Source: Crocinitomicaceae bacterium (GTDB lineage: Bacteria; Bacteroidota; Bacteroidia; Flavobacteriales_D; Crocinitomicaceae). From it: DNA of 64,000 nucleotides. This document shows, piece after piece, positions 1-64,000 of the stretch. The stretch spans positions 1 through 64,000 of the forward strand of contig JAKVAQ010000024.1 in assembly GCA_022447665.1 (NCBI GenBank). The letters are read 5' to 3'. Made by a program: the position numbers and the translations under genes. How positions within the stretch are numbered: the first letter of the stretch is position 1; each line of letters opens with the position of its first letter. The notes beneath the pieces were generated by a model. It was not told the DNA's origin. It made no database searches and was given only the letters and a program-made list of their open reading frames with translations.

Positions 1-521
1 AGGTAATAAAAAGTGCCTTTACTTTTTGACTCCAAAATGAACTCAATACTTTCCAGAGCACCTTTCATTCCAGTTTGTGGTTTAGTATGAATAAAATATG
101 AATCGTATTTTAAAATATTAGTTTTACCAGACCCGGCGATAACTAAATGATACTCTGTTTGCTCCTTTGAGATAGATAAGAGGTAATTGAACTCAGATTC
201 TAAGTCTTCATTTCCTCCCAGACTTTTAACCTTTTGGATTGCTATCATGTCGATATATCCATTCTTGTCCGGTTTTGAGCTAGCGTTCATTACCATGATG
301 AAATTTTCATTTTGGTAATCCTCTACTTTCCAAATCCAATTAGCTGGAATATCTATTGTGAAATCAAAATCTGAATGATCAACCACCTGGGTGTCGAAGT
401 CCAACGAATTATTGCAGTATATATCTATTGATGACTCCTCATTAGAGCAAGAAAATAAAAATAGAACTATTGTTATCATTCCTAACATGCTATTCATTTT
501 CAAGTCTTGTAAATTATTCAT
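1..521 (-). CDS. putative lipoprotein, 3' end beyond the window edge
   Basis: Reading the minus strand from ATG at 521 gives an open frame that runs off the left edge, so the C-terminus is missing. The N-terminus is a lipoprotein signal: Lys-8, a hydrophobic stretch and the lipobox FLFSC, followed by polar SNEES. A second in-frame ATG at 497 would also leave a usable signal; I prefer 521 because it supplies the positive charge. The mature part contains IDIPANWIWKVEDY and later GSGKTNILKYDSYFIH. The latter looks like a P-loop but lies in a beta-rich lipoprotein context, so I do not read it as an ATPase. PsbP-like or other small secreted lipoproteins of Bacteroidota have this look. Function unknown. 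Confidence 0.6.
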   Translation of the reverse strand, partial: MNNLQDLKMNSMLGMITIVLFLFSCSNEESSIDIYCNNSLDFDTQVVDHSDFDFTIDIPANWIWKVEDYQNENFIMVMNASSKPDKNGYIDMIAIQKVKSLGGNEDLESEFNYLLSISKEQTEYHLVIAGSGKTNILKYDSYFIHTKPQTGMKGALESIEFILESKSKGTFYY

Positions 522-622
522 AAAATTTAGCTAAAATGTCGTGTAACGGTTAGGTTGGTTGGGCATGCGTTTTAGCTTTTGTTGTTTAGCGTTTATTTAT
601 TTTTTATTTCATTAAATTCTTG

Positions 623-856
623 CTAGCTCAAATCCTTAATCGAACCCGTTTGGGCTGAAATAAGAAACCCTGGCGCACCTCCGAATGCCAAAGATTCATC
701 AGAATTAACGACCTCGAAGTTATAATCAAAATAATATCCTTTATCAGTCAATATTGGTTTAGTTAAAATCCAATTCATCTTATCGGCATAAGGGTTTTCC
801 AAGTTCATCCGTTCAATGTGACTTTTCGCAATATTTTCTATTTCTGATTGTTCCAT
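623..856 (-). CDS. small Imm35/YrhB-like protein
   Basis: A 77-residue soluble protein with no signal peptide. The C-terminal half, with YYFDYNFEVVNSDES, GGAPGFLISAQTG and a final short strand, resembles the YrhB/Imm35 fold: an amphipathic helix, a Trp-containing strand and a conserved G-x-G/A-P-x-hydrophobic turn before a TG. Imm35 proteins are often immunity proteins of polymorphic toxins, but many stand alone. No toxin gene is visible next to it; the upstream neighbour is tRNA-Arg and the downstream one a lipoprotein. The family assignment rests on motif appearance only. Confidence 0.5.
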   Translation of the reverse strand: MEQSEIENIAKSHIERMNLENPYADKMNWILTKPILTDKGYYFDYNFEVVNSDESLAFGGAPGFLISAQTGSIKDLS

Positions 857-952
857 TTTATTTAATGCTACACAAGTTTAGCTAAAGTTAGGGAATTTAG
901 AAAGAAGAAGATGGAAAAAGAGTTATGACCTCTGCGAGAGGTGGGTAAACCC

Positions 953-1205
953 GCCCTCACCGAAGCATGCTTCGTTCTACAACGATTGCTTCGCGATCCT
1001 TCGTCCCTCCGAATTCCGAAAGTAAAGTCTGTCATGCTTCGCATGCCTAACTTTTTTCGTTTCCAGCCCTCACCGAAGCAAGCTTCGTTCTACAACGATT
1101 GCTTCGCGATCCTTCGTCCCTCCGAATTCCGAAAGTAAAGTCTGTCATGCTTCGCATGCCTAACTTTTTTCGTTTCCAGCCCTCACCGAAGCAAGCTTCG
1201 TTCGG
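953..1205. repeat. 113-bp tandem repeat, two full copies and a partial third
   Basis: The unit begins GCCCTCACCGAAGCA at 953, 1066 and 1179, a constant period of 113 bp. Copies 1 and 2 are nearly identical; the third stops after about 27 bp, where it meets the tRNA terminator. Each unit holds GC-rich palindromes (CGAAGCATGCTTCG, or the variant CGAAGCAAGCTTCG), ATTGCTTCGCGAT, and a hairpin CATGC-TTC-GCATG followed by a T-run (ACTTTTTTCG). The short frames across it simply repeat and are not genes. The stretch 857-1255 contains nothing else that I can recognise. Confidence 0.85.
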
Positions 1206-1216
1206 TCTGAAAACGA

Positions 1217-1246
1217 AAAAAGTCCAGTGAAATTCACTGGACTTTT
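1217..1246 (-). terminator. rho-independent terminator of tRNA-Arg
   Basis: A perfect 10-bp stem, AGTCCAGTGA / TCACTGGACT, with a 3-nt loop (1221-1243) lies just 3' of the tRNA on the minus strand and is followed there by a run of six T. Position and structure fit the tRNA transcript end. Confidence 0.8.
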
Positions 1247-1255
1247 CTTTCTTCG

Positions 1256-1329
1256 TGACCTCGACAGGATTCAAACCTGTAACCTTCTGAGCCGTAATCA
1301 GATGCGCTATTCAGTTGCGCCACGAGGCC
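1256..1329 (-). tRNA. tRNA-Arg (anticodon ACG)
   Basis: The 74-nt minus-strand sequence folds as a cloverleaf. The acceptor stem is GGCCTCG / CGAGGTC with one G-T pair and discriminator A. The anticodon arm is TCTGA-TTACGGC-TCAGA, giving anticodon ACG. The T-arm contains GGTTTGAATCC (TTCRANY type). No CCA is encoded. A strong terminator follows at once. Confidence 0.95.
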
Positions 1330-1409
1330 ATTGTGGTCGGCAAATTTACAAATTCTTTCGAGTTGGTCAACAAGGAAATGTCATTTTATTAATCGCACTT
1401 CAATTTGTT

Positions 1410-3734
1410 CTACCAATTTGGATCAAATAAGATTTTTGCTCCTTCCTTCTCTATCATTCTTCGTGCTTCAGTCATACCTATTCGTTCTCCTTTGTGATAT
1501 GCTGTAACAAAGGCATCAGCTATTCCAAGTTTTACTATTTCATTTTTTCTTTCATTGGCATCCTCTTCACTACTAAATTGACCAATTGAATAACGGTACC
1601 TGCCATTTTCAAGATGTTGAGTATTAATTGGTTTTAGATTAAAAAATACGGAATGAGGCACATCACGAGAGTAAACCCCGATTTGAACCGTGAAGAATAG
1701 ACCTTCTACATTTCTAACATCGCTATCAAGTGCATCTGGATCTTTCTCTACTAGATCTTTTGGTTTACCCGACTCAATAAATTCGCCCCAGGTGGTTTTT
1801 TCGTACGAACTTTCATCATAAATATCTAATCCATCTTTTGTTAAAAATGACACCACAGCATCATCGCCATAGTCGTAATGCACTGTAGGATCAGCTTCCA
1901 TTAGTCGATGTAGTGAATCTTGTGAGATATAGAATTTAATATCAGTTGTCGTCGTACTAAGATTGTGATCTTCTACACTTAGATTTTTAAACTTGAACTC
2001 TTCATCATATAAAAACAGTGTTGTATCCGCTTTCCCCGTTCCATTGTATACGGTAATTTTCTGTCCAATAATATGTCCCGAATCGTCGAACAAATGTACG
2101 TGATGAATCTCTTGATACAGCTGAAAGTAAGACTTTTGTTCCGGTATCTCGAAAGCTTTATGATAAGGTGCAAAATCATCTGTTTCCACCATCATATCAT
2201 AGGTTTTACCGTGCCCTAAAAGGAGAAAGTAATCTCCATCAATCGAATCTGTTGCCGCTTCAATGCTTTCGTCAGTTCCAACGACACTTAAAGTGATTTT
2301 TGATTGCGCAGGAACAAACTCATCTCCTGTACGCACATAACCAATCAACTCAGCTACAGGATCTCTCTCATCAGCAAAAGTGATGCGATACATGTCCATA
2401 TCTCCATTTCCTTGAAGATCACTTGAGGCATAATAACCCCTGTTGTATCTGCTTGTCATTGTAAAATAAATATCGTCTGCGGGAGTGTTAATCGGGTGCC
2501 CTAAATTTACCGGAACAGTCCAAGAGTCTTCTATCATTTTGGATCTAAAAATATCGTACCCTCCCATACTTGAATGGCCCATAGAAGAAAAATAAAAAGT
2601 TTTTCCATCTGGATCAAGATAAGGCGAATCCTCATCATATTCGGTATTTACGTTAGGACCAAGATTTTGAGCTTCTGTCCAAGTTCCGTCTTGATTTTTT
2701 AAGCTAACATATATATCCAAACCTCCATAGCCTCCTGGGCGGTCACTGACAATGAACAGCATATTCTCATCATAACTCAAAAAGAGCGATGGCTCATAAT
2801 TATCCGAATTGGCATGAATTCCGAGTTTTACGGGTTCATCCAATACCGTAGAATCAATATTCACTGACCATATATCATGTTTACGATAAAAATAAAGTAC
2901 ACTATCCTCGTGAGTTAATTGAATACTTCCATCATGATCTTTACTGTTCACATGTCCTCCAACTTTGTGAAAATTAAAGTATCCAAAATCAGTTACGAGG
3001 TTAAAGTATTGACCACCTGTACTATCTTGCTTCCACGTTTTCTTTTCGAATAAACTACCCTTGTACAACTGAGCGCCATAAACATCTTCATAATAACCAC
3101 CATCATAAGCTTTCTTCCCCCCCTTAGTATCAGGTCTTCGTGAAGTAAAGAATAATAATTTCTCATCTTGAGAAATGACAGGAGCATATTCTGGATATAT
3201 GGTATTGACCGAATCACCGAGGTTCTGAATCACAGCATTTCTTGGGTTCTTAACCGATATTCTTCCGAATTTACAACACTCTATCTGGCGTTCAACATCG
3301 GTCAAAATAGCCACTCTTTCTTCCTCCATGAAATAAGGAGAAACTGCTATCAGTCCATGAAACTTTTGGTATAATCCTTCAGCTTCGTCAAATTCGTAAG
3401 ACAGATGTTTAAGCTTTGCTAATACATAATATACGTGATAGTGATTTCGCTCTGCCAATTGGGTAGAATCTGTTTTGTTGATGTATGATTCTGCATAAGG
3501 AATCCCTAATTCTTGTTCATTGGGAGAATAATAATAAATCATCCCCACATAGTAATCATGCAAGGGATCTGCCTGTTTCTGCTCTTCACTCAGTGAATTA
3601 AAATACTCCAAACCCTCTTCATAGTTCTCATTTTTCAGGAACTGTTCTCCTTTTTTCGCCAATTTACTATTTGTCTGCGCATACAAGGAAGTAAGCATCA
3701 AGAAGAGGCCGATGAGGGTGATTACGAATTTCAT
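1410..3734 (-). CDS. exported TPR-PD40 propeller protein with C-terminal SPOR-like domain
   Basis: 774 residues with a signal peptide (MKFVITLIGLFLMLTSLYAQ). TPR-like helices cover about residues 25-150. PD40/WD40-like propeller blades follow (YPEYAPVISQDEKLLFFTSRR, YEPSLFLSYDENMLFIVSD, DSPYLDPDGKTFYFSSMG; about 185-440), then a carboxypeptidase-regulatory-like beta domain (about 450-540). The last ~95 residues start GLFFTVQIGVYSRDVP and contain YRYSIGQFSSEEDANERK, a SPOR-like module. In Bacteroidota a TPR-PD40 layout normally ends in an OmpA domain (PorE type); here SPOR replaces it, suggesting periplasmic attachment to peptidoglycan. The terminal module closely matches the second SPOR-like module of the giant protein at 36762-45716, so the two genes are paralogous. 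It stands alone, with no operon partner. Confidence 0.85.
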   Translation of the reverse strand: MKFVITLIGLFLMLTSLYAQTNSKLAKKGEQFLKNENYEEGLEYFNSLSEEQKQADPLHDYYVGMIYYYSPNEQELGIPYAESYINKTDSTQLAERNHYHVYYVLAKLKHLSYEFDEAEGLYQKFHGLIAVSPYFMEEERVAILTDVERQIECCKFGRISVKNPRNAVIQNLGDSVNTIYPEYAPVISQDEKLLFFTSRRPDTKGGKKAYDGGYYEDVYGAQLYKGSLFEKKTWKQDSTGGQYFNLVTDFGYFNFHKVGGHVNSKDHDGSIQLTHEDSVLYFYRKHDIWSVNIDSTVLDEPVKLGIHANSDNYEPSLFLSYDENMLFIVSDRPGGYGGLDIYVSLKNQDGTWTEAQNLGPNVNTEYDEDSPYLDPDGKTFYFSSMGHSSMGGYDIFRSKMIEDSWTVPVNLGHPINTPADDIYFTMTSRYNRGYYASSDLQGNGDMDMYRITFADERDPVAELIGYVRTGDEFVPAQSKITLSVVGTDESIEAATDSIDGDYFLLLGHGKTYDMMVETDDFAPYHKAFEIPEQKSYFQLYQEIHHVHLFDDSGHIIGQKITVYNGTGKADTTLFLYDEEFKFKNLSVEDHNLSTTTTDIKFYISQDSLHRLMEADPTVHYDYGDDAVVSFLTKDGLDIYDESSYEKTTWGEFIESGKPKDLVEKDPDALDSDVRNVEGLFFTVQIGVYSRDVPHSVFFNLKPINTQHLENGRYRYSIGQFSSEEDANERKNEIVKLGIADAFVTAYHKGERIGMTEARRMIEKEGAKILFDPNW

Positions 3735-3989
3735 ATGTGATACCCCATTCTAAGTATTTTACGCAGATTTTCCAAATAAAAATACTAATTTTTATAAGTA
3801 TTTTGTCTTAATAACGGATTTAGAGCATGGCTGGTATAATTTTGTTTTACAGCTGATTACACTGATTCTCTCTTAAGGATTGTCAAAACTTAAAGTCAAC
3901 AAGAAAATTATGATGAATTAGGCATTTAGCTGACATGAATCATATTTGATGGAAATGCTTTACTTTACATTTACTAAAAAAAGGTAATT

Positions 3990-4382
3990 ATGGATATTCG
4001 TGAGAACATGTTTTATGGCTTTGGTAAAGTTGCTTTAGCTATTGCCCTTGCTGATGGTAAGGTGGATCATTCTGAAGTTCAATTTATTGAGGAATCAATT
4101 AAGAACATTGATAAAAAGAATCATATTGATTTAACGCTGGTGAGAATCGTTTTTAATGACTACTTAAAGCGAGGAACAACCTTTACCTCAGCTGAAATAT
4201 TACAAAACGGGATAGAAGAATTTCATTTAGGCGATAACCACCTAACACATGAACTTGCTGGTATATTTTCGGAGGTACTTAAAGGATTAGTAGCGGCCGA
4301 CGAACACCATACTATTGAGGAAGACGAGGCACTGGTGAAGTTTCTAGTTTACCTAGCAGAAAGAGAGCGAATTAAAGCTTAA
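3990..4382 (+). CDS. TerB-like tellurite-resistance-type small protein
   Basis: 130 residues, all helical, soluble, with no signal peptide. It holds two copies of the TerB-type acidic pattern: ALADGKVDHSEVQFIEESI near residue 20 and LVAADEHHTIEEDEALVKFL near residue 97. These resemble the metal-binding helices of the TerB/DjlA-N family. The C-terminus overlaps the convergent SDR gene by four bases. No other ter gene is present, so a role in tellurite resistance is not implied; stand-alone TerB-like proteins mostly have unknown roles. Confidence 0.65.
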   Translation: MDIRENMFYGFGKVALAIALADGKVDHSEVQFIEESIKNIDKKNHIDLTLVRIVFNDYLKRGTTFTSAEILQNGIEEFHLGDNHLTHELAGIFSEVLKGLVAADEHHTIEEDEALVKFLVYLAERERIKA

Positions 4383-5083
4383 AAAGGGTTTGTCGCCCAA
4401 ATAGAAACTTCAGGAATAAAGCCTTTATCATCCATTTCAATAATGGAAGTAATGGTGTGTGCGATATCATTCGAATCCAGCATATTTGGCTTATTATCGC
4501 GCTCTACCCTATCTTCCTGGTTGAATGCTGTCATTACAGAGCTTGGATTAACCAAGCACACACGAATATTATCTCTTCGAAGTTCATGTTGCCAAGATTG
4601 TGTCATCCCTCGCAAAGCAAATTTAGACGCTGCGTATACCGTTCCTTTCGCAAAACCGCGCAAACTTGCCGTAGAACCTAGATTTATTATTGTTCCTGAT
4701 TGGAATTTTTTCATTGGTTTAACCATCTCCTGTGTAAGCAATGCTAGGCCGAAAACATTGGTGTTAAAGATTTGCTCAAAATCACTTTTTTTAATCTCAC
4801 CCAAATCCGGAAAATTACCTAGGCCTGCATTATTAATGAGCACGTCAATCTTATAGTCTAGCGCTTCTAAACACTCCTTCGCCTTCTTTTCTATACTGTC
4901 TAAATCTGAAATATCAAATACTAAAGGGATCGCTCCAATTTCTTCTGCTGCTTCTTCTAGGCGTGCCTTATTTCTTCCTGTAATAACGACTTGAGCTCCT
5001 TTATCAATAAGGGCTTTTGCTGTTGCTTTACCAATTCCTAGGCTACCTCCAGTAACCAAAATGTGTGTGTCTTTGATTTCCAT
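4379..5083 (-). CDS. short-chain dehydrogenase/reductase (SDR)
   Basis: 234 residues, the usual size of a classical SDR. The Rossmann motif TGGSLGIG is at residues 11-18, the NNAG motif follows near 85, a Ser lies in INLGSTASLRG and the catalytic pair is in YAASKFALRG. The reaction is NAD(P)H-dependent oxidoreduction of a carbonyl or alcohol; the substrate cannot be told. It resembles FabG-like and sepiapterin-reductase-like SDRs. It is followed upstream on the same strand by the zinc-finger membrane protein with only one base between them, so the two are probably co-transcribed. Confidence 0.85.
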   Translation of the reverse strand: MEIKDTHILVTGGSLGIGKATAKALIDKGAQVVITGRNKARLEEAAEEIGAIPLVFDISDLDSIEKKAKECLEALDYKIDVLINNAGLGNFPDLGEIKKSDFEQIFNTNVFGLALLTQEMVKPMKKFQSGTIINLGSTASLRGFAKGTVYAASKFALRGMTQSWQHELRRDNIRVCLVNPSSVMTAFNQEDRVERDNKPNMLDSNDIAHTITSIIEMDDKGFIPEVSIWATNPF

Positions 5084-5084
5084 G

Positions 5085-6197
5085 CTACTGGGTTTTTAAT
5101 CTTACTACTGTTCCAGAACGTTTAACATCGGCGATGTATACTTTGTTTAACTTAATCGCATTCCATTCCGACTCATTGGTTTGGTACGTCAAACTCTGAA
5201 ATTTACTGTCTGGATCGTTACTTTTTAAATGTACAACATAAGTGCCAACTTCGTCTTGAACACGTTCCTTTTTCGCTAAAGTATACTTTGGCCAAAAAGG
5301 ATTTTTATCATTACCATCAGAATATTCTGAATATGAATAAAACCAGCGTTCTACCTCATAAACATACCAGGTATCATAAACTGGTTCGTCTATATAAACT
5401 TCATGTTCAACTTGTTCTGTGCCTACCTGTTGTGTTTCGTAAACGTTCTCCAAACATTGAACAGTTTCTATGTACCCGTTTCCATTATCTACCTCACCAC
5501 AATCCACATATTCCTGACCTACCAAAACCTCCTCGTAAACAGGTTCTTCTGTCCATTCTGAATGCGAATAAACTTGCTTGGTTCCGCTTTGCCTCGTCTC
5601 TTTTGACAATACGCGCGCATTTGATGGATAATCCCACCCCTCTTCTTCTACTAACCTCTCCTCCTCTATTAAAATTTCTCGCTCCCATGAAAATCCGGTT
5701 ACCGTAACTTCGTACTCTGTTGTACCGGTAAACATGAAAATTAGGATTAAAATCACAATTGCGGCTAAACCAAACCAAACATATTTTAAGTACTTTTTCC
5801 AACCTCCACTTGTCCCTGATTTCTCGGCTTTTGTCATTCCCGTATAAACTTTCTTCTTGCGATCTCGCTCTAACCCGAGCCATTCCTCCTCATCCTTATT
5901 TCTCAGTGTGCCACAATGAACACAGTGAAAATCTTCAGCTTTATTATCGTAATTACACGTTAGGCAACGCCAATCCGGTCCTGCTTTTGCATCTGCAATC
6001 TTCTCCTTATCTGTAATAAATTCAGAAGTTTCATCCGTAAAAAAGACAACATCAGCCGGTCTATGAGTATTGCATTTAGCACACTTTTGATCAGGTCCGC
6101 GATTGATATGTCCGCAGATTGTGTCAGAATATAGGCCCTCAGCGGTACATTTCCATTTCGCTTCCTTAAACTTACTGCGTGTATTGGGTTTGGCCAT
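5085..6197 (-). CDS. membrane protein with two N-terminal RanBP2-type zinc ribbons
   Basis: 370 residues. Two zinc-ribbon modules occupy the first 100 residues: WKCTAEGLYSDTICG...CAKC and the clear RanBP2-type pattern WRCLTCNYDN...CVHCGT. A basic segment and one strong membrane helix (FGLAAIVILILIFMF, about 145-165) follow. The remaining ~210 residues are rich in Glu, Val and Tyr (for example EEPVYEEVLVGQEYVDCG, EQVEHEVYIDEPVYDTWYVY), a strand-forming outer region of unknown function. Predicted topology has the zinc fingers in the cytoplasm and the tail in the periplasm. I recognise no family for the tail. The SDR gene follows in the same direction. Confidence 0.7.
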   Translation of the reverse strand: MAKPNTRSKFKEAKWKCTAEGLYSDTICGHINRGPDQKCAKCNTHRPADVVFFTDETSEFITDKEKIADAKAGPDWRCLTCNYDNKAEDFHCVHCGTLRNKDEEEWLGLERDRKKKVYTGMTKAEKSGTSGGWKKYLKYVWFGLAAIVILILIFMFTGTTEYEVTVTGFSWEREILIEEERLVEEEGWDYPSNARVLSKETRQSGTKQVYSHSEWTEEPVYEEVLVGQEYVDCGEVDNGNGYIETVQCLENVYETQQVGTEQVEHEVYIDEPVYDTWYVYEVERWFYSYSEYSDGNDKNPFWPKYTLAKKERVQDEVGTYVVHLKSNDPDSKFQSLTYQTNESEWNAIKLNKVYIADVKRSGTVVRLKTQ

Positions 6198-6247
6198 TGA
6201 TTAATTTTACACTCTTAAAGTACAAAATAATGTATCAATATTTAATC

Positions 6248-6814
6248 CTATTTATTAGAATTCCCTTGAATTAAACTCGCTAGCTCACTTTGTATTGACA
6301 CTCCGTTGTCGTTATTATACCATTGCTGAAGACTCGTCTTTTGCTCTTCAAATGATAGATTAGCTGCCTTATTTTTTAAAAACAATGTTTGACATTCGGC
6401 TGGACGTGGTCCCCAGTCAAATAAATCTTCCTCAGCTTCATTTCTTACAACCAATTTAGGAATAGCCTTTCCCCCATTGGTTAAATAATTATTGATTAGG
6501 TGTGGCTCAGAATCTCGTAATTGGATTTCTAAGTCTATTTTATCAGAGTAATCAGCAGCCATTACAATGAAGGGAACACTATGAGCAGCATCACCACACC
6601 AAGGCTCTGTAATAAGAATCCATTTTTGGGGTTTATCAATGCTGTCAAGCGCTGTTTTTAATTCCTCGTTTAGTTCTCCTTTCTTAAGCCATCTATTCTG
6701 TCTCGACTTGTTAAGTTTCGTATAGTGACGGTAATCTGCGTTGTCATAAGGCTTCTCTTGATTTACCTCTTTAATGATTGGATCAAATAGGTCAATGTAT
6801 TCTTGTGTTTTCAT
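6248..6814 (-). CDS. thioredoxin-fold protein (Thioredoxin_9-like)
   Basis: 188 residues, cytoplasmic by sequence. The core strand WILITEPWCGDAAHSVP contains the thioredoxin position but only the first cysteine: the usual C-x-x-C is CGDA. A cis-Pro loop follows as GGKAIPKLVV. The EPWCGD and WGPRPAE patterns match the Bacillus/Bacteroidota Thioredoxin_9 family. With a single active-site Cys it may act in monothiol chemistry, or not as a dithiol oxidoreductase at all. Substrate unknown. Confidence 0.75.
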   Translation of the reverse strand: MKTQEYIDLFDPIIKEVNQEKPYDNADYRHYTKLNKSRQNRWLKKGELNEELKTALDSIDKPQKWILITEPWCGDAAHSVPFIVMAADYSDKIDLEIQLRDSEPHLINNYLTNGGKAIPKLVVRNEAEEDLFDWGPRPAECQTLFLKNKAANLSFEEQKTSLQQWYNNDNGVSIQSELASLIQGNSNK

Positions 6815-6844
6815 AAATCTTCTGTCGTCATAACTCTAGTTCTC

Positions 6845-7633
6845 TTACACGCCTTTGCACATCTTTAAGGCGTACACTATTGGAATCTTATTCCCAAATT
6901 TCTTAATTCTAAACTTCCCTTTTTCAAATTCTTCAGTCCCGGAAAAACAATTGTATGGTGAATAATCAAACTCCCTAAAATCCAAAAGGTTTAAGTTTTC
7001 TTTTAGTAGGCTTGAAATAACCGATGCTAATGAGTGATTCCACGTAACGGAAGCGAACTCTTCTTCCATCTCATCATCTGCATAAGTTGTTTCTTCTTCG
7101 ATAATTTCTTTGTCCTTGAAGTAATTATAGTAAACTTCTTTAAAGTCATTATCAAACATCCATACTACGGGATGAAACTCGGCAAAAACAAACTCTCCTT
7201 TGGGCTTTAAATAACGACTCACAATCCCCGCCCATTTTTCAATCTCTGGCAACCAGCCTATCGTGCCATAACTAGAAAATACTACATCAAATTCTTCATT
7301 AAGTAATTCTGGCAAACTGTAAATATCGCAACAGATAAATCTTACATTGGACTTCGTTTCTTCATTTAGAATATTCGCTTTTTCGATAGCATTTTCCGAA
7401 AAATCCACTGCCGTTACTTCGGCACCTAGCTTGGATAGCGATATGCTATCTTGTCCAAAATGGCATTGTAAATGAATTACTTTTTTACCTTTTAAATCAG
7501 GCAATAAATCAAGCTCAATCGAATTCAATGAATTAGGTGAATTAATAAATTCCTTAGTGTTATAAAACTCAGACTCAAAATGTTTTTCTGTGCGCCTGTT
7601 CCAAGAATCTTTATTGATTTTAAGATAATCCAT
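6845..7633 (-). CDS. class I SAM-dependent methyltransferase
   Basis: 262 residues. Motif I is KVIHLQCHFGQDSISLSKLG (variant of the GxGxG loop), followed by the acidic residue of VTAVDFSENAIEKA, motif II CCDIYSLPE and FDVVFSSYGTIGWLPE. This belongs to the UbiE/Methyltransf_11-like group common in Bacteroidota and annotated only as methyltransferases. It is divergent from the DUF983 gene; the 120-bp spacer holds the Crp/Fnr-type box at 7696-7709. Substrate unknown. Confidence 0.8.
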   Translation of the reverse strand: MDYLKINKDSWNRRTEKHFESEFYNTKEFINSPNSLNSIELDLLPDLKGKKVIHLQCHFGQDSISLSKLGAEVTAVDFSENAIEKANILNEETKSNVRFICCDIYSLPELLNEEFDVVFSSYGTIGWLPEIEKWAGIVSRYLKPKGEFVFAEFHPVVWMFDNDFKEVYYNYFKDKEIIEEETTYADDEMEEEFASVTWNHSLASVISSLLKENLNLLDFREFDYSPYNCFSGTEEFEKGKFRIKKFGNKIPIVYALKMCKGV

Positions 7634-7695
7634 AGTGACGAATTTAATGATTGATTCTGATCCTGTAAAGGTATCTGACCAAAGTCATTTTTTTT

Positions 7696-7739
7696 GTAAC
7701 ATAAGTCACCATAGATTAAAGTAATCATGGGTAAATTTG
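7696..7739 (+). promoter_or_regulatory. Crp/Fnr-type box plus -7 element, module A
   Basis: GTAAC-ATAA-GTCAC (7696-7709) is followed after exactly 22 bp by TAAATTTG (7732-7739), a perfect flavobacterial TANNTTTG -7 element. The same box, spacing and -7 recur at 8770 and 9706. The box centre lies 33 bp upstream of the -7 centre, equivalent to a class II activator site near -41. The promoter position rules out the ATG at 7727 and fixes the DUF983 start at 7757. Confidence 0.75.
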
Positions 7740-7756
7740 AGTTACGAAATCAGATT

Positions 7757-8140
7757 ATGAAAAAAGGATCCAAACTATACAGCATATTTAAGAGAAAATG
7801 TCCGCATTGTCATGAAGGCGATTTTTTTGAAGGAAATTGGTTAAAAGCCAACATTAAAGAAAAGTGTGATCATTGTGGGGAGAAGTTTAGTAAAGAGCCT
7901 GGTTTTTACCAAGGTTCATACTACGTGGTATACGCACTAGGTGTTGCTGTTTTCGTATCCTTATGGGTGGCCACCCGAGTTTTATTTCCTCTAGCTGAAA
8001 TGATGACTTATGTATGGGTTATTCTTGCAGGATTATTCATCTTGGCTCCACTCATGTATCCTCTTTCGAAAATTATATGGGCAAATTTCTTTTTCAATTA
8101 TAAAAAGGAGAAATTAGATCCAAAACACGAAGATGCATGA
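7757..8140 (+). CDS. DUF983 family membrane protein
   Basis: 127 residues. An N-terminal zinc-ribbon-like part has CPHCHEGDFF and CDHCGEKF. Two hydrophobic helices follow (YYVVYALGVAVFVSLWVATRVLF and VWVILAGLFILAPLMYPLS). This is the DUF983 layout, a family of unknown role often near cytochrome or sulfur genes. I use ATG 7757 instead of the in-frame ATG 7727 because the -7 element TAAATTTG overlaps the latter and family members start MKKGSKLYSI-like. The stop TGA overlaps the start of the regulator gene, so the two are translationally coupled. Confidence 0.85.
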   Translation: MKKGSKLYSIFKRKCPHCHEGDFFEGNWLKANIKEKCDHCGEKFSKEPGFYQGSYYVVYALGVAVFVSLWVATRVLFPLAEMMTYVWVILAGLFILAPLMYPLSKIIWANFFFNYKKEKLDPKHEDA

Positions 8141-8766
8141 TAGAATAAAGGAAGCCTACGGATTTATATTTGAGGATGAACTGATTCAGGAAATCCATGA
8201 CTTGGCCAAACTAAAAAAAGTGAAAGCCAATGATCTTATCATCGATTTTAATGATCGCATTACACAAATGCCTTTGCTTCTGAGCGGAGCAATAAAAATC
8301 TTACGCCAAGATGCTGAGGAAGGAAGAGTTGTTGCTTTATTTTTTAGAAATAGGAGATACCTGTGCTATGACTCTATCGTGTTGCATGGGAGAAAAACAA
8401 AGTGAAATTAGAGCAGTAACTGAAACAGACGCTGAAATCATCATGCTTCCTGTTGAAAAAATGTCGGAATGGCTCAGTAAATATGAAACATGGAAGAGCT
8501 TTGTTTTTGAAAGCTACAATATTCGGCTAAGCGAGATGTTAGAGGCGATCGATTCAATGGCCTTCTCAAACTTACATGACAGAACATTTAAATACCTAAA
8601 GGATTTAGTCCTGGTAAGAAAAGATACCGAAATTAAGATTACACATAATGAGATCGCACAGAATCTCTATACCTCTAGAGTGGTGATTTCAAGAATATTA
8701 AAACAGTTAGAAAAAGAGGGGAAAATTAAACTACACCGAAGTGAAATTGAGGTTTTAAGTTTTTAG
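8133..8766 (+). pseudogene. Crp/Fnr-family regulator, frameshifted near 8320-8335
   Basis: Two frames together spell one Crp/Fnr protein. The first (from ATG 8133) gives the N-terminal cNMP-binding-like part through IKILRQDAEEG. The second continues ELLLYFLEIGDTCAMTLSCCMGEKQSEIRA, the dimer helix, and the winged HTH with THNEIAQNLYTSRVVISRILKQL to a stop at 8766. The join needs one base removed (or two added) in the purine run around GAGGAAGGAAGAG. The motif TCAMTLSCCM carries three cysteines that could sense redox or sulfane sulfur (inference). This is the obvious candidate for the regulator of the three GTAAC boxes. It is either a true pseudogene or a sequencing error. Confidence 0.8.
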
Positions 8767-8769
8767 CGT

Positions 8770-8813
8770 GTAACTTGTGTTACGTTCTATTCGAATGCTC
8801 TCGCCTAACTTTG
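8770..8813 (+). promoter_or_regulatory. Crp/Fnr-type box plus -7 element, module B
   Basis: GTAAC-TTGT-GTTAC (8770-8783), 22 bp, then TAACTTTG (8806-8813), a perfect TANNTTTG. It lies between the regulator and the MBL-rhodanese gene, whose ATG is at 8836, and the geometry is identical to modules A and C. Confidence 0.8.
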
Positions 8814-8835
8814 GATCAGATTAAAAAATTGCATT

Positions 8836-9656
8836 ATGAAAGTAGAACAAATATACACCAACTGTCTTGCTCACGGAGCATATTACATTGAAAGTGATGG
8901 CGAAGCTGCTGTTATAGATCCATTAAGAGAAATTCAAGAGTATATTGATATGGCTGAATCACGAGGAGCCAAAATCAAGTACATTTTCGAAACACATTTT
9001 CATGCCGATTTTGTAAGCGGTCATCAAGACTTAGCCGCTGCTACTGGGGCAACAATTGTTTACGGACCAACAACAATGGAAACTGGTTACGATATGCATG
9101 TTGAAAAAGATGAAGAGATTTTCATTTTGGGAAATACAAAAATTAAATTACTTCATACGCCAGGACATAACACAGAGAGTAGTGTTTTCTTTTAATCAAC
9201 GAGGAAGGAAAAGAAGAAAAAGTAGCAACACGTTTTGCTCGCGTTGGTTTTGACAATCTATTAGGGCATTTAGATGGTAGTTTTAAGTCTTGGAAAGAGG
9301 CTGGAAAGAATGTTCTGACTATACCAAGTATTTCTGCTGCTGATTTTTCTGAAATCGCGGCTAATAATGAGCTAGATATTATAGATGCACGTGAAGAGAG
9401 CGAATACAACAGTCATCATGTCGTAAATGCTCGAAACATTCCTTTGGACTACTTAAATGCTAGTGAAGTAAGTATAGATGATCCAGCAAATACTTATGTG
9501 CATTGCGCTGGAGGTTATAGATCTGTGATTTTCCTTTCCTTACTTGCACAAAATGGTAAAACAGGAATCACAAATGTTGAAGGAGGATTCGCAGGGATTG
9601 AAAAAGAAAACAAGTTGGAACTTACTGAATACGTTTGTCCAACGACCATGTTATAG
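8836..9656 (+). pseudogene. MBL-fold/rhodanese (persulfide dioxygenase type), internally deleted and frameshifted
   Basis: The N-terminal part is clear metallo-beta-lactamase: HGAYYIESDGEAAVIDP, THFHADFVSGH (metal-binding HxHxDH) and LHTPGHNTESS. After VFF the frame stops, but the +1 frame continues INEEGKEEKVATRFARVGFDN, then a complete C-terminal rhodanese with VHCAGGYRS and the family ending YVCPTTML. Intact homologues have about 470 residues; this would encode about 273. The segment with the second metal ligands (SGDTLFIGDVGRPD and the YPxHGAGSACG region) and the first rhodanese repeat is gone, apparently joined between two LLI-like stretches. Such enzymes oxidise glutathione persulfide-like substrates. 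In this form it cannot be active as a dioxygenase. Confidence 0.85.
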
Positions 9657-9667
9657 TATGTTTTAGA

Positions 9668-9746
9668 ATATATGGTGGCCCCTTATGGTGCGGAAATTTG
9701 ATATTGTAACTTAGGTTACTAAATAAAATAAAGGGTCACCATATAT
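9668..9746. repeat. imperfect inverted repeat around Crp/Fnr box C
   Basis: ATATATGGTGGCCCCTT (9668-9684) faces AAGGGTCACCATATAT (9731-9746), matching over about 15 of 17 positions. The GTAAC box is enclosed and the right arm overlaps the -7 element. It could be an extended operator or an RNA hairpin; function unknown. Confidence 0.55.
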
Positions 9747-9749
9747 TTG
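9706..9749 (+). promoter_or_regulatory. Crp/Fnr-type box plus -7 element, module C
   Basis: GTAAC-TTAG-GTTAC (9706-9719), 22 bp, then TATATTTG (9742-9749). This is the promoter of the rhodanese-thioredoxin operon starting at 9777. It is the best symmetrical copy of the box in the window. Confidence 0.85.
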
Positions 9750-9776
9750 TTTCAACAATAAAATAATCAAACAAGT

Positions 9777-10075
9777 ATGTTCGAAAAATTAAAAAGTGCC
9801 TTAGGATTTCCTACGGTTGATTACAATGAATTAATTGCAAATGGAGCTGTTCTAATTGATGTTAGAACTCCCCAAGAATACAATTCAGGACATTCAAGAA
9901 AGAGTAAAATATTCCTTTAAATGATATTCAAAAGAGTGCAAAATCACTAAAAGGTAAAGAGGTCATCGTTGTCTGCGCTTCAGGCATGCGATCGGGTCAA
10001 GCAAAATCAATTTTATCACAAGAAGGAATTACTGTACACAACGGTGGTTCCTGGACAAGATTTAAAAACTTATAA
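9777..10075 (+). pseudogene. single-domain rhodanese, one-base frameshift
   Basis: ATG 9777 begins MFEKLKSALGFPTVDYNEL and reads VLIDVRTPQEYNSGH, then stops early after SRKSKIFL. The -1 frame continues IPLNDIQKSAKSLKGKEVIVVCASGMRSGQAKS to TAA at 10075, with the rhodanese active-site loop CASGMRS intact. Adding one A to the AAAA run near 9907-9910 (SKNIPLN) restores a typical ~100-residue rhodanese. It is the first gene behind promoter module C. Homopolymer location makes sequencing error as likely as true mutation. Confidence 0.8.
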
Positions 10076-10076
10076 G

Positions 10077-10391
10077 ATGGAAAATGTTTCTCAAAACGAT
10101 TGGGCTAAAAAAATTCAAAATAGCGATAACTGCGTAGTAATAGATGTTAGGACTCCAGCAGAATGCCATGAAGGAATTCAGCCAAATGCTCAACAAATTA
10201 ACGTTCTTGACACACAAAACTTCTTGAACGAAATTGAAAAATTAGATAAATCCAAAGAGTACTACGTATACTGCCGCAGTGGAGGAAGAAGCTCACAAGC
10301 TTGCGTAATAATGGACAGTAGAGGTTTCAAGTCGACGTATAATCTTCTTGGAGGAATGTCCTCTTGGACTGGTGAAGTAGTATTACCTTAG
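10077..10391 (+). CDS. single-domain rhodanese sulfurtransferase
   Basis: 104 residues, cytoplasmic. The N-terminal motif is VVIDVRTPAECHEG and the active-site loop is CRSGGRS, whose Cys would carry the persulfide. I start at ATG 10077 (MENVSQNDW), one base after the stop of the preceding rhodanese; the longer reading from 9969 only overlaps that gene in another frame. It probably passes sulfane sulfur or clears persulfides together with its neighbours. The Cys in PAECHEG replaces the common Tyr/Phe at that site. Confidence 0.85.
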   Translation: MENVSQNDWAKKIQNSDNCVVIDVRTPAECHEGIQPNAQQINVLDTQNFLNEIEKLDKSKEYYVYCRSGGRSSQACVIMDSRGFKSTYNLLGGMSSWTGEVVLP

Positions 10392-10395
10392 AAAA

Positions 10396-10767
10396 ATGAG
10401 AACATTATTTTTAGCATTAATTGTGTCAATCGGTGCTTTGAGCTGTGCTCAAAGCACCGATGATGCAGGAAAAGTGGCAAAGCGTATTTCCAAATCCGAG
10501 TTCAAGGAAAAGATGAGTAGTTTGGATAACTATCAATTAGTAGATGTTAGAACACCTGGAGAATTCGGAAGAGGAACAATTGAAGGCGCCATTAATATTG
10601 ATTATACTGGAGCTGGTTTTGAAGAAAAAATAAATGAATTGGATAAAGAAACTCCTGTTCTTATTTTTTGTCAGGCTGGCGGAAGAAGCGCAAAAGCTTT
10701 AAAAGTATTCGAACGAAATGGGTTTGAAGTGGTTTACGAATTAGAAGGTGGATACGGAAATTGGTAA
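10396..10767 (+). CDS. exported rhodanese lipoprotein
   Basis: 123 residues. A lipoprotein signal (MRTLFLALIVSIGALSCAQ, lipobox ALSC) precedes one rhodanese domain with YQLVDVRTPGEFGRG and active-site loop CQAGGRSAKA. It is therefore a periplasmic, membrane-anchored sulfurtransferase, complementing the cytoplasmic copies. A perfect 15-bp inverted repeat lies inside the signal-peptide coding region (10429-10461). The stop is followed after one base by the thioredoxin start. Confidence 0.85.
   Translation: MRTLFLALIVSIGALSCAQSTDDAGKVAKRISKSEFKEKMSSLDNYQLVDVRTPGEFGRGTIEGAINIDYTGAGFEEKINELDKETPVLIFCQAGGRSAKALKVFERNGFEVVYELEGGYGNW
10429..10461. repeat. perfect 15-bp inverted repeat in lipobox coding sequence
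   Basis: ATCGGTGCTTTGAGC and its exact reverse complement flank a TGT loop. The hairpin encodes IGALSCAQSTD of the rhodanese lipoprotein. A 15-bp perfect stem within codons is unlikely by chance; no T-run follows, so it is not a standard terminator. Confidence 0.9.
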
Positions 10768-10768
10768 G

Positions 10769-11062
10769 ATGAAATTTTCAGAAATCATACAAAACGAAAC
10801 ACCAACATTAATTGACTTTTATGCAACATGGTGTGGACCTTGCAAAGCTGTAGCTCCCGAATTGGACAAGCTTAAAGCCATAAAAAAGGACAATTTGAAA
10901 ATTGTAAAAATTGATGTGGATAAAAACCCCGGCACGGCCGCTAAATTTCAAGTAAGAGGTGTGCCTACATTAATGCTCTTTAAAGAAGGAAAATTACTTT
11001 GGAGACAAAGTGGTGCACTTAGCGCCAATCAACTCAACCAAATCGTGCAACAATATGCTTAA
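10769..11062 (+). CDS. thioredoxin
   Basis: 97 residues from ATG 10769, of standard size. The active site is FYATWCGPCKAVAPEL and the cis-Pro loop is VRGVPTLMLFKEGK. It is a dithiol reductant; in this operon it would reduce persulfide carried on the rhodaneses or their substrates (inference from context). A start at 10748 would add seven residues and overlap the rhodanese gene, so I take the shorter form. The end overlaps the next gene by eight bases. Confidence 0.9.
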   Translation: MKFSEIIQNETPTLIDFYATWCGPCKAVAPELDKLKAIKKDNLKIVKIDVDKNPGTAAKFQVRGVPTLMLFKEGKLLWRQSGALSANQLNQIVQQYA

Positions 11063-11291
11063 GCCCTTGATGGATATTCGTCTCATACTATTAGGATGTG
11101 CAACAATTGGACTAGCTCCTTTTACACCAGAACCTCATATTTGGGGTAAACTAAAATGGGTCGCTGGCGGTGCCGTTGGAATGCAACCAATTGACTGGGC
11201 GGATTTACTGATGCACGGTGCTCCTTGGGTCCTGCTTTTAGTGTGGGCAGGACTTCGAGTCAAAAACAAACTTAGAGCTCCTCAGCAGTAA
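11055..11291 (+). CDS. small two-helix membrane protein of the rhodanese/thioredoxin operon
   Basis: 78 residues starting at ATG 11055, which overlaps the thioredoxin stop (translational coupling). Hydrophobic helices are near RLILLGCATIGLAPF and APWVLLLVWAGL, separated by EPHIWGKLKWVAGGAVGM. Similar short proteins near thioredoxin genes in Bacteroidota are often labelled RND transporter, but the size rules out an RND pump. The 3' end overlaps the convergent RimK gene by 20 bp. Role unknown. Confidence 0.7.
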   Translation: MLKPLMDIRLILLGCATIGLAPFTPEPHIWGKLKWVAGGAVGMQPIDWADLLMHGAPWVLLLVWAGLRVKNKLRAPQQ

Positions 11292-12675
11292 CTACAGGCT
11301 GTGGCGTATATTTCAATTTTTTCTCTATCGCTTGAATAATTCTTCCGGCAATATCAACGCCGGTAGCGCCTTCAATTCCCTCTAAACCAGGAGACGAATT
11401 TACCTCTAGCACCATAGGCCCTCTATTCGAACGTAAAATATCTACACCAGCTACTGGAAGGTTAAACACCTTAGCTGCTTTTACAGCTAGTCTTCTTTCT
11501 TCTGCCGTTATTCTTACAACTGAAGCTGTACCACCTTGATGCACATTCGACCTAAATTCACCTTTTTGCGCCTCACGCTGAATACTTGCCACCACTTTCC
11601 CATCTACCACGAAACATCGAATATCCTTACCTCCAGCCTCTTTAATAAATTCCTGAACCAATATATTGGCATTCAAACTTTTGAAGGCATTGATTACAGA
11701 TTCAGCTGCCTTATTTGTTTCCGCTAATACAACTCCTTTACCTTGTGTACTTTCAAGAAGTTTAATAATCAATGGGGCACCATTCACCATCTCTATAAGT
11801 CCCTTTGTATCTAATGGAGATTTTCCAAAACAAGTTACTGGGGTTGAAATTCCTTTCGCTGTAAAAATTTGAGCCGCATATAGTTTATCACGCGAATGAC
11901 GTATTGCTCTATCATCATTTAAACAATAAGCTCCCGAAGTGTCGAACTGACGAATTAAGGCACAACCATAATGGGTCATGGAAGGTTTGATTCTTGGAAT
12001 TATTGCGTCCAAGTCATTCAAATCTACTTTACCTCTACTCTTAATTTCCGGCGCATTACTGTCCATTTTCATATAGCAATGCTCCACCTTTACAAAGTGA
12101 ATGGTATGTCCACGTTCCTCGGCAGCTTCCATTAATCGCTTATTGCTATATAGTTCTGGATTACTTGCTAATAACCCAATTCTTAGTCCTGACGAACGCG
12201 GCTTAATGCTTTTGTAAAGACTCTTAAGTTTTGTCTTGTTGTAGTCTTGAATTAAATAACTTTCTGAAGGGTCAACTAAAAAGCGTCCGTTCATGGCCTC
12301 TCGCCCAAGAAGCATTCTAAACCCCATGGCATCACGATTGGCTAAGGTTAAATCAATTTCATAAATATCTTCCCCTATTTGAATTTCCGTGCGAATCACA
12401 TAGCGTTCCTCACTTACACCACTAGTATTCTTGATTTTTCTTGTATCAAGCACAGGATATTCAACCGGAAGTACAATCTTCCTCATGTCAGGAATAGGAT
12501 GAATCTCAAACCTTACCCATTGCTCTCCGTCTTTCTTAAAAGGTTTAATATTAGATGCATGCATGGAAGAAGTCTTTGCACCCGAGTCAATCCTCGCCCG
12601 AATTGCGGGAACTTTTAAACTAGGAAAAGCACACCACTCTTCACTTCCAATTACTGGTAAATTTTTATCTGCCAT
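11272..12675 (-). CDS. rimK: RimB-like retropepsin domain fused to RimK-type ATP-grasp ligase
   Basis: 467 residues. The first ~140 are an ATP-dependent zinc protease/RimB-type domain (VPAIRARIDSGAKTSSMHA near 20-40; DSGA is the retropepsin-like Asp motif; MLLGREAMNGRFLVDP). From about 165 a RimK ATP-grasp enzyme follows: IGLLASNPELYSNKRL, LNDDRAIRHSRDKLYAAQ, PLIIKLLESTQGKGVVLAE, FIKEAGGKDIRCFVVDGK, ending VLEVNSSPGLEGIE. RimK adds glutamate to the C-terminus of ribosomal protein S6 or makes similar peptide bonds; RimB-type proteases are often encoded next to it. Having both in one chain suggests coupled addition and removal of residues. The true substrate is not shown. Confidence 0.85.
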   Translation of the reverse strand: MADKNLPVIGSEEWCAFPSLKVPAIRARIDSGAKTSSMHASNIKPFKKDGEQWVRFEIHPIPDMRKIVLPVEYPVLDTRKIKNTSGVSEERYVIRTEIQIGEDIYEIDLTLANRDAMGFRMLLGREAMNGRFLVDPSESYLIQDYNKTKLKSLYKSIKPRSSGLRIGLLASNPELYSNKRLMEAAEERGHTIHFVKVEHCYMKMDSNAPEIKSRGKVDLNDLDAIIPRIKPSMTHYGCALIRQFDTSGAYCLNDDRAIRHSRDKLYAAQIFTAKGISTPVTCFGKSPLDTKGLIEMVNGAPLIIKLLESTQGKGVVLAETNKAAESVINAFKSLNANILVQEFIKEAGGKDIRCFVVDGKVVASIQREAQKGEFRSNVHQGGTASVVRITAEERRLAVKAAKVFNLPVAGVDILRSNRGPMVLEVNSSPGLEGIEGATGVDIAGRIIQAIEKKLKYTPQPVVTAEEL

Positions 12676-12835
12676 AATTCTCTTTCTTTAGCCAAAAGGA
12701 GGGCTACATAGGTTCAAATTTAAATCTATTTTTCCTGTTTTTATAACTTGTGTTTTAAACCCTTGAAAAGTCCCGAATTGTAAAGAAAATTTATGTACTT
12801 TTATTGCTCGATTCACTTAATTACAGAGAATTTTT

Positions 12836-14002
12836 ATGGCTAAGATTTTAATCATTGATGACGAAAGAAGCATTCGAAAAACGTTAAAGGAAATTCTTGA
12901 ATTTGAGAATCACGAAATTGAAGCAGTAGAGGATGGTATTGCTGGTGTTAAAGAGGCAATGTCTGGACTTTACGATGTGATTTTTTGTGATATCAAAATG
13001 CCACAAATGGATGGTATGGAGGTGCTTACCAAGCTAAAAAACGATGGTCTGGAAACGCCTATTGTTATGATCTCTGGTCATGGAAACATTGAAACAGCTG
13101 TTGAATCTATTAAGTGTGGTGCTTACGATTTCATTGAAAAACCGCTTGATTTAAATCGAATCTTAGTTACAATTAAGAATGCTTTGGAAAAAGCGGATTT
13201 AGTTGAAGAAACTAAGGTGCTTAAGAAGCAAATTAAAAAGCAAGTAAAAAACTCAACGATTATCGGAGAATCTGAAGGTGTGAATGAAATCAGAGCAATG
13301 ATTGAAAAAGTTGCCCCTTCTGATGCACGCGTAATGGTATTCGGACCAAACGGTTCTGGTAAAGAATTGGTAGCGCAACAACTACACGAGCATTCTAATC
13401 GTAAAAAAGGACCTTTCGTTGAAGTAAACTGTGCGGCGATTCCTTCTGAATTAATTGAATCGGAATTATTCGGACATGAAAAAGGAGCCTTTACCGGCGC
13501 TGTAAAACAGAAGAAAGGAAAGTTTGAAATCGCTTCAGATGGCACGTTATTCTTAGATGAGATTGGCGACATGAGTGCCTCAGCACAAGCAAAAGTACTT
13601 AGAGCATTGCAGGAAAACAGAATCACTCGCGTAGGTGGTGAAAAAGATATTAAAGTAAATCCTAGAGTTGTAGCTGCAACCAATAAGGATTTGAGAAAAA
13701 TGATTGATGAAGGAAAATTTAGAGAAGACCTTTACCATAGACTAAGTGTAATTGTTATCAAAGTTCCTTCATTAAACGATAGAAGAGATGATGTTCCGAT
13801 CTTAGCGAATCATTTCATTGAAAAACTCTGCCAAGAACATGGTATGCCGTTAAAAACATTCTCGGCTGATGCTCTGAAAGAATTACAGAATGTTGACTGG
13901 ACAGGAAACATCCGTGAACTCCGTAATATCGTTGAAAGATTGATTATTCTTTGTGACGGAGAAATCACAGGAAACGATATCAAAACTTACGTAGTTAAGT
14001 AG
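12836..14002 (+). CDS. NtrC-family sigma-54 response regulator without obvious HTH
   Basis: 388 residues. A receiver domain (1-120) has the acidic pair DD at 8-9, phosphoacceptor D52 (CDIKMPQMDG) and K in FIEKPL. The AAA+ domain has Walker A GPNGSGKELVA, the sigma-54 contact loop GAFTGA, Walker B TLFLDEIGDM and R-finger GKFREDLYHRLSV. The protein ends shortly after GNIRELRNIVERL, lacking the usual 50-60-residue Fis-type DNA-binding domain. Family members of this length are known from Bacteroidota and may act from solution. No histidine kinase is adjacent. nadC follows after five bases, so both may be one transcript. Confidence 0.9.
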   Translation: MAKILIIDDERSIRKTLKEILEFENHEIEAVEDGIAGVKEAMSGLYDVIFCDIKMPQMDGMEVLTKLKNDGLETPIVMISGHGNIETAVESIKCGAYDFIEKPLDLNRILVTIKNALEKADLVEETKVLKKQIKKQVKNSTIIGESEGVNEIRAMIEKVAPSDARVMVFGPNGSGKELVAQQLHEHSNRKKGPFVEVNCAAIPSELIESELFGHEKGAFTGAVKQKKGKFEIASDGTLFLDEIGDMSASAQAKVLRALQENRITRVGGEKDIKVNPRVVAATNKDLRKMIDEGKFREDLYHRLSVIVIKVPSLNDRRDDVPILANHFIEKLCQEHGMPLKTFSADALKELQNVDWTGNIRELRNIVERLIILCDGEITGNDIKTYVVK

Positions 14003-14007
14003 GTTTA

Positions 14008-14886
14008 ATGGAAAAAGTAGATTTTCTTAAGACGTATAAAAACGAAATTGAAGCCATTGTAAAAAACGCTTTGGCTGAAGATATTGGCGATGGGGATCAT
14101 ACCTCTTTAGCTACAATTCCTGACACTGCCCAAGGTGAAGCAAAACTCTTGGTAAAGGACGATGGAATTTTAGCTGGTGTAGAGTTGGCTGAATATATTT
14201 TCAATTATTTTGATCCCAACCTTCAAATCGAAGTTTTTATAAAAGATGGTACTGAAGTAAAGAAAGGCGATGTTGCTTTTCATGTAAAAGGTTCATCACG
14301 CTCCATTCTCAGCACTGAACGCTTAGTGCTCAACTTTATGCAACGTATGAGTGGGGTGGCTACTAAGACGCATGAACTTGCCAAGCTTATTGCGCATCTT
14401 CCAACGAAGTTATTGGATACGCGTAAAACAACTCCTGGTATCAGAATCATGGAGAAATGGGCGGTAACTATTGGTGGTGGACACAACCATAGGATGGCAC
14501 TTTATGATATGGTCATGATTAAAGACAATCATATCGACTACGCTGGGGGAATTAAGGATGCTATTGAACGAACCAAACAATACTTGATCTATCAAGGTAA
14601 ACGCCTAAAGATTGAAGTAGAATCGCGCAACATTGACGAAGTAAAGGAAATACTCGCCGCTGGTGGTGTTGACCGTATAATGCTCGACAATTATTCTCCT
14701 AACGAAATTGTAGAAGCACTTAAAATCATTCCAGATGAAATTGAAACAGAAGCATCAGGAGGAATTGATGAAACCACTATTCTATCTTACGCCGAAACTG
14801 GTGTAGATTATATTTCATCGGGTGCAGTCACCCATTCTTTTAAAAGTCTAGATTTAAGCTTAAAAGCAGTTTATCACAAGGACTAA
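14008..14886 (+). CDS. nadC: nicotinate-nucleotide pyrophosphorylase (carboxylating)
   Basis: 292 residues, full length. It makes nicotinate mononucleotide from quinolinate and PRPP in de novo NAD synthesis. Family signatures: LAEDIGDGDHTS, ERLVLNFMQRMSGVAT, LDTRKTTPGIR, EKWAVTIGGGHNHRM, IKDNHI, VEVES-type segment KIEVESRNIDE, IMLDNYSP and EASGGID. The stop region overlaps the convergent purB by four bases. Confidence 0.97.
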   Translation: MEKVDFLKTYKNEIEAIVKNALAEDIGDGDHTSLATIPDTAQGEAKLLVKDDGILAGVELAEYIFNYFDPNLQIEVFIKDGTEVKKGDVAFHVKGSSRSILSTERLVLNFMQRMSGVATKTHELAKLIAHLPTKLLDTRKTTPGIRIMEKWAVTIGGGHNHRMALYDMVMIKDNHIDYAGGIKDAIERTKQYLIYQGKRLKIEVESRNIDEVKEILAAGGVDRIMLDNYSPNEIVEALKIIPDEIETEASGGIDETTILSYAETGVDYISSGAVTHSFKSLDLSLKAVYHKD

Positions 14887-16235
14887 CCTAGTGTCGCTTG
14901 TAAACCAGTAAAGTTCTGTGGAGTAATTGTTCTAAGCTCTGCTTTAACTTCTTCCGAAACATTTAATGTCTCTATGAATGCTTTAATGCTTTGCTCAGTA
15001 ATTCCTTCGTTAGTTCTAGTCAACTCTTTTAATGCCTCGTAAGGTTTAGGATATCCTTCTCTTCTTAAAATCGTTTGAATTGCTTCAGCTACTACCGCCC
15101 AGTTAGACTCTAGATCGTCATTCAACTTCGCCTCATTCAATAACAACTTATTCAATCCTTTTAAGGTAGAATGGAAAGCAATCAAAGTGTGAGCAATAGG
15201 AACCCCAACATTTCTTAAAACAGTAGAATCAGTAAGGTCTCTTTGTAAACGTGAAACCGGAAGTTTCGCTGCTAAGTGCTCAAATACTGCATTTGCAATT
15301 CCTAAGTTTCCTTCAGAGTTTTCAAAGTCTATCGGGTTTACCTTATGCGGCATAGCTGAAGATCCAATCTCCCCTTTCTTAATCTTTTGCTTGAAGTAAT
15401 CCATTGAGATATAGGTCCAGAAATCACGATCCAAGTCCAATAGGATTGAATTAATACGCTTCATAGCATCGAATAACGCAGCAAGGTTATCATAATGCTC
15501 AATCTGAGTAGTCGTTTGTGATCTGTGAATCTTTAAAGTATTGTTCACGAAGTTATTTGCGAAATCAACCCAATCAGTCTCTGGGAACGCAACGAAATGG
15601 GCGTTCATGTTTCCTGTAGCTCCACCAAATTTTGCAGAGAAAGGAATTGCAAGTAATTGTTGCTTTTGAACATCCAAACGCTCAACAAATACAAAAATCT
15701 CTTTTCCTAAACGTGTAGGAGAAGCTGGTTGACCATGTGTTCTCGCCAACATTGGAACATCTTTCCATTCTTTGGCAAACTCATGTAATGTCACCATTAA
15801 TTCATCCAACAATGGAATGTATACTTCTTTTACCGCATCACTTAATGATAAAGGAATAGCTGTGTTATTGATATCTTGAGAAGTTAATCCAAAATGAATA
15901 AACTCTTCATATTTAGATAGTCCTAACTCAGCTAATTTCTCCTTAATGAAATACTCAACCGCTTTTACGTCATGGTTGGTAACCTTTTCAGTATCCTTAA
16001 TCTTTTGAGCATCCTCTTCAGTAAAGTTTGCGTAAAGGTTTCTAAGGTCATCAGCTTTGTCTTTTGGGAAATCAGCCAATGGTTTTACACCTAATTCTAC
16101 TAAGTCCAAGAAGTACTCTACTTCTACTAAAACTCTATAACGAATTAAAGCATATTCTGAAAAGTAATTTTCAAGGGCTTTAACCTTTGAAAAATAACGT
16201 CCATCAATAGGTGAAATTGCGGTTAAGGTATTCAT
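14883..16235 (-). CDS. purB: adenylosuccinate lyase
   Basis: 450 residues, the E. coli-like long form. It cleaves SAICAR and adenylosuccinate in purine synthesis. Signatures: SPIDGRYFSKVKAL, NHDVKAVEYF, FGLTSQDINNTA, ARTHGQPASPTRLGKE, and the family signature loop SSAMPHKVNPIDFENSEGN. Convergent with nadC. The 150-bp spacer to the next gene holds a promoter for the opposite strand. Confidence 0.97.
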   Translation of the reverse strand: MNTLTAISPIDGRYFSKVKALENYFSEYALIRYRVLVEVEYFLDLVELGVKPLADFPKDKADDLRNLYANFTEEDAQKIKDTEKVTNHDVKAVEYFIKEKLAELGLSKYEEFIHFGLTSQDINNTAIPLSLSDAVKEVYIPLLDELMVTLHEFAKEWKDVPMLARTHGQPASPTRLGKEIFVFVERLDVQKQQLLAIPFSAKFGGATGNMNAHFVAFPETDWVDFANNFVNNTLKIHRSQTTTQIEHYDNLAALFDAMKRINSILLDLDRDFWTYISMDYFKQKIKKGEIGSSAMPHKVNPIDFENSEGNLGIANAVFEHLAAKLPVSRLQRDLTDSTVLRNVGVPIAHTLIAFHSTLKGLNKLLLNEAKLNDDLESNWAVVAEAIQTILRREGYPKPYEALKELTRTNEGITEQSIKAFIETLNVSEEVKAELRTITPQNFTGLQATLG

Positions 16236-16330
16236 GCATTTCGATTTTAAAGAAAGCGCAAAGATACCCTTTTTACCGTGAATACGATCGTGATCTTAAT
16301 TTAAATTCTCGATTAAATTTGGCTTAACAC

Positions 16331-16361
16331 TTGACCTAAAAACCTATAAATCGTATCTTTA
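16331..16361 (+). promoter_or_regulatory. flavobacterial-type promoter
   Basis: TTGAC (16331-16335), 18 bp, TATCTTTA (16354-16361). Seven of eight positions match TANNTTTG. The amidase ATG is 24 bp downstream. Confidence 0.6.
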
Positions 16362-16385
16362 CGCGGTTTTTCTGAAGCGTAGTGT

Positions 16386-19300
16386 ATGAGTAAATGGATA
16401 CTTTTTTTAATCTTAATCGGTTTAAGTCAAATTTCATTTTCACAAAGTATTTCTAGTGATGAATACAGTGTTGAATTTGATGCGGCGTATGAAGAGTACC
16501 CTAATATTCCCAGAGGTCTTTTAGAAGGCGTAGCTTACGCTCAAACACGTATTAATCATAGAACGCATGATGAACCTGGTTGTGTAGGTTTACCCGTAGT
16601 TTCTGGTGTAATGGGATTGATTGAAGATGGCCAAGGGTATTTTGCCAATACACTAGAGTACGTTTCATTATATAGCGGATTCTCAGCGGAAAATCTGAAA
16701 TTAAGTCCAGCCAAAAACATAATGGGCTATGCTCATGCCTATAGTTTATGGATGTCTACTTCTCACGTGGGTACACTGAATTTTGAAGGACATAACGAAA
16801 TTCTGCGTGCACTCTCAGAAATCCCAAAGGATGATAATCCGGTGAACGATTTTGCCTTAAACTCTTTTACGTATCAAGTTTTCACATTTATGCTTGATCC
16901 GGGTATGCAGGCAGAATACGGATTTCCGGCACACCCAATTGATCTCGAGGCAATTTATGGAGAAAACAACTATGAAATGCTCACCAGTGACAGGATTGAA
17001 ATTCACGAAGACGGAGAGATCTTAAGTGCAGATGGAGAATCTTATGCCATGATTACAAAATCTTCAGAATATGGTCCTGCTTTATGGAACCCTACGCCAA
17101 CATGTAATTATAGTTCAAGAAGTGGAACGGCTATTTCAGCAGTTACCGTGCATACTGTGCAAGGATCTTATTATGGTGCGATTTCTTGGGCACAAAACTG
17201 TATCTCCAACGTATCATACCATTATGTGGTTCGTTCATCTGACGGACAAGTTACCAATATGCTTTTAGAAGCGGATAAAGGATGGCATGTAGGAGTGCAT
17301 AACCCTTATACCATTGGTATTGAACATGAAGGTTGGGTGGATGATCCTATTTGGTACACAGAGGCCATGTATATTTCATCAGCTGATTTGGTCAGAGACA
17401 TTACTGAAAGCGGTTATGGAATTAACCCATTAAGAACTTTTCAAGGGCCGGCAACAGCTGGAATAAATGTACTGGGATCATGCATAAAAATTAAAGGGCA
17501 TCAGCATTATTCTTCAGGTACACATACTGACCCAGGCATTAATTGGGACTGGGAGCACTATTATCAACTACTAAATAATACGCCTTCCACTTCAATATTC
17601 ACTGATGTTTCAGGATCCTTATTTGATTCGGGAGGAGACCTCGGGAATTATTCAGATGATGAAAGAGAGCTTTATTTAATTGCCCCTCCAGGAGCCATTG
17701 AAGTGACTATTGATTTTGTGAGTTTTGATTTAGAAGAAGATTGGGATTACATGTACATCTATGATGGAAGTTCTTTGGATGATCCTCTACTAGTGACATT
17801 GACAGGCGGGGTTTTACCAACATCCATAACCTCTTCTGGCGGAAGTATTTTAATTGAATTTAGATCAGATTGTGCAACGAATAATGCGGGATGGGAAATT
17901 GCTTGGACGGCAGATTTAGGCGGCCCGATTGATATAACACCTCCAGTAACTACTGTTGATTTGAGTCCAGGGTGGCAAACAGCTGATTTTGACGTGGATT
18001 TCACAGATACTGATGAAGTTGGTGGTTCCGGTGTAGATAAAGTACTTTACCAGTTAATTGATTTTGATGGAACAGAATGGAGAGCTAACGCAAATCATGG
18101 ATTTTTCTCAGATAATTTTGATGCTACAATTCACCCAGAGTGGACCAGTGCAGTTGGAACTTGGGGAATTTCGTCTTCAGTTCTTGAACAGTCTGACGAA
18201 GCAGAAAACAACACCAATTTATGGGCTGATTTAAACCAAGATGATTACGATACTTACCTCTATCATTGGCAAGCAAACATTTCAGGTGCAGGCTCTAATA
18301 AGAGAGCTGGTTTCCATTTTATGTGTGATGATCCGGCATTGACCAATCGAGGAAATTCTTATTTCGTTTGGCTAAGAGAGGATGATGATAAGGTACAGAT
18401 TTATAAGGTTGTTGCCGATGTATTCACGCTAGAGCAAGACATTGCTTATACGATTGATGCCGATACATGGTATGATGTTAAGACAGTATATGACAAACCT
18501 TCTGGAAAAATACAGGTATGGATTAATGATGGGTTTGTGGGGGAATGGACGGATGCAAGTCCATATACAACAGGAAATTCCATTTCAATGCGTTCAGGGA
18601 ATTGTAATTATAAAACGAACAACCTTAAAGTATACCACAATAGATCTACCACAGAAACAGTAACGCTTGGAGCTGGAGGAGATTTTAGATATCAAAACTC
18701 AAGCCCTTCTGAACCAGCAGGAAAGATTAAGTCCATGATTATTGATGGCGCCAAAAATATTTCTGGAATTGCAGATGTACTGGTAGATATTGATTGGACT
18801 ATTCCGAATGACTTTTCAGGGATTAATGACGGTTTAGGTGCAGATATTGATGTGACTTATATTACCACAGAACTTTCTGGAAATTGGTTACCAGTAGATG
18901 ACCCACATTCTGGCCTGCAACTTTATCGCTATGCAATTGGCACGACGCCTGGAGGCAATGATGTTGTTGATTGGACGGATAATTATTTGGACACAACATT
19001 TACTGAATCAGGTCTAACCTTAAGTATTGGAACTACTTATTATGTCTCCGTTTATTCTATCAACGAAGCTGGATTAATAGGAAACACTATGTCTAGCGAT
19101 GGTGTATTGGTAGATACTCCAACAGGACCTCCTACAGCTAGTTTCCATACTTCCATTTCATATGTATGCGCTATTGATTCTATCCAGATGGTAAACACGA
19201 GCTACGAAGCGACGTCCTACTCTTGGTCCGCTCCAGGTGCGACACCATCAACTTCTACAGATATAAATCCTTACTTTACATTCCCAACAACAGGTGATTA

Positions 19301-19892
19301 TGATGTTACATTAACTGCGACAGGTCCAGGTGGGACTGATGTAATTACAGAAACATTGACCATAGAAGTACAGCCGGTACCGGTTGCAAGTTATACGCCT
19401 AGTGCATCTGTTGTAAGTGTTGGTGAAGGTCCAATAACATTCACGAATACAAGTACTGATGCTGATGGACATTGGTGGGAGTTTGGCGATGGAAATGTTT
19501 CATCCGATACCTCTCCATGGAACGAATATATGGCCGAAGGAACTTATGATGTAATGATGATTGCACTGAGCGGAACCTGTCCTTCAGACACCGTTTGGGG
19601 AACTATCGTAGTAAGCGGATTTATGGATATTAATGAATACTCAGGGGAGGAAATAAACATTTACCCTAACCCTACTACCGGTGAGTTTCAAATAACCAAT
19701 ACATCAGTACTAATCTATAACGAAACGAACCTTACGCTATTTAATGCGCAAGGGCAAGTAATTCCTTTAACGATTATGACCGGTGAAGTTGCTACAACTA
19801 TTCAATTACCGGAAGGAATTGCGACAGGTACTTATATTTTGCAAGTGATTGAGGGGCAGCGTGCTCAGACCGTGAAGGTGGTTGTGGAGTAA
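16386..19892 (+). CDS. secreted N-acetylmuramoyl-L-alanine amidase-like protein with CUB, PKD and T9SS sorting domains
   Basis: 1168 residues. Signal peptide MSKWILFLILIGLSQISFSQ. A conserved N-terminal region (about 25-200) precedes an Amidase_2 domain (about 245-395): SAVTVHTVQGSYYGAISWAQ, SYHYVVRSSDGQ, GIEHEG and GHQHYSSGTHTDPG give the zinc His residues. A CUB-like domain (about 405-510), a lectin/LamG-like domain (about 570-760), a fibronectin-like stretch and two PKD domains (for example ADGHWWEFGDGN) follow. The end NIYPNPTTGEFQITN to VVVE is a type-A T9SS C-terminal signal. Secretion through T9SS and attack on peptidoglycan, of prey or self, are expected. It is transcribed alone. Confidence 0.88.
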   Translation: MSKWILFLILIGLSQISFSQSISSDEYSVEFDAAYEEYPNIPRGLLEGVAYAQTRINHRTHDEPGCVGLPVVSGVMGLIEDGQGYFANTLEYVSLYSGFSAENLKLSPAKNIMGYAHAYSLWMSTSHVGTLNFEGHNEILRALSEIPKDDNPVNDFALNSFTYQVFTFMLDPGMQAEYGFPAHPIDLEAIYGENNYEMLTSDRIEIHEDGEILSADGESYAMITKSSEYGPALWNPTPTCNYSSRSGTAISAVTVHTVQGSYYGAISWAQNCISNVSYHYVVRSSDGQVTNMLLEADKGWHVGVHNPYTIGIEHEGWVDDPIWYTEAMYISSADLVRDITESGYGINPLRTFQGPATAGINVLGSCIKIKGHQHYSSGTHTDPGINWDWEHYYQLLNNTPSTSIFTDVSGSLFDSGGDLGNYSDDERELYLIAPPGAIEVTIDFVSFDLEEDWDYMYIYDGSSLDDPLLVTLTGGVLPTSITSSGGSILIEFRSDCATNNAGWEIAWTADLGGPIDITPPVTTVDLSPGWQTADFDVDFTDTDEVGGSGVDKVLYQLIDFDGTEWRANANHGFFSDNFDATIHPEWTSAVGTWGISSSVLEQSDEAENNTNLWADLNQDDYDTYLYHWQANISGAGSNKRAGFHFMCDDPALTNRGNSYFVWLREDDDKVQIYKVVADVFTLEQDIAYTIDADTWYDVKTVYDKPSGKIQVWINDGFVGEWTDASPYTTGNSISMRSGNCNYKTNNLKVYHNRSTTETVTLGAGGDFRYQNSSPSEPAGKIKSMIIDGAKNISGIADVLVDIDWTIPNDFSGINDGLGADIDVTYITTELSGNWLPVDDPHSGLQLYRYAIGTTPGGNDVVDWTDNYLDTTFTESGLTLSIGTTYYVSVYSINEAGLIGNTMSSDGVLVDTPTGPPTASFHTSISYVCAIDSIQMVNTSYEATSYSWSAPGATPSTSTDINPYFTFPTTGDYDVTLTATGPGGTDVITETLTIEVQPVPVASYTPSASVVSVGEGPITFTNTSTDADGHWWEFGDGNVSSDTSPWNEYMAEGTYDVMMIALSGTCPSDTVWGTIVVSGFMDINEYSGEEINIYPNPTTGEFQITNTSVLIYNETNLTLFNAQGQVIPLTIMTGEVATTIQLPEGIATGTYILQVIEGQRAQTVKVVVE

Positions 19893-19894
19893 CT

Positions 19895-20398
19895 CTAAAA
19901 AATAGCTTTTTCGTAGAGATTATACACTGATAAAGACAACTCCCTCTCTCCTACTTTTTCAAAGCCGAGATTTTCGTAATACGAACACAACTTAAGATTT
20001 TTTGCATCTGCATCTAATCGCAAAAAAGAGCATTTTTCTCTTTCACCTATTCTAGCGATTTCCTCCAACACCTTTTGTCCATAACCTTTTCCATTATGAA
20101 CTTCATTTATGACCAATGAATGGACATACTTGGCCTTTGCTGATTGAGGGCCCCAGTATAAAAGATCTTCATCAAGAATACGCACCGTACCTAGTGGTTC
20201 TCCATTCTCTAAATCAAGAAAATAATACTCTCCATTTCCAATACCTTCTTCCACCCATTTAACCTTTTCTTCGGGTGGATTTTTCCAATATTGCCAATGA
20301 TCCACATTCATCTTCCCAATCTTCTCTGCAGCAGATTTAAAATTGGCTAATACTATGGGTAACTCAGATTCTTGAACTTGTCTAAAGATGATTTGCAT
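19895..20398 (-). CDS. GNAT family N-acetyltransferase
   Basis: 167 residues. The acetyl-CoA binding motif A is VHSLVINEVHNGKGYGQKVLEE (Q/RxxGxG/A type, here NGKGYGQ), followed by LRLDADAKNLKLCSYYENLGF. Substrate unknown. Convergent with the amidase gene with two bases between them. Confidence 0.85.
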   Translation of the reverse strand: MQIIFRQVQESELPIVLANFKSAAEKIGKMNVDHWQYWKNPPEEKVKWVEEGIGNGEYYFLDLENGEPLGTVRILDEDLLYWGPQSAKAKYVHSLVINEVHNGKGYGQKVLEEIARIGEREKCSFLRLDADAKNLKLCSYYENLGFEKVGERELSLSVYNLYEKAIF

Positions 20399-20524
20399 GG
20401 GCTAAAGCTAAGCATTAATATTTCATTCCATTTTCAACGGGATCAAGGCTGTCGAGCAAAATGGTAAGAATGGAAAGGGAGTGTGATCCAACAGTGAAGG
20501 TACGCATCAAGTAATTGGTTTAAT

Positions 20525-21145
20525 TTACCATTCCTTTCTTTCTACAAGGTTTCCATCCAAATCCCAATGTCTCCACTCTCCACGTTTTGTCGCTTTACAT
20601 CTTTTGACTAAAGACCAATCATAGTGATGCTCTATAATTTTTCCATCAACACTCTCTATTATTGAGTGAGGGAGGCGTAAAGGCTCGAAGAATATCGAAT
20701 CCAATGAATAAAACGCAACAGAAACCGTGTCCTTATTATTTATCGCCACCCTTTTTATTTCGCCAATTGTTGATTTATAAAACCAGTAAGTCCTTCTGCC
20801 TGATGATGTCCATGAACTATCAATGTCGTCAAATCTAAGATTCTTAATTCGAGGACCTACGCCTCCTGTGAGCCCGTATGAGTGAACCAAATGAGATTTT
20901 TCTTCTTTTGTTAAGTCTTTATCCGTCATTATATTTATAAGTGTCAACATATCACTTGGAACTTCTACGAGAGTGTAAGTGGTGTCTACAGAAATAGTAT
21001 CATTCTCAAAATATTCAGCCTTTGGTGCAGTCCTATACCATAACTTTTCGAGCTCAGAAGCTTCAATTGACTCATTGCCTGAACAACTCACTAAGATTGA
21101 CAAAAACACTGTACAACTAGCTGCAAATTTGAAAATACTTTTCAT
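20525..21145 (-). CDS. lipoprotein of unknown function
   Basis: 206 residues with a lipoprotein signal MKSIFKFAASCTVFLSILVSC. The body has no family I recognise. The C-terminus RGEWRHWDLDGNLVERKEW resembles a single MORN-like turn (toxin-antitoxin antitoxin YwqK type). No operon partner. Confidence 0.55.
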   Translation of the reverse strand: MKSIFKFAASCTVFLSILVSCSGNESIEASELEKLWYRTAPKAEYFENDTISVDTTYTLVEVPSDMLTLINIMTDKDLTKEEKSHLVHSYGLTGGVGPRIKNLRFDDIDSSWTSSGRRTYWFYKSTIGEIKRVAINNKDTVSVAFYSLDSIFFEPLRLPHSIIESVDGKIIEHHYDWSLVKRCKATKRGEWRHWDLDGNLVERKEW

Positions 21146-21185
21146 GATTTAAAACTAGAAATAATCTCCTTGATCATTCCAAAAC

Positions 21186-22996
21186 CTACTCCACATAAAT
21201 AGGAATGGTTTTTACACCTGCATTTGTAAAGATTTTGACGATATAGGACCCTTTTGCCCCTCGGCCTAAGTCAACGTGCGTGATGCGTTCAACGAGTTGG
21301 AGTTCTTTTACAATAGCGCCAAAAGGCTTTTTAATATCTACCTCATAAGGGCCGTTCATTGGGCCTTCAATTTTTATAGAGAATTTACCATTGTTGGGGT
21401 TAGGTATTACTATAAAACGGGTTTCTTCCTCCTCATCATCGTCCATGATATCAATATCAACATCTTCGACTTAATCGGAAGTAGTGTATTCTTCAATAAC
21501 CGCAATGGTCGAATCGATCGCTTCAATAATTACAGTATCAATAACCGGCTCTTGGACATAAATACTGGTATCAGGTGTATAATGAATTGGAATTGAATCG
21601 GTATTAAAAGTGGAAGAATCGATGAAGGAACCTGAACCTAATTCGGGATATTCTTTTTCGTCACAACTTCTGTCAAAGCCTTCAAACCCTTCATAATCGA
21701 AAATAAAAGCTGAACCGGCTTCAAATAAATCTTCTTGGCCTGGTGCGTTATGATCGTATAATGCGCCAAACAAAAGATGCTTACTTGAAAGTGAAAGCCA
21801 TAATCCAAAACCATCAAGACTATGTTTCCCTAGCTCTTCGCCTTGAGCTTCAATAGTTTGTCGGTATTGCCAATACCCACAATCATTCTTAATAAAGATA
21901 TAACCTGCTCCTCCCATATCACCATACTTACCGCAAACTAATAAAACATCCTCTTCAACATCTACAGAATAGCCGAACATATCGCGATGATCTCTTTGAG
22001 GAGCAATTAACTTTTGTTTTTCTTTCCACACACCATTTTCCCGAGCAAAAACGTAAACGGAACCCGTCATTTTTATATCTCCAATGTGTTTGTTCTTCGC
22101 TGAGATAAAAATTTCATCACCGGAAATAATTAATTCATCACCAAAATAATCAAATTTGAATCTATCTGAATGTGTAATTTTTTGTTTATTAGACCATTGA
22201 CCAGATTCATTAAGTTCATAAACATATACCGCCCCAGCACGTTCCATAGTGTCTCTTCCTTCAAAATTTGTTTTTTCTCGTGTTGCAGAAATGGCCATAT
22301 ACTTTTCTGTCATAAATACCGTTAATCCAAATTTTCCGTCGATTGTGGGGGTAGGTGATACAATTCTTTGCGTTTCTAGCCAGTTTCCTGAACTATCTCT
22401 TTTAAAAATATAAGCAGCACCGGCATCTTCTAACCTGCTACTTTCTTGAATGTATTTACCATGACCGCAAGCTCCTACAACAGCATATTCTCCTGAAATA
22501 GAAACATCTACACCAAAAGCTCCTTTTAATTCGCGATGCCCAGCTTCTAAGCGTGCTTCCTCAAACCAATTATCATTTGTAAGGGCAAAAATGTAAGCTG
22601 CTCCCAAATCATCGTCAGCAAATTTTGCAGCACCAATTATTATTCGATCCCCTGAACGTTCAAATGATCGTCTCCACTTCTATCAGAACCAATAAGCTTT
22701 TGATGAAAATTCCAGTAACCTGAAGAGTCGATTTTATAGACGTAAACAGATCCTTCTTGAAGTCCGCCTTCTACCTCATGAGTTCCTTCTGTTATTGCAC
22801 AAACGAAAGCAAAATCTTCATAAATCTGAACGTAATATCCAAAATGGTCATAGGCATTTCGATCTGACGGAATAAGCTTTTGAGACTGCGTGAGACTCTG
22901 TCCCCAAACCATTTGGCTAGGAAACAAAAGAAGCATCAATGAAAGAAGAAATACTCTCATGTCCTCAAATATATTGTGCTTGAAGTTAGAAATCAC
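21186..22996 (-). pseudogene. FG-GAP/integrin-like propeller protein with T9SS sorting domain, interrupted twice
   Basis: Three open pieces form one protein. 22996-22640 gives signal peptide and first FG-GAP repeat (KLIPSDRNAYDHFGYYVQ). 22607-21471 continues repeats such as GKFGLTVFMTEKYMAIS and HRDMFGYSVDVEEDVLLVCG in another frame; the break near 22650 lies at DHLNVQG/GDRIIIGAAK and also seems to lack a few residues. 21446-21186 is in the same frame as the middle piece but separated by a single TAA (TTSD-stop-VEDVDID) and carries the T9SS signature VIPNPNNGKFSIKI. An intact gene would encode about 600 residues. Confidence 0.75.
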
Positions 22997-23030
22997 ATTA
23001 TTATTAAAACAATGTGTGTGCCAAGATCTC

Positions 23031-24272
23031 TTACCTCCTTTTATCTAAATAAAAGTGCTTTTCATATTGCGTTAGATTTAACTCTTTTTTTTGATGGATT
23101 CCATCAATAAAATCAAAGATAAGATTAAGGTGCTGGAGATACATTTTAAATTGCTTAGAGAGAGGTCCATAATCTGGAATTCGGAACCTTTTTTTGTAAA
23201 ACATTCTTAAGAAATGAATTGAGGTATATCCTTCATGACTGAATTCTTTTTTCGCCGAAGCCTGTATTAGTGGATTTGCACTTAAGTCTGGAAAAACTTT
23301 ATTTACAAAGGTCATTGGGGGATCAGCTTTTGTATTCGCCATCATGAGCGTCGGTATGGAGTACTCTTTTTGATGATTATATATGCGTTGGTAAACTACC
23401 GGCCATCTTTCCTTAAGATATTCAACAGATTTAAAAGGCCATTGAAATTCCATTGTTGTCTCCATGCTCACAAAGGCATCGGCCCATCGTGGTTCTTCGT
23501 ATAAAAAACTAAAGCCCACTTGTGCGCCATAGCTGTGACCAATGTAATAGACCTCATTTGTAGTAGAAATCTCATTACAAAATTGAATTACTCTTTTAGG
23601 GAAAGAAGTGTTGGGTTTGGCTAAATTTCCTGGTCTATAACCAAAGAACTGGTTCTCATAAGGGATTTCAAAATTCGCTGCAACGAAAATATAACCCTGT
23701 GAAGCAAAATATTCGGCCATGAAATAGTTCTCAAAGGGAGATCCTTGATTTCCATGATGGTATAAAACAACAGGAAAGTCACCGTCCAAATTTAATTTAC
23801 TTTTTACTGCCTTGGTTGAAGTATTTTTAAGTGTGTCTAGAATTGTAAAATGAGTGTGGTTCTTGTATGTAAGCGGTTTCCATGTCTTAATGTGTTCGGA
23901 GATATTGTATTCAACAATGGCAGAATCAATATGCTTGTAGAGGACCTCGTAAACTTTATTCAATTCCTTAGGAACTTCTGTTTTGTAAAAGTCCTCGACA
24001 CTCATAAAATCTGAACTTGATTTTTTTAAAGGATGCCATATCCTAACAAACAAAGGAGCTTTACCAGAATATCCATAATTCGAATAGGTTAAACTATCGT
24101 CAAAAAGAAGTGTATCCTGATATCCAATACTATAATCTCCAAGATTTAGGTAATTGTAGTAATTGTCTGGTTGACATAGAGCCGTCTCTTGAAAGAAGAA
24201 CGATGCGCTAATCAGTAAAAATGATCGAATAAGATTAATCATAGGATGGGTTTGATCAGCGAATCTAATCAT
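23031..24272 (-). CDS. secreted alpha/beta hydrolase (PAF-acetylhydrolase-like)
   Basis: 413 residues. The N-terminus is hydrophobic and basic (LIRSFLLISASFFFQETALCQ), probably exported. The oxyanion strand FPVVLYHHGNQGSPFENYF, nucleophile elbow YYIGHSYGAQVGF (GHSYG) and a late His in FSHEGYTSIHF give a serine-hydrolase triad. It resembles dienelactone hydrolase or platelet-activating-factor acetylhydrolase-like esterases. A start 10 codons further in (MINLIRS) would give a more usual signal peptide. Substrate unknown. Confidence 0.7.
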   Translation of the reverse strand: MIRFADQTHPMINLIRSFLLISASFFFQETALCQPDNYYNYLNLGDYSIGYQDTLLFDDSLTYSNYGYSGKAPLFVRIWHPLKKSSSDFMSVEDFYKTEVPKELNKVYEVLYKHIDSAIVEYNISEHIKTWKPLTYKNHTHFTILDTLKNTSTKAVKSKLNLDGDFPVVLYHHGNQGSPFENYFMAEYFASQGYIFVAANFEIPYENQFFGYRPGNLAKPNTSFPKRVIQFCNEISTTNEVYYIGHSYGAQVGFSFLYEEPRWADAFVSMETTMEFQWPFKSVEYLKERWPVVYQRIYNHQKEYSIPTLMMANTKADPPMTFVNKVFPDLSANPLIQASAKKEFSHEGYTSIHFLRMFYKKRFRIPDYGPLSKQFKMYLQHLNLIFDFIDGIHQKKELNLTQYEKHFYLDKRR

Positions 24273-24312
24273 TTACACAAGCTTACTCAAAAAATTGAAA
24301 GATATTCATCAC

Positions 24313-25419
24313 CTACCCTGCCGGCTGTTGCTGGGTTACGCAATGCGTCATTCCTCCATTGGCATATACATCTCTAAAATCAACGCCTACAACAGTTCTG
24401 TCCGGGTAAAGCCCTTGGACTATTGAAATAGCTTCTGTATCGTTTGGATCGTCATAGGTAGGGACAATAACTTTGGTATTGGCGATGTAATAATTGACGT
24501 ATGAACCTTTATATCCTAAGTCTTCACCATACGTAGTGATTACGTTATTTCGAGTGAGCGGAAGTTGAAGAAAATCATAAGGTTCACCAACCTTATTGGT
24601 TGCCGCATAAAGGCGCTTTATATCCCTATTGCAAACATCATAATTGAAGAGGTCGTCTTCACTCATGGTGACAATGGTATTTGAATTACCAAACCGTGTA
24701 AAACCATCTATATGTTGGTCAGTAATTTCTAAGCCCGCAATTCCTTTTAACCACACAAAATTCGTGACACCTAAGTATTTAGTAAAGATTGCTTCCACAT
24801 CACCTTGGTTGAGTCCTGGATTTCTATTTTTATTCAGAATCGGGCTTTTACAGGCCATTAGGGTTCCATTTCCATCCATTTCTACTGAACCGCCTTCGTT
24901 AATTAATTCTGTGTTTAGATTGATTAGCGTTCTGTTCTGTGCTTCTGCAATAGCAGCTGGAACTGCATCACATTTTTGATAATCCGCCTTATCCCCCCAA
25001 CCGTTAAAACCCCAATCTTGAATCCCAAGGTTTCCTAAGTTGTCATGGACATAAATAGGTCCATTATCACGCACCCAAAAATCATCATTAGGGCAAATGA
25101 GAAAATCCACATTGTTCGTATCTACCGTACTGGCTAAAAGCAAATCAATAATTCGTGTTTTCTCCGTCTCATCATAATCGATAATATGGACTTTTTCACT
25201 TATTCTTAACTCACGAGCTAGTTCTACTCAAATGGGATCCATGCGATCTCTAAACTCTACTCCGTACTGATAATGATGAGGCCATTGCAACCACGTTCCT
25301 TCATGAGACTCACTCTCCTCTGGGAATGTATATTGAATAGAGGATGCATCGCCCGTATTGGTTTTATCGCAAGACATTAATCCAAACAAGAAAAGTATAA
25401 TTAGAATTGGTCTTAGCAT
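24313..25419 (-). pseudogene. agmatine deiminase/peptidyl-arginine deiminase-like protein with in-frame TGA
   Basis: One reading frame spans 25419 to 24313, broken only by TGA at 25228-25230. Before it: lipoprotein signal (FLFGLMSC) and the family start PEESESHEGTWLQWPHH, ending RMDPI. After it: VELARELRISEKVHIIDYD, DDFWVRDNGPIYV, QDWGFNGWGDKAD, NEGGSVEMDGNGTL, DQHIDGFTRF and the nucleophile-Cys segment GGMTHCVTQQQPAG. Homologues have Trp at the stop position (PIW), so TGG to TGA is the likely change. All catalytic motifs remain. It would deiminate agmatine to N-carbamoylputrescine, but the signal peptide is unusual for that enzyme. Confidence 0.85.
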
Positions 25420-25456
25420 TATAAAGTAAACTTAAGAATAGAAGTGGTTATTGCCC

Positions 25457-26515
25457 TTATGTGTATTCGTCCCACCACTTTTCTTTGATTTCTTGGTTTA
25501 GTTGGAATATTTCGCCCATTCGCGGCAATGTATACGCTTGATTTAGATCTTCAGCAAAACGTACAAAGTCTTCTGCTGGTTCTTTCCAGGTGTGATGGTA
25601 GGACAAGGCAAATCCAGCCCAATGAACAGGCATCACTCTTTTCGCTTTACCATCAATTGCGGCTTTAATTGCTTCTTCGGGAAACATATGAATCAAATGC
25701 CAATCTGAATTGTATTGACCACATTCCATAAAGGCAAAATCAAAAGGACCCAAGCGCTCGCCTATTTCCTTGAAATGTTTACCATAACCTCCATCACCAC
25801 TAAACCAAATGTTTTCATTCTTTGACTTAATCACCCATCCACCCCAGAGCGCTTTATCACGGTCACTAATTCCGCGGCCTGAAAAGTGTCGGCTAGGAGT
25901 AAATGTAATATTCAAGTCGCCGAATATTTCAGTATCCCACCAATCAAACTCAGTAATGATTCCTTCATTCACCCCCCATTTGGTGAGGTGTCGTTTAACC
26001 CCTAATGCCGTATAAAAAGCTTTCGTTTTGTCTTTAAGTTTGGCAATGCTCGCCAAATCCAGATGATCGTAATGGTCGTGCGTCATTAAAATGAGATCAA
26101 TTTCTGGGAAATCATCAATAAAATCAAGTGTATTGGTAGAAAAACGCTTTGTTGGAAAAGGTGCTATTGGTGTAGTATTCGACCCAAGCATTGGATCAAT
26201 TAAAATGGTTTTCCCTCCTATTCTGAGCAATACCACTGAATGTCCATACCATATAATTTCAGCCTGATCGGACTCTTCTAGAAACGTCTTCTTATCAAAT
26301 GGAATGATTGGTAAATTTTGCTTTGGCTCTCTTCCCTTTCTATTGGTTAATTGCCTATATATTATGCGGGGCAAGTCACGTAAACCTCCCCCTACCGAAG
26401 TTTCTTCAAAATTCTTAAAAGTACCGTTGTGCCAGTTATCGGACTCTTGGTAGCGTGAAACTAAATCCTTCGTGACTTTACCTCCAAAATGTTTGAAAAA
26501 TTTACTCATTAACAA
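25457..26515 (-). CDS. MBL-fold hydrolase, NAPE-PLD/UlaG-like
   Basis: 352 residues, no signal peptide. Metallo-beta-lactamase motifs: ILIDPMLGSN, LMTHDHYDHLD (HxHxDH), PSRHFSGRG, WFSGDGGYG and MPVHWAGFALS. This set matches the NAPE-PLD-like lipid phosphodiesterase family (Lactamase_B_2). It is probably a two-metal phosphodiesterase acting on N-acyl phospholipids or similar; the substrate is inferred from family only. It lies five bases downstream of the cyanophycinase-like gene on the same strand. Confidence 0.82.
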   Translation of the reverse strand: MLMSKFFKHFGGKVTKDLVSRYQESDNWHNGTFKNFEETSVGGGLRDLPRIIYRQLTNRKGREPKQNLPIIPFDKKTFLEESDQAEIIWYGHSVVLLRIGGKTILIDPMLGSNTTPIAPFPTKRFSTNTLDFIDDFPEIDLILMTHDHYDHLDLASIAKLKDKTKAFYTALGVKRHLTKWGVNEGIITEFDWWDTEIFGDLNITFTPSRHFSGRGISDRDKALWGGWVIKSKNENIWFSGDGGYGKHFKEIGERLGPFDFAFMECGQYNSDWHLIHMFPEEAIKAAIDGKAKRVMPVHWAGFALSYHHTWKEPAEDFVRFAEDLNQAYTLPRMGEIFQLNQEIKEKWWDEYT

Positions 26516-26519
26516 AAAT

Positions 26520-27791
26520 CTACCTCAACACAACCTTCTCCACCTTATTCCCTCCACTAAAATCGGTGTAATGTACCAAATAAAACCCACGCTCTAGGTT
26601 TGATAAATCGCACTCATCTTGTACTGTTGTGAAGACTTCTTTTCCATTTAGATCAGTAATGAATACTTGGGTATTGATCATATGATTAATCGTAAATAGC
26701 CCTGTTGTTGGATTAGGATAAATTCCAGTATTAATGAAGATATCTTCCCCTCCCAAAGAACAATTTGGAGCGGTTCCTGGTGCTTCAGTGAAAACTCCAG
26801 CATTTACCGACCAATGCAGCCATTCTCCGCCAGTTCCAGTATTCCACGTATTTAAATCGAATGTGTTTGTACCAGAAGATGTACCTGGAACTTTATATAC
26901 TTTTAAGGCTTCTCCTCCATGATTCCATGTTAAAGGTTCTGTACTTACGAAAGCCTCCGGATTTTGGTCTGCCAATTGACAATTTGGAGCAATGAAATAA
27001 GCAAAATCATCATATGTAGGATACCCTCCATATATACTCGCAACACCATCCGTTCCAATACAAACTGCAGTGTATTCCTCGCAGGCTATTCCTTTGGCGT
27101 ACAATCCATAAATATCTAAAGCCCATGCAATAAATACCGTATGCCTTCCTTTTCTATCGGGTGAGTCATAATGGGTGTCGGTGATGACATTGGCAAGGAT
27201 ATCATTGGCTAAGAAAGATGACGTATCAACAGTACAGTTGTCATCAAAAGGATTGGCTAAAGCAGTAGATGAAGTAATGGTTCCGTTCTCTGCTGAAAAG
27301 TAGATTCCTCCTTGGATGGCCATTCCGGCACTTGTACCACCTATTACAATGTTGCGATTAATAATAGCGTCATTGATCAAAGAATCTATTGGTGAATCAC
27401 GCCAAAATGAAATATAGTCCCATTGATCTCCACCTGCAAACCAAATAGCCTCTGCACCTTTAATCTTATCGTGAATGTAGGTTTCGTTTGATGCTGAAGC
27501 GTTATTAAAAACAATAGTTTCAACCGAATTCAAGCTAACCCCTAAATCCGTATACATATAATCGTTATACCCATCGGAACCTGAAGCACGTAGCACTAAA
27601 ACATCTCCCCCATTGGCTTGGTTTAAAAACCATGTCATGGCTTCATCACTTTCACTCGCGCCACCCATTAGGCACACCCCTCCCTGAGCCTCAACATCAA
27701 GATCTATTGAAGAACCTGTAAGGTAAGAATCGTAATCTTGGGCGTACAACACCCAATAATTAAATAAAAATAGAAGGAAAAATATTCGCAC
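26520..27791 (-). CDS. secreted cyanophycinase-like S51 peptidase with T9SS sorting domain
   Basis: 423 residues. Signal peptide MRIFFLLFLFNYWVLYAQ. S51 features: GVCLMGGASESDEAMTWFL, IWFAGGDQWDYI, nucleophile IGGTSAGMAIQGG and DTHYDSPDRKGRH. The C-terminus NTGIYPNPTTGLFTIN to VEKVVLR is a T9SS type-A signal. Cyanophycinases cleave beta-Asp-Arg polymers; secreted Bacteroidota versions could degrade external cyanophycin or isoaspartyl peptides (inference). Confidence 0.85.
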   Translation of the reverse strand: MRIFFLLFLFNYWVLYAQDYDSYLTGSSIDLDVEAQGGVCLMGGASESDEAMTWFLNQANGGDVLVLRASGSDGYNDYMYTDLGVSLNSVETIVFNNASASNETYIHDKIKGAEAIWFAGGDQWDYISFWRDSPIDSLINDAIINRNIVIGGTSAGMAIQGGIYFSAENGTITSSTALANPFDDNCTVDTSSFLANDILANVITDTHYDSPDRKGRHTVFIAWALDIYGLYAKGIACEEYTAVCIGTDGVASIYGGYPTYDDFAYFIAPNCQLADQNPEAFVSTEPLTWNHGGEALKVYKVPGTSSGTNTFDLNTWNTGTGGEWLHWSVNAGVFTEAPGTAPNCSLGGEDIFINTGIYPNPTTGLFTINHMINTQVFITDLNGKEVFTTVQDECDLSNLERGFYLVHYTDFSGGNKVEKVVLR

Positions 27792-27797
27792 TTAGGC

Positions 27798-28259
27798 CTA
27801 GCAATCTTTAAATGTAAATGTCACTAACTCATCACGATCTTCTTGTCCAAAATTGATTTGAAAAACCTCTTTTCCAACCGAAAATTCACCAGTGTAAGCA
27901 TCGCCATTTTCAGGCATGAATGACATTGACACGCCCCATTCAATCTCACAAGGACCATAAGTTTTATTGATCTCTCCATCAGCAGATTTAGCTACCAGAG
28001 CAAAGTAATCATAATCGCTTTCCTTTGAATAGAACTCATACCATAAGTGATCAATATCAGCTACATCCCAACCCATAATGGTTGTTGCCTGCACCTTATA
28101 ATCTTCACTGTAATAAGCTACTGTGGTCTCATCTTTAGTGCACTCTTTTTCGCATTTTTTATCAAATGCTTTATCGTAATCTTTTTTTGATTCTTCTTTA
28201 GAACAAGAAGTAGCTATGAATGCAAAAGTTGCAAGGGAAAGAAGTATAATATTTCTCAT
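27798..28259 (-). CDS. small lipoprotein of unknown function
   Basis: 153 residues. The signal MRNIILLSLATFAFIATSC has a lipobox (ATSC), followed by a Lys-rich spacer with CEKECTKDE. The body is beta-rich with Tyr and acidic residues (YFALVAKSADGEINK) and ends FTFKDC. Not recognised. It lies six bases upstream of the cyanophycinase-like gene, so it probably shares its transcript. Confidence 0.6.
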   Translation of the reverse strand: MRNIILLSLATFAFIATSCSKEESKKDYDKAFDKKCEKECTKDETTVAYYSEDYKVQATTIMGWDVADIDHLWYEFYSKESDYDYFALVAKSADGEINKTYGPCEIEWGVSMSFMPENGDAYTGEFSVGKEVFQINFGQEDRDELVTFTFKDC

Positions 28260-28341
28260 TATGAATGATTTTAGTTGCTTAAAATTACGCTTGAAAGATT
28301 AGAATTCAAAATTTATTTAGAACGATAGAATAAATACGGAC

Positions 28342-28455
28342 CTACCGTGCCACGTTCTTCTCCCAAACGGACCACAATGAATCAAGCTCAGACTGAGCGT
28401 AGAGATTTGAATTGAAAAATCCCAAGAAGAATATAGAAACGAGCAGGAATTTCAT
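28342..28455 (-). pseudogene. remnant: signal peptide and start of a TPR sensor-type protein
   Basis: 37 codons: MKFLLVSIFFLGFFNSNLYAQ, then SELDSLWSVWEKNVAR and TAG. In Bacteroidota the start DSLWxVW after a signal peptide is typical of long TPR-histidine-kinase or TPR-cyclase proteins. Nothing of the rest remains downstream, so it looks like the 5' stump of a deleted gene. It could also be a real tiny secreted peptide. Confidence 0.45.
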
Positions 28456-28459
28456 TTAA

Positions 28460-28762
28460 CTAACCATTTACAGCAATTAATGCAAAGAGCAGAATACCTT
28501 TAATTCCAAGTCCTATCCAAACACAAATTTTACCCGCCTCTATGCGCTTAAAGTATTTTTCGGCATATACGTTTCGGTTATTATCGTATTCATTGCGTAG
28601 CTCCTTTGCCTTTCATAATGCTGCCCCAGCAAGTCCCAAACCTATAATACTTACAAAAATAATGGAGGCGATACCCATCGCAAGCACATCATTTGCACCT
28701 TTGAGTTTTCGTGTTCCGCTTAGTTCTTCTTGATCAAGTACTTCTTCCACAGACTGGGTCAA
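28460..28762 (-). pseudogene. small two-helix membrane protein (CCC-motif/DUF4190-like) with in-frame TGA
   Basis: From TTG 28762 one frame reads LTQSVEEVLDQEELSGTRK, the helix MGIASIIFVSIIGLGLAGAAL, then TGA at 28613-28615, KAKELRNEYDNNRNVYAEKY and a second helix GKICVWIGLGIKGILLFALIAV to TAG at 28460. The spacing of helices and the AGKIC start of helix 2 match small DUF4190-like proteins. The stop lies exactly between the two helices, where Trp would fit. It begins just after the thiF stop. Confidence 0.6.
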
Positions 28763-28763
28763 T

Positions 28764-29870
28764 TTAATAGGTATTCATTTCAGGATCAACTTCTAAAGCC
28801 CAGGCGTGGATCCCTCCGGTTAAATTAATAAGATTATTGAATCCTTGTTGTTCAAGATAGTTAATCGCTGCTGCGCTGCGCATACCATGATGACAGATAA
28901 CAACAGTTTTTTTCTCTTTTTCAATCTCAGAAAGGTTGTTAGGTATCGAATTCAACGGAATCAATTTACTTTTCTCTATAGAGCAGATTTCATATTCGAA
29001 TGGTTCGCGAACATCAATTAATTGAATGTCCTCGTTACTCAAAGTATTTGAGAGTTCCTTTGCTGTTATAGATTTCATTGTATCTGATTTAGTATCGCAA
29101 GAAAAGTCATAAGATTCTTCGAGCTTAGTCCTCTGAATATTCTCTGGGTTAGCCGTAATATTTAAATCGAGTTGGGTATTCTCCAATAGATTCATCACCC
29201 TAACCTTACCTGATAGGACTTTCCCATTTTTCAAAATTAACTTGAGACATTCGTTGGCCATAGCCGTTCCAACATATCCTGGCAATACGCCTAAGACACC
29301 AATTTCACTGCAATTAGGCACAGAATCTTCTTCAGGAGGGCTTGGGAATAAACAGCGATAAGTTGGTCCATTGCCTAAGTTAAAAACCGCAACCTGACCT
29401 TCGAATTTAAAAATCGAACCAAAGACCAAAGGTTTCTTTAGGATTGCAGTAGCATCACCCACTAAATATCTCGTAGAAAAGTTATCGGTGCCATCAATAA
29501 TTATGTCGTACGCAGCTAATGTATCCAATACATTTTCGCGATCTAAAAAGAAATCGTGAGCTATAAATTCAATATGAGGATTTAGAGCTAAAAGAGCCTT
29601 AATAGCCTCAGAAACTTTAGACTTGCCTACACTCTCAACAGTATATAATACTTGACGTTGAAGGTTAGATTCATCGACAGTATCATTGTCAACAATCCCA
29701 ATAGTTCCGATACCAGCTGCAGATAAATATTGAAGAATAGGAGATCCGAGGCCTCCAGCACCAACAACTAAGACCTTTGCATTTTTTAATGCTTCTTGTC
29801 CTTTTACACCAACCTCTTTAAGCTTTAGATGACGGTCGTAACGTGCTATTTCTTCTATTGATAGGTTCAT
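28764..29870 (-). CDS. thiF: ThiF/MoeB-type adenylyltransferase with C-terminal rhodanese
   Basis: 368 residues from ATG 29870, whose ATGA overlaps the thiH stop. The E1-like domain shows YDRHLKLKEVGVKGQEAL, VVGAGGLGSPILQYLSAAG, DNDTVDESNLQRQVLY, DGTDNFSTRYLV and YRCLFPSPPEEDSVPNCSE. The C-terminal rhodanese (about 265-365) has LIDVREPFEYE and active-site loop CHHGMRSAAA. It adenylates the ThiS C-terminus and could supply sulfur through its own rhodanese Cys, in place of a separate ThiI rhodanese. Last gene of the thiamine operon. Confidence 0.92.
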   Translation of the reverse strand: MNLSIEEIARYDRHLKLKEVGVKGQEALKNAKVLVVGAGGLGSPILQYLSAAGIGTIGIVDNDTVDESNLQRQVLYTVESVGKSKVSEAIKALLALNPHIEFIAHDFFLDRENVLDTLAAYDIIIDGTDNFSTRYLVGDATAILKKPLVFGSIFKFEGQVAVFNLGNGPTYRCLFPSPPEEDSVPNCSEIGVLGVLPGYVGTAMANECLKLILKNGKVLSGKVRVMNLLENTQLDLNITANPENIQRTKLEESYDFSCDTKSDTMKSITAKELSNTLSNEDIQLIDVREPFEYEICSIEKSKLIPLNSIPNNLSEIEKEKKTVVICHHGMRSAAAINYLEQQGFNNLINLTGGIHAWALEVDPEMNTY

Positions 29871-30976
29871 TGCAATACAGGATCCCAATCTTTGAAAACT
29901 GGATCGTATCCTTTTTCCTTAATCACTTTTACAAATTCAGAAGTTGGACGGTTATCGTCGATTTCAAATTGCTCTAAGTTTGCATTCGGGTTGGCGTATC
30001 CTCCAGGATCGGTTTTAGAATCAGCCGAAATTGAAGTTATCCCTAATGAAATCACATTATTTCTAAAATTCTCCGATTCCCTTGTAGACAGGGAAAGTTC
30101 AACCTCTTCGTTGAAGATTCTATAAGCACAAATTAGCTGAAGTAATTGGCGATCTGTCATCACCGATTTTAATTCTATACCTCCCGCGCAAGGACGTAGT
30201 CGTGGAAATGAAACCGTGTATTTAGTTTGCCAAAATTTTCTTTCGAGATAATTCAAATGGGCAGCACAAAAGAAACTGTCTACACGCCAGTCCTCTAGCC
30301 CAATCAATACTCCAAGACCCATTTTATGGATTCCGGCTTCGCCTAATCTATCATGAGTCTCTAACCTATATTGGAAGTTTGATTTTCTTCCTTTAGGATG
30401 ATGTTTTTTATAATCTTCTTCTCTATATGTTTCTTGGTATACCAAAACGGTATTCAAGCCTTCATCAATTAGTTCTTTGTAATCGTCTACCTCAAGAGGC
30501 TGCACTTCAATTGCAATATGAGAAAAATAAGGCTTGATTAACCTTATGGCGTTTTTAAAATATTCCACCCCAACAGTCTTGTTGGCTTCGCCGGTTACGA
30601 TTAAAACATGATCATAGCCTAATCCTTTAATCACTTTCACCTCTTCTAGAATTTCCTCATCACTCAAGGTTTTACGAGGGATTTTTACATCCAAGCTAAA
30701 GCCACAATACGTACAAATGTTTTGGCACTCATTACTTAAGTAAAGAGGAATATACATTTGCAAGGTTTTACCAAAACGCTTTTGAGTTAGACCTTGACTC
30801 AATTGAGCCATTTGCTCCAAATAAGGCTCAGCTGCTGGAGAAATTAAAGCTTTAAAATCTTCTAAATCTCTTCTGTCTTTAGACAAAGCTTGCTCAACAT
30901 CAAGTGCAGTCTTATTGTAGATCGAAGCTTTAACTTCATCCCAATTCAAATTGTCGATATTGAATCTATTATTCAT
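29867..30976 (-). CDS. thiH: 2-iminoacetate synthase (radical SAM)
   Basis: 369 residues. The radical SAM cluster motif is CQNICTYCGFS (CxxxCxxC), with PRKTLSDEEILEEVKVIK, GEANKTVGVEYF and EVQPLEVDDY. It cleaves tyrosine to dehydroglycine for thiazole formation. It shares its first base with the last base of thiG (30976) and overlaps thiF by four bases. Confidence 0.95.
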   Translation of the reverse strand: MNNRFNIDNLNWDEVKASIYNKTALDVEQALSKDRRDLEDFKALISPAAEPYLEQMAQLSQGLTQKRFGKTLQMYIPLYLSNECQNICTYCGFSLDVKIPRKTLSDEEILEEVKVIKGLGYDHVLIVTGEANKTVGVEYFKNAIRLIKPYFSHIAIEVQPLEVDDYKELIDEGLNTVLVYQETYREEDYKKHHPKGRKSNFQYRLETHDRLGEAGIHKMGLGVLIGLEDWRVDSFFCAAHLNYLERKFWQTKYTVSFPRLRPCAGGIELKSVMTDRQLLQLICAYRIFNEEVELSLSTRESENFRNNVISLGITSISADSKTDPGGYANPNANLEQFEIDDNRPTSEFVKVIKEKGYDPVFKDWDPVLQ

Positions 30977-31746
30977 TATGCGTCTAGAAAACTAGTTAAA
31001 GGACTGCTGGCTTCAGCTTTATTTGAACTTTTAGCAAGCTTCGCTTCATAAGCCATTCTACCAGCTTCAACAGCTAACTTAAATGCCTCGGCCATTTGAA
31101 CTGGGTTTTCAGAAACAGCAATAGCAGTATTCACTAAAACTGCATCTGCTCCTAATTCCATGGCTTCAGCAGCATGGGATGGTGCACCAATTCCTGCGTC
31201 CACAACAACAGGTACATTGCTTTGTTCAACAATAATTTCAATAAATTCTCTGGTTTTTACTCCTTTATTACTTCCAATTGGAGAACCAAGTGGCATTACT
31301 GCAGCCGTACCTGCATCCTCTAATCTTTTGCAAAGCACAGGATCTGCATGAATGTATGGAAAGACCGTAAACCCTCGTTTAGCAAGCTCCTCAGTTGCGT
31401 TTAATGTCTCAATTGGATCTGGAAGTAAATACTTAGGATCTGGATGAATTTCTAGTTTAAGAAGGTTTGTTTCCATTGCTTCACGAGCAAGTTCAGCTGC
31501 GAAAACAGCTTCCTTCGCAGTTCTAACCCCAGAAGTATTTGGTAGAAGTTGAATATGCGAATGTCTCAGATGCGATAAAATATCATCGCTAGAATCATTT
31601 GCATCAACTCTTTTTAATGCTACCGTTACTAATTCTGAACCTGAGGCTAAAAGTGCCTCTTCCATTAATAAACTCGAGCTGAACTTACCTGTTCCGGTAA
31701 ATAATCTCGAAGTAAATTCTGTATTTCCTACTTTAAGCTTGCTCAT
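30976..31746 (-). CDS. thiG: thiazole synthase
   Basis: 256 residues. Family motifs: [62 protein letters not shown] and [20 protein letters not shown]. It joins deoxyxylulose phosphate, dehydroglycine and the ThiS thiocarboxylate to form the thiazole. It overlaps thiE by 14 bases. Confidence 0.96.
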
Positions 31747-32362
31747 AAACTAGGTTTTTCGTTATGTCTTTTAATCTATTCTCTTGAATTAATCTATCTA
31801 TCATTCCTGAGGCCGCAATTCCAAACAATCCTGTGTCCAATAGTGGATTTATATCCTCAGTATCTATACCGCCTATGCCTACAACCGGAGTATTTATTCC
31901 TTCAGCTTTAAGCTTATCTAAAATTCTTTTATACCCCTCCAAACCAAGTATTGGACTTAGCTTCTTTTTGGTATTTGTGAATCTAAATGGCCCTAAACCA
32001 ACATAGTCAACACCTGCGTTGACTTGTAAAATCACATCCTCAATTGTATTGGCAGTTCCGCCAATAATTTTTCTTCCTAAAACTTCTCGCGCAACATAGG
32101 CCGACTCGTCATTTAATCCAAGATGCACTCCATCTGCATTGGAATTCTTAGCCACTTGAATATTATCGTTTATGATAAGTTTTGCCCCGTACTCCTCGGT
32201 AATCCTTCTGCATTCAAGTGCGGTGTTCAAGTAAACTTCGTCAGAAACATTCTTCATTCTAAGTTGAACCCAGTCACCCGCTTGCTCGCAAAAACTACGA
32301 CACTTTTCTATATGCGTTTGCGCATCAGAACCAGTGGTGATATATTGAAGCTTACTTATCAT
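31733..32362 (-). CDS. thiE: thiamine-phosphate synthase
   Basis: 209 residues. TIM-barrel motifs: [43 protein letters not shown] and VVGIGGI, all typical ThiE. It couples HMP-PP and thiazole phosphate. It overlaps thiD by four bases. A second, more divergent member of the superfamily lies at 33084-33653; this one has the better-conserved diphosphate-binding residues. Confidence 0.93.
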
Positions 32363-33096
32363 TTCTTATGGTAGCCTAAAAGGGTTTTATTGCTTTCAAG
32401 CAGAGCCGTCACATATTTCTTTGCGTTAAGACTAGCTCGTTTTAATTTATAGCCGTTTGCAAGGTTTGCTGTTAAAGCTGCTGCTAATGTGCAACCAGAC
32501 CCATGCTTTGCTGTTGCTGCTTTTGAATAATTATTTAAGTTGAAAAGATGCTCTCCTTTTTCAAAGATCATGTCCTTCCCTAAATCGGCTTCATTATGTC
32601 CACCTTTCAAATAAACCACAGTTTTCTCAGCTAAAGTATTCCCAGCTTTAACTCCTGTTGAAGAAGTAATTTTCTCAGCTTCTTCCCAGTTAGGTGTTAT
32701 GTAATCGACCGATTCGAGCACCTCATCAATAATCTCCATTTGACCTTTAAACTCAGGACCAGAAGAAATTGAAAGAATGGGATCCCAAATAATTTTAGTC
32801 TTCGGACTAAGAAGCTCCCTAATTCTTAGGATTGTTGACCAATTTTCTATTAAACCAATCTTCACCCATTCAATTTTATACTGCTCAATTAATGGTTTTA
32901 ACTGTTGAAGAATTAAATCTTCACTTAAATAATTGAACTCGAAAAATTTATCCTCTGTCTGAACTGTATTCGCCGTGTTCACCGCAAGGCCATAAACCTT
33001 ATGCTGCTCAAATGTCTTCAAATCAGCAAGAACACCAGCCCCAGCTGATGGATCAAATCCACCTATGGTCAATACTATCGGTCTTACTCTTGACAT
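32359..33096 (-). CDS. thiD: hydroxymethylpyrimidine (phosphate) kinase
   Basis: 245 residues. N-terminal GGFDPSAGAGVLADLKTF and C-terminal anion-hole motif KHGSGCTLAAALTANLANG are ThiD/PfkB signatures. It phosphorylates HMP-P to HMP-PP. Start and stop overlap both neighbours by a few bases, indicating tight translational coupling in the operon. Confidence 0.94.
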   Translation of the reverse strand: MSRVRPIVLTIGGFDPSAGAGVLADLKTFEQHKVYGLAVNTANTVQTEDKFFEFNYLSEDLILQQLKPLIEQYKIEWVKIGLIENWSTILRIRELLSPKTKIIWDPILSISSGPEFKGQMEIIDEVLESVDYITPNWEEAEKITSSTGVKAGNTLAEKTVVYLKGGHNEADLGKDMIFEKGEHLFNLNNYSKAATAKHGSGCTLAAALTANLANGYKLKRASLNAKKYVTALLESNKTLLGYHKK

Positions 33097-33653
33097 TCGT
33101 TAATGGCTTTTTTAAGTTCGTTAATTGGATCATTAGCCTCCCAAATCGCTCCGCAAAGTGCTACACCACTAAAACCAATTGGTTTCATTTCTGAAATACT
33201 CTCTGGAGTAATTCCTCCAAGAGCAATAGTTTGAGCCTCGTTTCTTTGAAAAAAGGAAACCAAATCGTCAGTGTTGAACTTCGACTCATATCCTTTTTTT
33301 GAAATCGAATTTTTAATTGGACTTAAAAAAGTGTACTCCGTTTTATTCGTGGCATTTATCACCTCATCAAAAGAATGACAAGCGGCGGAAATGTACTTCC
33401 CTTCTTCCCATTGATCAGTGCTTCTTTTATGGACACCAGAAATATTGGCTTCAAGATTAAAGCCATTAGATCCATGCACAATCATACGATTATGGTGTTC
33501 GGATTTGAAGTTATTTATCCAATTATTAAGCTCCACTTCTGAAAATTTTGGTTTGCGGACGTGAAGAGAAAATTCATGCTCATCAAGCATTTCTTTCAAA
33601 AGAGAAATCTCTTTACTGGAGTTTTCTTCTCCGGTGATGAGCAGTAATTTCAA
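33084..33653 (-). CDS. ThiE/TenI-superfamily protein
   Basis: 189 residues. It has the barrel of thiamine-phosphate synthase in divergent form: MIVHGSNGFNLEANISGVHKRS, SAACHSFDEVINA, YTFLSPIKNSISKKGY, ALGGITPESISEM and GVALCGAIWE. The phosphate-binding and pyrimidine residues of true ThiE are partly replaced, like TenI (thiazole tautomerase). Bacteroidota thiamine operons often carry such a second copy. Tautomerase or auxiliary ThiE role is inferred, not shown. Confidence 0.8.
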   Translation of the reverse strand: MKLLLITGEENSSKEISLLKEMLDEHEFSLHVRKPKFSEVELNNWINNFKSEHHNRMIVHGSNGFNLEANISGVHKRSTDQWEEGKYISAACHSFDEVINATNKTEYTFLSPIKNSISKKGYESKFNTDDLVSFFQRNEAQTIALGGITPESISEMKPIGFSGVALCGAIWEANDPINELKKAINECQE

Positions 33654-33654
33654 T

Positions 33655-35571
<1,917 letters not shown>

Positions 35572-35772
35572 CTAGCCACCTTGAGTAGCTGTAATCACAA
35601 GAATTCGATCGTTTTCAGTCAATGCAGTATTGTTCCATTGATCTTTCTGAATAACGTTCTCATTCAAGGCTACTGCGATTCCAGGTTTATCAGTAAGTTC
35701 TTTTTCTGAAAGAAATGAATGTAGATCATTCGCTTCAGAAGAACATGCTTCGCCATTATAAAATAAGTTCAT
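35572..35772 (-). CDS. thiS: sulfur-carrier protein ThiS
   Basis: 66 residues, beta-grasp size, ending ITATQGG; the C-terminal Gly-Gly is adenylated by ThiF and thiocarboxylated. Internal motif GIAVALNENVIQKDQW is family-typical. First gene after the TPP riboswitch. Confidence 0.95.
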   Translation of the reverse strand: MNLFYNGEACSSEANDLHSFLSEKELTDKPGIAVALNENVIQKDQWNNTALTENDRILVITATQGG

Positions 35773-35832
35773 TCAAATTTTAATGTGATAGCCCGAGAAA
35801 ATGAAAAGGAGGGAACTCTCCAAAGATTTCAC

Positions 35833-35904
35833 TTTTCCCTTCGCCCGGATTATCGGTTTCAGGTTCTAAGGGTATTTCTCAGCCCTACTTAAAGAGCACC
35901 CCTA
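35833..35904 (-). ncRNA. TPP (THI-box) riboswitch
   Basis: On the minus strand the order is GGGGTGC, GGGCTGAGAAATACCC, GAACCTGA, GATAATCCGGGCGAAGGGAA: the conserved THI-box core in the right order and spacing. About 60 bp separate it from the thiS start. That spacer has a short GGAG/CTCC hairpin followed by a T-rich run (35803-35821), possibly the expression platform. Thiamine pyrophosphate binding would turn the operon off. Confidence 0.95.
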
Positions 35905-35916
35905 AAGTCTTCCTAA

Positions 35917-35924
35917 CAAATTTA
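35917..35924 (-). promoter_or_regulatory. -7 element of the thiamine operon
   Basis: Minus-strand TAAATTTG, a perfect TANNTTTG, lies directly upstream of the riboswitch, which would put the transcript start near the first base of the aptamer. No clear TTG at the -33 position. Confidence 0.5.
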
Positions 35925-35957
35925 GGAATATATAAAGAGAATAACCGTGTTTGGGAT

Positions 35958-36434
35958 TTAAAGTTTATCAACAATGTTTACAACCTCGTTGAGCCATGAA
36001 TCCGAGCTTGAAGATAAAGTGGTATGACTGAAAGATTTTGACTTTATTTCATTCAGGAAATTATCTGTCTCGAGACCCAATAAATCGTCACCAGAAGTAT
36101 TAGGAAGAAGGATATAATGGTCGGGCTCTAGGATATCGATGTTCTTGGAGATCCACTCATCGCAAGATCCAAATTCTTTTTCTGAATAGAGTTTTAAAGT
36201 AATTAAGTCAGAAAAGCAGATAAGAACATCAGGGTATTGTGAGGTTCCTTTATTGTCTCTATCGGCCTGTTCCAGAGCTATATCAAGAATATCATCTTTA
36301 GATAATGAATCACCAGTTTCAATACGTTCCATTAAATAACTTGGAACATAGAAAGTACTGAAGTGAGCTGCCAGTTCTTTGGCGAGGTTTTCAGATGTAT
36401 TGGAAAGATTTCCTGAAAGAACAATTTTTTTCAT
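35958..36434 (-). CDS. NadR/AAA_28-like protein with degenerate P-loop
   Basis: 158 residues. The N-terminal half follows the NadR-type ATPase pattern: strand IVLSG, helix ENLAKELAAHFSTFYVP, then SYLMERIETGDSLSKDDILDIALEQADRDN; compare the family's IVLTGPESTGKTTLA and VPEYAR. The P-loop Gly-Lys-Thr is absent (GNLSNTSENLA) and the E-Y-A-R motif is SYLM. DVLICFSDLITLKLYSEKEFG matches the following strand. It probably cannot bind ATP in the usual way. It follows clpS and the giant gene on the same strand. Confidence 0.55.
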   Translation of the reverse strand: MKKIVLSGNLSNTSENLAKELAAHFSTFYVPSYLMERIETGDSLSKDDILDIALEQADRDNKGTSQYPDVLICFSDLITLKLYSEKEFGSCDEWISKNIDILEPDHYILLPNTSGDDLLGLETDNFLNEIKSKSFSHTTLSSSSDSWLNEVVNIVDKL

Positions 36435-36457
36435 GAAAGGGATTTGGCTATTTCTTC

Positions 36458-36760
36458 CTAATGGATTTTGGCGTCAATACCTCTTTCTGTTAATGCTTCA
36501 CGTTGAGGCTTAAGGAATTCATATGTTCCTTCTTTAACCGCACATTTACCATTGTAATGGATAATCCAAGTGCATTGTTCAGCCTGAATTACTTCATGCT
36601 TACAAACTTTTACTAATGAATTGATTACATGATCAAATGTATTTACATCATCATTGTAAATCACCAATTGTTTCCCAGGAACTTCCTCTACTAAAACGTC
36701 CAATTCCGCATCCGTCTGTTCTTGCTCTTGCGGGTCGTAATTTTTAATCCACTTATTCAT
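36458..36760 (-). CDS. clpS: ClpS adaptor of the ClpAP/ClpCP protease
   Basis: 100 residues. The core LVIYNDDVNTFDHVINSLVKVC, an ExxH-type segment and GKCAVKEGTYEFLKPQREAL are the ClpS fold; NDD and the downstream hydrophobic pocket bind N-degrons and pass them to the Clp ATPase. The start lies one base after the giant gene's stop, so translation is probably coupled, an unusual partner for clpS. Confidence 0.92.
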   Translation of the reverse strand: MNKWIKNYDPQEQEQTDAELDVLVEEVPGKQLVIYNDDVNTFDHVINSLVKVCKHEVIQAEQCTWIIHYNGKCAVKEGTYEFLKPQREALTERGIDAKIH

Positions 36761-36761
36761 G

Positions 36762-39700
36762 CTACTGTCCTAATAATTGTCGCGCTTTTTCTACACTAAT
36801 TTCAGAGTATTTGTGGAATGCAATAACTTTTGCTTCCTCAAATCCGTTTGCTACTAAATTATCACGAAGTTCTGAAATTTCTTCATAAGAATCTCTTCGA
36901 TCCGAGTAAAAAATTATTTCTCCTTCAAAGGTATCTTCTCTTTCAATATTGAATTCGTCATTCGCAAACAATGTATTTGCAAACTCAGTTGGAACTTCTT
37001 CATCAAATCTTCCTACCAGTACCTTGTAGTATACAGCATCCACATTATATAAAATTGAATCAGCTGATACACCTTTAATTTCATCTTGGTAACTTAGGAT
37101 TGGAATTGCAGTACCTGCATCGATTTGATTGGCTTCGTTTAATGAAATAACATCGTACTTGTAGAAAGGAACAACCTCCATAGTTTCAATACCAAAGTCG
37201 GCATATTCACGAACACGTTCTTCTACTTCCTCTTGCGAGTAAAGTTTAGTTGAGTATAAGTAAACATTACCTTCAATATCTTGCTCTGTTTCAAAAAGAT
37301 TATCTGTTTGTAATAATAACGTCGCATATTCCCCAGGAAGGTTTTCTGCATACTTACCTACTAATAAGCGGTAGTAAAGACCTTCTTTATCATATGTGAT
37401 TAGCTCCGGTTCAATAATTTCAGGTTCGAACGTAATTCTCTTTTGATCTACAAAACCTCTGTTTTTAAGGTCTTCGGATGCTGCGTCAGCCTCTGCTTTC
37501 GAATCGAAATCACCTACATAATACGTGACATTATCATTAAGGTCAGAAATCGTTAGTACACCTGCATCCTGGTTATTCAACAATCTTTCCGTGAACTCAG
37601 CTGGCACCTCACCTTGGAAGCTTCCAATTTCAATTCTATATGTCTGACCCGGTACTTCTTCTATATCCGTCCCAGTGCCTGTATCCGTTCCAGTACCTGT
37701 ATCCGTTCCAGTACCTGTATCTGTTCCAGTACCTGTATCTGTTCCTGTACCTGTATCAGTCCCAGTGCCTGTATCAGTCCCAGCGCCTGTATCAGTCCCT
37801 GTGCCCGTATCCGTACCAGTGCCAGTATCCGTACCCGCGAAACTTGAAGGGTTATCAGTACCGTCAAACAATATAGAAGAACCATTTTCGGCCAGGAGAG
37901 CATTTGCTTCGGCAACAGTAATTCGTTTTCCATTGTAATATGCCGTTACAAAGGCATCAGTAATACCGATATTTCTAATCTGGTTTTTACGCACGTTAGC
38001 ATCCTCAACATTGGCAAATACTCCAGTCGTATATCTAATCTGATTTCTAGATGTTAACTCAGAGTTTAATGGTTGAACATTGTATAATGCTGAGTTAGGA
38101 ACTGGCTTAGAGTAAACTCCAATTTGAACCGTGAAGAATAATCCTTTCATGATCTCTACTTGGTTCGCTTTGGCAGCGCCATCCGTACTTGTATAATACG
38201 ATGTAGCCGCTATTTCCTCTTCGGTGTTCGGAGTTACAGTAACACCAGTATTATTGCCGGTAGGATTTCCTGTTTGGTTACCTGTTTGATTCCCAGTCTG
38301 ATTTCCTGTTTGGTTTCCAGTCTGATTACCAATATTTGTAAACGCTAAATCAGGAGCTGTACCTTCACACTCTTCCAGTCCTTGCTCAATTCTACGTGCC
38401 TTAGAAACAGAAATTCTTTCACCATTGCAATAAGCAACTACAAAGGCATCGGTATATCCATAGCCGTTTATCTGTGTTTTTGCAGAGTTTACATCATTGA
38501 AGTTATCGAAATAACCTACCATATATCTTGTAATACCGTCTCTAATTTTTTCACCTGAAATCGGAGCAAACTGAGAGAAATAATCTTGTGGTAAAGGTTG
38601 TCTAAATGCACCTACCTGAACTTTATATACTAATCCGCTAGTTGTTCCTTTATCTACTGGAATTGGATTTTCTTCTGAATAAACAGCATTGTTTGTAGCC
38701 CTAAATATAGATCCATTGATGACCACAGGAGGTGTAAAATCTGAACTTCCATCATTCACAGAAACCGCTACGACATCAGTCGCTGCAACACCTTGATTCG
38801 CTGCAGATTTGATATTGTCTTGATCTTGAGGATCTAGATCAGCAATGGCATCATTTGCCGCTTGGTAATTTGCTATTGCTTCGTTTTTATACTCTTGCTG
38901 CTGTTTCTTTAGTTCATTAATTTCATCCTGAATAGATTTTACTTCAGGGTCATTGTTTATGGCATTGATTGCATCTTCAGTATTGTCATATGTTACACTA
39001 GCCGAACGTATTCTCTTGGTCTTTTTATCTTCTAATGCATCTATTTCAGCCTGCAGGTTATCCGCTTTCTTCATATTAGCATCACCCGCATTTTTGTTGT
39101 CTAAATAATCTTCATACTCATCTGATTCGCTAACTGATTTCTTTGTCGCTGCATCTAAATTATTGTTGATGTCATTATCCGGTAATACTGCCGCCAGCTC
39201 ACTCTCTTGATTTGCTGCATTCGTTGCCGCATCTCTCACATCCTGCGCCTCAGTTCTTAAGTCTCCTGCCTTAGCATCTAAAGCATCTGCTTCAATAAGA
39301 ATTGCCTGGCGTAGTTTCTTCTTAACCGTTTGGGCCGAATCTCTCAAGAAAGCAGCTCGTGATGAATATTCGTTCGCTTGCAGCTCAAGTGCATCAGCTT
39401 GTTGATTTAGTTCCTCTGAACGTTTTTGCCCTGAATTCGGCACTGAAGTGATGACCTCATTGTTGTTTTCTCTATTGTATTGATCAACGATAATAGCAGA
39501 TCTGTATTTACGATTCGCCTCATCAATCATATCCTTCGCTTGAGTCTCTAACGCAAATGCCTGGTTTAACAGATCATTCGCTTTCACTGGGTCCTTTGTT
39601 CTATCTGCTTGATCACGTAAATCTTTAGCCTGATTTAGCTTTTGATTTGCTTGATTAATTAAATCGTTAGCTTCCTGAACGTCAGAATTTCCAGCACTTG

Positions 39701-42700
39701 TAGAGTTCGCTACATCACTATCTCCAGCACCTGAATTTAGTTTATTCTTAATTTCTGTATCATTAACTTCTGCTAGGTCCTCAAGTATTTCATTTTCGAG
39801 CTTCGCCTTCTTGTTCTTTTCTTTATCCAACTTTTTATCGATAGAGGCTATCTCCTTATCAGATGATGCATTTTTGCGTTGTTCTTCTAGTTCATTAATG
39901 GTTTGATCAATATCAGAGATTTCATTCAAGGTACCTTGGTGGTCAGCCATAATTTCCTGACCTTCATCCGAATCAAAATCTTCAGGTGTTAAACTAGCAA
40001 CTGTTCTAGTCGTCGCTGCACCTCCAAGCTCTTCAATTCTAGCTTGGCTTGTTGCAATTTCCCCTTCTTTCTCTACTTTTAACTCACGCAACATTTTAAT
40101 CTCTTCCTGAATCGCAGGTCCCTCACTAGGATTGTTATTCCATTCTGTTTCAAGCGCCGTTATTTTCGCATCAATGGCTGCAACTAGATCTTGATGTAAA
40201 GGAATCTTCTGTGAAAGTTGATTAGCTTCATCTGCCCCTGAGGTTTCAATATCAGCAATTGAAGGCTCGTAAGTAGGCATTAATGTGCTTACAGTGATTG
40301 GCGGACGGCCAAATATATCAAGGTTGTTTACAATCTCATCGAATCGTTCATTCTCCTGTTCTTTCTGAGCCTTAATTTCATTGAGGTTTGCAATACGAGC
40401 ATCTATTTTATCTCCATTCTTAGGCTGAACCAGTTTAAGGTCTTCAAGGGTTTTAATTTCCTTATCAATCTTATCCATCAGCTCGTAATTCAGGTCGATT
40501 TTGTCGTATGATTTACTCACGGCATCTTCGTCTGTACCTTCAATAGCAGCTAAACGAGGATTGTAATCTGGCATAATTTCATCAATTGAAACTTCTGCGG
40601 AAACACCTCCAAGCAATTCTTTGTTCTTATCAATTTCTGCCTCTGCATTCGCGATTATCGCCTCAGCACTCGTAATCTCGGCATCAATATCAGCTTCAAT
40701 ATCAGGATTGTCTTTCTTCTCTTTCTTGAGCTCCTTAATCTTATCTTCTGCTAAGTCAATTAAGTTCTCATTCAACTTATTTTGCTCTTCAAGCTGCTGG
40801 TCTATAGGTTTCGCAGATCCATTTATTTCAGATTTTTTAGATTCATAATCTGGCATTAAATCGCCTATGGAAATTGTTCCGCGTTGACTACTTCCATCAT
40901 TTGTACCATCTGTTGAACCGTCATTCGTTCCATCTGTAGAACCGTCGTTCGTACCATCCGTTGAACCATCATTTGTTCCAGCATTTGTTCCAGCAGTAGC
41001 ATTTAACTCTTCAATTTTATTCTGGTTAAACTTCACCTCATTCGCTTTTCCATCTTTAATGGTGTTGAGTTCAGCTATTTCCTGATCAATCGTTGTAGCA
41101 AGATCTGGATTTGAAGATTTCTCGGCTTCAAGCGCTGCAATCTTAACATCGATTTGATTTATTAATTCTAAGTGTAACTTATTCTTATCCTCTAAACGTT
41201 TTACTTCTGGGTCTCCGCTCGACTCAATATCGGCTAAGCTTGCCAAATAAGAAGGCATAATATTGTCAATTGAAATAGGTGGTCGTGCACCATCTGTACC
41301 TGCTGTGGTTGCAGCTTGATTTATTAAATCCTTATTACGATTAATTTCAATTTCCTTGTTCGCTTTAATCTTATTTAGTTGAGCAATTTCTCCGTCAATA
41401 ACATTGGCTAAGTCAGGGTTCTCATTTTTCTCGTTTTCAAGTTCCAACACCTTGGCATCAATAGTATTGACTAGTTCAGCATGAATTATATTTTTAGACT
41501 TTAACTTCTCAATTGGTGGGTTACCCGAATTATCTACATCATTTAATCGCGAAGTGTAATCAGGCATTATTGCTGAAATACTAATGTCAGGTCGACCAGT
41601 ATCATCGGTAGCATCTCCTGACCTATTCCCTCCGGTTGTAGCTATGTAATCATTAATGCCTTGATCTAAGATTACGTTTTCTTGTACTACTTTATTTTTC
41701 TCCTCATTGAGGGCATCTATTCTCTTTTGGATTTTCTTGGCGTCCCCTGGATTATCCTCCATTAACTTCGTTAGTGTCTCAATTTCATTATCTATAATTT
41801 CTATATAGTCGTTATTCAGATCAATTAGGTCTTGATTTATTATATCTAACGGTTGATTTGAAGCCGAGATATCGTTTCTTCGATCATCATAGCTTGCCAT
41901 AATCTCTTCTTGAGTAGGCTTGGTATTGATGTCATCTGGAAGTATCGGATCAACAAGAATTACCGCTAGATCATTTTCAATAGCGTCTCTAACCTGCTGT
42001 AATCCTGCAAGTTCGTTTTTAGCATTTATATCATCAGGATTTGACTGTAAAATTTGATTTGCCTCACTAATTCCTTCCTCAACTGCGATAAGTGTTCTAC
42101 TATTAAGATCTTTTATTGCTTCAATTCTTTCATCCTCATTTTCTATCTGGTTAATTTGAGTGATCTCATCTTGGTAATTTCCAGAAATATTATTGACAAC
42201 ATCAGCATTACTATAAACAATATCTGCCGGTTTATTCGAACTCAGCCAATCTTTGTTTTGAGACACTTGGCTCGAGTATGAATCATCCATTTTCTTCAAA
42301 TTCTCGAGTCTTTTTTCAAGCACCTTTTCGTCAGGGTATTTCTTTTTAAGGGTTTCTAGCCTCATGATTTCTCCACGAATACTCTCAATTAGGTCGGTAT
42401 ATAGATCGGTTTCAGCTTTTTTGTTCAAATACTCATCAGTAATTCCTTCAATGTTGGCTTCGCGAGCATTATAGCCAGGCATTATTTCTTCGTTGGTAAG
42501 TGTAGAGGACATTGTAGAGAAATCGTAAGCTGGCTCTACTAATGGTGTAAGTATGTTCTCAGAGAGATTATCCGTGAAATCATTCAGAATTTCAAGTTCG
42601 TCTTTAGCTTCTTGATTATTTGGATCGTCTGAAAGGATTTGGTTCAGCTCCTCTTTGCGATTATTCGCATTGTTTAATACTTCTTCATTTAGATTTTGAA

Positions 42701-45700
42701 CTGCATTATTACGCTCCTCTTCATCCTCGATTAATTGGATATCGTTCATTTTATTCTCGTAATCGTTATCAAGAATTTCTAAAACATTATCACTTGTAAC
42801 CGCTACATCACCATTGGCAGAAATCCATTGTTCATCCTCATTAATCTCTCGATCAATATCCTCGATTATCGCATCGATATTGGTAATACGTTTCTTAACA
42901 TTATCTGCATCAGGATTATCTTCTAGAATCTTTTCTAATCTATTTTTCTCATCAATGAGTTCGTTTTTATACTCCTTATTCAGATTAAGATTAGCATTAC
43001 GTCGCCCCCCTTCATCATCTATGTTAGTAATATCACTTTTCTGATTTTCATAGTTCGGAAGAATTTCATCCGGCTGTACGTCTTCTTGAATACTTTCTAC
43101 ATTCGTTTCTGTCACAGAAAACTCTTCCTGTTTCTGCTTCTTAAGATCTTCATAAGCAAGAATTTCATCTTCTATTTTCTTTTTCTCCACAGGGTCCGTG
43201 GTTCCAAATAATTTCTCCTTCAAATCAACAATTTCTCTATCAATCGCCTCTTCCCATTGCGGTAAAGAATAATTTGCTGTTGCCTCAGTATCCGTAAAAA
43301 GATCCACTACTACCGCACTAGCCCCGTTATTATCAAGCTTTTGATCTACATTAGCAATATCATTTTCAAGCGAACTATTGTTGACTTTGTTCGCTATTTC
43401 ATTCTTTTGCGCATCTGTAAGTGGAGTCTTGTTTTCCTCCGTGTCATTCGCTGGGTCATTTATTATATTTCCAGCATTGGTAAGGTTGGTACCGGCATTT
43501 TGATTTCTTACTTCTTCGTAGTCCTTATTTTTTTGATTGATTTGATCATCAAGAACAGCAATATCCGAGAGGTTATTATCAATTTGTTTTTGAATCGCCT
43601 CTTTATCCTTTTTCTTCTTAGCGTTCGCAAGATCTTTTTCTAGCCTCTTATTTTCATTTAGAAGCTCAGTTTTTTGATTAGATAGATCTGAGATTTCATT
43701 CGATAATTCTTGTTCTTTCTTATTGGCTTCATTCCCCTCAGCTACAATTTGATCTATAATATTCTCTGGTTGTTGATTATCTCTTACATTGTCATTGAAG
43801 AAATTGGTATTCGCTTTCACGACGGTCTGTAATCCAGCTTTATCATCGGGCTCCAGTGCCTTAGTGCTTGCAAGAATGGTATTGGCATTATTTAATTCGT
43901 TCTCTTTTAACTCTCTTGAATCATCAATCTTCTCACCTAGTGCTATCAGGTCATCCGCTTCATCTTTCAGATCTTTAATTTCTTCATTTAGGACAAACAC
44001 TTTTTGGAACAAATTACTTCTTTCAGGTTCCGATGCGGCTTCTGCATCGGCAAGAGTCTTGTTTAATTCCTCCATCTTAGCCTCTGCTTCGTCAAATTTC
44101 TTTTGTGCCAGGTTGTAAGCTTTCGCGGCATTTTCTTTATCCAATTCAATCGCAACTTCAAGATCCTCAATCTCGTTGTCTAGTACCTGAATTACATCTT
44201 TCTGAGTAGTAAATGGATCCAGCCCCGCGTCAACAAAGATTTGCCCCTCTTCTTTGACTGCATCAAGCGAATCTAAATTAATACCATCGGCATTCGGAAG
44301 AAGTTCTGCCATTTCTCTATAAATCTCAGCAAGCACTGATTGTGGGTCATCAAACTCTTCGTTAAATAGATTTTCGATTCGAACAAATTCAATTCCTTCA
44401 GCATCTTTACCATAAACAATACGCTGCTTTAAAGGCTTAAACTCTTTTTGTGAAGGAATTGTAACCGTTTCTTGGAAGAGATCTTCACTACCCTTCACAT
44501 CGATTAAGTAATTATACTTTCCTCCTTTAGGGAATGAAATCAGGTATCCTCCGTCTTTCTTTTTAGAGTTAAAACTTCCAATTTCTTGACCAGTTGAAAA
44601 GTCCGTTACTTTAATGTTTACTTCTTTGCTATCAGGGTTAACCTCATTCACGAATGTACCTTTAACCACCGCCATTTGCATTGGAATACGCTCAACACGC
44701 ACTTTATAAACCATTAGCTTACCTTCTTCGCTTTCTCGGTTAGAGGCGAAATACGCAACCTTATCTGTAGAATCAACTACATAGAAAATGTCATCATCAG
44801 GACTTGAGATGGCAAAATCTAAGTTTTCAGGAGCGTCAAACGTATTGTCTTCCGGGTTATATCTACTTCTGAAAACATCATATCCCCCCATGGAGTTATG
44901 TCCTTTAGAAGAGAAATAAAGATATCTTCCGTTTGGATGCATGTATGGGTAGTCTTCATCATACTGGGTATTAACACCACCAAATACCTTCTGAGCTTTT
45001 GAATACTTTCCTCCAGGTAATTTTGTTTTTACCCAAATATCCAGTCCCGTAGATCCATCTTCGCCGTATGAAGAATAAAAGATCTTTTGAGAATTCTTAG
45101 GGAAAAAGATAAGAGGTCTATGATCTCTTTTCTTATCTTCTTTACTTTGGAAATCACTGTAACGTAGGATAGAACCTCCCATTTCAGACTCATCATAGAG
45201 GTTATAAAATTTCTCATCGGAGATTTCAGTCTTCTTTAATACTATGATATCCGTAATATTGGACAATAGTTTCTTACCATGACCGCAGGCTTTAATATCA
45301 ACTCCTACCAATAAATCCTTCTTTTCTGAGCCTGAACCTTTATTGTCAAATTTATTATACAGCTGAACTGCCTCATTAAACTGATAATTCAAATGGTAGG
45401 CCTTACCTAGGAAGTAATAAGCACGGTTGTCTACAGATGCACTTCGTATGGCATAACTTAGCCTAGTAATGGCTTGCTCCTTATCTTTTCTTACGAGGAG
45501 CAAACAGACTCCATAACGGAAGTTTAAATCGTAATCTTTAGGATAGTTTGTGGAGACCTTATCGTACTTAATTATTGCTGCACCATATTGTCCTTGATCG
45601 AATAGTTTATCCGCTTCTTTCCTGATATCCTCAGGGGTTTGGGCATAGGTATTGCCCGTGCCGATAATCAGCAGTAGGCAACAAATAAGGCGATATATTA

Positions 45701-45716
45701 GTCTCCTAACCTTCAG
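36762..45716 (-). CDS. giant exported TPR-PD40-coiled-coil-SPOR protein
   Basis: About 2,984 residues if started at CTG 45716; the frame has no upstream ATG before a stop, while the peptide from CTG (KVRRLIYRLICCLLLIIG, then NTYAQ) is a good signal peptide. The next usable start, TTG 45503, would discard it. Order: TPRs (about 25-140), PD40 blades (about 190-360; DYPYMHPNGRYLYFSSKG), a carboxypeptidase-regulatory-like domain (about 365-440), an acidic coiled coil (about 480-870), ten ~100-residue coiled-coil repeats (about 880-1900) each opening with an I-M-P-x-Y-like motif, an Ala-rich helical part (about 1900-2320), then five SPOR-like modules near 2362, 2525, 2692, 2779 and 2895, split by GNQTG and GTDTGT linkers. 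Very acidic, with almost no Cys. Expected in the periplasm or outer envelope, with SPOR binding peptidoglycan. clpS follows after one base. Confidence 0.85.
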   Translation of the reverse strand: MKVRRLIYRLICCLLLIIGTGNTYAQTPEDIRKEADKLFDQGQYGAAIIKYDKVSTNYPKDYDLNFRYGVCLLLVRKDKEQAITRLSYAIRSASVDNRAYYFLGKAYHLNYQFNEAVQLYNKFDNKGSGSEKKDLLVGVDIKACGHGKKLLSNITDIIVLKKTEISDEKFYNLYDESEMGGSILRYSDFQSKEDKKRDHRPLIFFPKNSQKIFYSSYGEDGSTGLDIWVKTKLPGGKYSKAQKVFGGVNTQYDEDYPYMHPNGRYLYFSSKGHNSMGGYDVFRSRYNPEDNTFDAPENLDFAISSPDDDIFYVVDSTDKVAYFASNRESEEGKLMVYKVRVERIPMQMAVVKGTFVNEVNPDSKEVNIKVTDFSTGQEIGSFNSKKKDGGYLISFPKGGKYNYLIDVKGSEDLFQETVTIPSQKEFKPLKQRIVYGKDAEGIEFVRIENLFNEEFDDPQSVLAEIYREMAELLPNADGINLDSLDAVKEEGQIFVDAGLDPFTTQKDVIQVLDNEIEDLEVAIELDKENAAKAYNLAQKKFDEAEAKMEELNKTLADAEAASEPERSNLFQKVFVLNEEIKDLKDEADDLIALGEKIDDSRELKENELNNANTILASTKALEPDDKAGLQTVVKANTNFFNDNVRDNQQPENIIDQIVAEGNEANKKEQELSNEISDLSNQKTELLNENKRLEKDLANAKKKKDKEAIQKQIDNNLSDIAVLDDQINQKNKDYEEVRNQNAGTNLTNAGNIINDPANDTEENKTPLTDAQKNEIANKVNNSSLENDIANVDQKLDNNGASAVVVDLFTDTEATANYSLPQWEEAIDREIVDLKEKLFGTTDPVEKKKIEDEILAYEDLKKQKQEEFSVTETNVESIQEDVQPDEILPNYENQKSDITNIDDEGGRRNANLNLNKEYKNELIDEKNRLEKILEDNPDADNVKKRITNIDAIIEDIDREINEDEQWISANGDVAVTSDNVLEILDNDYENKMNDIQLIEDEEERNNAVQNLNEEVLNNANNRKEELNQILSDDPNNQEAKDELEILNDFTDNLSENILTPLVEPAYDFSTMSSTLTNEEIMPGYNAREANIEGITDEYLNKKAETDLYTDLIESIRGEIMRLETLKKKYPDEKVLEKRLENLKKMDDSYSSQVSQNKDWLSSNKPADIVYSNADVVNNISGNYQDEITQINQIENEDERIEAIKDLNSRTLIAVEEGISEANQILQSNPDDINAKNELAGLQQVRDAIENDLAVILVDPILPDDINTKPTQEEIMASYDDRRNDISASNQPLDIINQDLIDLNNDYIEIIDNEIETLTKLMEDNPGDAKKIQKRIDALNEEKNKVVQENVILDQGINDYIATTGGNRSGDATDDTGRPDISISAIMPDYTSRLNDVDNSGNPPIEKLKSKNIIHAELVNTIDAKVLELENEKNENPDLANVIDGEIAQLNKIKANKEIEINRNKDLINQAATTAGTDGARPPISIDNIMPSYLASLADIESSGDPEVKRLEDKNKLHLELINQIDVKIAALEAEKSSNPDLATTIDQEIAELNTIKDGKANEVKFNQNKIEELNATAGTNAGTNDGSTDGTNDGSTDGTNDGSTDGTNDGSSQRGTISIGDLMPDYESKKSEINGSAKPIDQQLEEQNKLNENLIDLAEDKIKELKKEKKDNPDIEADIDAEITSAEAIIANAEAEIDKNKELLGGVSAEVSIDEIMPDYNPRLAAIEGTDEDAVSKSYDKIDLNYELMDKIDKEIKTLEDLKLVQPKNGDKIDARIANLNEIKAQKEQENERFDEIVNNLDIFGRPPITVSTLMPTYEPSIADIETSGADEANQLSQKIPLHQDLVAAIDAKITALETEWNNNPSEGPAIQEEIKMLRELKVEKEGEIATSQARIEELGGAATTRTVASLTPEDFDSDEGQEIMADHQGTLNEISDIDQTINELEEQRKNASSDKEIASIDKKLDKEKNKKAKLENEILEDLAEVNDTEIKNKLNSGAGDSDVANSTSAGNSDVQEANDLINQANQKLNQAKDLRDQADRTKDPVKANDLLNQAFALETQAKDMIDEANRKYRSAIIVDQYNRENNNEVITSVPNSGQKRSEELNQQADALELQANEYSSRAAFLRDSAQTVKKKLRQAILIEADALDAKAGDLRTEAQDVRDAATNAANQESELAAVLPDNDINNNLDAATKKSVSESDEYEDYLDNKNAGDANMKKADNLQAEIDALEDKKTKRIRSASVTYDNTEDAINAINNDPEVKSIQDEINELKKQQQEYKNEAIANYQAANDAIADLDPQDQDNIKSAANQGVAATDVVAVSVNDGSSDFTPPVVINGSIFRATNNAVYSEENPIPVDKGTTSGLVYKVQVGAFRQPLPQDYFSQFAPISGEKIRDGITRYMVGYFDNFNDVNSAKTQINGYGYTDAFVVAYCNGERISVSKARRIEQGLEECEGTAPDLAFTNIGNQTGNQTGNQTGNQTGNQTGNPTGNNTGVTVTPNTEEEIAATSYYTSTDGAAKANQVEIMKGLFFTVQIGVYSKPVPNSALYNVQPLNSELTSRNQIRYTTGVFANVEDANVRKNQIRNIGITDAFVTAYYNGKRITVAEANALLAENGSSILFDGTDNPSSFAGTDTGTGTDTGTGTDTGAGTDTGTGTDTGTGTDTGTGTDTGTGTDTGTGTDTGTGTDIEEVPGQTYRIEIGSFQGEVPAEFTERLLNNQDAGVLTISDLNDNVTYYVGDFDSKAEADAASEDLKNRGFVDQKRITFEPEIIEPELITYDKEGLYYRLLVGKYAENLPGEYATLLLQTDNLFETEQDIEGNVYLYSTKLYSQEEVEERVREYADFGIETMEVVPFYKYDVISLNEANQIDAGTAIPILSYQDEIKGVSADSILYNVDAVYYKVLVGRFDEEVPTEFANTLFANDEFNIEREDTFEGEIIFYSDRRDSYEEISELRDNLVANGFEEAKVIAFHKYSEISVEKARQLLGQ
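37662..37845 (-). repeat. 18-bp tandem repeat encoding GTDTGT linker
   Basis: About ten copies of an 18-bp unit encode (GTDTGT)n between SPOR-like modules 2 and 3 of the giant protein. It is open in all frames, which produces several false short ORFs. Codon variation between copies (tatcc, tatct, tatca) shows the array is not newly amplified. Confidence 0.9.
38255..38333 (-). repeat. 15-bp tandem repeat encoding GNQTG linker
   Basis: Five to six copies of a 15-bp unit encode GNQTG (last copy GNPTG) between SPOR-like modules 1 and 2 of the giant protein. Confidence 0.9.
40030..43090 (-). repeat. ten ~100-residue coiled-coil repeats in the giant protein
   Basis: Units start near plus-strand positions 43070, 42780, 42480, 42210, 41900, 41575, 41265, 40865, 40580 and 40285. 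Most open with IMPDY, IMPSY, LMPTY or ILPNY, then a short acidic turn, a helix with LINQIDVKIAALE-like pattern, an NPD/NPG turn and a second helix. DNA identity between copies is low, so this is an old duplication series. Confidence 0.75.
40890..40990 (-). repeat. 24-bp tandem repeat encoding DGSTDGTN linker
   Basis: Three to four copies of a 24-bp unit encode DGSTDGTN between two coiled-coil repeats of the giant protein, a third independent low-complexity linker in the same gene. Confidence 0.85.
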
Positions 45717-45898
45717 TTTATTGGGTTTATACCCTTTTTAAAATGTCTAATTTAATACGCTCCTTTACTGAAAAGGTTCACTTTTAAACGGATTTTTCGG
45801 GCTAAGTTTCACAAAATGCGCTAAATATAGCAAAAGGCGTACCCAAAGCGTTAAGGAAATAAGGCGTATTTAGTGAATAGGAATAGATCTTTAGTAAA

Positions 45899-47134
45899 TC
45901 AGTGAATATTCACGTGGCAAAGACAATACTTTTCAACTGGTTTTGAAAGCGCTAAGATATTTAGGTTATCCGAAGCTTGCGCCAATTCTTTTAGCTGTCC
46001 ATTACGCTGTAAAATATTGATTTGCTGATAATTCTCTGTATAAGCGCTGTTTACCAGTTTATGATGTTGAATAAAATATTTTAAATCCGCTTCTTCAATT
46101 CCAATTTTAACCTTGATTTTTTCTTTCAACTCCTCTATTCTATTGGTATCAATTGGCTCATTGGAAATGGTTGTTTTGAAGAGTTTTCTATCAATTAGAT
46201 ATTGGCATAATGTGCTTAAAATCAAGTCCTCATGCTTCGTCCAAACTTTAATACTTGAAAGTATGTCAGCGTCATCAATCATTGCAAAGTGATTTAGACT
46301 CTCATCCCTAGAAAAATTTTGTTCGTCAATATCGTTCTCCAAAAAGAACTTGAGGTGCGGACTTGCAAATAAATCAGCCCCATTTCTAAATAAGTACTTC
46401 GCTCTGTTTAAGATGTTAATCAGCATATGCTCCGAAGAAACCACTGTTTTATGCATGTACACTTGCCAATACATAATTCTTCTTGAGCCTATAAAGTTCT
46501 CAATAGAATAGATCCCTTTTTCATCCATTACCAACTTATCATCACGCACATTTAACATGGTAATAATACGTTCCGCGCCTATAACACCCTCACTTACTCC
46601 TGTGAAATAGGAATCGCGCTGTAGGTAATCTAATCGATCCATATCCAACTGGCTTGAAACCAACTGATTTAAAAATGGTCTATGATAATCATCTTTAAAA
46701 ATATCAATCGCCAGGGTCAATCTACCATCAAACTCTTTGTTTAGCTCCTCCATAAAAGCAAGAGAGATATCCTCATGATGCAACGCATCTGTTATCGAGT
46801 TCTCTAAAGTATGAGAGAAGGGACCATGCCCAATATCGTGCAATAAAATGGCCAGCGTAACGGCTTCTGCTTCTTTTTCGGATATTTCAACTCCTTTACT
46901 TCTTAATACTGCAATTGCATTCGTCATCAAATGCATAGCTCCTAAAGCATGATGAAAACGAGTATGATTGGCTCCGGGATAGACTAAATGCGATAACCCA
47001 AGTTGCTTAATCCTCCTTAATCTCTGAAAATAAGGATGTTGAATCACATCGTAGGCCAGTTCAAAGGTTATAGTAATAAATCCATGAACTGGATCGTTAA
47101 TAATTTTTCTCTTATTTATTACACGATTTTCCAA
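45899..47134 (-). CDS. HD-domain phosphohydrolase (SAMHD1/dGTPase-like)
   Basis: 411 residues. N-terminal KIINDPVHGFITI and FQRLRRIKQLGLSHLVYPGANHTRFHHALG, then the metal site LLHDIGHGPFSHTLE and SSQLDMDRLDYLQRDSYF; these are the conserved H...HD...D pattern of the YdhJ/SAMHD1-like family. It is expected to hydrolyse (d)NTPs or related nucleotides. It is divergent from porX with only 48 bp between starts, so the promoters must overlap. Confidence 0.88.
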   Translation of the reverse strand: MENRVINKRKIINDPVHGFITITFELAYDVIQHPYFQRLRRIKQLGLSHLVYPGANHTRFHHALGAMHLMTNAIAVLRSKGVEISEKEAEAVTLAILLHDIGHGPFSHTLENSITDALHHEDISLAFMEELNKEFDGRLTLAIDIFKDDYHRPFLNQLVSSQLDMDRLDYLQRDSYFTGVSEGVIGAERIITMLNVRDDKLVMDEKGIYSIENFIGSRRIMYWQVYMHKTVVSSEHMLINILNRAKYLFRNGADLFASPHLKFFLENDIDEQNFSRDESLNHFAMIDDADILSSIKVWTKHEDLILSTLCQYLIDRKLFKTTISNEPIDTNRIEELKEKIKVKIGIEEADLKYFIQHHKLVNSAYTENYQQINILQRNGQLKELAQASDNLNILALSKPVEKYCLCHVNIH

Positions 47135-47182
47135 ACCCTTATCGTTACATTTAGACAGTTCAAAACTAAGTAAAAAAGAAAG

Positions 47183-48727
47183 ATGGAAGCTAGAATTCTT
47201 TGGGCAGATGACGAAATAGACTTATTAAAGCCACATATTATATTCTTAACACAGAAAGGATATGAAGTTGATACAGTGAATAATGGTAGCGATGCTATTG
47301 AAATGGCCGAAGAAAATAATTACGATGTAATTTTTCTAGACGAGAATATGCCAGGACTCACTGGACTTGAGACATTAAGTGCTATCAAAGCAAAAAGACC
47401 TTCTGTTCCCATAATCATGATTACTAAAAGTGAAGAAGAACATATTATGGAGGAAGCCATTGGTGGTCAAATCTCTGATTATCTTATTAAACCCGTTAAT
47501 CCGAATCAAATCCTACTTAGTTTAAAGAAGAATCTCCAAACAAAAGATTTAGTTGATCAGAAAAACACGCATGACTATCAGGTAGAATTCCGCCAATTAG
47601 CTATGCGAATAAATGATAGGCTGGATGCTTCTGAATGGTCTGACATTTATAAAGAACTAGTAAGGTGGGAGCTAAGACTTGAGAAGTCAAGTGACTCCAG
47701 CATGAAGGAGATTTTCAATATGCAAAAGAAAGAAGCGAATGCTCAATTTGCTCGTTTTATTGATGAGGAATATGCCGCTTGGATTGAAGGCGATGAAGAC
47801 GCTCCCGTTCTTTCACATAATGTACTGAAAGAGAAGCTATTCCCTGCTCTTGGAAAAGAACCCGTTTTTTTAGTGGTAATCGATAATTTACGCCATGATC
47901 AATGGAAAGTAATGCAACCCTTGATTTCTGAAATGTTCACGATCGAAAAGGAAGAAACCTTCTACTCCATCTTACCTACCGCAACACAATATGCTAGAAA
48001 CGCATTATTCTCTGGATTAATGCCTGCAGATATTCAGAAAAAACACCCCAATTATTGGTTAGGTGAAAATGATGAGGGAAGTAAAAACCAATTCGAAAAG
48101 GAGTTGTTTGAAGCGAACCTTAAGCGCAATCATATTAATGTTAGCATGAATTACACTAAAGTGATTAAGCTGGACTTCGCAAAACGTCTGGTTGACCGTT
48201 TTGAAGACTTAATGAAATATGATGTGAACGTAATCGTCTACAATTTCGTAGATATGCTCTCTCATGCGCGAACTGATATGGAGGTAATTAAAGAATTAGC
48301 CGATGATGAAGCGGCATACCGTTCATTGACTCTTTCATGGTTTAATCATTCACCGTTAAAAGAAATGCTGAAGAAAGTTGCCGAGAAAGGGATTCGCACT
48401 TTCCTTACTACTGACCATGGAACTATCAAGGTAAGCAATCCAGTAAAAGTAATTGGAGACAAGAACACCAATACAAATCTACGTTATAAAACAGGTAAGA
48501 ATTTGAATTTTGATGAAAGCGAAGTAATGGTTGCTAACTCACCAGAAAGAGTTAAACTACCAAAAGAAAATGTTAGCTCATCCTTCATTTTCGCGAAGGA
48601 GAATGACTTCTTTGCTTATCCTAATAACTACAATTATTACGTGAATTATTACAAGGATACTTTCCAACATGGAGGAATTTCATTAGAAGAAGTTATTATA
48701 CCATTTGTTGAGTTAAAAGCGAAGTAA
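47183..48727 (+). CDS. porX: PorX, T9SS two-component regulator with PglZ domain
   Basis: 514 residues. A CheY-like receiver (WADDEIDLLKPHI, phosphoacceptor D53 in FLDENMPGLTGLET, K in YLIKPVNP) is followed by a helical linker and a PglZ/alkaline-phosphatase-like domain: VFLVVIDNLRHDQWK, LPTATQYARNALFSG, VYNFVDMLSHARTDM and FLTTDHGTIKV supply metal ligands. PorX regulates T9SS with PorY/SigP in Porphyromonas, and its PglZ domain is a phosphodiesterase. porY is not in the window. T9SS cargo genes lie elsewhere in the window. Confidence 0.96.
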   Translation: MEARILWADDEIDLLKPHIIFLTQKGYEVDTVNNGSDAIEMAEENNYDVIFLDENMPGLTGLETLSAIKAKRPSVPIIMITKSEEEHIMEEAIGGQISDYLIKPVNPNQILLSLKKNLQTKDLVDQKNTHDYQVEFRQLAMRINDRLDASEWSDIYKELVRWELRLEKSSDSSMKEIFNMQKKEANAQFARFIDEEYAAWIEGDEDAPVLSHNVLKEKLFPALGKEPVFLVVIDNLRHDQWKVMQPLISEMFTIEKEETFYSILPTATQYARNALFSGLMPADIQKKHPNYWLGENDEGSKNQFEKELFEANLKRNHINVSMNYTKVIKLDFAKRLVDRFEDLMKYDVNVIVYNFVDMLSHARTDMEVIKELADDEAAYRSLTLSWFNHSPLKEMLKKVAEKGIRTFLTTDHGTIKVSNPVKVIGDKNTNTNLRYKTGKNLNFDESEVMVANSPERVKLPKENVSSSFIFAKENDFFAYPNNYNYYVNYYKDTFQHGGISLEEVIIPFVELKAK

Positions 48728-48736
48728 TCATTTTAC

Positions 48737-49156
48737 ATGGAATTTAATTATAAGCTAGAAAGTTTAGCAGATCTTGAAAAGGCTGCAAAAGCCTTTATTA
48801 ATGCGTTTCCAGATCAAAGAAAATTCCTTTTCGATGCCCCTATGGGTGCAGGTAAAACAACCTTTATTAAGGCTATAATGAAAGAATTGTCTGTGGAGGA
48901 CGAAGTTAGTTCTCCTACCTACAGTATTGTAAACGAATATTTCTCCGTAACTTATGGAAAGATTTATCACTTTGATTTTTATCGATTGAATGATGAAATA
49001 GAAGCTTATGACATTGGTACTGAAGAACTTTTAGAAAGCAATGATTACTGCTTTATTGAATGGCCAGTCAACATACCGAACCTTCTTCCACAAAATTACG
49101 TAAGCGTTTCTATTGAAGTTGACAACGAGATTAGACACATTAAGGCAAGCACATGA
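48737..49156 (+). CDS. tsaE: tRNA threonylcarbamoyladenosine biosynthesis ATPase
   Basis: 139 residues. Walker A is DAPMGAGKTTFIKA; SSPTYSIVNEY and YHFDFYRLND are TsaE signatures, with FIEWPVNIP near the C-terminus. It works with TsaB/TsaD on the t6A37 modification. The TGA overlaps the ald start (ATGA). porX, tsaE and ald form one tight cluster. Confidence 0.95.
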   Translation: MEFNYKLESLADLEKAAKAFINAFPDQRKFLFDAPMGAGKTTFIKAIMKELSVEDEVSSPTYSIVNEYFSVTYGKIYHFDFYRLNDEIEAYDIGTEELLESNDYCFIEWPVNIPNLLPQNYVSVSIEVDNEIRHIKAST

Positions 49157-50370
49157 TTACAGATCCAGAAGCATTAAAAACATTGATCAAGGAAGGCTTC
49201 ATGCCGCAAGAAGAAATGCTAGCGGTAGCTCAGAAAAAAGGGAAATTACAAATAGGGATTCCTAGAGAAACAACCTATCAAGAAAATAGGGTAGCACTAA
49301 CACCGGATGCTGTTCAGTTTTTAGTAAATAATGGTCATCAAATTCTAATTGAGTCTAATGCAGGTAAAGCTAGCCGATGGAGTGATCATGAATTCTCAGA
49401 GGCCGGTGCTGAAATCGCTTATAATAAAGACGCTGTATTCAAGTGTGATATCATTTTAAAGGTAGCACCACCTACCGAGGATGAAATCGAATTAATGCCT
49501 GGAAACCAAACTCTAATTTCTTCTCTGCAACTTACCCTGCACCCTAAGAAAACATTGGTAAAACTCATGCAAAAAAAGGTCACTGCCATTGCATGGGACT
49601 ATATTCAAGATGAGCATGGAATCTTTCCTGTGGTAAGAGCGATGGGAGAAATTGCAGGCAACACTGCCATTATGATTGCCGGTGAATTATTGTCGAACTA
49701 CAAGACAGGTAAAGGAATGATTTTAGGAGGTGTTGCTGGTGTGCAACCCACTGAAGTTGTTATTATTGGTGCAGGAACGGTTGGAGAATATGCCTGCAGA
49801 GCTGCACTTGGTTTAGGAGCATCCGTTAAAGTATTTGATAACTCTATTTCCAAATTAAGACGTTTACAAAATGATGTTGGGCAATCAGTTTATACTTCGG
49901 TTATACAACCTAAGATTTTGCAGAAAGCCATCCAAAGAGCTGATGTAGCTATTGGCGCGTTACGTGCTCCATTCGGAAGAACACCTTGTGTTGTAAATGA
50001 GGAAATGGTGAAGTTGATGAAGGCCAACTCAGTTATTGTTGACGTAAGTATTGACCAAGGTGGATGCTTTGAAACTTCTCGCGTAACTAATCATACTGAA
50101 CCAACATACCAAAAGCACGATGTAACACATTATTGTGTCCCTAATTTGGCTTCTAGAGTATCCAGAACAGCATCGCTTGCCTTAAGCAATATCTTTTCTC
50201 CTATGATACTTGAAGTAGGCAATTGTGGGGGAAGCAAAGAAATGATTCGCAGGAATTATGGATACCGCAGTGGTGTTTATGTTTATCAAGGTAAACTTAC
50301 AAGTGAGATTCTAGGCAAAGTATTTGATCTTCCTTATAGCGATATTGAACTGCTAACTGCAGCAATGTAA
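49153..50370 (+). CDS. ald: alanine dehydrogenase
   Basis: 405 residues, about 30 longer than classical Ald because of an N-terminal extension. Motifs: GIPRETTYQENRVALTPDAV, AWDYIQDEHGIFPVVRAMGEIAGN, dinucleotide fold VVIIGAGTVGEYACRAALGLGA and VDVSIDQGGCFETS. It interconverts alanine and pyruvate with NAD. This extended form next to tsaE and porX is common in Bacteroidota. Confidence 0.93.
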   Translation: MITDPEALKTLIKEGFMPQEEMLAVAQKKGKLQIGIPRETTYQENRVALTPDAVQFLVNNGHQILIESNAGKASRWSDHEFSEAGAEIAYNKDAVFKCDIILKVAPPTEDEIELMPGNQTLISSLQLTLHPKKTLVKLMQKKVTAIAWDYIQDEHGIFPVVRAMGEIAGNTAIMIAGELLSNYKTGKGMILGGVAGVQPTEVVIIGAGTVGEYACRAALGLGASVKVFDNSISKLRRLQNDVGQSVYTSVIQPKILQKAIQRADVAIGALRAPFGRTPCVVNEEMVKLMKANSVIVDVSIDQGGCFETSRVTNHTEPTYQKHDVTHYCVPNLASRVSRTASLALSNIFSPMILEVGNCGGSKEMIRRNYGYRSGVYVYQGKLTSEILGKVFDLPYSDIELLTAAM

Positions 50371-50442
50371 ATCAATAAGAGAATTTTAATAACTTCTTGA
50401 ACACATTTTTATTAGAGGTGTTCTATTCTGTAGTTTTACAGT

Positions 50443-51387
50443 ATGGAAGAGCCGATTTTACAGGTGGTTGATTTGAATCTCGCTTATGATGATAAGCGTA
50501 TAATTCGTAATTGTTCTCTGGAGATTAAGGAAGGTGAAAACCTAGTTATTCTGGGAGCAAGTGGCGCTGGAAAATCTACTCTTTTAAAAGCTATTGCAGG
50601 ACTTTCTCCTCACCAAAGTGGTGAAATTTATTTTCAAGGAGAACAAGTAGTTGATGCTTTTGACAAACTCATTCCAGGGCACGATAAAATCAAGTTGATT
50701 AATCAGGACTTTGGACTAGATGAATACCATACCGTCGAGGAAAACATTCGCCTTAGACTTCTTCAATATACTAAGGAATATCAACGTCAAAGGTTAGCAA
50801 AAATGCTTAGACTGACTGGCCTAACTTCGTTCAAAGAACAACGAGCTAAAGATCTATCGGGTGGCCAAAAACAGCGTCTTTCAATGGCACGCGCTTTAGC
50901 AGATGAGCCTGAATTAATTTTACTTGATGAACCATTTAATCAGGTAGACTTCAAGACTAAAACCCGTTTAACCAAGCACCTCCGCTCCTATTTAAAGAAT
51001 AGTAAAACTACTATGATCATGGTAACCCATAACGGCCAAGAGGCTCTCGAATGGGGAGATAAAATTGCCTTTATTAAGAACGGTAAGATTAAAAGGATCG
51101 ATGCTGCTGAAAACTTTTATGCTAAACCTAGCTCTTTAGAAGAAGCCTTATTTTTCGGCACTGTAAATAAAATGACTATCGAGAATAAGCCTGTTTATTT
51201 TAGACCTGGAGACTGGAAAGCAGTAAAAACTAAAAAGTACTCCCTCAAAGTAAAGGTAGAAGTACATAGCTCACAAGCCTTAGGTTGGTTCTATTCTCAC
51301 CTTCTAAAAATCGATGGAAATAAGATTGAAGTGTATGGGGAAAAGAAACTCCCAGTCTCAATTTACATTCGTCCCTTAAGTTTTTAA
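50443..51387 (+). CDS. ABC transporter ATP-binding protein, no adjacent permease
   Basis: 314 residues. Walker A GASGAGKSTLLKA, Q-loop INQDFGLDEYH, signature LSGGQKQRLSMARALADEP, Walker B LILLDEPFNQVD and H-loop MVTHNGQEAL. A ~90-residue C-terminal TOBE-like region (VYFRPGDWKAV) is as in importer ATPases of the CysA/PotA group. No permease or binding protein is nearby, so the transported substrate is unknown. Confidence 0.85.
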   Translation: MEEPILQVVDLNLAYDDKRIIRNCSLEIKEGENLVILGASGAGKSTLLKAIAGLSPHQSGEIYFQGEQVVDAFDKLIPGHDKIKLINQDFGLDEYHTVEENIRLRLLQYTKEYQRQRLAKMLRLTGLTSFKEQRAKDLSGGQKQRLSMARALADEPELILLDEPFNQVDFKTKTRLTKHLRSYLKNSKTTMIMVTHNGQEALEWGDKIAFIKNGKIKRIDAAENFYAKPSSLEEALFFGTVNKMTIENKPVYFRPGDWKAVKTKKYSLKVKVEVHSSQALGWFYSHLLKIDGNKIEVYGEKKLPVSIYIRPLSF

Positions 51388-51409
51388 CGACTATTTTTTA
51401 ATCATTTTA

Positions 51410-51441
51410 TTGACGTTTTTTTAATCTTTTTCATATATTTG
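51410..51441 (+). promoter_or_regulatory. promoter of the S24 repressor
   Basis: TTGAC (51410-51414), 19 bp, TATATTTG (51434-51441): a perfect match to the flavobacterial promoter. ATG follows 20 bp later. Confidence 0.8.
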
Positions 51442-51460
51442 GGATATAAATTGAACCAAA

Positions 51461-52270
51461 ATGATAGGATCAAATCTCAAGTTTTTAAGAAAACGAAAAA
51501 AGGTTTCTCAAGAGGAAATAGCAACGAAATTAGGGCTTACACGATCAACTTATAGTGGATATGAAAACGGTGTAGCTGAGCCTAATTTAGAAAACTTAGT
51601 AAAGTTTGCTGAGTTCTTTTCTATTTCGTTAGACAAATTGGTAAAACAAGATCTTTCAAAATTGAATGACCGAGATTTAGATCAACTCTCAACTGGCATC
51701 TCCAATGATATTGAAGGCAAAAAGTTAAGGATTATCGCAACAACAGTAGATGCCGATGACAACGAGAATATTGAACTGGTTAGTGAAAAAGCAAGAGCTG
51801 GCTATACGAGCGGGTTTGCCGATCCTGAATTTATTAGCGTTTTACCAACCTTTCAATTACCGTTTCTAAAAAAAGACCGGAAGTATAGAACGTTTCCCAT
51901 TAAGGGAGACTCTATGCCTCCAGTTTCTGATGGTTCATACGTTGTGGCGGAGTATCTTGAGAATTGGAATAGTGTCAAAGATGGGTATCCCTACATTGTT
52001 GTTACAAAGGATGATGGTATTGTTTTTAAGGTCGTTTATAAAAGACTCGAAGACAACCAATCTTTTCAGCTATGCTCTACCAATCCACTGTATGAGCCTT
52101 ATGAGGTTCACGCGAATGACATTGTTGAGATGTGGAAGTTTGTAAATTACATTGCATTTGACATGCCTACAGCTGAATTCACAGAAAGTGAGCTCACTAA
52201 AGCTATTCTTGATTTACAATCAGATGTAAAGCATTTGAAAAATATATACATTCCAAATGATAAGAATTAG
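51461..52270 (+). CDS. XRE/S24 (LexA-like) self-cleaving repressor
   Basis: 269 residues. An XRE helix-turn-helix (1-60: IGSNLKFLRKRKKVSQEEIATKLGLTRSTYSGYENG) is joined to a peptidase S24 domain. The cleavage site is probably the Ala-Gly in EKARAGYTSGF; the active Ser is in FPIKGDSMPP and the Lys in VFKVVYKRL. A phage-type or SOS-like regulator; Bacteroidota often use such proteins as LexA. No phage genes are adjacent. The stop TAG overlaps a GTG start for the next frame. Confidence 0.88.
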   Translation: MIGSNLKFLRKRKKVSQEEIATKLGLTRSTYSGYENGVAEPNLENLVKFAEFFSISLDKLVKQDLSKLNDRDLDQLSTGISNDIEGKKLRIIATTVDADDNENIELVSEKARAGYTSGFADPEFISVLPTFQLPFLKKDRKYRTFPIKGDSMPPVSDGSYVVAEYLENWNSVKDGYPYIVVTKDDGIVFKVVYKRLEDNQSFQLCSTNPLYEPYEVHANDIVEMWKFVNYIAFDMPTAEFTESELTKAILDLQSDVKHLKNIYIPNDKN

Positions 52271-52602
52271 TGCTCTATACTCCTTTGGAATTTAAAAAAG
52301 AAGACTATCCAATAATCATCTTAAAAGGTGATGAATTAGTGATTAAAGGATTCGAGAGTTCAAAAGGTCAAGCCCTGAAGTATAAGTAAATAACAAAAAT
52401 AGGTTATGTGTTTCCAGACAGAAAGCATAGGTGGTATCAGACTACATTTTCGCGACTTCTATCTGCCTTGCTAAACAAAAATGAACTTGTGCGCTTATCT
52501 ATCATTGACGTAAACAAAATCCCTTGGGAATTCGCTATTCCCTCAGTAGATGAAGAATTGACAGCAATTATAAAATTTATTCGCGAGAAAATAAAAGACT
52601 AG
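52270..52602 (+). pseudogene. small ORF interrupted by in-frame TAA
   Basis: GTG at 52270 overlaps the repressor stop and reads LYTPLEFKKEDYPIIILKGD and GFESSKGQALKYK up to TAA at 52387. The same frame then continues ITKIGYVFPDRKHRWYQ to IKFIREKIKD and TAG at 52602. As one chain it would be about 110 residues. No family recognised; the second half alone could be translated from GTG 52408. Coupling to the repressor suggests an original operon. Confidence 0.4.
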
Positions 52603-52608
52603 ATTCGA

Positions 52609-52947
52609 ATGAATAATCGAATCAATTATATCGAGCTGTATACCAATAATTTGAATCAAACCAAAGCCTTTTACGGTTCAGTTTTCGGATGGAGTTTTGA
52701 AGACTATGGACCAAATTATGCTTCTTTTTTAAACGCTGGTATTGATGGGGGATTTGAGCAAACAAATGAACCCATTAAAAATGGTGTACTTGTGGTTCTT
52801 CATCATGAAAACCTTGAAGAGGTCATAAGGTTAATCGAAAAAAATGGAGGCAAAATTTCGGTAGATATTTTTGAATTTCCGGGTGGTAAGAGATTCCAAT
52901 TCATTGATCCTGCAGTTAATGAATTGGCCGTTTGGTCCAAGACATAA
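52609..52947 (+). CDS. VOC/glyoxalase-fold protein
   Basis: 112 residues. Typical VOC start INYIELYTNNLNQTKAFYGSVFGWSFEDYG, then GGFEQTNEP and the C-terminal strand GKRFQFIDPAVNELAVWS. One metal-type glutamate (ELAVW) remains. Function unknown; many relatives are uncharacterised. Confidence 0.85.
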   Translation: MNNRINYIELYTNNLNQTKAFYGSVFGWSFEDYGPNYASFLNAGIDGGFEQTNEPIKNGVLVVLHHENLEEVIRLIEKNGGKISVDIFEFPGGKRFQFIDPAVNELAVWSKT

Positions 52948-52978
52948 AAAAAGCGGTATGCTGACATACCGCTCATTT
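52947..52978. terminator. bidirectional rho-independent terminator
   Basis: The perfect 9-bp stem AGCGGTATG / CATACCGCT has loop CTGA, with A-run on the left and T-rich bases on the right. It serves the convergent VOC gene (+) and the T9SS cargo gene (-). Confidence 0.85.
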
Positions 52979-52991
52979 AAGATTAACAAAA

Positions 52992-55367
52992 CTATCTTTC
53001 GATAATTATCTTTTCAGTTTGTATTGATGTTTTAGTTACTACTCTTACCATGTAAACTCCGGCATTCAAGTCTGCAACATCAACCAAAGTTTTTGTACTC
53101 GTGATATTGGAAGTAAATACTATGCTTCCTTTAACATCTATAATTTCAATATACGCATCTGCAATTGATCCATTCAAAGAAACCGTAATATTATCATTTG
53201 TAGGATTTGGATAAACCTCAAAGTCTAGAGCCTTTTCAAATTCTCCAGCGCTAGAAAGCGTATAGCAATATGAGGTATCTGTACAAGCACCAACAGTAAC
53301 TATACAAGCATAATCTCCATCAGCAGGTGCTGTAAAATCTTGATCCGTTTCTCCGGTAATAATAGTCATACTCGTGCAGTCATACCATTGGTAAGTATCT
53401 ACCGAAGCTGATGCTGATAATGTGAATCCAGATACTGCTATAGAAGTATCTACAGGAGTAGCAGAACCAATAGACTCATCTATCAATTTACCATAGCAAC
53501 CATTCGCATCTTTGACCATTAAATCATAATCTCCTCCAACGAGGGATGCAATATCTTCACTGTCATCAAAATCTCCTGTTCCATCATTATCCCAATCGTA
53601 GTCGTATGGACCACCAGTACCTCCTACTACACTAACTTCTATTCCTCCGTCACCTACACCAGGACAGGTTTCATCTGTCACGTTATCAACCGTTACTGTT
53701 AGCACCTCATCTACTATAACGTTAGCAATAGAAGTACAAGAATCTACATTTCCATATATGTCAACGCCATAAAGCTTCACATTTACCATTCCTGAATCAG
53801 CACATGAAACCGTTGTTAAATCTAACCAGACAGAATCCAAACCACAATTGTCTGTTGTTCCTGCATCAAAATCTGAAACATTCAACGTTCCTGTACCCGT
53901 TGCATCAAGAATAACGTCTATTGAACTAACGCAGCTAACAACCGGTGGTAAAGTATCGAGAACAGTAACGGTAGACACACAAGAATCAGTGACCAGTCCA
54001 TTCGTTGCAATATACCAAACTGATATTCCGGCAGAAGCACCTCCTGAAGTATGTGTCCCAACAGGAACAGGTGTAGTAGCAGTAGCGTTGGTAGTTTCAC
54101 CATCTAAAGCATTGGCTCCAGAAAATGTCCAGTTACTAAGAACAAAGGTTGAGCCATCAGGACCCGTTAAATCATTTCTATATGCCCAGCCATCTTCATA
54201 ATCCCAAGGTTCTCCGGTTCCATCAAGATCAATAACACCGAATACATCTATTACAATTCCATCTTTAAATAACTCAATAGCATCATCACCGTTAATGTTG
54301 GAAGCACTTGAGGTATAATCCGGTGCAAAGCCAAACCAAGTTGTAAAGTTTGTAGACTCATTTGAAACATAAATATAATCTCCCGCAGTGGCACTTACTG
54401 CAGGGAAGGTAAACTCTTCACCATCTGTACCGCCACCGTTATTTGCAGATCCAAAGCCATAAACACTAAGGTCAGCTATATCGCTTTTGATAAAAAATTC
54501 CACCCCTTTTGGTGTTCCTCCAGATAGCGGACCATCATAAACCGCAGAGATAACCATTGCTGGCCCGCCTCCAATATCTGAACAATCAAAAGTAGTTTTA
54601 GAAGCAGAACTATCAACCACCCCAGTTGATCCTCCATCGAGGTCGCCAGGAACTATTGTTGCCGTTCCAGCAGCATCAAGGTACACGTTTATGTCCTGAC
54701 ATGCAACGGTTAAAGGCAGAGCATAGGTTATTTCTAATGTTGGAGCTGTACCTAGTTCATCTGAACCAAAACGACGGGCATTACCAGTAACTCCTTCATT
54801 TCCAATTAAAATTAATCCGAAGTTTGAGCCTGGAGTATCTAACCAGGACTGTACTTGTGTCGTGAATGCTGCCGAAGACCAAGAATAAGAACCTGTTGTT
54901 GTAAGTGTAGTTGATGCTAATGAAGCCCCAAAATCACCTCCCGGTGTTGTCCAAGAGGAAGACCCAAAAAGATTATTCGTCCACGTTGCATCTCCTATGG
55001 TAGCAGCATCTCCGGCACCACCTCCTCCAAGACCAGGGCCAGAAGAACCTTCTCCCCATGCTGTCGTTACTGGATGAATATCGTACACATCAGTTCCTGA
55101 ACCAGGCCCTGTATTATCACAATTTAAAGTTAATGTTGCAGAAACTATTGTTGCCCCCGCTGGTATGGCGCCGTCAACATCAAATTGAATTAAAGCTCGT
55201 CTTAAGTCATCTGAATTGGTGGTTCCACTGAACAGCCTTCCCGTTGCGTTAGACAGCGAACCGTCCTCATTAAAAATTGAGTTATCAAGCTCTGGAGTTA
55301 TAGTAACGGTTTGAGCAGTAATTGCTGAGGAGGCCCCAATTAAGCCTAATAGAAATAGTTTTTTCAT
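52992..55367 (-). CDS. large secreted T9SS cargo protein with DNRLRE-like, lamin-tail-like and HYR-type repeats
   Basis: 791 residues. Signal peptide MKKLFLLGLIGASSAITAQ. The N-terminal ~215 residues look like a DNRLRE/CBM96 domain (RALIQFDVDGAIPAGATIVSATLTL, TTQVQSWLDTPGSNFGLIL). HYR-type segments follow (VACQDINVYLDAAGTATIVPGDLDGG), then a lamin-tail-like domain (KGVEFFIKSDIADLSVYGFGS), another HYR, a SprB-like repeat (VDNVTDETCPGVGDGGIEVSVVGG) and an Ig-like part. FEVYPNPTNDNITVSLNG to IIIER is the T9SS sorting domain. Expected to be surface-anchored; ligand unknown. It ends in a terminator. Confidence 0.82.
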   Translation of the reverse strand: MKKLFLLGLIGASSAITAQTVTITPELDNSIFNEDGSLSNATGRLFSGTTNSDDLRRALIQFDVDGAIPAGATIVSATLTLNCDNTGPGSGTDVYDIHPVTTAWGEGSSGPGLGGGGAGDAATIGDATWTNNLFGSSSWTTPGGDFGASLASTTLTTTGSYSWSSAAFTTQVQSWLDTPGSNFGLILIGNEGVTGNARRFGSDELGTAPTLEITYALPLTVACQDINVYLDAAGTATIVPGDLDGGSTGVVDSSASKTTFDCSDIGGGPAMVISAVYDGPLSGGTPKGVEFFIKSDIADLSVYGFGSANNGGGTDGEEFTFPAVSATAGDYIYVSNESTNFTTWFGFAPDYTSSASNINGDDAIELFKDGIVIDVFGVIDLDGTGEPWDYEDGWAYRNDLTGPDGSTFVLSNWTFSGANALDGETTNATATTPVPVGTHTSGGASAGISVWYIATNGLVTDSCVSTVTVLDTLPPVVSCVSSIDVILDATGTGTLNVSDFDAGTTDNCGLDSVWLDLTTVSCADSGMVNVKLYGVDIYGNVDSCTSIANVIVDEVLTVTVDNVTDETCPGVGDGGIEVSVVGGTGGPYDYDWDNDGTGDFDDSEDIASLVGGDYDLMVKDANGCYGKLIDESIGSATPVDTSIAVSGFTLSASASVDTYQWYDCTSMTIITGETDQDFTAPADGDYACIVTVGACTDTSYCYTLSSAGEFEKALDFEVYPNPTNDNITVSLNGSIADAYIEIIDVKGSIVFTSNITSTKTLVDVADLNAGVYMVRVVTKTSIQTEKIIIER

Positions 55368-55454
55368 GTAAATTCAATTGTCATCCGAATTTACAGTGAA
55401 TTCAACGAATTATCAAATACCAACTCGCTTATTTTCAAAGATTTTCAAAATAAA

Positions 55455-55877
55455 TCACTCCTCAATGTTCACGTTAATATTTTGGGCGGGCACAATCTCT
55501 TCATGAAACTTAAACTTGAACATTTGAATTTTAGAAGAATTTATAGAACAATTCACTAATACCTCGTTACTTAATAGCATTGCAATTAGTCCTTTTCTTG
55601 ACAATGTAAGACTTTGATTTGTAACCATTATCTCATCTTCCACAAAAATGATTTTATAGTAATCCGGATTATTCGGAACTCCTGTAACATATTGGAAGTA
55701 GATAAGCTCTTTACCCGAAAGGTCAGTGAAAGAAGTCCCTTCTCCAAATTTTAAATTGGCTTTAAGGCATTTTGATCCATCGATAAAAACATCGTCTTTC
55801 TTAATTTTCACATTTTGTTCTTGAGAATATCCTAGAAATGTGAATGCTGTGATCGCAAGGGTAAATAAGTATTTCAT
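55455..55877 (-). CDS. small exported protein of unknown function
   Basis: 140 residues with signal peptide MKYLFTLAITAFTFLGYSQ. The mature part is beta-rich (DVFIDGSKCLKANLKFGEG; ELIYFQYVTGVPNNPDYYKI) and has no motif I recognise. Similar short secreted proteins of Bacteroidota are unannotated. Confidence 0.6.
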   Translation of the reverse strand: MKYLFTLAITAFTFLGYSQEQNVKIKKDDVFIDGSKCLKANLKFGEGTSFTDLSGKELIYFQYVTGVPNNPDYYKIIFVEDEIMVTNQSLTLSRKGLIAMLLSNEVLVNCSINSSKIQMFKFKFHEEIVPAQNINVNIEE

Positions 55878-55940
55878 AATGAATGGTTTTTATAATTAGA
55901 CCTTGATCTAATTGTTTGGTTTAATTACAAATAATAAAAC

Positions 55941-57119
55941 CTAGCCACCTTGAATAATTCCTTCGGCTACCTCAGTTCCATTTTCTGAAGCGCCATGCAC
56001 CGTTGAACTGTTTTGAATTGACAGCGCTTCACCGGCGAAATAAATTTTATTGTTTACAGGTTGACGAAGAATTGTTTGAAGATCATAAAAATCATTATTG
56101 TAAAAACTGTAAGATCATCCTATATAAGGCTCTGCCGACCAATTTTGAATGAGATGCTTGACGTAGTTAGCGCTGGCCTTACCATCATATAATTCGTCGA
56201 GTTCTTCGATCATTTTTTCAATTCTGGCATTATCATCGAAGAGGTTTGTGAATTCTGATGATGGTTCTCCGACTGAAAATAAACCGAATATATTTTTACT
56301 TGAATTCTTTTTGAACGCTATATCATAATAGGTTTTTTCCGTAGCACCCTCAAATCCATTATTTAGTAAGATATCCGGATAAAAATCTTCTGAAAACTCT
56401 ACAAACATCTTAATCCCATCAGGCATTGGCATTGCGTTAAATGCGTCAATATAAGAACTCTCCAACTCTGGCGTGAATCAAATTACTTCATTTTGCATTT
56501 GTTTCACTGGTATTGTCACAATCACTTTATCTCCAGTATAAGCAGAACCATCTTCACAACTCACCGTTACGATGTCGCTTGTATAATCTAACGATTGAAC
56601 TACTTTATTTTGATACACACCGCCAATAATTGAAGGCATCACAAAGTCCTCAAAAAAGTCAAACCAAGTTGAGTTTGAAAACTTATTTTCAGCATATACA
56701 TTTCCTCCTATATTAACTTCGGTAACGGCCCCATCAGAAGCCATATGAATGTTCTCAGGATTGTACGGAAGAATATCAATGCTTCCCGTTTGATTTCCAT
56801 ACTTTAATAAACTAGCTGGTAAATCAATCGCGCCATGAATCCACTCTGCGCCAATATCGATTGGAAAATCTGCAAAGTCATCTGATTTTTTTACTCGACC
56901 TCCAAGAATGGAATTCGCTTCCAACAACTCAAATTCCACCCCAAAATGTGCTAGTGTATATGCCGCAAACATTCCTGCCGCCCCACCGCCAACAATTATA
57001 ACTTTACCATCAAAATTCTTAGCGATTTCTTCTTTTCCAAAAGCTGTTAGGAGAGAAGGCATCAAATATAAACCCGCTCCTGCAAGTCCTATTTTTCTTA
57101 TGAATTCATCTCTCTTCAT
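55941..57119 (-). pseudogene. flavin monoamine oxidase, two in-frame TGA and a probable internal deletion
   Basis: One frame runs from ATG 57119 to TAG 55941 with TGA at two points: after QMQNEVI (56466-56480 region) and after EPYIG (about 56112-56114). Parts read: Tat/Sec-like start RKIGLAGAGLYLMPS, FAD motif VIIVGGGAAGMFAAYTLA, ELLEANSILGGRV, DIGAEWIHGAI, VIVTIPVKQM, and the C-terminal IYFAGEALSIQNSSTVHGASENG. Between DFFEDFVMPSI and IGGVYQNKVVQSLD about 60 residues of usual family sequence seem missing. It is now non-functional unless recoded. Confidence 0.8.
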
Positions 57120-57148
57120 TAGTCAGTTTTACTTATTTGATAGCCAAT

Positions 57149-57727
57149 TCAGAAATCTAGGAATAGCAGACCAGAGTTTAAAAAATCAGCAGCATATTTC
57201 ATTCCTCCAGAAAGTCTCACATCCCAATTAAAACCGTTCTCATATTTCTTACCTATTCCGTATCCAATAAGTGGCATAAAATAATTTCGATTTTCCCGCA
57301 CTACATTAGTCACAGCACCTTGTAAGTCTACAGTTCTGTATATTACTTCAGACTGAAGCAAGTAATTCATCGATAAAAAATAGCGTGATTAAAGTTTATC
57401 AGGTTTTCCAGCAATTAATCCAACTTCAGTTCCTAGAACCAGGTTTGAATTATAGGTTATCCTTGCAAAGTAACCCGCGTTCACCCCAGCGTAAAAACTA
57501 GAAGTTCTAGGACCATTTTTTGAAATATCCTTTTCCCAGGGAGACATTCCATTCTCACAACGAACGAATACGCCTGATTGAAGACCAAAATGTCCAAGAT
57601 ACCCTGCACTAATTGATGTCTGAGCGCAAGCACCATTCGAGAAGAATGATAAAAACAAGGCTATAAATACAGGTCTAAACACGCTCAAACAAACCAAATT
57701 ATTTTTTAATAACCATGATTTCAACAC
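57149..57727 (-). pseudogene. outer-membrane beta-barrel protein, in-frame TAA
   Basis: One frame from ATG 57727 reads a signal peptide (PVFIALFLSFFSNGACAQ), SISAGYLGHFGLQSGVFV, VNAGYFARITYNSNLVLGTEVGLIAG, then TAA after KPDKL at 57389, and continues SRYFLSMNYLLQSEVIYRT, GYGIGKKYENGFNWDVRLSGGMK to LLFLDF at 57149. The alternating pattern and DVRLSGG fit a small outer-membrane barrel. The start overlaps the preceding OmpA gene by 29 bp. Confidence 0.6.
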
Positions 57728-60047
57728 GACGATTAAATCGTTTTTGTTCTTCGTTATTATTTGTTTTTAAAGGCTTCCATTCACCATAATAGTAAACCTC
57801 AATTTGATCGTAATCTGCTCCATTAGACTCTAACTTTCTACGTACAGTTTCTGCGCGTTTCTTTGAAAGAATGAGATTATAGTTTTCTGACCCATCATTG
57901 TCTGTATGCCCAACGATTACAATATGGTATTTACTTCCATCTGAGAAGTCGTAACGCTTTGCAAGTGCAATAATTTGTTCGTTGTAACTATTCGAAAGTG
58001 TTGCATCATCTTTATTGAAATAAACATTTAAGCTTTCAACTTTGTCTCCTGTTACGAAGGTATCTTCTATCACTTGAGTACCATCTTGCATTTCGTTTTC
58101 CGGTTCATCTTCTTTAATGATTTCTATCTTTTCTTCAGTGTGGTTTGGATCCACCTCTTTTTTACTTTCTTGGAAGTCAATTTTCTCAAGATTCGTAGAA
58201 TCGATAGGACAACCATCGTTATAAATTGAGCCAGCAACTTCAGGGCACTTATCTAGCGAGTTTGTAATTCCATCTCCATCGTTATCCGTGCAACAACCTG
58301 GATTCTCAAATGGGCATCCATTATTAAATTCAATTCCTGGAACATCTGGACAACGGTCTGCAACATCAATTACTCCATCCTTATCTCTGTCCGGACAACC
58401 ATAATGCACGGCCAATCCCGGCTCTTCAGGACATTGATCATTTAAGTCAATTACACCATCCCCATCGGTATCAGGACAACCATTATGCTCAAGAGGTCCC
58501 GGTGAATAAATACAATAGTCTTCTTTATCTGGAATACCGTCAAAATCAGTATCTGGACATCCGTTCATCTTTAAAGGACCTGGATCATAAATACAATCAT
58601 CAATTAAATCCGATACCTTATCACCATCAATATCTGAAGGAATGGTATACGGAATTTGGTAAGAGAAACCTAAGAAAGTATTTCTATTAAATTTTGCTCT
58701 TTTCCCAAAGAGATTTGTAATGTTATTTGATCCTCCGAAAAATGAAAAAGCACCTTCTGCGAAGGTATAGCGTGCTGATATTCCCACATTAAACTGAGCA
58801 TTTCTTTGAATGGTTAGAGGCACACTAACACCAATCTTCGCGCTTTCATATCGAGGTATAATTGAATGAATGGATTTAGAATGTACTTTATGAGGATCCG
58901 CCTTTCTTTTTAAGGAAGTTGACGAAGCATATCCGATATAAATATTATTCCAAAGATTATAATCAAATTGAAGATTTAAGGTAGTTGGTAAGTTCATTAG
59001 AAACTTCTCTTTTTGGTTATCATTCTCAACCGAGTTTGCAGCAAGTGAATCAAAAGATTGCAATACGTTAATTCCTCCTCCAGTAATAGCGACAAAGCTC
59101 AGTTCTCCCATGTCAGCCATATTTTGGTCAGTACTCACTGTAGTAAAATCGTAAGTAGTGGTATCACGCGAAAAACGAACGCCACCAATATCTGTAATAC
59201 TCGCGCCAACTTTAAATAGGTACTTATTTTTGTCATATCGTTCTATGTTGGCTTTACCATCCATATAGTATCTATATTCTCTGAAAAAAGGACGATATTC
59301 ATAAACTACACCTAAATCAAGACCGAAGCCCAGCTTTCTGGTGGTAAACATATTCTCTTTCTCCGCTTGCCCATAGCTAAACTCCGTTACTGTGATATCC
59401 CCGTTAGTTCCAAAAGGCTGATCGAATTGAAATTCCCCATCTCTCGCATGCAGGTAAGTAGCATCAATACCGTTTATTAACTTCATTGCAACTCCTGCTT
59501 TAATAAATCTATCCCCTTCATCCTGAATCACACGCGCATAATTAAATCGATGCTCATTGTATACAAACTGTACGTAATTGTAATTACGCATTGTAATTGG
59601 AGTATTAAGTGGCTTAGTGTCGTCATATCCATTAAATATTGCTTCTGTCCAAGCATTATCCAAGCCATCAACATTGCCAAAAGATCGAATTCTGAAACTA
59701 TATCCTACAGCATTTTCGTGATTAATCTCATAATGTGCTCCCAGCACGTCAAAACTTGTATTTCTAAATTGATATCCATTATTGAAATGGTCTCTGTAAC
59801 GCGAATTTTCATTTCCAAAAAGCGTGCTTATCACACTGGCATTATTACCACTGTAATTATTCCCTGCTAAGAAGTTAAACGAACTTACAACGCTCACTTT
59901 GTTGACTGAATTAACAATGGATGCGGGTTGAAAATAAGACCCCGTATAACCGTTATAATTGTCTGTTGCAAAACCTGTATAATTGTTTTGTGCTGAAGCT
60001 AAATATGGAAAAAGAATTGCTGAAAGAAGAATTAGTCTGTAAGTCAT
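57699..60047 (-). CDS. OmpA-family outer-membrane protein with DUF5723-like barrel and calcium-binding repeats
   Basis: 782 residues from ATG 60047 (MTYRLILLSAILFPYLASAQ signal peptide; the upstream ATG 60074 would put nine residues before it). A ~430-residue N-terminal barrel region (NNYTGFATDNYNGYTGSYFQPASIV, DUF5723-like) is followed by five thrombospondin type-3-like Asp repeats (DTDFDGIPDKEDYC, DTDGDGVIDLNDQCP, DRDKDGVIDVADRCP, DNDGDGITNSLDKCP) and an OmpA domain (VIVGHTDNDGSENYNLILSKKRAE, RFNRRVEIMV) for peptidoglycan binding. This long OmpA type is common in Flavobacteriales. Confidence 0.9.
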   Translation of the reverse strand: MTYRLILLSAILFPYLASAQNNYTGFATDNYNGYTGSYFQPASIVNSVNKVSVVSSFNFLAGNNYSGNNASVISTLFGNENSRYRDHFNNGYQFRNTSFDVLGAHYEINHENAVGYSFRIRSFGNVDGLDNAWTEAIFNGYDDTKPLNTPITMRNYNYVQFVYNEHRFNYARVIQDEGDRFIKAGVAMKLINGIDATYLHARDGEFQFDQPFGTNGDITVTEFSYGQAEKENMFTTRKLGFGLDLGVVYEYRPFFREYRYYMDGKANIERYDKNKYLFKVGASITDIGGVRFSRDTTTYDFTTVSTDQNMADMGELSFVAITGGGINVLQSFDSLAANSVENDNQKEKFLMNLPTTLNLQFDYNLWNNIYIGYASSTSLKRKADPHKVHSKSIHSIIPRYESAKIGVSVPLTIQRNAQFNVGISARYTFAEGAFSFFGGSNNITNLFGKRAKFNRNTFLGFSYQIPYTIPSDIDGDKVSDLIDDCIYDPGPLKMNGCPDTDFDGIPDKEDYCIYSPGPLEHNGCPDTDGDGVIDLNDQCPEEPGLAVHYGCPDRDKDGVIDVADRCPDVPGIEFNNGCPFENPGCCTDNDGDGITNSLDKCPEVAGSIYNDGCPIDSTNLEKIDFQESKKEVDPNHTEEKIEIIKEDEPENEMQDGTQVIEDTFVTGDKVESLNVYFNKDDATLSNSYNEQIIALAKRYDFSDGSKYHIVIVGHTDNDGSENYNLILSKKRAETVRRKLESNGADYDQIEVYYYGEWKPLKTNNNEEQKRFNRRVEIMVIKK

Positions 60048-60272
60048 TACTTGAATTTTTTGCAAAAGTAACAAAGATTATACCACTGTTAATTTTTTGT
60101 TAAAACGTATTGTTACTGCATATAAGTCGGACAAGAAGAAGGTAACCCTACTCTATCCAAACCTTTATGTAGTTAACTCTATTTTGTAACTAATTATTAT
60201 GGAGTTTTGTTCATTAATTTAGGATTTCAATAATGACCCACAGGATAATCTATGGGATCGGTAGACTTCACC

Positions 60273-60280
60273 TATCTTTG
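60273..60280 (+). promoter_or_regulatory. -7 element of the TlpA-like gene
   Basis: TATCTTTG, a perfect TANNTTTG, 26 bp before the ATG at 60307. No clear -33 TTG. Confidence 0.45.
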
Positions 60281-60306
60281 CCCAAGTTAACCAATCACAC
60301 CTACTA

Positions 60307-61464
60307 ATGAACTTAACACACCTACGCTCAGGCATTTTAGCTTGCTCCACTATTTTTCTAATCGCATGTGGAGGAGAAGAAACAACAGAAGAAATTACCA
60401 CAGAAACTTTGCCTGTTGGATTTACAATTAATGCGGAATTCGATTCGTTAGAAGCTGAGTTGGCTTACTTAACCTATTGGGACGGCGAATTTGTAAAAAC
60501 TGACTCTGCAGAGATCAAGGAAGGAGCTTTCTCATTTACAGGCGATCAGGAAAAACCAAAAATGTACTATATCCTTTTCAAGGACTCTGATGAACGTGTA
60601 AAAGTATTCTTAGATAATTCTTCTCTTGAAATAAAAGGCACCAAACCAGGGCATGAAGATATTGCCATGACAGGTTCTGAAATTAATGACGAATACCTTT
60701 CCTTTTTAGCCGAGGATAATAGTTATAATGATCAAATCAGAGCACTTTACAGTGGTTATGACATTGCAGAAGAAACTGATGATCAAGAAATGATGGATTC
60801 ATTGGATTCAGAATACAACAGAATAGACTCATTAAGACTAGATTTTGTTTCAACTTACATTACTGAACATCCCGAATCTGCGGTAAGTGTAGTCGTTTTG
60901 ATGAATAATTCATACCGTTACGAGCTTGAGGATCTAGAGTCTTTTCAAGCCGCTTTGACTGAGGAAGCAATGGATAACGAATATGGTGAGCAATTGAACA
61001 ATAAAATTGAAGCATTAAACAATTCTGCCGTAGGCAAAGAAGCTCCAGATTTTACGATGAATGATGCTGACGGAAATGCTGTATCTCTAAGTGATTTCAG
61101 AGGAAATTATGTAATGATTGATTTCTGGGCTTCATGGTGCGGACCTTGTAGAGCGGAAAACCCCAATGTAGTTACGAATTACAATCAATACCATCCACAA
61201 GGATTTGAAGTATTTGGTGTATCGTTGGATAGTGATAGAGACAAATGGCTTGAAGCTATTGAGGCTGATGGACTTACTTGGACGCATGTTAGTGATTTGA
61301 ATGGATGGAAAGCAGAAGCCGTTGAACTTTACGCAGTTTCTGGAATTCCTCATTCAGTACTAGTAGATCCCGAGGGAGTCATCGTAGCAAAAAATTTGCG
61401 TGAAGAAGAACTTGGGGAAAAGCTGGCTGAAATTTACAATGCTCCCCTAGCTTCTAATGAGTAA
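60307..61464 (+). CDS. TlpA/ResA-like thioredoxin lipoprotein with DUF4369 domain
   Basis: 385 residues. Lipoprotein signal ends FLIACGGEE. An N-terminal DUF4369-like domain (GFTINAEFDSLEAELAYLTYWDGEFV; about 35-130), a helical linker and a C-terminal TlpA domain follow, with VGKEAPDFTMNDADGNAVSLSDFRG, FWASWCGPCRAENPNV and the cis-Pro segment AVSGIPHSVLVDPEG. It is an envelope disulfide reductase type found widely in Bacteroidota. It overlaps the next gene by eight bases. Confidence 0.9.
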   Translation: MNLTHLRSGILACSTIFLIACGGEETTEEITTETLPVGFTINAEFDSLEAELAYLTYWDGEFVKTDSAEIKEGAFSFTGDQEKPKMYYILFKDSDERVKVFLDNSSLEIKGTKPGHEDIAMTGSEINDEYLSFLAEDNSYNDQIRALYSGYDIAEETDDQEMMDSLDSEYNRIDSLRLDFVSTYITEHPESAVSVVVLMNNSYRYELEDLESFQAALTEEAMDNEYGEQLNNKIEALNNSAVGKEAPDFTMNDADGNAVSLSDFRGNYVMIDFWASWCGPCRAENPNVVTNYNQYHPQGFEVFGVSLDSDRDKWLEAIEADGLTWTHVSDLNGWKAEAVELYAVSGIPHSVLVDPEGVIVAKNLREEELGEKLAEIYNAPLASNE

Positions 61465-61939
61465 GATCAACAAATCGACCGTATTAGCAAATAGAGTTCA
61501 GGAAGTTCTTTTGGATGGCAAGTGGATTGCCAATACCAATTATAAAGAACAGATTTTTTCAGTGGATTTTCATTTAGCGAACCAGTCAATTCATAATCTG
61601 AATTCCATTGCTATTTTAACCTATCACATCAACTATTATCTGAAGGGACTAAATGAATGTTTTAAAACAGGAGATTTGACTATTCAAGATAAATTTAGTT
61701 TTGATATGTCTCCGTTAAAGACTGAAGATCAGTGGCACTCTTTACGTAAAGAATTTGTTTCAAATGCTGAGATCTTTGTGCATCATGTCAAGTCAATGAA
61801 TCCACAGAAATTAGATGATGTTTTTGTTAAAGAACAATATGGGACTTACTCAAGAAATATTGAAGGAATGATTGAACATGCCTATTATCATTTAGGACAA
61901 ATAAGTCTGATAAAGAAGTTGTTGAGAAATAAGATCTGA
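61457..61939 (+). CDS. DinB-like four-helix protein
   Basis: 160 residues, all helical. Histidines in LTYHINYYLKG and in EGMIEHAYYHLGQISLIKKL correspond to the metal-binding set of DinB/YfiT-like proteins (DUF1572-like). Roles in the family include thiol transfer; the substrate here is unknown. Translationally coupled to the TlpA-like gene, which suggests a thiol link (inference). Confidence 0.75.
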   Translation: MSKINKSTVLANRVQEVLLDGKWIANTNYKEQIFSVDFHLANQSIHNLNSIAILTYHINYYLKGLNECFKTGDLTIQDKFSFDMSPLKTEDQWHSLRKEFVSNAEIFVHHVKSMNPQKLDDVFVKEQYGTYSRNIEGMIEHAYYHLGQISLIKKLLRNKI

Positions 61940-62003
61940 AAAGATTTATTAATCTCCTTTTAAGACTCCCTTGTATTTTTATCTTTGAGAAGAGCTCAAT
62001 ACT

Positions 62004-64000
62004 GTGACTAACCCTTTTCGAATAAAAATAACATTTCTATTATGTGGCCTTTGCGCTTCTCTTTTTTGCTTCGGTCAGAGTTACGCAGATGAAGAGTACT
62101 ATTTAATAGACTCATTGGATTTAGATCAAGTCTCTCCGCGTGATCGTGCTATCATAGATTCTTCCTTACAAGTATACCATAATACTTTAGAGGATACTAT
62201 TGCTCTGGGCGCCATAGAGAATATTGTTGACAACTGCTGGGATAGCAGAATATGGCCTCGCTATAACAACTTTTTGATTCAAGAATTACGTCAAAAATTA
62301 GCTATTAATTTCAATGAAAAAATTGAAGATAAGCTCATTTATTTTCTCGCAGGAGTCGTAAGTAACAAAGGCTATTATTATGATGAATCAGGGAGATTTA
62401 TCGATGCATTAAGATACTATCATGAAGGTCTAAGACTCTATGAAAGCATTGACAATAAGCAAGGAATATCCACGAGCTTCAATAATCTAGGTGTACTTTA
62501 TAGTATTATTAATGATACTTCTAATGCACTTAAGTACCATAAGAATTCTTTGGAGGCGAAAAAAGAGCTGAAGGATATTGAAGGTATCGCAATGTCTTAC
62601 AATAATATTGGTGCTATATATGAAAATGCAGGTCAAGTATTCGTTGCGTTGGAGTATTATCAATCAAGTCTAGAACTCAGAGAATCGTTGGGTGATCCAC
62701 GAGGAATGGCGATGACCTATGATAACATAGGAGATATTTATTTTTCAGAGGAAGTCTTTGGAAAAGCCAAGACGTATTATGAAAAGGGGTATCAATATTG
62801 GGTAGCGTCAGAAATTGAAATTGGGATATCTACCGGGCTAAACAACTTAGCCAATGTGCATGTAGAGATGGGTAATTATGATCAAGCTAAGTCTTATGCC
62901 CTCGAAAGTTTTGCCATTGCTGAGAAAATGAATTTCCCTATGGACATTGCCAATTCAGCAAAAACATTGATCAATATCTACGACAAGGAAAAAGACTACT
63001 TAAACGCCTTTAAATATGCACGAATATTTATTGAAAGTGAAAATCAAATTAAGAATGATGAAAATGCGCGAATGGCGTTGAAAAAGAGCATGGAATATGA
63101 ATACCAGAAAGAAACATTAAAAGATAGCCTTGAATTTGAAAAGGAAAGAGCTATCACTGGATTGAAAATTCAAGAAAAGGAAAATCAAACTTTCGTATTA
63201 ATCATTGGACTAGTACTCTCATTAATTATCCTGGTGATTGGTATACGAAGCTTTATTCAGAAGAAAAAGGACAATCAAAAAATAAACGAACAACGAATTC
63301 GCGTTGAGGAACAAAAAGAAAAAATTGAATTGCAACATAAAAAATTGGAGGAAACGCATAATGAAATATCAGCGAGTATTTCTTATGCAAAGCGCATACA
63401 AAATGCGATATTACCCTCTAAAGAGGACTTCAAGAGAGATTTTCCGAATTCATTCGTTTTCTATAGGCCTAAAGATATTGTGGCAGGAGATTTCTATTGG
63501 ATGAATAAAGTAGGAGATGTAAAAATCCTAGCTTGTGCGGACTGCACTGGTCACGGTGTGCCCGGGGCTATGGTAAGTGTTGTTTGTAACAATGGTCTAA
63601 ATCGGTCGATTAGAGAAAAAAATCTTACCTCACCAGGAGAAATCCTAGATGAAACTAGAAATATTGTAATTTCTGAATTCGAAAAGTCTAGTGATGATGT
63701 TTATGACGGCATGGACATTGCGCTTGTGAGTATAAAAGGAAATAAACTATCGTATGCCGGAGCGAATAACCCCATCTGGATATTAAGGAAAGATGGGGAT
63801 GAAATCGAGGAAATCAAGGCGGACAAACAACCGATTGCTCAATTCGAGTTTAACAAGAAACCATTTACGACACACCAAGTTGAACTAAATGATGGAGATA
63901 CTTTTTACATCTTTTCTGACGGTTTTGCTGACCAATTTGGTGGGAAAAAAGGCAAAAAGTTTAAATCACACAACTTCATGAAACTATTGCTTTCCATAAA
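62004..64000 (+). CDS. TPR-membrane-SpoIIE phosphatase, 3' end beyond the window edge
   Basis: Starts at GTG 62004: TNPFRIKITFLLCGLCASLF (signal), then about seven TPRs (for example FNNLGVLYSIINDTSNALKYH, YNNIGAIYENAGQVFVALEYY), a membrane helix (VLIIGLVLSLIILVIGI, about 395-415), a coiled coil and a PP2C/SpoIIE domain: ISYAKRIQNAILPS, YRPKDIVAGDFYWM, ACADCTGHGVPGAMVS, YAGANNPIWIL and FYIFSDGFADQFGGKKG, with metal Asp residues present. The open frame reaches base 64000, a few tens of residues from the usual end. A signalling protein phosphatase with periplasmic sensor. Confidence 0.9.
   Translation, partial: MTNPFRIKITFLLCGLCASLFCFGQSYADEEYYLIDSLDLDQVSPRDRAIIDSSLQVYHNTLEDTIALGAIENIVDNCWDSRIWPRYNNFLIQELRQKLAINFNEKIEDKLIYFLAGVVSNKGYYYDESGRFIDALRYYHEGLRLYESIDNKQGISTSFNNLGVLYSIINDTSNALKYHKNSLEAKKELKDIEGIAMSYNNIGAIYENAGQVFVALEYYQSSLELRESLGDPRGMAMTYDNIGDIYFSEEVFGKAKTYYEKGYQYWVASEIEIGISTGLNNLANVHVEMGNYDQAKSYALESFAIAEKMNFPMDIANSAKTLINIYDKEKDYLNAFKYARIFIESENQIKNDENARMALKKSMEYEYQKETLKDSLEFEKERAITGLKIQEKENQTFVLIIGLVLSLIILVIGIRSFIQKKKDNQKINEQRIRVEEQKEKIELQHKKLEETHNEISASISYAKRIQNAILPSKEDFKRDFPNSFVFYRPKDIVAGDFYWMNKVGDVKILACADCTGHGVPGAMVSVVCNNGLNRSIREKNLTSPGEILDETRNIVISEFEKSSDDVYDGMDIALVSIKGNKLSYAGANNPIWILRKDGDEIEEIKADKQPIAQFEFNKKPFTTHQVELNDGDTFYIFSDGFADQFGGKKGKKFKSHNFMKLLLSI

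Follow-up and report, generated by a model that had tools for sequence, protein, structure and literature searches.

A widespread, unnamed family of giant Bacteroidia proteins with a PorE-like head, a helical rod and SPOR modules

The described proteins closest to the one considered here are PorE (PG1058) and the CHU_0125-type proteins on the one hand, and the SPOR proteins CwlC, FtsN, DamX, DedD and RlpA on the other. PorE has been reported to be a lipoprotein with TPR, propeller, CRD and OmpA_C domains (PMC5053529). In RlpA, Q270, F274 and a basic patch were reported to hold the glycan (PMC6895207), and SPOR proteins of E. coli were reported to be found at septa in the presence of amidases (PMC7642682).

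The present analysis concerns a very large protein (hereafter the giant) encoded in a 64,000-nucleotide stretch of DNA from a Crocinitomicaceae bacterium, the whole of which is referred to as the window. The giant has a TPR region, a PD40 propeller and a CRD in the same order as PorE and the CHU_0125-type proteins, and a C-terminal peptidoglycan-binding module is, in concept, common to both. However, these proteins carry OmpA_C where the giant has SPOR modules, PorE is a lipoprotein whereas the giant is without a lipobox, and the giant has a propeller that is about 90 residues shorter and a chain with more than 1,800 extra residues. With the SPOR proteins the giant shares the SPOR strand/helix order and, in its first two modules, the residues that contact glycan (Gln, an aromatic and a basic one); unlike them, its family places between two and five SPOR modules on a single soluble chain and adds a PorE-like head, neither an enzyme domain nor a membrane anchor being seen.

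The reading frame and its 5' end are as follows:

36762-45716, minus strand: giant ORF, 2,984 codons plus stop, with orthologues in relatives
45714-45716, minus strand: CTG, best candidate start codon, no ATG, GTG or TTG being present in frame ahead of the signal-peptide core
45642-45716, minus strand: signal peptide (by eye), type I-like, residues 1-25, no lipobox

Translation of the stretch gives an uninterrupted frame over this length, preceded by an in-frame stop at 45740. Scanning of the window DNA from this stop to the signal-peptide core revealed no in-frame ATG, GTG or TTG, and CTG at 45716, as the best candidate, is preferred to the other candidate, ATA at 45698; the program-made ORF call begins at a TTG (45503) which lies within the TPR region. 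The genome (4.06 Mb) is assembled in 84 contigs, and the named records closest to it in the genome collection are those of Crocinitomix, Fluviicola and Brumimicrobium, which makes a place within the Crocinitomicaceae probable. The frame is not a chimera, since the 40 relatives which were fetched are single long ORFs with matching domain order (among them, the ORF of L070 begins within the PD40 region and that of L050 is truncated at a contig end). The ORF of about 2,984 residues, with its modules, that the earlier note had read from the letters alone is thereby confirmed.

That note had also considered the giant to be exported, in agreement with which its N-terminus resembles, by eye, a signal peptide ending in ...NTYA before a Q, and 98 of 100 family ORFs (a set which held some duplicates) possess a hydrophobic stretch, the same number possessing an A-x-A-Q-like site. 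A lipobox was found in none of 98 non-redundant relatives by pattern search, nor by eye in the window protein. For the start-codon analysis, L152 was left out of a set of 98 as its signal peptide lies beyond the DNA read. In 35 of the remaining 97 no ATG precedes the signal-peptide core (18 GTG, 15 TTG and 2 CTG), a number which represents a lower bound because any ATG located 45 to 13 codons ahead of the cleavage site was accepted as the start. The corresponding number for the neighbouring gene c0 (see below), drawn from partly different genomes, is 1 in 45 (Fisher 2.7e-6, kinship ignored). One possible meaning of these non-ATG starts is that weak initiation keeps a very long protein scarce.

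The N-terminal part of the mature chain constitutes the PorE-like head:

45237-45629, minus strand: TPR region, residues 30-160 (iterated family profiles; Pfam TPR_16 below cut-off)
44682-45134, minus strand: PD40 propeller region, residues 195-345, shorter than that of PorE (Pfam, family profiles, profile comparison)
44418-44675, minus strand: CRD-like domain, residues 348-433 (family profile; the PorE-like profile alignment extends into it)

Profile-profile comparison of this head against five PorE-like proteins encoded in the same genome gave a probability of 100 and an E value of 5.8e-40, the alignment containing a gap in the giant's propeller of roughly 90 residues. The NCBIfam PorE model scores the giant at 72.8 bits against a cut-off of 600, over profile positions 291-480 of 648, and a Pfam scan found no OmpA match, the C-terminus being occupied by SPOR5. 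Judged by sequence, the head is homologous to that of PorE (TPR-PD40-CRD), yet the giant is not a PorE; the start had indeed been described beforehand as PorE-like with OmpA missing. Matches of the giant to MamA, BBS4 and CTPR were set aside as generic TPR.

The window encodes a further protein with a related PD40 head and a C-terminal SPOR module, P0002 (1410-3734, minus strand), a 774 aa PorE/CHU_0125-like PD40 protein. It ends in a single SPOR module, which shares 49% identity with the giant's SPOR2 and keeps, by eye, the Gln and the Arg, but it has no long helical array; P0002 represents a short version of the giant's design. Three other window proteins were recorded: a 1,168-aa protein with Amidase_2, CUB, PKD and T9SS sorting domains (16386-19892, plus strand), a 791-aa protein that combines a T9SS sorting domain with a SprB repeat scoring just under the cut-off (52992-55367, minus strand), and a 791-aa protein with DUF5723, TSP_3 repeats and OmpA (57699-60074, minus strand).

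Between head and tail lies a long helical region:

40044-43259, minus strand: array of 11 tandem helical module matches ("IMPDY" motif), residues 820-1891 (family profile; self-comparison)
40897-40995, minus strand: short TG/N/D-rich low-complexity insert between two modules
38697-40043, minus strand: helical region from the modules to SPOR1, residues 1892-2340 (predicted model; aligned in relatives)

This middle part had been announced as a coiled-coil array of over 1,000 residues. A long helical middle was indeed found, on average 31% charged and with 5% proline plus glycine across 97 relatives, but residues 820-1891 consist of 11 matches (the first of them partial) to a repeated and undescribed helical module of approximately 100 residues, the last copy of which, the only one folded, is modelled as a helical bundle of one short and two long helices. 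Self-comparison of the giant's middle yielded 919 high-scoring windows as opposed to 0 in one shuffle, and such profile-free comparison shows repeats in the giant and in some relatives which lack the module. The module is present in 51 of 100 non-redundant ORFs at 0-16 matches each, a count which is not independent given that this profile, like the SPOR profile, was built from the family set in which its matches were counted. The distance from CRD to SPOR1 ranges from 820 to 2441 residues across 97 relatives and correlates with the number of module matches (r 0.78). Considering that the length of this region varies threefold, it is likelier to be a spacer or slack element than a strict ruler.

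The C-terminal part carries five SPOR-like modules and TG-rich linkers:

38388-38636, minus strand: SPOR1, residues 2361-2443, Gln, Phe and Arg kept (model, family profile, residue alignment)
38256-38330, minus strand: NQTG-rich linker, residues 2463-2487
37896-38144, minus strand: SPOR2, residues 2525-2607, Gln, Tyr and Arg kept (model, family profile, residue alignment)
37665-37835, minus strand: GTDTGT linker, residues 2628-2684
37431-37649, minus strand: SPOR3, residues 2690-2762, Glu instead of Gln (Pfam, model, residue alignment)
37122-37382, minus strand: SPOR4, residues 2779-2865, Leu instead of Gln, low-confidence fold (model, residue alignment)
36774-37034, minus strand: SPOR5, residues 2895-2981, Leu instead of Gln, fold matching the CwlC SPOR (model, structure comparison)

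Five modules near residues 2362, 2525, 2692, 2779 and 2895 had been proposed, and the family profiles place them at 2361, 2525, 2690, 2779 and 2895, all five SPOR seeds converging on the same five places; the TG-rich linkers, likewise proposed, were recovered and include an 18-bp DNA repeat at 37664-37832. Pfam SPOR (cut-off 21 bits) scores SPOR3 at 25.8 and SPOR1 at 18.7 bits and does not match SPOR2, SPOR4 or SPOR5. As Pfam thus passes SPOR3 only, the assignment of the remaining modules relies on the family profile and on fold prediction. The SPOR profile retrieves the SPOR domain of CwlC (E 4.8e-6), placing the Gln opposite that of CwlC VQIGAF, and FtsN weakly (0.32), and Pfam SPOR matches 27 of 41 family modules at E 0.1. 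Matches of PDB entries to the TG linkers, and of NCBIfam FliH models (about 22 bits versus cut-offs of 180 and 192), were rejected as composition artefacts.

A failure of the modules to fold as SPOR had been named in advance as a ground for abandoning the assignment, which the structure prediction did not refute. The model predicted for residues 1795-2984 from 60 aligned sequences has the SPOR order (beta-alpha-beta-beta-alpha-beta) in all five modules, in SPOR4 at low confidence, with ten-residue pLDDT means mostly above 90 in SPOR1, SPOR2 and SPOR5, of 62-90 in SPOR3 and of about 48-75 in SPOR4. Structure comparison aligned SPOR5 with the CwlC SPOR (1x60) at Z 6.6 over 78 residues and 4.3 A, a range which the tool warns may be common, and Foldseek found no match for the tail model at E <= 0.001. 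The SPOR5-CwlC match is the only one used, the other tail matches being mainly helical bundles without meaning; since one domain can fill the match list, the absence of the other SPOR modules from it is uninformative.

The Gln conserved in SPOR1 and SPOR2 corresponds to the Gln reported to contact glycan in RlpA (PMC6895207). Across relatives it occurs in 96/97 first, 96/96 second, 21/55 third, 0/14 fourth and 0/6 fifth modules, and an Arg or Lys at the RY position occurs in 94/97 first and 96/96 second modules, the third having 2 Arg among 55. Because SPOR3-5 of the giant lack the glycan-contacting Gln, and have on this basis probably lost glycan binding, the earlier proposal of a peptidoglycan anchor is retained as plausible for SPOR1 and SPOR2 alone.

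The giant belongs to a large, widespread and unnamed protein family, roughly 1,600-3,500 residues in length, for which neither Pfam nor NCBIfam holds a name and no description was found in searches of open-licence papers, in line with the prior statement that no protein with such a layout was known to have been described. Matches to the whole protein were obtained in 59 of 59 relatives, in some of them through short PD40 paralogues only. In 100 non-redundant ORFs, some of which are cut by contig ends, PD40 was found in 100, CRD in 100, TPR in 98 and SPOR in 97, these 97 having two (41), three (41), four (8), five (6) or one (1) SPOR modules. Within the order, 149 of 199 genomes have a match to the head profile at E 1e-60; the giant, not being found in the other 50, is thus not a universally required part. 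Here "without giant" means without a head match at this threshold, at which a diverged copy could remain, and 20 of these 50 genomes were looked at further. In a sample of the class, 117 of 198 genomes have a head match at E 1e-45 and 99 a best E value of 1e-95 or lower; 94 of these 99 strong carriers, spanning 29 families, lie outside the giant's own order, and 18 genomes with best E values between 1e-45 and 1e-62 were not counted because short PD40 paralogues score in that range. Only two head matches at E 1e-60 were found among 296 high-completeness genomes of the phylum, this sample and that of the class both being unevenly drawn.

Further ORFs of 968-1,008 aa that bear the head (G531:C83, G533:C27 and G651:C6) occur beside a longer match in their own genomes, and possibly constitute a shorter paralogue of the giant. 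The giant of one record (L086, Glaciecola amylolytica THG-3.7) resembles those of Fluviicola records, and this record is probably misnamed.

Our preferred reading, to which we assign a probability of roughly 0.55, is that the giant acts as a peptidoglycan-anchored soluble periplasmic tether of loosely constrained length. According to this reading the protein would be exported by Sec by means of its type I signal peptide, following which the TPR-propeller-CRD head would, by analogy with PorE, dock on an envelope partner. SPOR1 and SPOR2, which have the requisite residues, would bind peptide-stripped glycan strands as do other SPOR domains, and this binding would place the giant at sites of wall remodelling, such as the septum. 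The helical modules would then serve as a spacer between the head and the SPOR ends, providing reach or slack (the range of lengths is observed, the role is deduced from it) rather than a strict measure, SPOR3-5 may contact proteins or add length, and the rare start codon would probably keep the copy number low. On this reading the head would work like that of PorE and SPOR1-2 like other SPOR domains. The lack of a lipobox, and of any T9SS C-terminal sorting domain in Pfam and NCBIfam scans (the Pfam model does match two other window proteins), fits with such a tether.

Among the alternatives, that which survives best derives from the gene neighbourhood, in which the following gene is often kept within the order (25 of 40 relatives' loci):

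36458-36760, minus strand: clpS, downstream of the giant

The same 40 loci contain plsY in 23 cases and, in 37, a gene for an unnamed protein of about 1,500 residues located upstream of the giant and termed c0, with a signal peptide by eye (L038-L077, L080-L159). If c0 were a groove-like lipid conduit, the giant could be the scaffold of a lipid-handling complex, holding c0 against the wall. Besides this adjacency, c0 is present in 21 of 21 giant carriers versus 14 of 20 non-carriers (Fisher 0.009, kinship ignored). The model of Crocinitomix catalasitica c0 (residues 349-1547) is confident (mean pLDDT 86.9) and mostly strand, and its Foldseek list is headed by ApoB100 (8.1e-5) and LptD (1.6e-4 and 3.4e-4). 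In VIA it aligns with LptA (Z 8.7, 120 residues, 4.0 A) and LptD (Z 8.1, 136 residues, 3.8 A), both values being near the background range of the tool. The resemblance of c0 to the beta-jellyroll fold of LptA and LptD is weak and partial, extending over 120-136 residues, and c0 differs from these proteins in having no sequence-family match and in carrying a winged-helix-like insert; separate LptD-type and OstA-type genes are present in the giant's genome.

Several observations count against such a scaffold. The whole-chain TM-scores of the first five Foldseek rows are tiny (0.05-0.13), the unrelated propeller DDB1 follows closely at 9.3e-4, and the top three VIA rows match the winged-helix insert only. 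A search of 18 c0 members at E 1 produced no Pfam lipid- or LPS-transport family, and no convincing Pfam match at all. As to the neighbourhood, 80 loci of the named collection comprise 49 with c0, 13 which were not judged and 18 which lack c0 although their upstream DNA extends to 5.2 kb or more. The genome to which the window belongs has c0 on another contig, after tpiA and prmA, the giant and clpS adjoining an HD gene and porX rather than c0. Of 11 loci from head-less genomes, some of which end at a contig edge, two have the order c0-plsY-clpS and two c0-clpS, and none contains a head or SPOR match within the fetched stretch; with plsY, clpS, tpiA and prmA being housekeeping neighbours, the adjacency may be incidental. 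A lipid conduit function of c0 is a lead, not a result, and the scaffold explanation as a whole appears unlikely to us.

A cell-division protein of the FtsN/DamX/DedD type, which would signal at or hold the septum via its SPOR domains, is suggested by the two modules with conserved glycan residues and by the septal localisation reported for E. coli SPOR proteins in the presence of amidases (PMC7642682). The giant, however, is without a transmembrane anchor or cytoplasmic part, gave no match at E 1e-60 in 50 of the order's 199 genomes, and has no recognised division gene among its few identified recurrent neighbours. FtsN, DamX and DedD have both a transmembrane anchor and a cytoplasmic part. 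We consider a division role of this kind to be quite improbable.

The earlier note had further suggested a link to gliding or the T9SS, for which the giant would be an accessory part, i.e. a SPOR-bearing replacement of PorE, as its PorE-homologous head, the presence of SprA and PorX in the genome and the location of porX two genes away might indicate. The porX gene (47183-48727, plus strand; PorX 825.7 bits, cut-off 300) is divergent from an HD-domain gene (45899-47134, minus strand), but neither occurs in any of the 40 relatives' loci (flanks of about 1-4 kb), and porX adjacency was consequently discarded as a clue. The phyletic comparison with the T9SS that had been recommended found SprA in 40 of 41 genomes, including 19 of the 20 without giant; the T9SS thus persists where the giant is absent, and SprA, being near-invariant, cannot separate carriers from non-carriers. 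Given, in addition, that PorE-like proteins coexist in the genome (the best at 466 bits over nearly the whole profile, below the cut-off of 600) and that no open-licence paper was found joining "SPOR domain" and "T9SS", a role in the T9SS or gliding is very unlikely and the suggested link is not supported.

Returning to the giant as a wall-anchored tether, a wider and distinctly improbable proposal may be built upon it, namely that giant and c0 are two large parts of an undescribed Bacteroidia envelope-spanning system, in which the adjustable tether would position a distinct lipid conduit, resembling LptD, wherever peptidoglycan is being remodelled, thereby tying outer-membrane lipid supply to wall growth. 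As for c0 itself, it may provide a second bridge for lipids alongside the Lpt system.

With regard to the family itself, which was detected via its head in about half of the class sample, the PorE-type head proves to be a module able to combine with SPOR in place of OmpA. A chain that carries both intact and degenerate SPOR modules provides a built-in test of glycan-binding residues, and the range of 0-16 module matches, a naturally occurring set of rod lengths, offers a way to explore what length a tether between wall and envelope can have.
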